Part shown: in pieces, positions 1 through 23,620 of the stretch
Position numbering within the stretch: position 1 is the stretch's first letter
Layout: every line of letters begins with the position of its first letter
Origin: Physocladia obscura
Lineage: Eukaryota; Chytridiomycota; Chytridiomycetes; Chytridiales; Chytriomycetaceae
Length of the DNA stretch: 23,620 nt
Direction: 5' to 3'
Assembly (NCBI GenBank): GCA_027596945.1
Contig: JADGJH010000250.1
Coordinates: forward strand, 1 to 23,620
Program-made: the position numbers and the translations under genes
Notes under the pieces: model-generated
What the model saw: only the letters and a program-made list of their open reading frames with translations
Told to the model about the DNA's origin: nothing
Databases searched by the model: none

Positions 1-75
1 GTTTCCGGAGCGACGGATTCCGACCGTCAAGACCTTTCCGGCTATTCCGCCTGTTCCGAGAACTCCAAACTTCAT
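1..75 (-). CDS. Gfo/Idh/MocA-like NAD(P)-dependent oxidoreductase, N-terminal fragment
   Basis: On the minus strand an ATG at 75 opens a frame of 25 codons that runs off the left edge. The peptide starts MKFGVLGTGGIAGKVL, a beta strand followed by the GxGxxA dinucleotide-binding turn of a Rossmann fold. The LGTGGIA wording is typical of the Gfo/Idh/MocA (dihydrodiol dehydrogenase-like) family, which oxidises or reduces sugars and related compounds with NAD(P). Only the first strand-turn-helix is visible, so other Rossmann enzymes such as an F420-dependent or NmrA-like reductase remain possible. Its start is about 140 bp from the broken acetyltransferase on the opposite strand. Confidence 0.55.
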   Translation of the reverse strand, partial: MKFGVLGTGGIAGKVLTVGIRRSGN

Positions 76-217
76 TTTTTTTCCTTCAATAAAATTTTTT
101 TTTTCTAATCACAACTAATTTTTATGTGATAAAAATTTTGAAATTTCGAATCTGAAAACACTTCCACGTCCACACACAGCACACAGTGTGAAGGTCTCAC
201 AGGTAAAAATTCAAAGT

Positions 218-798
218 ATGAAAACGCATTGGAAAAATATCCTCATCGCAATGAATGAAACAACTCCTATCCAATTCCTGCCCGCAGCACCGCTCCCCGC
301 GGGCCCGTTGATGGAACTGTAACGGGGATTTCTACGGGGCTGAGTTGGAGGGATATGCAGGCTAGGGAGGTGGAGCCGTTTTTCGAGCAATCTAAGGAGG
401 GGTTGGCGGAACATAACCAGGCGAGGAGGAAGATGAAGGAGGAGTGGGATGCGGCGATGAAGTCCGCGAGGACATGAAACGGGTCTTGCCAGAGGGTGCT
501 GCGATGGCTGGGCACACCTTCGCGGTGGTCGAGGATGCGGAGAAAGGCGAGAAGGTGGCAGCTCTTTGGGTAGCAATAAAAAATAAAAATGCTCGCTACC
601 ACATTGAGGTGGAGGAAGGGATGCGTGGACAGGGACTTGGGAAAAAAACGTTGCTGATTTGGGAGGCTATTGCTGTAAGGCTAGGGGCGACTAGTATGAG
701 GTTGACTGTGCTTGGGAATAATACAGTTGCGTTGAAGCTATGTCAGGGCAGGGTTCAAGGTTGATTCAAAGATATTTAGACTAGATACCAACTTGTGA
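218..798 (+). pseudogene. GNAT N-acetyltransferase, interrupted by frameshifts
   Basis: Three plus-strand frames together read as one GNAT protein. An ATG at 218 (or 251) opens a short frame that stops after MEL. A second frame carries the N-terminal helical part (SWRDMQAREVEPFFEQSKEG) and stops at 475-477. A third frame from about 478 to 750 holds the acetyl-CoA core: a strand ALWVAIKNK, the strand RYHIEVEEGMRGQGLGKK with the R-G-x-G-x-G pyrophosphate loop, and LTVLGNNTVALKL. The expected C-terminal GFKVDSKIF then resumes in the second frame from 751 to the stop at 796-798. The switches near 475 and 750 compensate each other. I found no splice sites that restore the frame, so this is a decayed gene or carries sequencing errors. 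The substrate is unknown. Confidence 0.6.
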
Positions 799-1244
799 AG
801 TTGCCGTGATATATAGGTTGAAGCAAAGACTGAAAGTAAAATATGTTCTTCACTGTGAAATTTCTGAATAAGTCAATTCTTTCAGCACATGCGACAACAA
901 TCCCCAGCCCATAATCACCAGAACCTCATCTTGCAATTGTTCTGAGCCTAACGACCTGACAATTTGGGAAGTACTAATTTTATAAACGTCAAAATGAAGT
1001 TGAATAAATAAATTACATTCATTTAATCAAGCGACTTTACAAAAAGCCAATTGTTTGGTGAAAGAAATTGTCAAACCCAAATATCTTCCCACAATTAAAA
1101 GTTCATACTGCAAATAATAGAAATTGGATGCATTCATGATATCAGTTGACTAATTTTCAAATCTTTATGTGAGTACTTTTACATATAAAATCGGAGTTTA
1201 AATAAGAGGCCTTTTTTTTTTTTTTCCCCCCAATAAAGTGGGTA
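799..1244. other. intergenic region, no gene seen
   Basis: This AT-rich stretch lies between the acetyltransferase remnant and the stop codon of the minus-strand gene at 1245. It holds AATAAA-like strings near 1004-1012 and a T/C tract near 1212-1230. I see no convincing reading frame, tRNA or repeat. Confidence 0.5.
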
Positions 1245-2921
1245 TTAAACTTGGATCGCTGATACTGGCCCTTCAGCTGCTGGAAAATCTTCTACAGCTA
1301 TTGCTGTTGTTGTTGTTGTCCCTGGCGCACTTTCATTTGGATTTCCTTCAAGTGCATCGTAATAAACTGATTCTTGTGTTAATGTTTCCGCGTCACTTGC
1401 ATTTGAACTGATCATAATTCCATAATCTTCTTCTTCTTCGTCCACATCACTGCTTTCCCATGCATCCTCGTCATCGTCGCTATAGTCTTCACCTTGTCCC
1501 ACATCCGCATCCGCATTGCTACCACCAACACGATTGCCATTGTTGATCAGATTGCTCCTGTACCCGGCATAATCAAATTTCCTATCCTCTTTGCCGCTAC
1601 TGTTAATATCGTTGCTGCTGCTGTTAATGCCGTTTATAATGTACACGTTATCGAGAAACTTGACGCTTTTTTTATCTTTGTTGCTGTTGTTATTATTGTT
1701 GTAGTTCCCGCCCGTGGATAAAGAATTCCTAACCACCGACGATAACGACGGTAGTGGTGGCAGTGACGAAGAAGACGAAGACGATAATGAAGACAGACCA
1801 GGCAAAGACACCGTAACGGAACTTGTCTTTGTCATTCGCAACAAGACGGTATTGAATCGGGGAAGTGATAGCGACTGTGATACTAAAATACTTTTGGGAC
1901 TACTGCCGCCTTGTTCGTGTTGTTGTTCTTGTTGTGGTGAGGACGCCACCGTCTTAGAAAAATCCACTGCAAAACGAACACCGACGCCATCAGAAGATTC
2001 CTCTCGCGTATGAAGAAGCGCTGTATCTAAACTGACTCCATCTTCAATCACCAACGAAGGTATCACGTCTCGTTGAACATCCACGTATCCACTATCTTTT
2101 CTTTCCGTCTCAATTAATTCGTAACCGTCATGCTTTATTGTCACATTTCGAGCTTGAATCGGTGAAATTGCTATTGTTGCGTTCGCGCTGCTGCTACTAC
2201 TAGCTCCATTATTGTTATTGTTGTAATGTCCAGTATTTTTCAGAATGCTCTTCACGTTTTGTGGCTGGACATACGGAAGCGTTGTCGCAACAGAATCTCT
2301 GCGTGAGTTCTTGATTGCAGCATTACGCAGCCGCCAGTTTGAAAACGCAAGCCGTGTTTCTTCAACGGCAGACCGGGCTTTTGCTTCGGCAGTGTTGTTG
2401 GCAATTCGTGTTTCCAAATCAACTGAATACGCGAGCAACTGTTTGATTTTAGCGTCGGCAATCAGTTTAAGGTGTTTGAGATTTGTCTCTTCCGATGTTT
2501 CATCCTGTTGGTGTTGCCGTTGTTGCTGTTGCTGTTGGAGACTGCGGGATACTTTATCGCGGTGATTCTGGCATGAAAGTAGCTGCCGTTTGACAACGGC
2601 AAGTTCCAGGCGATCGAGCATGCGGCCCAAGACAGCACTTGGCCGCATTCCACGCGTGCGATCCAGCTGCCGACGATGCGTTTGATTCCGGTTCCGGCTG
2701 ATTTTCCGTCGCTGGATATTCTGAGCTTGCTCTTGTTCTTGTTGAAACTCATAGTCATCGTCGTCATAATCATCTCCGTCGGTTTGTGTTTGCGTCTCTT
2801 CATTTGGTGGATGCCGCGATTGAGGATCCAAATCTGATTGCAGCGGACCAAGCATGAATTGTTGAAAATGATTCAATTTGTTTTTTTTTTTTTTTTGTTT
2901 TGTGTCTTCAGTGCTCCTCAT
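1245..2921 (-). CDS. low-complexity protein with SILK and RVxF PP1-docking motifs
   Basis: This is a single uninterrupted frame of 558 residues starting MRSTEDTKQK; a second Met at residue 23 could also serve. It has no recognisable enzymatic domain. Visible elements are an acidic and Gln-rich N-terminus (residues 40-70), a basic/helical region (71-205) with a Gln run at 129-138, Asn and Ser runs, and a very acidic stretch at 476-500. Two short linear motifs stand out: PYVQPQNVKSILKN at 216-229, containing SILK, and KSVKFLDNV at 418-426, containing an RVxF-type KSVKF. SILK and RVxF are established docking motifs for protein phosphatase 1. A second, degenerate SIL (KSILV) is at 343-347. The gene at 16765-17730 shares the same motif block. 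A PP1-regulatory role is inference. The start lies only 75 bp from the Ubc7 stop on the same strand. Confidence 0.75.
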   Translation of the reverse strand: MRSTEDTKQKKKKNKLNHFQQFMLGPLQSDLDPQSRHPPNEETQTQTDGDDYDDDDYEFQQEQEQAQNIQRRKISRNRNQTHRRQLDRTRGMRPSAVLGRMLDRLELAVVKRQLLSCQNHRDKVSRSLQQQQQQRQHQQDETSEETNLKHLKLIADAKIKQLLAYSVDLETRIANNTAEAKARSAVEETRLAFSNWRLRNAAIKNSRRDSVATTLPYVQPQNVKSILKNTGHYNNNNNGASSSSSANATIAISPIQARNVTIKHDGYELIETERKDSGYVDVQRDVIPSLVIEDGVSLDTALLHTREESSDGVGVRFAVDFSKTVASSPQQEQQHEQGGSSPKSILVSQSLSLPRFNTVLLRMTKTSSVTVSLPGLSSLSSSSSSSLPPLPSLSSVVRNSLSTGGNYNNNNNSNKDKKSVKFLDNVYIINGINSSSNDINSSGKEDRKFDYAGYRSNLINNGNRVGGSNADADVGQGEDYSDDDEDAWESSDVDEEEEDYGIMISSNASDAETLTQESVYYDALEGNPNESAPGTTTTTAIAVEDFPAAEGPVSAIQV

Positions 2922-2996
2922 GACCCACTGAAACCCAGAAACACTCTTGATGCACAGAAAAACAACCCAATTCTCATTCCCTCGTTTCCAACAATT

Positions 2997-4080
2997 TTAA
3001 TCTTCCAAACTTCGTCTAACGCAGCGCTGAACGCGCTTCTTAAAGGCCTTTTCGTCTTCTCTCCTGTTAAACAGAACATTACTTACAAAAATAACGATAT
3101 TACAAAAGTGAACAACAAACCATTCTTTTGCTGCCTCGATATTTGCAGGACTTTCATCATTGGGGCTGCTCAACATACTGATGACACTCAAAACAATAGT
3201 CTCGACAGTGTGAATCGGCAACCAACGTTCACTAGCACTTTCGTATCCATATTTATCCTCTCCCGGCGCATGCAGGATTGAAATGCAAACATCACCATTT
3301 GCATACACGTTTGGATGCCATATATCCGAGACGAACGTCATTTTTGGTGGTAGAAGTGGATATTCTTTTGGGAATATGAGCTTGGCCTTGAAGAAACCGC
3401 CTTCACTGTAGGTTGAGTTGATTATTTTTCATTTAGCCAAATTGTTTCAAGGTTGGTTTGTTTCAGTTAAATTTTGCGGGAACTTGAAGTTTGGATAAAA
3501 GTAGAGAAAAAGGAAGCGATGGAATAAAAATACAGGGGGTAGGTAGTAAAAAATCGGAACTTCAAAAAGAAATTAAATTAATTGCGACAGAGAGTGGCAC
3601 AATTGTTGTGTCAGATTGGCAAAGTGAACAGTGGCGATAAAAAAGCGAATGATTGAAGCATAACCGCCAGAGTCCAACAAAAACGTAGAAGCGATTCAGA
3701 AAATTGAAACAGGACAGAGATCGGATTTGATTGAGGGGGAATTGCGCAGTGCGGCGGAAGGGAACTCACTAGAGGGTTCCTTCTGGCCCCATAATCATGA
3801 GTTCCCATTCATATATGTTGCTGTCGTCGGCAAGACCTGCTGAAAAGCCTGGAGGGAAGTGTGTTTTTTTAGCGGAGCCACTGACATAGCAAAACAAACC
3901 TTGGACTGGATTGCGTGACAGTTCTGTGCGTTTTGTTCGTACATTGCGGGCAGAAGATACGCAAATACGGGAGAAGGCGTTGTTAGTTGTTGAGGTTATA
4001 CTCTTGCGGTGAGTTTCGGTTAAGTTACCCTTCAACTGACGGCGCAGAAGTAGAGAACTTTGACTCTGTGAATCGCTCAT
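2997..4080 (-). CDS. UBC7: ubiquitin-conjugating enzyme E2, UBE2G1/Ubc7 type
   Basis: Five exons join in frame: 4080-4029, 3923-3900, 3848-3770, 3405-3121 and 3063-2997, giving 168 residues (the human UBE2G1 family is about 170). All introns are GT-AG. The product carries the UBC fold: N-terminal helix [22 protein letters not shown], the HPN motif at 82-84, catalytic Cys92 in GDVCISILH, and the 13-residue acidic loop [13 protein letters not shown] at 98-110 that marks the Ubc7/UBE2G and CDC34 classes. [10 protein letters not shown] and the C-terminal helix follow. The family forms K48-linked chains in ER-associated degradation (ERAD), recruited to the membrane by Cue1 or gp78. A Cue1-like gene is at 14427-15327. 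The third intron is unusually long (364 nt). The start is 106 bp from a divergent neighbour. Confidence 0.95.
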
Positions 4081-4186
4081 TTTTATTCCTTGTTTTTGTG
4101 CTGAAAAATCTTTGCGTTTCCGTTTCTTTGGCAGATTGTTGTCTTCTGGTCTGTCTTCTGTTCCGCCGGCAAATTTAAGCCATTCG
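4081..4186. promoter_or_regulatory. bidirectional promoter between UBC7 and a small membrane-protein gene
   Basis: The two start codons (4080 minus, 4187 plus) are separated by 106 bp, so both 5' UTRs and promoters must lie here. T-rich runs are visible on the plus strand. No specific factor site is identified. Confidence 0.45.
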
Positions 4187-4471
4187 ATGTTTTACGGATC
4201 ACGGTCGAACAATAATCGGCTATTTGTGGGAGCCTTGGTGCGTAATCTTGGCCCATTCCACTGCCATTTACAACTTGCAAAAAAACCAACCAACCAAACC
4301 AAACCAAAAAAGGTAGCCACAATCTGCATTTCGATTGGTACCGTTGCACAGTCAACGTTTTTTCCCTCCGATATTCAGCGTCAAAATCGCGACACGGTGC
4401 GCAATCAAATGGCTAATCATATGACACGCATCCAAAACGAAGAGCTCGACAATAATAGCAAAAAAAACTGA
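4187..4471 (+). CDS. small single-pass membrane protein, 69 residues
   Basis: Two exons, 4187-4237 and 4313-4471, are joined across a 75-nt intron (donor GTGCGT, acceptor AAAAAAG). The intron is a multiple of three and contains no stop, so the frame also reads through. Splicing creates a continuous hydrophobic helix, RLFVGALVATICISIGTVAQ, which the unspliced reading breaks with a hydrophilic Asn/Lys/Pro stretch; this is why I prefer the spliced form. After the helix comes a charged tail, DIQRQNRDTVRNQMANHM, likely helical. The short basic N-terminus plus one membrane span resembles small mitochondrial inner-membrane or assembly factors, but I do not recognise the family. ATG 4187 is the only in-frame Met upstream of the helix. 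Confidence 0.55.
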   Translation: MFYGSRSNNNRLFVGALVRNLGPFHCHLQLAKKPTNQTKPKKVATICISIGTVAQSTFFPSDIQRQNRDTVRNQMANHMTRIQNEELDNNSKKN

Positions 4472-4601
4472 CTAGTCAAATTCTTGTTGTTTATTTCTCA
4501 CACTGGCACAGTATATTGGTTTAGTTCGTTCTTAAGTATCTGCACAAATAAAATAAATAAATACTTCATATATTTTTGATATTGATATTTTTCATTGAAA
4601 G

Positions 4602-5363
4602 ATGGCAGGCTTGATTTACCGATACAGCGATACAGCATGCACGCAGCCGATCAGCATCGAATACTCGATATCAGCAGCAGGCTGCAGTGGCGTAACACTT
4701 GCAAGCGGCGCCTGTATCCCAACGTTTGCCGGCCAAGCGGCGATAACAAAATGCCAGTCCGAGGAAGACGACTTTGCCGCGGCGGCAACTAACTTCCTGA
4801 CAGGCGGCGCAGTAGACACATTATTTGCCGAGACGGCAGTATACTCGAGTGACAACTGCAGCGGTGGTGGTGGCACCGGCAGTGTTGTCGAGTACGTTGC
4901 GAGTCTATTGGATGCTTGTATTGCTGTGTCCAATACCACTGCGTACCGCTTCAGCGCCGTGAATTACTCGGCGTTCATCGGTAGTGATATTGGTTGTGTG
5001 GGATCAGCGGCTGTGGTTGTTGCTAATTCGGCTGCGTGTTCAGCAATCTCGGGCGGTGGTTCTTTCCAGCTCATCAACTACGGTTTTGATTCTTCTTCTT
5101 TTTCCTCGACGACGGCAGTTGCCGCCACTTCCGCTGCGCCTGGTTCTATTACTTCTACCTTCGTGCCTGTTTTTATTGTTATTGGCATCGTCCTTATTGG
5201 CCTTGCTTTTGTGACTGTCTGCCTTTTGTTCCGTTTGTCCAAACAGCCTTCTGTTTCCCACCCTTTCTTTTACCACCGCGAAAACAAGGATTTTCCAGAC
5301 GAAGTTGAATATGACACCGAAGAATTACACAAAATGTCTTCCAAAAAAACATCAGAAAATTGA
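4602..5363 (+). CDS. cysteine-rich ectodomain protein with one C-terminal transmembrane segment
   Basis: This is an intronless frame of 253 residues. Residues 1-185 are rich in Ser, Ala and Gly, with eight cysteines (13, 28, 38, 51, 85, 105, 132, 145) and three N-glycosylation sequons (N84, N111, N121). That is the look of a secreted or lumenal domain. A hydrophobic segment at about 188-210 (VPVFIVIGIVLIGLAFVTVC) is followed by a charged cytoplasmic-type tail ending KKTSEN. No N-terminal signal peptide is present. The 130 bp back to the preceding gene contains no ATG that could supply a signal-peptide exon. It may therefore insert N-out using its only membrane span, or an upstream exon is missed. 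Family unknown; a surface protein is the likeliest reading. An AATAAA is at 5447-5452. Confidence 0.7.
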   Translation: MAGLIYRYSDTACTQPISIEYSISAAGCSGVTLASGACIPTFAGQAAITKCQSEEDDFAAAATNFLTGGAVDTLFAETAVYSSDNCSGGGGTGSVVEYVASLLDACIAVSNTTAYRFSAVNYSAFIGSDIGCVGSAAVVVANSAACSAISGGGSFQLINYGFDSSSFSSTTAVAATSAAPGSITSTFVPVFIVIGIVLIGLAFVTVCLLFRLSKQPSVSHPFFYHRENKDFPDEVEYDTEELHKMSSKKTSEN

Positions 5364-5446
5364 AGTTGAAAACCTCTGTCGGATAAATAGAAATTCTTGA
5401 AAAAAAAACAAAATCAAAAAAACAGATGTATAGATGAATTTCGTGA

Positions 5447-5452
5447 AATAAA
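5447..5452 (+). terminator. candidate polyadenylation signal AATAAA
   Basis: The AATAAA hexamer lies 84 bp past the stop of the plus-strand membrane-protein gene, within the 123-bp gap between convergent genes. Its position suits 3' end formation. Confidence 0.4.
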
Positions 5453-5486
5453 CTCTTGTCAATTTGATGCAAAACTGTAATAATTT

Positions 5487-8400
5487 TTACTTTGCGCTCT
5501 TTTGCTTTCCCTTTTTGCTAGACTCAGCAACAACCTCCACCTCAGCTGCTTCTTCAGCTGTATTACCATCAATCGCTTTTGACTTTTTTGACTTTGATTT
5601 TGACTTAAGCTTTTCACCGCCTCCTTCGTTATCGACGTCATTTACGACAGCGGCATCGTTATCATCTCCTTGGTTGTCAGCAGAGGTGTGATGTTTACTT
5701 TTGGATTTGGACTTTTTCGACGCTTCTTCGGCCTCTTCATTATCGTCATCTCCAATTTCCACGTCTTTTAATTTTTTTGATTTTTTTGACTTTTTTTCGG
5801 TGGCGGCAGCAAGGACAGAAGCGTTATTCTCGTCATTGTTATTTTCATCCAACAAATCTTTTTTTGAAGATTTTTTCGACTTTTTTGCTGCGCTTGCACT
5901 TTCTTCATCGTCTTTGTTTTCTTGATTATTTTTAGTACTGTCATCGTCAACATTGTCTGACTTTGAAGATTTTGACTTTTTCGACTTTGATTTTTTCGCG
6001 GGTACCTCTTCAAAGTCTTCACCTTCTTCAATAAAAACCTCCTCCTCATCTATTTCTTTCGACTTTGATTTTTTCGACTTTAATTTTTTTCGACCTGATT
6101 CAGTGTGATCTTGGTCGTTGCTGGCATCAAATTCATCAACATCTTTCGACTTCGACTTCTTTGATTTTTTCTGCTTTTCGACAGCTTCTCCATCATCTTC
6201 GCCATCCCCGGCAGCAGCAGCAGCGGCAGCAGCAGCAGCAATAGCTTCGTCATCTTCGTCATCGCCTTCTTTCGACTTTGATTTTTTCGACTTTGACTTC
6301 TTGCGAGCAGTTTCATTGTCGTCAGCATTGTGCTGCTCTCCATCAAACCCAGGATCGATTTCTTTCGACTTTTTAGATTTTGATTTTTTTGGCGATTCGT
6401 CATCATCGTTATCAACTTCTTTCGACTTTGACTTTTTCAAAGATTTCGATTTTTTGCGTTCACTGCTTTCATCGTTTTCATCCTCGTTGCCATTTTCTGT
6501 CGCTACTACCTCAGCATGGTCCTTTGATTTTGATTTCGACTTTTTCGATTTCGACTTTTTAGTATGCGTTTCCTCATCTTCTTCGTCTGCTTCGTGGTTA
6601 ACGTTTTCATCGCCGTCATCATAATCATCATCATGCTTTGACTTTTTCGACGACTTTTTCGATTTTTTTTTTTTTTTCGGTGCGTCGTCCTCCTCCTCCG
6701 CTTCTTCCACCTCTCTATCAACTTTCACCGCCTCAACAGTTTCTTCCACAACTACTAGTTCTTCGTGTTCCTCTTTTTTCAGATCCGCTGGCAGGTCCTG
6801 TTCAACAATAGTAACTGCTTGAACAACTGCAGGCCCAGCTCCTCCGCCAACTTTTTTTCCCTTTTTTTTCCCTCCAGCCTTTATTGGAGCCGTCGTGGCC
6901 TGGTCACCTACACCTGCGCCATCAGGGGCCGTTGCCGCTGCTTGAGATTTTGCCTTTCGCGCTTCAGCTGCAGCAAGGGAAGCAGCAACAGCAGCGTCTT
7001 CTCGGTCTTTCGCGTATTTTGCCTTCAGCGCCGCTTTATAATCATGGATATCACCGTCAAACACTTGCATTTTTCCGTCCTGGACAATCCAAATCTCTTT
7101 TGCGACTTGATCGATTAATCTGAAATCGTGTGTTACGAAAATAACTCCACCGTCGTATTCGTTAATGGCTTCAGCTAGTGCGTCGATCGTTTCCTACATG
7201 CACACAGTTTTTTTTGGTTAAGAAAATTTTTTTTATAGGGGTGTTGCTTGGCTGCTTACCAGATCAAGCGCATTTGTTGGTTCATCCATCAAAAACATGT
7301 GCGGCGTGTGCAATCCAAGATAACAAAACAAAACACGTCTTCGTTGTCCGTCACTCAACTGCTTCATTGGAACAACTTGCGATTTTCCTGTCAGTCCAAA
7401 TTTTCCAACTTCACGCCGCATATCCTGTGGCTTGATGTGCTTGAAGTGTAAACAGAGCCATTCAACTGCGGACCGCTCCATGTCAAGTTGATCACCCATG
7501 TGTTGATTAAACTGACCAATACGAAGATTGTGGTGACGTGAGATTGAGCCACCTGTTGGTTCCAGTTTTCCGAGCATGAGCTTCAATATTGTACTTTTTC
7601 CGGCACCGTTTGGCCTGTTGGAATAAAATGAATAATGAGGTGAGACAAAAGTAGAAAGAAAAGAAAAACTAACCCAACTAAAGCAATTCTGGAGTCAAGA
7701 TCGAGACCGAAATTCAGTCCTTTGAACATTGGCGGCTTATCAGCATCATAGCCGAAATCAACGTCATTGAACTTTAAAACAGGCGGCGGCAGTCCACGTC
7801 CACATTCACCAAACCGAATAGAGAGATCCCGGTCGATAATCAGCTCTTCCTGAAGATCCTTGTTTTTGGCCATATTTTTTTCTTTTTCCTTGTCCATATT
7901 TTTGAGCTTCTGTTTGGCCTGAGTTTGCGCCGCAGTGCCGGTTTTCGTCAAGTTTTCAGCAACCTTGGCCATTTTTTTTTCTTCCTTGATTGCCTGCTTA
8001 GTGAGAAGCGCAGTCTTTTCTGCGCGCACGCGAACGAACGTGCTGTAATCGCCCTAGGAGCCAATATTTAATTGTTTGATCGATATAAGCAGGCGGAAAA
8101 GCTTGGTAATTCACCTTGTAGTAATCGAGTTTCTGGTGGTTCAGATGTACGATATCGGTGCAGACTTCGTTAAGGGTATCCTGTGAGTGGCAAGTGATGA
8201 CAAGTGTGTGGCCAGCAAGGTTGTGGACCAGATACTCTTCGAGCCAGACGACGGCCTCGAGGTCTAGAAATACGTTAATACGACAATCGGTCATAGCAGA
8301 CTAGAGCGTACCGAGATGGTTGGTGGGCTCGTCGAGCAGCATCAGAGAGGGTTTGACAAACAGGATGCGTGCCAGGGCGATGCGCATGCGCCAGCCGCCG

Positions 8401-9087
8401 GACAGGTCCTTTGTCTTCGTGGCGATGCGCGTGGAGTCGAAGCCCAGGCCGCGGAGGATCTCCTCGGCGGCGCGCGCCTCGCCCGACACTTCGAGGTCGG
8501 CGAGGCGCGCGTGCACGGCGTCGAGGCGCGTGGCGGCGGCGTCGGCGTCGGGGCCAGCCGTGGCGTCAAGCAGCGCCTCCATCTCGTCCAGCAGTGCGCC
8601 GCGCTCCTGCTCTGTGATGTCCAGCACGGCCTCCAGCGCCGTCAGCTCCGTCGCCACATACTCGCGGTCCAGCAAATAGTAGTCCAGCGCCGCCGGCGTC
8701 GGTACGAGTCCACACGCTAACAATACGATACCATTAGCAACAGCCATAATAAATACAACAGCACCAACCGATCGCATGCAGGATCGTCGATTTGCCACTG
8801 CCGTTCGGCGCCACCAATCCATACCGCCGCCCCGTCAGAAACGTCAGGTCCGAGTCCTTGACCAGTAGCTTACCGTACGCCTGCAGCGTGAATCGCTCCA
8901 CCTGGACGTCACGACTGTTTGGTGGCGAGAGCAGCGTGCCCGTTGCTGCAATTGCTTCCGCTATCCCCGCCACCAATTTACCCTGCGCATCCACGAGCAC
9001 TGCTCCGGACGCGTACGAGCTCTTGACCTTCAGATCCCGATTCGCTGTTACTGCAGTCTCTTTCTTCTCTGTGTCACTGTCGCTCAT
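5487..9087 (-). CDS. ARB1: ABCF ATPase, ARB1/ABCF2 type, with a long Lys/Ser repeat tail
   Basis: Six exons (9087-8769, 8716-8312, 8263-8115, 8053-7674, 7614-7260, 7193-5487) join in frame to 1104 residues through five GT-AG introns of 48-66 nt. There are two ABC ATPase cassettes and no membrane spans. Cassette 1: Walker A APNGSGKST at 93-101, signature LSGGW at 211-215, Walker B LMLLDE at 231-236, switch His267 (CHSQD). A Lys-rich linker follows. Cassette 2: Walker A PNGAGKST at 419-426, signature LSDGQ at 504-508, Walker B FLMDE at 525-529, switch His558 (VTHD). The SHSQD-like switch and VFDGDIHDYK ending match Arb1/ABCF2, a soluble factor in ribosome biogenesis and export. The ABC part ends near residue 602, where the family normally stops. 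About 500 further residues consist of KKSKSKKSKS blocks separated by acidic spacers. Exon 2 is far more GC-rich than the rest. Confidence 0.93.
5490..6700 (-). repeat. coding repeat array: KKSKSKKSKS blocks in the ARB1 tail
   Basis: At least twelve copies of a basic block built on K-K-S-K-S-K-K-S-K-S, often followed by K-E-[VI]-D, alternate with acidic Asp/Glu/Asn spacers of roughly 20-35 residues. On the plus strand the DNA shows repeated GACTTTGATTTTTTCGACTT-like strings. Copies differ in sequence and spacing, so this is an old, diverged protein repeat and not a fresh tandem array. Confidence 0.85.
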
Positions 9088-9892
9088 TTATTTGAAGGAC
9101 AACAAAAAAAAAAAAAAAAAATTGAACTTGAGTCCTTTTTTTGTATTTTTTGTTCCAATTTCACCTGTAGACAGCTTTCAAATATTAATGGCAATGAGAA
9201 AATACCACAAATATAGTTTCCAATTTTATCATAATTAAAAACTCCGATACACTGACAGCAAAGCATGTAAACATGTGTGCTCAAAGGTAGCATGCAATCA
9301 TTGAAGTTGAATATAAGGAACTACCACATAAACAAAGAATGGCAGTCCTCCAATCAGGTCAATATTACAAAGTAGATCTGTTGCAAGGCACAGATAAGCA
9401 TTTCAAAGAAAAACTTTGTGTTGGATATCACACATTTTGTTGACGGATACACAACTCTATGGTGAGAGGTGTGTATTATAAAACAAGTAGTGCAAAACAA
9501 ATTTTTCTTCATTAATTTAAGATTTATTTGTTTCTTCTCAAATAAAAGAAATAAACTGTTTATTAACAATCATGGCAAAATGGATAAAATTGTAATTCTT
9601 GATTCCATTCATATGGGGCAGAATCAAAATAAACAATAAAAATGCAAAATCATTACAAATCTGTTTGTCTTAGTTTATTTCAATAAAGTTAAATTATAAA
9701 AATAGCTTTATTTATGGGTAGTTGATAAAAGCAAACAATCTTTATGAAAGATTAAACTAACTGTTTCAACTGATCTGTTGTTCTTACTGTGATACAATAC
9801 TGCAGAGATGCCAACAGAATCAATAGAGAACCATTGAGAAAAAACTGGTATGTTCACTAGTTAATAGTAAGAGACCCACTCCACTTACCATA

Positions 9893-10013
9893 ATGTTCAA
9901 ATACCTGGAAACACACTCTCTCTCCTGGATTATCTTACACAAGAGCATGGCTTGCATAGTAGACTAGGGAAGAGAGTGAGAGATACTCTGCAGTGTACAA
10001 GGGTTTTGAACAT
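9893..10013. repeat. imperfect inverted repeat around a CT/GA-rich core
   Basis: ATGTTCAAA at 9893-9901 is matched by its inverse TTTGAACAT at 10005-10013. Inside lie CACTCTCTCTCC (about 9914-9925) and the loosely complementary GAGAGTGAGAGA (about 9972-9983). It could be a small hairpin or a miniature element; the arms are short and imperfect. Confidence 0.3.
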
Positions 10014-11798
10014 AAGCATAAATAACTGTATTAGAAATCAATGAGAAAAATTAAGGAAAATGTAGAAAAGAAAGTTGTAGGATACTATGGAAGCATCCAC
10101 AATCTCTTGTACCAACAGATTTGAATGAGTTGATAGCCACAGCACATGCATTCATTGTTTGCATAGTCAACTTGAGTTTATTGCTAAACATATTAAGGTA
10201 ACTAAACAGAACAGTGAGTTGTCTAAAATCAACACAAAATAAGTGAAAGAACCAACTGCCGTTCACTATATCATCAATCATTTTAAGCTGTAAGCAATGA
10301 CAGAAAAACCACATTTATTTGGTTTTCTCAGCACATTTTTCATTGAAAAAAAGAGAAAAACTCAAAGATGTGTTGCAATCTACATTACAATTGTGTGCAT
10401 TCAGGATTTTTCGGTCAAAATTATTTTTCTTTAAGATTTTTGTTATTCAAAATCCCCAACTTTCAAATATAAACAATAAATTTTTTCAACTGTTACTGAC
10501 CATATAAAGCCTCCCATTTTTTCTATACAATAATATTCCTGCTTAAGTTAATGCCAGAGCAGTGCACACTTGATTGCCACCATTGATGTTGTTTTTGAAT
10601 TCATTTTTGTTAATAAAGATTCAAGTTTATCTTCCATACAGCTTGAATCTATTCTACCTTCAACAAGATGCTTTTATACTGCTGTATTTTAAATTATTTC
10701 AAATTCAGAGGCATCTCAGGAAACAAAATGGAAGAAAGAAACTACACAAAATTTAGTAAATTGCTGATGTAGTGTTGAATCCTGTGGAGGTGGATTCACT
10801 TGAACTGTTGGAATGGGCACAATAAAGTATAATTTAGCTTTAGAATCTTATTATTTATTTCCAAGAACAGGAAAACATTTTAAATGCTCAATTCTGTGCC
10901 TCAAAATAAAACTTTTGTGCCTCATTTCTAATGCCTCAATATTGATTAAAAACCAATTTCTTAGAAAAATAAATTGTTCAAATGTGAAAGACAAAGTTAG
11001 AACATTTGATCCCTATTCTTGAATGAAATAAAATTTATATTTTTCTTTCACAGTTATCTAATAAATAATATTTCTATTTCCAATTCTATATTAAATAGTA
11101 TTTAACATCTATTCAGCTTGTATAACATATTTTATTTCTTAAATCTAACATGTAGTAGCTGGGGAACAGACGTAAGGTTGTGGTAAGTTGTAGAAAATAG
11201 TAAAAGGTTCTGCTGGTAGCTGTCGAAGCTTTAGTCAACTAATTCAATACTAAGTATCTCAAAACTAAATGACAAGAGTTTTGATTTGCTGTGTGTAATA
11301 AGGGGCTTTAGAGATAATATAATTTTATTGATTTATTGTGACTGTTTCAGAAAAGAAACCAACGGTTTTTATACATTTTCCAGTGTCTTGGTAACAACCT
11401 GGCTTGATTAGCCACCTTGTATCTTAGCTAAGTGGCAAATGCTCTATTTGTCACTTTTGGTGATACCAGCAGTGTCTTTAATCAAGATCCTGGTAGGTAA
11501 CACCAGTTTTTCCATTTTTCCATGCAAATTTTCAAAGTTAGAACCCTTAGAAAAACTTGCCTATCAATCCATCACTTGTAAAACATACAACATGTTGTCA
11601 CAAGTACATGCAATTAATACAGAGCAATTTCTAGGCTTCCAGCACCTCCTAGCATCAATTGTGAATGAGTAATAAAAATAGTTCTATCTTTACAGTCCAT
11701 TGTGTCACATTGTACTGAATACCACTACAGCAGTGTGAGCTGTTGTACCAATAGTGTCTTTAGCCAGAAGTACAGCTTTATCATCTCTTTTATCATGA

Positions 11799-11856
11799 CA
11801 ATGTTACTGTTGTTATCTACACAAGCTGAGGTCTCATGTATGCATAACAAGTCCTG
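11799..11856 (+). repeat. diverged dispersed repeat, copy A
   Basis: This stretch shares AATGTTAC, CTACACAAGCTG and ATGTATG-x2-TAACA, in the same order and spacing, with 13100-13158. Roughly two thirds of positions match by eye. It is probably a remnant of one repeat family. Confidence 0.4.
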
Positions 11857-13099
11857 AGAGAGTTATTATGCATATATGTTACATTACTCAATGATTAAGA
11901 AAATGCTGTTTAATAAGGCAGCTGAAAAACATACAGAAATATTGTGTATGATGTTTTGTGTGTACTTTATTATCTTCACACATTATTTCAGTGTGGTGAT
12001 CACTGTAAATGGCCTCTTTCAGTTATTAGGATATCTCAGTTATGATTAGAACTTGAATTCCAAATCTTTAATGAAAGCTTTGCATTTCAATTCTTATTTA
12101 TTGTACACAGAGAATTAATGGACTAATTATATTTGGCAGTGAATTCCAGATTGTTGCCACTGGTCATGGAATTTTAACAAAGAGTTTGAGATAGGAGTAT
12201 GGGATTTAGTTGAAGTTCAAGTTTAATAGTTAATGAATACTTTGTTTTTATTTGATAAGACCAATCATACAGAAAAGAAAAGAGTTTTTGAGGTGGAAAG
12301 GAAAAGAAAGAAAAAAAATAAAAGATGCTTAGAAAGAAAAATGGTTGGAAAGTGGTTGGAAATCACTTGAATTTTTTAGGTTCTTGAAAGTGATAGAAGG
12401 CTTGAGAAATTTTAGAAAATTCTTTGAGAAAATTAGATTAACATTCTAATTTACATCACAAAAAAGGCTATAAAGAGGGCTCTTGCAATTCCAATATTCC
12501 TGCTACCAACAAGGCACATCATCAGTATACTCATAATTTGTGACTGCTTTTGGACCATTTCAAATAAAATTTCTGAAAATTTTTTTTCGTTTTCAGCAGT
12601 GGCTACATGTAACAAGTCTGGCTTTTTTTTTGGATGTTGTGATCATTTAAATGTATTGTTTTGTTGTGCAATTTATAGTTGTTTTAAAATAAGCAAAGAA
12701 TCAGAATGGCTTGGTTTGGGGGTAGTTGCAATTCTTGATGTACAGTAATTGACAAAAAGAACTTTGGCTACTTGCCAAAGGTTTCATGCATAGTATATAT
12801 ATTGATAGCTGTGGTGAATTTGCAGCACCAGTAGTCAATAATTCATAGCTACTGAAAACTTCCTCAACATCTTCATTATCTGTGTTGTTATTTGCTGTTA
12901 TTTTGCCACAGCCATGTTGGCTTAGAAAACACACTTCAGCGCCACTTTGTTGATAACCATCTTCAGTTGTTGGCTATGTGCATTAATAAAGAATGTTTGT
13001 TTATTAGAGCTTGAGAAATAGTGTACAGTAGTTTTAGAACATGTGCCCAACCATTCCAACTTACTTCAAAGTATGATTTAGAGGCATTAGATTCATAAG

Positions 13100-13158
13100 A
13101 ATGTTACCTCTATCAACTACACAAGCTGTGCACCTATGTATGGCTAACAGATCAGGCT
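13100..13158 (+). repeat. diverged dispersed repeat, copy B
   Basis: This is the partner of 11799-11856 in the same orientation. It ends about 45 bp before the transposase-like frame, so the repeat may belong to the same decayed transposon family. Confidence 0.4.
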
Positions 13159-13202
13159 TACTTGAAGCTGGGGCTCAATGTTAACTATTTTTGTGTTTTT
13201 AG

Positions 13203-13400
13203 TTGCCAAAAATGAATCTGTACTTTGGAAAAAAAAGTGTCTTAGTTCTTGACTATGCAAAAATTCACAAACACCCTTGTATTCAAGCAGCATACAATGT
13301 AGCTGGAATTCTTCTTGCATTTTTTTCTCCTTATCCACCTGATTTGAACCCAGTCTGTCATAAGCTATTTTTTAATCATGCATTTTTAATCACAGATTGA
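13203..13400 (+). pseudogene. Tc1/mariner (DDE_3) transposase remnant
   Basis: A plus-strand frame of 65 residues reads PKMNLYFGKKSVLVLDYAKI followed by H and, further on, PYPPDLNPVCHKLF. This aligns with the C-terminal part of the Tc1/mariner (DDE_3) catalytic core, where the consensus is LPxMNP...SVLVLDNARIH...PPYSPDLNPIE. The second catalytic Asp is kept (LDY, with Asn changed to Tyr). The final acidic residue after DLNP is lost: VCH replaces the usual IE. Stops flank both sides, and the helix-turn-helix N-terminus and first catalytic Asp are not seen. It is a dead fragment, and I could not delimit terminal inverted repeats. Confidence 0.8.
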
Positions 13401-14426
13401 GCAAAGTTTTTGTTAAATCAAAAACAATTTACATAAGCATAAAAGAAGATTGTAAGATCTTATTCAACAGGATGTAATCTTTATAGCTTGTATGACAATT
13501 GGTCAAAATTCTACAAGGACTTGTTTTACTCATGTAAACTACATTTGATATAAATAAAAAGAATTATGTGCTTATATTTCAAATACTCTTCTCATTAATA
13601 TAATCCCAAACTGTCAAAACTTGACCAGTTTGTGCAGAAGGCAAATTTTTTAATCAAGCCAGCAATAGTTTGCCAGTAAGTGGAATAAAATTAAAATGAT
13701 AAGATCTGAAAAATCTAACTGTTTTTTCAATTTAGTTTAACTGGGTGATTTTTCTTAGCCAACTCCATCTGAATCAGTGGCATGGGATTAACATATGGTT
13801 GAAGACTTGTGGTAGCAGCAACTGCAATAGATACAAAAGAAGTTTTTTTTCATTTCAAATTTTGAATCAGCAAATAATGTTAACACTTCGGGTTTTTGGC
13901 ATTTTATTTTTTCTTTATAGGATTTTTGAAAAATACAATCAACAAATCAAGTGAACAATCCACAATGTTTTCAGGTGAATGATAAATTGGTTCTTGTTGA
14001 TGATACATAAAATAAATAAACATGTTTGAATACAAGCAGTTATTGTTCAAGAATAAGAAGTGCCAAGACTTACAGTGCTGAACACTTTCTCTCAAGATGA
14101 AACCACTTTATCAATTCATTCACGCCATAAAATGTGTATTTCCTCGAAGATTTTGGCAAGGCGGGATACTTTTTTGATCAACTTCGGATTTTTCAATGTT
14201 TGGAACAATTTCAGCGGAAACTTCAAACAAAAAGTTAGTGTATCCAAGCATAGCAGTTATACTGGTAAATGTATGAAGGCCTTCGAATTTGTGAAAATAG
14301 AGCGTATTCTTTCGCTGTTAATCATACATCAACAAAGTAAAGAGTGAAGAAACAACTTAGCTTGTCGATTTCTCGGGTTGAAAAAAGAGATGTCTTTTGG
14401 GACAAAAATTGGAAAAGAAAAATAGC
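13401..14426. other. AT-rich intergenic region upstream of the CUE gene
   Basis: There are no credible coding regions. The longest frame (14060-14347) has no family resemblance and atypical composition. The last few hundred bases become less AT-rich and should contain the promoter of the CUE-domain gene that starts at 14427. Confidence 0.5.
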
Positions 14427-15327
14427 ATGGTGCAACAAACAACGGCCGATCCACTGACGGTGGTAGTCTCTTTGGTGATTCTGTTTCTTGTATTACGTTA
14501 TCTTCTAGGTGAGCAAGTTATCAATACGCCAGCGTGAGAAATGCATAAAGAACGAGCCCCTTAATACAACTCAATTCAGCACAACACTAAAGTCCCGCTC
14601 CACACAAAACAGCATCGCCGAACAGCAACACAAACAACAGCAGCAACATCAACAGTAATAATAATACAGTCGGTGCATCAGTAGTGGCAAACACGCGTCG
14701 ACAGCAACCAGCCCGGCGCACCCACGTTGTCGATCCGGCAAAGGTGAAACAAACCAACCAATCATCACAATCAACAATCCATCAAATCATGAAACCAACG
14801 ATCAAATCATGAAACCATCGAGTCTACAAAACTATTAATACAATAAATAATCCACACTCGTAAAGGTTGACGCTGTCCTCGCAATGTTTCCGCACTATCC
14901 ACGCACCACCGTTGAACGAGATCTAGCCCGCACCGGTAGCGCCGAACTTACGATCGAAAATATTTTGTCGGGCGCTCTGGTGAGTTTCCCTCGTTTAGTG
15001 TGCAAACTTCTCAAATCACAAAAGTTCAAAGCTTATTTCTGCAACAATCTTTTTTTTCAAATCATTATTTCGTAGCCTTTGCCTCCACCTCCAGTGCAAC
15101 AGTCGACATCGTCGTCATCAACAGCATCCTCATCTTTAATTACTCCTCTATCGTATCTCAAAGGTGCTACAGCCTCATCGTCAGAGCCGCTTGTGGAGCC
15201 TCCGAAAGTATGGGAGCAAACTGCTGAAGGTCGTGAAGCCAATTTGCGCGCTAGAAAAGAGCATATGGTTCGTCTAGCCCGTGAACGGGCTCTCAAAGCT
15301 AAATTGAAGTCAACTGTTGCCGAATGA
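14427..15327 (+). CDS. CUE1: Cue1-like ER membrane protein with CUE domain
   Basis: Four exons (14427-14508, 14613-14743, 14866-14979, 15076-15327) give 192 residues. The N-terminus has one membrane anchor, LTVVVSLVILFLVLRYLL (residues 10-27). An Asn/Ser linker leads to a CUE domain at about 72-109 with the MFP motif (78-80), ERDLARTGS and IENILSG; CUE domains bind ubiquitin. After a Pro/Ser-rich linker, the C-terminal helix KVWEQTAEGREANLRARKEH resembles the region of fungal Cue1 that binds and activates Ubc7. Anchor, CUE and C-terminal helix occur in the order found in yeast Cue1, which tethers Ubc7 at the ER for ERAD. Exon 2 begins at CATCGCC; earlier AG acceptors bring in stops. Ubc7 itself is encoded at 2997-4080. 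Confidence 0.85.
14781..14820 (+). repeat. 20-bp tandem duplication inside a CUE-gene intron
   Basis: Two adjacent copies of ATCAAATCATGAAACCA-N-CG differ at one base. They lie within the second intron and do not touch the splice sites. Confidence 0.8.
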
Positions 15328-15333
15328 AAATAC

Positions 15334-15339
15334 AATAAA
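15334..15339 (+). terminator. candidate polyadenylation signal AATAAA
   Basis: AATAAA followed by ATAAAG lies just past the CUE-gene stop, within the 54-bp gap to the convergent ISY1 gene. Confidence 0.4.
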
Positions 15340-15381
15340 AATAAAGTATTACATTTCTTTTTTTTAAATAATTTTCAAACA

Positions 15382-16630
15382 TCATGCCGATCCAAGGAAT
15401 TGGTCCAAAAGTTCTTGCTTCTTTCGACGCACAATCCATGCCTCAACTTCTGTGAGTGTTGGAATACTTTCATCCACAAATTTGTATACATTCTTTGATG
15501 TTTCAAACACTACGCTTGGATCTTCTCCTTCTTCATCCATTGCACCCCCAAGTCCCTCCGAAAGATCATAAGCCAATGCTTTTGCATACACTATTCGTTT
15601 AGACAAAAGTTTTAATAGAAACATCAAAGCAAAAAAAAAAAAATATATATATATATATGAAAAAAAATACTTTTAAGCCTCAGTCCAGATTCATATTCAA
15701 CCAATTTCCCATCATCTTCATCTCTATAACCATAGTAATCCGCATCGACAGCCTTATACATTTCACCGCGTGTTTTCGGAGTTTCTTCGAGTGCTGTTCA
15801 TTTTATATTTGATTGAGACTAAAGGAAACAAAAAATAAAAAAATAGCCTCATACTTTGCTGCTGCTCGAATAGCTCTTTGACACCTGGCAATTCTTTTGC
15901 GCGTCCAAAATACCTTTTAATTGACACCATCAGCTTATGTTTCTTTTATTTTCTTCAAGTCACCTATATCCCCTGCTTCCTGGTACCTCTTTGCCTTCAG
16001 CATCAAGCACGCGAGACGATCCTCTCTGATAAATAAATAAGGAAGAACTTCAAAATAATAAGATAAAAACGATTCCGTCATACCCGATAATCAGGTCCAC
16101 CGAGCTCCTTGATTCTGTACTCCCAATGACGTTTATCGCGAAATAGTTTGTTGATTTTGTCGTTAAGGTCACGGACTTGGTACTCAGTGAGCCCGGCTGC
16201 AGAATTTAAAAAAAACAAAACAAGCTGGTTTGTAAGTACAGAAAATAGTGCTCATCGCTTGAATTCTTCAAATGTGAAAGCGCAAAAAGAGGATGAAACT
16301 CACGGTCTTGGATTTTGCTGACTTTGCGTGAAATCTCTCTGATAATATCGCCACGCCACTTGTCGGCTTCTCGCACAGTTGTCACGCCAGCAGACGAGCC
16401 AGGCCGTCGCTCATTCTTGATGCCAATGCCGAGTTCGGCCATCTGCGCCTCGCGAAACCGATACAGCATCGACTGCGCCTTTTCTTCATTTCGCGCCTGT
16501 GTGATAATAATGGGTCAAAAATGACATTCGTACATTTTGGGTTTGTTGTGTGCATTCGCGGTTTTTTTGTGGATTATTCTGGTTGTTTTGTTTCGATTTG
16601 TTTCGAAGCTGAGGTCTGTTTCCTTACCAT
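15382..16630 (-). CDS. ISY1: pre-mRNA splicing factor ISY1
   Basis: Seven exons join in frame to 253 residues: 16630-16628, 16496-16304, 16196-16084, 16025-15964, 15913-15855, 15793-15671 and 15590-15382. The first coding exon is only the ATG; splicing gives MARNEEKAQSMLYRFREAQM, the conserved ISY1 start. Then come KWRGDIIREISRKVSKIQD, YQVRDLNDKINKLFRDKRHW, EYRIKELGGPDY, VLDAEGKEVPGSRGYRYFGR, AKELPGVKELFE, YYGYRDEDDG and the C-terminal VRRKKQELLDQFLGSA, all in family order. ISY1 is a component of the spliceosomal Prp19-associated complex (NTC), influencing first-step fidelity at the catalytic centre. All six introns are GT-AG. The last one (15591-15670) holds a poly(T)/AT tract. It converges with the CUE gene. 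Confidence 0.93.
15631..15658. repeat. poly(A)/(AT)n microsatellite in an ISY1 intron
   Basis: A run of 13 A is followed by about eight AT units, within the last ISY1 intron. In the sense orientation it reads (AT)n then poly(T), about 40 nt before the acceptor. Confidence 0.85.
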
Positions 16631-16764
16631 CTTTGAAAATTTGATGAGACTGAAAAAAAACAAAAGATGTTCTTTGCACAATCTTACACAATCATCAACA
16701 CTACCACTGCCACAGCCATGTTTTCTTCCCAATCTAAACATTTTGCCGCAACAGCTTCAACACG

Positions 16765-17730
16765 TTATCTCTTTTCCTCTTTCTTTCCGCTATTCTGCTT
16801 TTTTTCGCCCACGTATATTTGACCAACTCCATTTCTGGTATCGATCTCATTACAGTTTCCGGCATGCTCTTGTTGCTTGCCATGGTATCTAGAGTCATGA
16901 TATGATCCAAACTTGATCACAACGACTGTGTCTGAAAACGAAACACTTTTCAACACCATATCTGGCGATGACCGTGGCGAAGTTTTGTTACTGTCGTTGC
17001 AACCGTTCCGGAGCCGCGATTTTGAAGGCCTGTTTTTTAGAATACTTGGCACTCCGGAAGGCTGGGTGTATGGCTTTGAGTTTATGATGTGGTATTTGTA
17101 TGCAAGAGCTGTTGCTGATAGGCGGACGTTTTCAAGAATCAAAGCCGCAGAGCGACAGTGGGGAATTGTTTCATCTTGGTATTTTTGCTGACGTTTTAGT
17201 TTTAGCTTCTGTTGCAACTGCTGTTGTTGCTTCTCTTCCAGCTGATTTGAAACTACTTGTTGTTGGTGGTATCGGGTTTGTTGGTATACTGTTCGTGTCG
17301 CATAAATATTTGGCAGGTGGGCTTGTTCGCTTGGAGAGTTGGATTGAGGCTGTGGCAGTGGTTGGAGAGCAATTTTCTCGTTGGCAGTGGCGTTGTCAAG
17401 TTTTGCAGAAGGTTCAATTTGGCGGCTGTTTTTGGAGATTGGTGAGATAATAACGTTATCGCAGTTGCCATTTTCAAGATCAACGGTATAAACGCCCAAT
17501 TCTGCACTGCTTTGAATTAAAACAGAAAATTGTTTCTCTGGCTGGCTTTGCTGGCTGCGTTTGCGTTCTGCTTGTATAGTTTGCCGGTGTGCGTCCAAGT
17601 TCAGAATGCTGGGAAATGAATGCAGCCATGCGCGCATCGGATGCTTTTCTTTCAAAGCGTTTACTTGTAAGGTTTGATTCTCGCGTTGCATGAATAAGAA
17701 CGGGTTTCCGCGCGTTGAGACACTGGACAT
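16765..17730 (-). CDS. low-complexity protein with SILK and RVxF PP1-docking motifs (second copy)
   Basis: An intronless frame of 321 residues starts at ATG 17730 (MSSVSTRGNP); upstream the frame is open but has no ATG. Composition is Gln-, Asn-, Ser- and Lys-rich, with a coiled, Gln-rich stretch at about 166-184. The helix-like RSAALILENVRLSATALAYK (about 193-212) is followed by PYTQPSGVPSILKN (220-233) and then KSVSFSDTVVVIKF (261-274). SILK (229-232) and KSVSF (261-265) fit the PP1-docking motifs SILK and RVxF in their usual order, 28 residues apart. The PY-x-QP-x2-V-x-SILKN block is shared with the protein at 1245-2921. No enzymatic domain is visible. Function as a PP1-targeting protein is inference. 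It lies 134 bp downstream, in its own direction of transcription, from ISY1's start. Confidence 0.7.
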   Translation of the reverse strand: MSSVSTRGNPFLFMQRENQTLQVNALKEKHPMRAWLHSFPSILNLDAHRQTIQAERKRSQQSQPEKQFSVLIQSSAELGVYTVDLENGNCDNVIISPISKNSRQIEPSAKLDNATANEKIALQPLPQPQSNSPSEQAHLPNIYATRTVYQQTRYHQQQVVSNQLEEKQQQQLQQKLKLKRQQKYQDETIPHCRSAALILENVRLSATALAYKYHIINSKPYTQPSGVPSILKNRPSKSRLRNGCNDSNKTSPRSSPDMVLKSVSFSDTVVVIKFGSYHDSRYHGKQQEHAGNCNEIDTRNGVGQIYVGEKKQNSGKKEEKR

Positions 17731-17840
17731 TTTTGACGAGCAATTTTGGAACAACGATTTTGGAGACTTTTGGAAACAAGGGTGTTGCAATTCTCCGCCA
17801 GCAAGCCAATGACGCTTCTTTTCCTCTTTTTTCCTTCTTT

Positions 17841-18389
17841 TTATTGGCCAACCTTTAACGCAACAAGGAAACGCGAAACCATATTATAACCAGCAACAGT
17901 GGCTGTGATTTCCACCAGTTCTTGATTGGAAAATACTGGTCTCAGCCGCTCAAATAATTCATCAGTGACATTCACGTCACGGGTAACACTGTCCGTATAC
18001 TCAATAACAAGAGCCACTTTTTCACTCTGCCAAATGCGGCTGAAAAACAAATAAGCCGAAGGATCCGTTTGAAGAAAAGAACGCAGACTTTGAATTTGAT
18101 TGTCGGTTGCGCCACCCTCGTCCCTCAGAATCGGAGTATGTTGGGACCATTCGTACTCGGCAGTATTGAGAACGGCAATTCGACACATGATAATTTCGCG
18201 GAGGATGGCAGGGAGGGTGGCTCCAGATCTGATTGCGCCAAACATTTGATTCCATCCTTGCGCAATTGCGGGAGCGTGGAGAAGCACCCGATCGAGTTCG
18301 AGAAGTCCTGACGAACCTCTGCGCTCGCGAACTTGATCCGCAACTTGGCCGGCAACATTCTCAGGGACGTAAGGAATGCGGGGAACCAT
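17841..18389 (-). CDS. carboxymuconolactone decarboxylase / AhpD-like family protein
   Basis: A single-exon frame of 182 residues starts at ATG 18389 (MVPRIPYVPEN). The all-helical CMD/AhpD-like pattern is visible: LLHAPAIAQGWNQMFGAI, then LREIIMCRIAVLNTAEYEW followed by SQH, then SYxFV-like helices, ending GYNMVSRFLVAL, the usual C-terminus of the family. The E-x6-x-YEW-x2-H arrangement matches fungal members that lack the redox CxxC pair of true AhpD, so peroxidase-type disulfide chemistry is unlikely; a lyase or isomerase-like function is possible. The substrate is unknown. Length is normal for the family, so it looks complete. It precedes the next minus-strand gene closely (69 bp). Confidence 0.8.
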   Translation of the reverse strand: MVPRIPYVPENVAGQVADQVRERRGSSGLLELDRVLLHAPAIAQGWNQMFGAIRSGATLPAILREIIMCRIAVLNTAEYEWSQHTPILRDEGGATDNQIQSLRSFLQTDPSAYLFFSRIWQSEKVALVIEYTDSVTRDVNVTDELFERLRPVFSNQELVEITATVAGYNMVSRFLVALKVGQ

Positions 18390-18458
18390 TATGATATTCA
18401 ATACTGTATTTTGCAATTTTTGAACACACGAAATTCACATGATTGTATAGAAGAGGAA

Positions 18459-18949
18459 TCACAACGAATTTAGGCCAATCTCTGCAAAACTGGAAATGAT
18501 GACAACAAGAATCTGGATCAAAGCCCAGCCAAAAGGCACCCATGTGGGCATCACAAAGCCGGCGCGCTCGTAGGCGGACCCAATAAAGAAGCCAACGGTG
18601 ACGCCGGAGAGCGTACCTGTCAAGAGCCCCCCGCCAAACACCGATGAGAAGAAGAGCAGTCCAACGGCATAGCGGCCCTCGCGCAAAGCTCCAATAGCCG
18701 CCATCAGTCTGTTGTGTGCAGTGCAATCAACAAACCACCTGTCAGTACGCAATCTCCTCACCCTGCTATGCCATATAGAACCCCGAAACACACCACAGTC
18801 CAAAGCAGCGTAAACTGCTGCATATCATTCCGTGATGTTAGCCCTCCCATCCCGCCGAGTACTCCGCCGATTCCGCCGCCATCTCCAACAAATACAATCG
18901 CTGGCCATACCCAGTTGTTGTGTGTTTCCGCCTGCGATGGCAAACTCAT
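18459..18949 (-). CDS. small glycine-rich multi-pass membrane protein
   Basis: Two exons, 18949-18762 and 18708-18459, join over a 53-nt GT-AG intron to 145 residues. Hydrophobic segments are WVWPAIVFVGDGGGIGGVLG (about 13-35, glycine-zipper), FTLLWTVVCFGVLYGIAGLM, AVGLLFFSSVFGGGLLTGTL running into GVTVGFFIG, and PFGWALIQILVVIISSF, which suggests four spans. The repeated small-residue spacing (GxxxG, GGG) favours tight helix packing. I do not recognise the family. I considered a V-ATPase proteolipid and rejected it because no buried carboxylate is placed in a span in the right context. The start lies 28 bp past the stop of GCN3 on the same strand. Confidence 0.7.
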
Positions 18950-18977
18950 AGCAACAAATTTGTCAGAATATTTTCAT

Positions 18978-20247
18978 TCAAGAAACAAGAATATGCACAA
19001 CTCCTGAGGGTGTAAGTACACCAAGATTGGTAATAAGTGACGATACCAAATGAGGTGGTGTATAATCCACATGATGAGCTGAAACAAAAGAGTAATTGGA
19101 TGCGCTCGCAACTCTTTGATCAATCTTGTGTTCTGGCAGTTCAACATCTGATTGTGAAAGTGGAAATATATGGACAAACTTATAACTACGGTGTTTGTGT
19201 TAATAGATGCGAATCGCCACATTTTGTCTGATTCACATTTTCAACAAACCTTTCAGTGACAGAGTAAAACGGCTTATTGGCCGCCTTTGCAACAAGAGCG
19301 ATTTGGTATGTCCCCATCTGTTGAAAAAGAAGAAAAAAAATAGAAGAAGTGTTTAATAAATGCATTTGTTTTGTTGTTAAAACGTTACCTGGTTTATCAG
19401 ACCTCCATTTTCAACGACAGCCTCCGCACCAACAAGAACCATATCAACTTTTTCCATAACGAAACCAACGGCAGAGTCAGGAATTAGCTTTACAGGAACA
19501 CCAATCTTTTTCAAAGCCTCAACAGCTTTTTCACTGAAAGAAAAAATTAATAAAATATCTGTATGGAATATAAAATATGCCAAAAAAATTGCACCCATTC
19601 TTTGACGGACGAGATTCAGTTACAATGACAGAAAACCGCTTCTTTTTCAACGCAGCAGTCTCAAGCAACATCATAACGACTCTCGAATACGAATGGATAA
19701 GAATAACACTCCCATCTTTAATCAACGCAACACCATATGCTGCAATCTTTGCAAGAAAACCAGCCGCGTTCGCTGTAAAATTGCTTTCAAACTCCAAAAT
19801 CTTTTGTTTACAGGCATCGACTGATATATCTGTGTAATCTGTGTGGTTCAGCTGCTTCAGAAACGACTCGCAACCGGCAATAATTGAATAGTTTTTTGGA
19901 GCGCTGTTTTTTAATTCGGCACTCGCTTGGGTTAGACGGAGAGTAAGTTCTGACATTGTGGAGGCTGTTGTTTTTTTTGTTTTTTTTTGGTTTGTGTTTT
20001 GTTTTTGTTACTTGGAATTGCACGGAGTCTGTTTTCTTTAGTAGTGGAAGAGAAAGCTTGATTGATGCATTGACGAATAGTATTGGTTTGGAATTTGGGG
20101 TTATGTGCCTTGGTGACTTTTGACTATCGAAGCCAGTACGCGCACAGCGGCAACGGGTAACGAAAGATCGGGACTAGCGCGAATAAGATCGTCTAGCTGT
20201 GAACGAATTGCAGTTGTGGTTGGTGTTGTCATTGTTGGTGCACCCAT
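18978..20247 (-). CDS. GCN3: translation initiation factor eIF2B subunit alpha (GCN3)
   Basis: Five exons (20247-20109, 19964-19595, 19533-19389, 19317-19250, 19185-18978) join in frame to 309 residues (about 305 is usual). Conserved segments: [127 protein letters not shown] and [21 protein letters not shown]. eIF2B alpha is the regulatory subunit of the eIF2 guanine-nucleotide exchange factor and senses phosphorylated eIF2 in the stress response. The first intron (19965-20108) appears to begin GC, not GT: CAAG/GCACAT. Splicing there gives a gap-free match to the family at the junction. The C-terminus is slightly shorter and divergent ([10 protein letters not shown]). Confidence 0.92.
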
Positions 20248-20455
20248 ATTTTGCAATGATTCGAATAATTAAAATTAAAATCATGGTGAATGAACAAAAA
20301 CTAAACGAACCCTGGTAATATATTTTATGGCTAGTTTGAAAATACCGTCTCAAGTACGATGAAAAGATATGGGTTACTTATAATTATGGAAATAAAGATG
20401 ATATTATGGAATCACAAAAAGAAAGAGAAAAAAAAACAAGAGATGCATATTCTTG

Positions 20456-21157
20456 CTACACACAACATTGAAATTCGCTAACAGGAGGCTTGAGCAGTGG
20501 TGTGTCTCCGGTGCCATCATCGCTGTAATAAATCTCAATGTCGACATCTTCAAAAAGTAGCGATCCGATAGCAAACCCAAGACATGCAGCCAAAATCAGG
20601 CCAATATTGAAGGTCATGACAATTAACATGACTATATATCGTACCAAAACGCTGAGAAATGTCAAGCCAGTCTTAGCTATGAGATGCCATAAACGGGTGG
20701 GGTCATTTTTGGAAATTCTGAGTTTGCTGAATATAGTGCTGAGCTTGGAGGTTTTGTTTTTGTTGTTGTCGTTTTTATTGTTGTCATTGTTGTCGCTGTT
20801 GCTGCCGTTAGAAGTTGGAGGCAAGCTTTTGGAGTGATTTTGGGTCACAAAAATTATTCTGTTTTGAATAAGACTGCGTTTCGTCTTGTCGGCAAATACG
20901 GCAAACACGCTCAGTACCAGTGTGAAGAGCAGTGCACCTAAGTACTGCCCGCCATTTGCTGGCACAAACTCGGCAAACAGAACACTGTCGCAGATTGCCG
21001 AATGCAAATACATACTCCCACATAGCGTTGAGTTGCTGGTCGATGACAAGCTGCTGCCCATATTCATATCCATGAGGCTACTCACGCCTTTCGGTATCGG
21101 TGCTGCTGCAACTGCCACCACTGTTACTGCTGCTGTCAGAAGGTGTCCAAAACTCAT
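20456..21157 (-). CDS. Ctr-family copper transporter
   Basis: A single-exon frame of 233 residues. MSFGHLLTAAVTVVAVAAAP looks like a signal peptide or signal anchor, followed by a short Met-containing stretch (MDMNMGSS, 30-36). Three membrane spans follow: QYLGALLFTLVLSVFAVF (71-88), SVLVRYIVMLIVMTFNIGLI (169-188) and AACLGFAIGSLLF (190-202). TM2 carries the MxxxM copper-selectivity motif (M177, M181) and TM3 the GxxxG packing motif (G194, G198), the hallmarks of Ctr transporters, which import Cu(I) as trimers. The TM1-TM2 loop is Asn/Lys-rich. The C-terminus ends QCCV; terminal Cys pairs in Ctr proteins bind copper. The N-terminal Met content is low for a plasma-membrane importer, so a vacuolar/endomembrane role is possible. 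Confidence 0.85.
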   Translation of the reverse strand: MSFGHLLTAAVTVVAVAAAPIPKGVSSLMDMNMGSSLSSTSNSTLCGSMYLHSAICDSVLFAEFVPANGGQYLGALLFTLVLSVFAVFADKTKRSLIQNRIIFVTQNHSKSLPPTSNGSNSDNNDNNKNDNNKNKTSKLSTIFSKLRISKNDPTRLWHLIAKTGLTFLSVLVRYIVMLIVMTFNIGLILAACLGFAIGSLLFEDVDIEIYYSDDGTGDTPLLKPPVSEFQCCV

Positions 21158-21245
21158 TTTGAGGCAATTTTGCGACTGAAGGAAAAGGAAAATTTTCTAT
21201 TTCCTAATCCTCAGCTTATTTAAAAAAAAACAAACTGAATCATGA

Positions 21246-22396
21246 TTAACAAATGAAGTTTTCTGATATTTCCAGTTGTCTAACTGTAACGCCAGCATCT
21301 TCAAATAATCTCTTGCTCATGGCGTCCATCGCTCCATAACTCAACGCATACACAACTTCCGAAATTCCAACTTGAATAATTTTGCGTGTGCATTGCAGGC
21401 ATGGGCAGGTGTTGCAGTACAAAATCGCACCACCTTTTCTTGATTCTCCGTTGCCGTTTCCGCTGATTCGCTCTCGACCAGCTTCAAGAAGCGCGTTTTC
21501 TTCTGCGTGTAAGCAAATACACATTTCGAGTGAAGTTCCCTGAGTCGCAATCGCGTCATTGCACCGCTTACATCCGCCTTCATTACAATTCTTGAGACCC
21601 ATTGGAGTTCCATTATATCCCTTTTTGAAATTTTAAAATCAGTATTGAAAAATAAAGATATATTTACAGTTGCTATAACACGGCGGTTTTTTGCAACAAC
21701 ACAGCCTACTCGTCGCTTCATACAATTACTGCGCATCGCTGCGAGTTCACACAAATGCATAAAGTATAGGTCCCAGCTCGGCCTGAGTCTATGATCGCTA
21801 AGGATATTTGCTGCAGCAACACGCGCATAGAATTGTTCAAGCGTCGGAAACGAGTTTTCGATAGTTAAATTAGCCGCATGAATAAAATACGAAAGTGTGA
21901 GAGAATCGGGATTATTGATCTAGATAAACATCAAAAATAGTGAGATTGAGGGTTGAAAAACGACAAAAAATTAACGGACACGTTTGTGATACAGAAACGC
22001 GTCATCGTTGCCGATAAACGTATGCAGTCCAAGAGAAGAATCTGTGGCAGATATGCGATCGAATCTGACAAGGGCTTCGCCGTGGAGGGCAATCATTAGC
22101 AGAAACGGACGTTTTCGCCATTCAGGCCAGGCAAATGTCTTGTCGCGGATAGCAAGTTTATATAAGTCGGGAACAACGTAATGTGCACGCCAATTGGCCG
22201 TGACGAAAGCGAGGGCGGCGGCAGCGGATTCGAATGCAATAGTCGGGTTTATTGAGTTGCTCTTGGCATTAAAGACGGTGCCGTCGTATTCTTGGGAATC
22301 GGTAATTTCGATGCGCATGAATCCATATTCAGCAGTCAGATAGGTAGCCAAACTGTGCTTGCCGCTACCGCTGAGACCAACAAGAGCAACAAGCAT
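21246..22396 (-). CDS. DCD1: deoxycytidylate (dCMP) deaminase with N-terminal P-loop domain
   Basis: Three exons (22396-21980, 21919-21668, 21620-21246) give 347 residues. Residues 1-139 form a P-loop NTPase-like domain beginning MLVALVGLSGSGKHSLATYL, similar in placement to the non-catalytic N-terminal domain of fungal Dcd1. The deaminase domain starts around 187: RPSWDLYFMHLCELAAMRS, CMKRRVGCVV, ATGYNGTPMGLKNCNEGGC, zinc/catalytic HAE at 261-263 (HAEENALLEAG) and PCLQC at 296-300 (Cys297, Cys300). The enzyme makes dUMP from dCMP for dTMP synthesis and is usually under dCTP/dTTP control. Walker A has His14 after Lys13 where Ser/Thr is usual, so nucleotide binding is doubtful. The first intron has a weak donor (GTCCGT), the only one keeping frame. 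The start lies 56 bp from EB1's. Confidence 0.93.
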
Positions 22397-22452
22397 TATG
22401 TTCTCGTTAGTTTTAAAGAATAAAAAATATATTGAAAAAAACAAAGTAAAGG
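22397..22452. promoter_or_regulatory. 56-bp bidirectional promoter between DCD1 and the EB1 gene
   Basis: The minus-strand ATG (22396) and the plus-strand ATG (22453) face away from each other across 56 bp that are mostly A/T. Both 5' leaders must be very short or overlap the opposing gene. No specific binding site is recognised. Confidence 0.5.
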
Positions 22453-23620
22453 ATGGGAGAGTCGAGACAGGAACTGCTTGCTTGGGTCAACGATCTTTCT
22501 CAACTGGGTATCACGAAAGTCGAGCAATGCGGCACGGGGTGAGCAAAGCCGAGCATCCCATCTACTATGACTTAGCATGCAATACCTCCTGTTATTACTT
22601 TGTGAATGTTTCATGTAACGCTGCGCTAACCGTTCCTCCCACTGCCGCGATACCTCTGAACTGTCTTCAGCATTGTACACTGTGTCATTATGGATTCAAT
22701 TTTCCGTGATGTAAGTCCTTTTGTTTTCTTGTTTGGCTTGTCCTATTTCCCGTTATAGTCACCTTGACACCAGCAATCGATGGCATTGCTAAACCACAAC
22801 TCGAACTACATCGCTTAACTGCCACAAATGCATTATGCTAGGTGCCGCTTAAAAAAGTCAAGTTTAACGCCAAACACGAATATGAATACGTCGCAAACTT
22901 CAAAGTACTTCAAGCAATATTTGACAAGCATAGAATTGATAACGAAATCCCTGTTGAACGTTTGACGAAGTGTAAGATGCAAGACAATCTCGAATTCTTA
23001 CAGTTTATGAAAAGGTTGGTTTTTCGTTTACTTTTTGGTTGTTTGACATCATGCAGAATCAAACAAAAAAAACCAACCAGGTACTGGGATCAATTCTATC
23101 CTGGTGGCGAATATGATGCAATCGCAAGGCGTGCTGCATCTCCCGCTCACGGCGCCAGCACATCAAACTTGCGAACTGCACCAAAGGGTTCCGCCAATAG
23201 TATTGCCACAGGAATGAAAAAAACACTGAGCGCTACGACTGTAGCCACTACATCTTCTCCTGCCGCTAAGCGAGTCAATGTTGTTTCTTCTGCGTCGAGG
23301 ATTTCTGTTGCAGCGCCATCTTCGACTCTCACCTCCAAACGAGCCCAAGATTTGGAGTTGGAGTATCAACGTAATCTTGCTGAAATGACAGAACAAACAA
23401 TGGAACTCAAAGTTCAAGTTGACCAAGTTGAAAAGGAGCGCGACTTCTATTTCGACAAGTTGAGGGAAATCGAAGTTTTTGTACAGGAACATCTCGATGG
23501 CGGTGGTTTGGGTTCCGATGCAAGTGCTACTGATGTTCTGGACCATATTCAGGCAATTTTGTACAAGACAGAGGATGGGTTTGAAATTCCAGATGCTGTT
23601 GCGGGTGCTGAAGATGAGGA
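22453..23620 (+). CDS. BIM1: EB1/Bim1-family microtubule plus-end binding protein (3' end beyond window)
   Basis: Exons 22453-22538, 22671-22710, 22842-23014 and 23081 onward give 279 residues to the window edge. Residues 1-106 are a calponin-homology domain: SRQELLAWVNDLSQLGITKV, VIMDSIFRDVPLKKVKF, EYEYVANFKVLQAIFDKH, QDNLEFLQFMKRYWDQFY. This domain reads the tubulin lattice at growing microtubule ends. A Ser/Ala/Lys-rich linker follows, then the dimerising coiled coil (LELEYQRNLAEMTEQTMELK) and the EB-homology motif ERDFYFDKLREIE with ILYKTEDGFEIPD, which recruits SxIP partners. Only the last few residues, where an EEY/F-type end is expected, are outside the window; the visible end is GAEDE. 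Short first exons and introns of 66-132 nt suit the neighbourhood. Confidence 0.93.

Follow-up and report, generated by a model that had tools for sequence, protein, structure and literature searches.

The window analysed is a 23,620-nucleotide (23.6-kb) contig of Physocladia obscura (JADGJH010000250.1), on which two genes, encoding the proteins P1 and P2, lie 14.8 kb apart (Table 1). An alternative start at residue 23 of P1 would give a protein of 536 aa, the length of database entry P0001, and the P2 frame stays open upstream to a TTG at 17790. Comparison of codon usage with a composition null gives z 3.7 for P1, where sense is not told from antisense by this measure, and z 3.2 for P2. Both are predicted to be mostly disordered proteins, otherwise dissimilar beyond the motifs they share.

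Table 1. Genes, predicted helices and docking motifs of P1 and P2 within the window.
Feature	Positions	Strand	Description	Basis
P1	1245..2921	(-)	single open frame, 558 aa, ATG at 2921	
P1 predicted long helix	2298..2489	(-)	residues 145-208, ending just before block	single-sequence AlphaFold2, whole-model pLDDT 47
P1 block	2235..2276	(-)	PYVQPQNVKSILKN, residues 216-229, SILK docking motif at 225-228	motif check and shuffles
P1 RVxF motif	1644..1670	(-)	KSVKFLDNV, residues 418-426, motif KKSVKF, fits loose and strict consensus	motif check
P1 candidate phi-phi	1635..1640	(-)	hydrophobic pair I-I, 5 residues after RVxF	also present in 27% of shuffled tails
P2	16765..17730	(-)	single open frame, 321 aa, ATG at 17730	
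P2 predicted long helix	17083..17313	(-)	residues 140-216, ending just before block	single-sequence AlphaFold2, whole-model pLDDT 42
P2 block	17032..17073	(-)	PYTQPSGVPSILKN, residues 220-233, SILK docking motif at 229-232	motif check and shuffles
P2 RVxF motif	16924..16950	(-)	KSVSFSDTV, residues 261-269, motif KSVSF, fits loose consensus only	motif check
P2 candidate phi-phi-R	16888..16920	(-)	V271-I272, 5 residues after RVxF, then 8 residues, R281	RVxF-phi-phi-R spacing rule

The blocks and KSVxF motifs were confirmed letter for letter where the initial annotation had placed them, as was the identity of 10 of the 14 block positions. It was found that none of 3000 shuffles reached the observed block score, placing the likeness beyond chance, and inclusion of the 30 residues downstream gives the same outcome (0/3000). 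For the 40-residue KSVxF region, the observed score was reached by 10 of 3000 shuffles. When the whole proteins are compared, the 10 identities of the best 14-mer were reached by 0/1000 whole-protein shuffles and by 2/1000 local (20-residue) shuffles; the local alignment score was reached by 1/2000 and 7/2000 shuffles, and pairwise BLASTP gives E 5e-4. The block starts at a nearly equal distance from the N-terminus, at residue 216 in P1 and 220 in P2. As 10 of the 16 identical residues across the two motifs use different codons, the likeness is one at the protein level and does not reflect a recent repeat of the DNA. P1 and P2 alike use AGY codons for both of the conserved serines.

Outside the two motifs there is no significant likeness between P1 and P2. 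The scores for the 60 residues preceding the block, the predicted helix, the whole part N-terminal to the block and the sequence after RVxF were reached by 2658/3000, 1739/3000, 587/1500 and 1979/3000 shuffles, respectively. The letters of the RSA...E..RL stretch, which the initial annotation described as similar and helix-like, do occur before both blocks, but their similarity is not significant, and similarity of the two preceding helices was rejected as no better than that of shuffles. The description of the remaining sequence as low-complexity is right in part: the segment leading up to the block is predicted to be helical in both proteins, albeit by single-sequence AlphaFold2 models of poor quality.

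SILK and RVxF are known protein phosphatase 1 (PP1) docking motifs, and the published consensuses bear out their assignment here, including the usual order, with P2 fitting by the loose RVxF form only. The SILK consensus [GS]IL[RK] is matched at residues 225-228 of P1 and 229-232 of P2. The short RVxF consensus [RK]x(0-1)[VI]{P}[FW], as given in PMC4794898, has its sole match in each protein at residues 418-422 and 261-265, respectively. P1 (KKSVKF) also fits the strict form used in that source, [KR][KR][ACHKMNQRSTV]V[CHKNQRST][FW], whereas P2 misses it, having L instead of K/R before the K. The strict form is likewise missed by SQKW of inhibitor-2 and KVEW of inhibitor-3, known PP1 binders that carry RVxF variants according to PMC10066265. 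SILK is N-terminal to RVxF in both proteins, at a start-to-start distance of 193 residues in P1 and 32 in P2. SILK before RVxF is the commoner order according to PMC12109034 and PMC9582199, the order being reversed in PTG (PMC9582199) and in Rif1 of multicellular organisms (PMC3410773). The phi-phi-R pattern seen in P2 arises in 2.0% of shuffled P2 tails and fits 29 of the 799 positions of P1 and P2. In its spacing, two hydrophobic residues lie 5-8 residues beyond RVxF, and an Arg follows 8-9 residues later.

The pattern of block plus KSVxFxD, which the initial annotation proposed to search for, was sought by an exact-motif scan of the 21.76-Mb genome, which contains 118 SILKN, 81 PYxQP and 50 KSVxFxD sites. 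Among these, the three motifs combine only at the P1 and P2 loci. PYxQP lies at the block's offset in only 2 of the 118 SILKN sites, P1 and P2; once one such site is present, the number of additional sites expected by chance is 0.0002. Likewise, only P1 (585 bases downstream) and P2 (102 bases downstream) have KSVxFxD on the strand of SILKN at a distance of up to 3 kb. Taken by itself, this coincidence lacks significance at a reach of 3 kb (0.81 expected either side, P(two or more) 0.20); with the reach set post hoc to 585 bases downstream, 0.08 are expected and P(two or more) is 0.003. Motif coordinates reveal no third member among the 116 other SILKN sites, and PYxQP precedes SILKN in none of the 41 whose surroundings were examined (32 + 9, the latter with ~150 bases each side), the remaining 75 being judged by coordinates alone. 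Members whose dock varies (GILK, SILKK) would escape the scan.

Short motifs are weak evidence when they lie in disordered sequence: 43 of 163 background frames contain a loose RVxF and 5 of 163 contain both SILK and RVxF. [GS]IL[KR] occurs in 13/163, SILK being over-represented in this set because the loci were mostly taken for SILKN-like matches. A loose RVxF is also carried by 4 of the 7 other SILKN-bearing frames of at least 150 aa, L024 among them. In L024 (contig C26), where the motif order is reversed, KSVKF precedes SILKN by 178 residues within one frame; the KSVxFxD sites do not include it.

Homologues of P1 and P2 were found neither in Pfam, NCBIfam or the PDB nor among word-sharing candidates from 5.8 billion proteins. 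In this protein collection, where the searches see only proteins sharing exact words and of similar length, whole P1 matched only itself among the 7991 candidates sharing most words, P1 residues 147-233 matched only itself among 88 candidates, and none of 915 candidates matched whole P2 at E<=1. There were no Pfam matches at E<=1 for either protein (most of those above about 0.1 being removed by filters), no NCBIfam matches, and no PDB matches to P2 at E<=10. The sole PDB match to P1, Icln (E 1.2, residues 460-495), was not taken as real. A profile of the two block regions gave 19 pattern matches in GTDB genomes and 32 in IMG/VR, none confirmed, and 0 matches in the PDB. With whole P1, six-frame searches of the organism's own genome returned P1 plus a single further match (E 0.77), missing P2, and with either block region they returned only the query; as the known other copy was missed, these searches are insensitive and their negatives weak. 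Literature searches brought up no account of such a pair. The proposal of one undescribed family stands in part: block and motif are shared, and their combination is unique among the genome's exact-motif sites, but P2 misses the strict RVxF form, the helix likeness is not significant, and since the collections searched yielded no orthologue, "family" refers to two proteins of one genome.

Because P1 and P2 share a 14-residue block ending in SILK plus a second docking motif, it is plausible that they belong, as candidates, to the large class formed by phosphatase-targeting proteins. The same genome encodes a PP1 catalytic subunit (4 of 5 STPPase_N matches over cut-off), with a genome fragment matching PP1 chains best (E 1e-48), and a separate inhibitor-2 (IPP-2) gene with GILKR is probably present on contig C249. 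We tentatively favour, at close to an even chance, a reading of P1 and P2 as diverged paralogues, derived probably by local duplication long ago, that act as non-catalytic PP1-targeting (regulatory) subunits. That the block directly follows a predicted long helix in either protein counts for this reading; the differing SILK-to-RVxF distances and the lack of a strict RVxF in P2 count against it. The SILK peptide would sit in the acidic SILK pocket of PP1 while KSVxF would occupy the RVxF groove, and the hydrophobic residues after RVxF (plus Arg281 in P2) may add contacts. Through the long helical segment that precedes the block, the protein could be localised or dimerised, bringing PP1 to a site or substrate. 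PYxQPxxV would form an extension preceding SILK, kept in both proteins. It seems rather improbable that P1 and P2 represent an undescribed, lineage-restricted PP1-targeting family whose SILK dock is extended N-terminally (PYxQPxxVxSILKN), with PYxQPxxV making a further contact on PP1 beside the SILK pocket.

Alternatively, P1 and P2 could be related while PYxQPxxVxSILKN docks a non-PP1 partner and KSVxF is incidental. This is unlikely, although it would accommodate the loose RVxF of P2, the motif-based nature of the PP1 prediction and a conservation that reaches into PYxQPxxV, which is absent from the PP1 motif definitions in the accessible portions of PMC10066265, PMC9582199, PMC12109034 and PMC4794898. 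Against it, SILK and RVxF recur in order in both proteins with the hydrophobic pair at the same +5 place, and no other genomic SILKN site is accompanied by KSVxFxD on the same strand at up to 3 kb. Independent proteins that gained PP1 docking motifs by convergence might both bind PP1 without being one family, in line with their differing motif spacing and dissimilarity beyond the motifs; this is distinctly unlikely given a match that spans PY.QP..V as well as SILKN, the rarity of a second exact-offset site, the shared contig and the AGY serines. An origin of the short motifs by chance, in sequence that is disordered and biased, and without a PP1 function, deserves as little credence: the background frequencies, the loose RVxF in other SILKN-bearing frames such as L024, the local shuffles reaching 10 identities and the post hoc selection of the pair from all genes of the window speak for it, but no shuffle reached the block score, the motif combination is unique genome-wide among exact-motif sites, and the block itself is not low-complexity.

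PP1 specificity stems from non-catalytic subunits, which are mostly disordered and not easily identified through homology. A pair of unannotated candidates sharing a longer-than-usual SILK block would offer a small, easily mutated test of SILK-dock extension, and also of how such proteins could arise by duplication and then loss of all but the docking motifs. Should PP1 binding fail, the pair would be a useful warning on motif counting.

Among known systems, inhibitor-2 (PPP1R2; Pfam PF04979, IPP-2) resembles P1 and P2 in having GILK/SILK followed by RVxF. Its SILK-RVxF spacing is close to that of P2. Neither its IPP-2 domain nor the Spc7 kinetochore domain of KNL1/Spc105 was found in P1 or P2 (0 Pfam matches at E<=1). 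Rif1 has a HEAT-repeat body of about 1000 residues (PMC3410773), which P1 and P2, being far shorter and free of Pfam matches, do not possess. The RVxF-phi-phi-Arg regulators (PNUTS, spinophilin, PPP1R15B and Phactr1; PMC7599070) share with P1 and P2 the hydrophobic pair 5 residues after RVxF; P2 also has the Arg 8 residues on and P1 does not, the pattern being degenerate, and unlike P1 and P2 these regulators are not defined by SILK. The SILK-RVxF PP1-interacting proteins (inhibitor-2, KNL1/Spc105 and, as described in PMC3410773, fungal Rif1) likewise present [GS]IL[RK] and then RVxF in predicted disorder. P1 and P2 differ from them in carrying no recognisable domain of inhibitor-2, KNL1/Spc105 or Rif1, and in the extra PYxQPxxV before SILK that is conserved in both.

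The predicted proteins P1 and P2 share a 14-residue block, PYxQPxxVxSILKN, in which 10 positions are identical, as the initial annotation had observed, and its score was reached in 0 of 3000 shuffles. When the whole proteins were searched for their best-matching 14-mer, none of 1000 whole-protein shuffles gave 10 or more identities, and local shuffling did so in 2 of 1000 cases. Sharing of the block is real and statistically sound. Both docking motifs were located in each protein where previously placed, and the score of the KSVxF region was matched by 10 of 3000 shuffles. The 60 residues preceding the block, proposed to contain a similar RSA..E..RL stretch, reach only shuffle level (2658 of 3000 as good). 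No excess P1-P2 similarity was found for the predicted helix (1739/3000), the entire part N-terminal to the block (587/1500) or the 40 residues past the RVxF (1979/3000). Since these flanks match no better than shuffles, the likeness is limited to the two motifs and their immediate neighbours.

Features of P1, P2 and the surrounding window
Feature	Location	Strand	Description or source
P1	1245-2921	-	558 aa, single open frame
P2	16765-17730	-	321 aa, single open frame
Long helix stopping just ahead of block (predicted)	P1 145-208; P2 140-216		AlphaFold2
SILK	P1 residues 225-228; P2 residues 229-232
KSVxF	P1 residues 418-422; P2 residues 261-265
Carboxymuconolactone decarboxylase family protein	17841-18416	-	Pfam
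Ctr copper transporter	20456-21157	-	Pfam
EB1-type microtubule protein	22842-23618	+	Pfam

The window is contig C248 end to end, from an assembly of 21.76 Mb in 1222 contigs. The organism is probably a eukaryote, judging by genes such as EB1 and Ctr and by split frames. Codon usage of P1 and P2 departs from the composition null (z 3.7 and 3.2, respectively) and fails to distinguish sense from antisense frame; being strand-blind, it leaves their coding status based mainly on frame length. Neither protein has a match in Pfam or NCBIfam. A run of 16 A lies within P1 codons 9–14, near its start (window 2860-2921); such homopolymer runs often carry length errors. The corresponding database entry, P0001 (536 aa), would begin at P1 residue 23, i.e. 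at a later start. Elsewhere in the window, a 527-aa frame at 5487-7070 (-) consists largely of KSKKSK and acidic repeats and has no Pfam match, and a low-G+C stretch of roughly 5 kb (0.30-0.33; 9240-14050) lacks any frame of at least 100 aa.

Single-sequence AlphaFold2 gave poor, mostly disordered models (mean pLDDT 47 for P1 and 42 for P2), with the same predicted layout of helix, block, disordered linker and RVxF. The helix part of this layout is without supporting sequence similarity, and modelling may readily render Q-rich sequence as helix.

Exact encoding sites were counted across the genome for SILKN (118, with leucine codons), PYxQP (81, versus 111 for the reversed control pattern) and KSVxFxD (50, versus 44). 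Only the two window loci place PYxQP ahead of SILKN at the spacing seen in the block. As the block was defined from P1 and P2 themselves, the appropriate measure takes one such site as given and asks how probable another is: 0.0002. KSVxFxD lies within 3 kb of SILKN on the same strand only at these loci; this count is not significant alone, because chance would supply 0.81 coincidences over 3 kb to each side (probability of at least two, 0.20). At the observed reach, at most 585 bases downstream and chosen post hoc, 0.08 are expected. The two loci share a contig and are separated by 14.8 kb, which points to local duplication long ago. Different codons are used at 10 of the 16 identical residues of the two motifs, so the likeness does not stem from recent repetition of the DNA; the comparison is informative only on this question because the residues were chosen for identity.

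The RVxF of P1 fits both the loose and strict definitions of PMC4794898, and that of P2 only the loose one. Among 163 six-frame open frames of at least 150 aa in the fetched loci, 43 contained a loose RVxF, in agreement with the approximately 25% of proteins given there for random occurrence; one contained a strict RVxF, 13 [GS]IL[KR] (over-represented, most loci having been fetched for SILKN-like matches) and five [GS]IL[KR] with a loose RVxF. Other SILKN-bearing frames of this length carried a loose RVxF in 4 of 7 cases, two of them after SILKN. One of the four, a 368-aa frame at L024 (C26, near 4611), has KSVKF 178 residues ahead of SILKN, a reversed order with RVxF first and SILK second. 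At L058 (C434, near 15579), SILKN sits in a long disordered-looking frame, ARRNSTSILKNPSRASQ, with no RVxF match, making it a candidate SILK-only PP1 interactor. Given these frequencies, motif presence by itself is weak evidence; the extended block is the standout feature.

By sequence comparison the genome encodes PP1. Four of five STPPase_N matches were above cut-off, and a C1202 fragment matched PP1 chains best (E 1e-48, versus 7e-39 for 5jpe, presumably fungal PPZ1, and 2e-31 for PP2A). This fragment and a second copy on C199 retain LLELEAP, which we take to bear SILK-pocket glutamates 54 and 56; Asp166 and Glu167 were not seen. Glutamates 54 and 56 of the pocket are named in PMC9582199. 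A probable inhibitor-2 gene lies at C249:3001-3559, where PF04979 matches just above cut-off (26.3 vs 25 bits) and PKKGILKRP contains GILKR. A sub-cut-off match lies 350 bases further, and the gene is apparently split by an intron; an RVxF exon was sought and not found there.

P1 and P2 had no relatives in the protein collection, nor did either whole protein in the PDB, and none emerged when prokaryote genomes, viral contigs and the PDB were searched with a profile of the block; these collections may contain few relatives of the organism, so absence of matches is not evidence of novelty. The putative family, as known here, is two proteins of one genome. They plausibly form a candidate PP1-targeting pair, a reading based on the block and therefore unaffected by the chance level of KSVxFxD.

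Under the spacing rule for RVxF-phi-phi-R, a hydrophobic pair follows RVxF at +5 in P1 (LDNVY-II) as well as P2 (SDTVV-VI), and P2 has an Arg eight residues further (VI-KFGSYHDS-R), an arrangement like that of RVxF-phi-phi-R regulators, motifs named in PMC7599070. The pair arises in 27% (P1) and 19% (P2) of shuffled tails; with the Arg included, 2% of shuffled P2 tails fit. Of the 799 positions in the two proteins together, 160 suit the pair and 29 the pair with Arg. P1 and P2 would be candidate additions to the large set of SILK-RVxF proteins that interact with PP1. PYxQPxxV is absent from the PP1 motif definitions in the literature excerpts consulted; relative to these, P1 and P2 add one unusual element, a conserved PYxQPxxV ahead of SILK.
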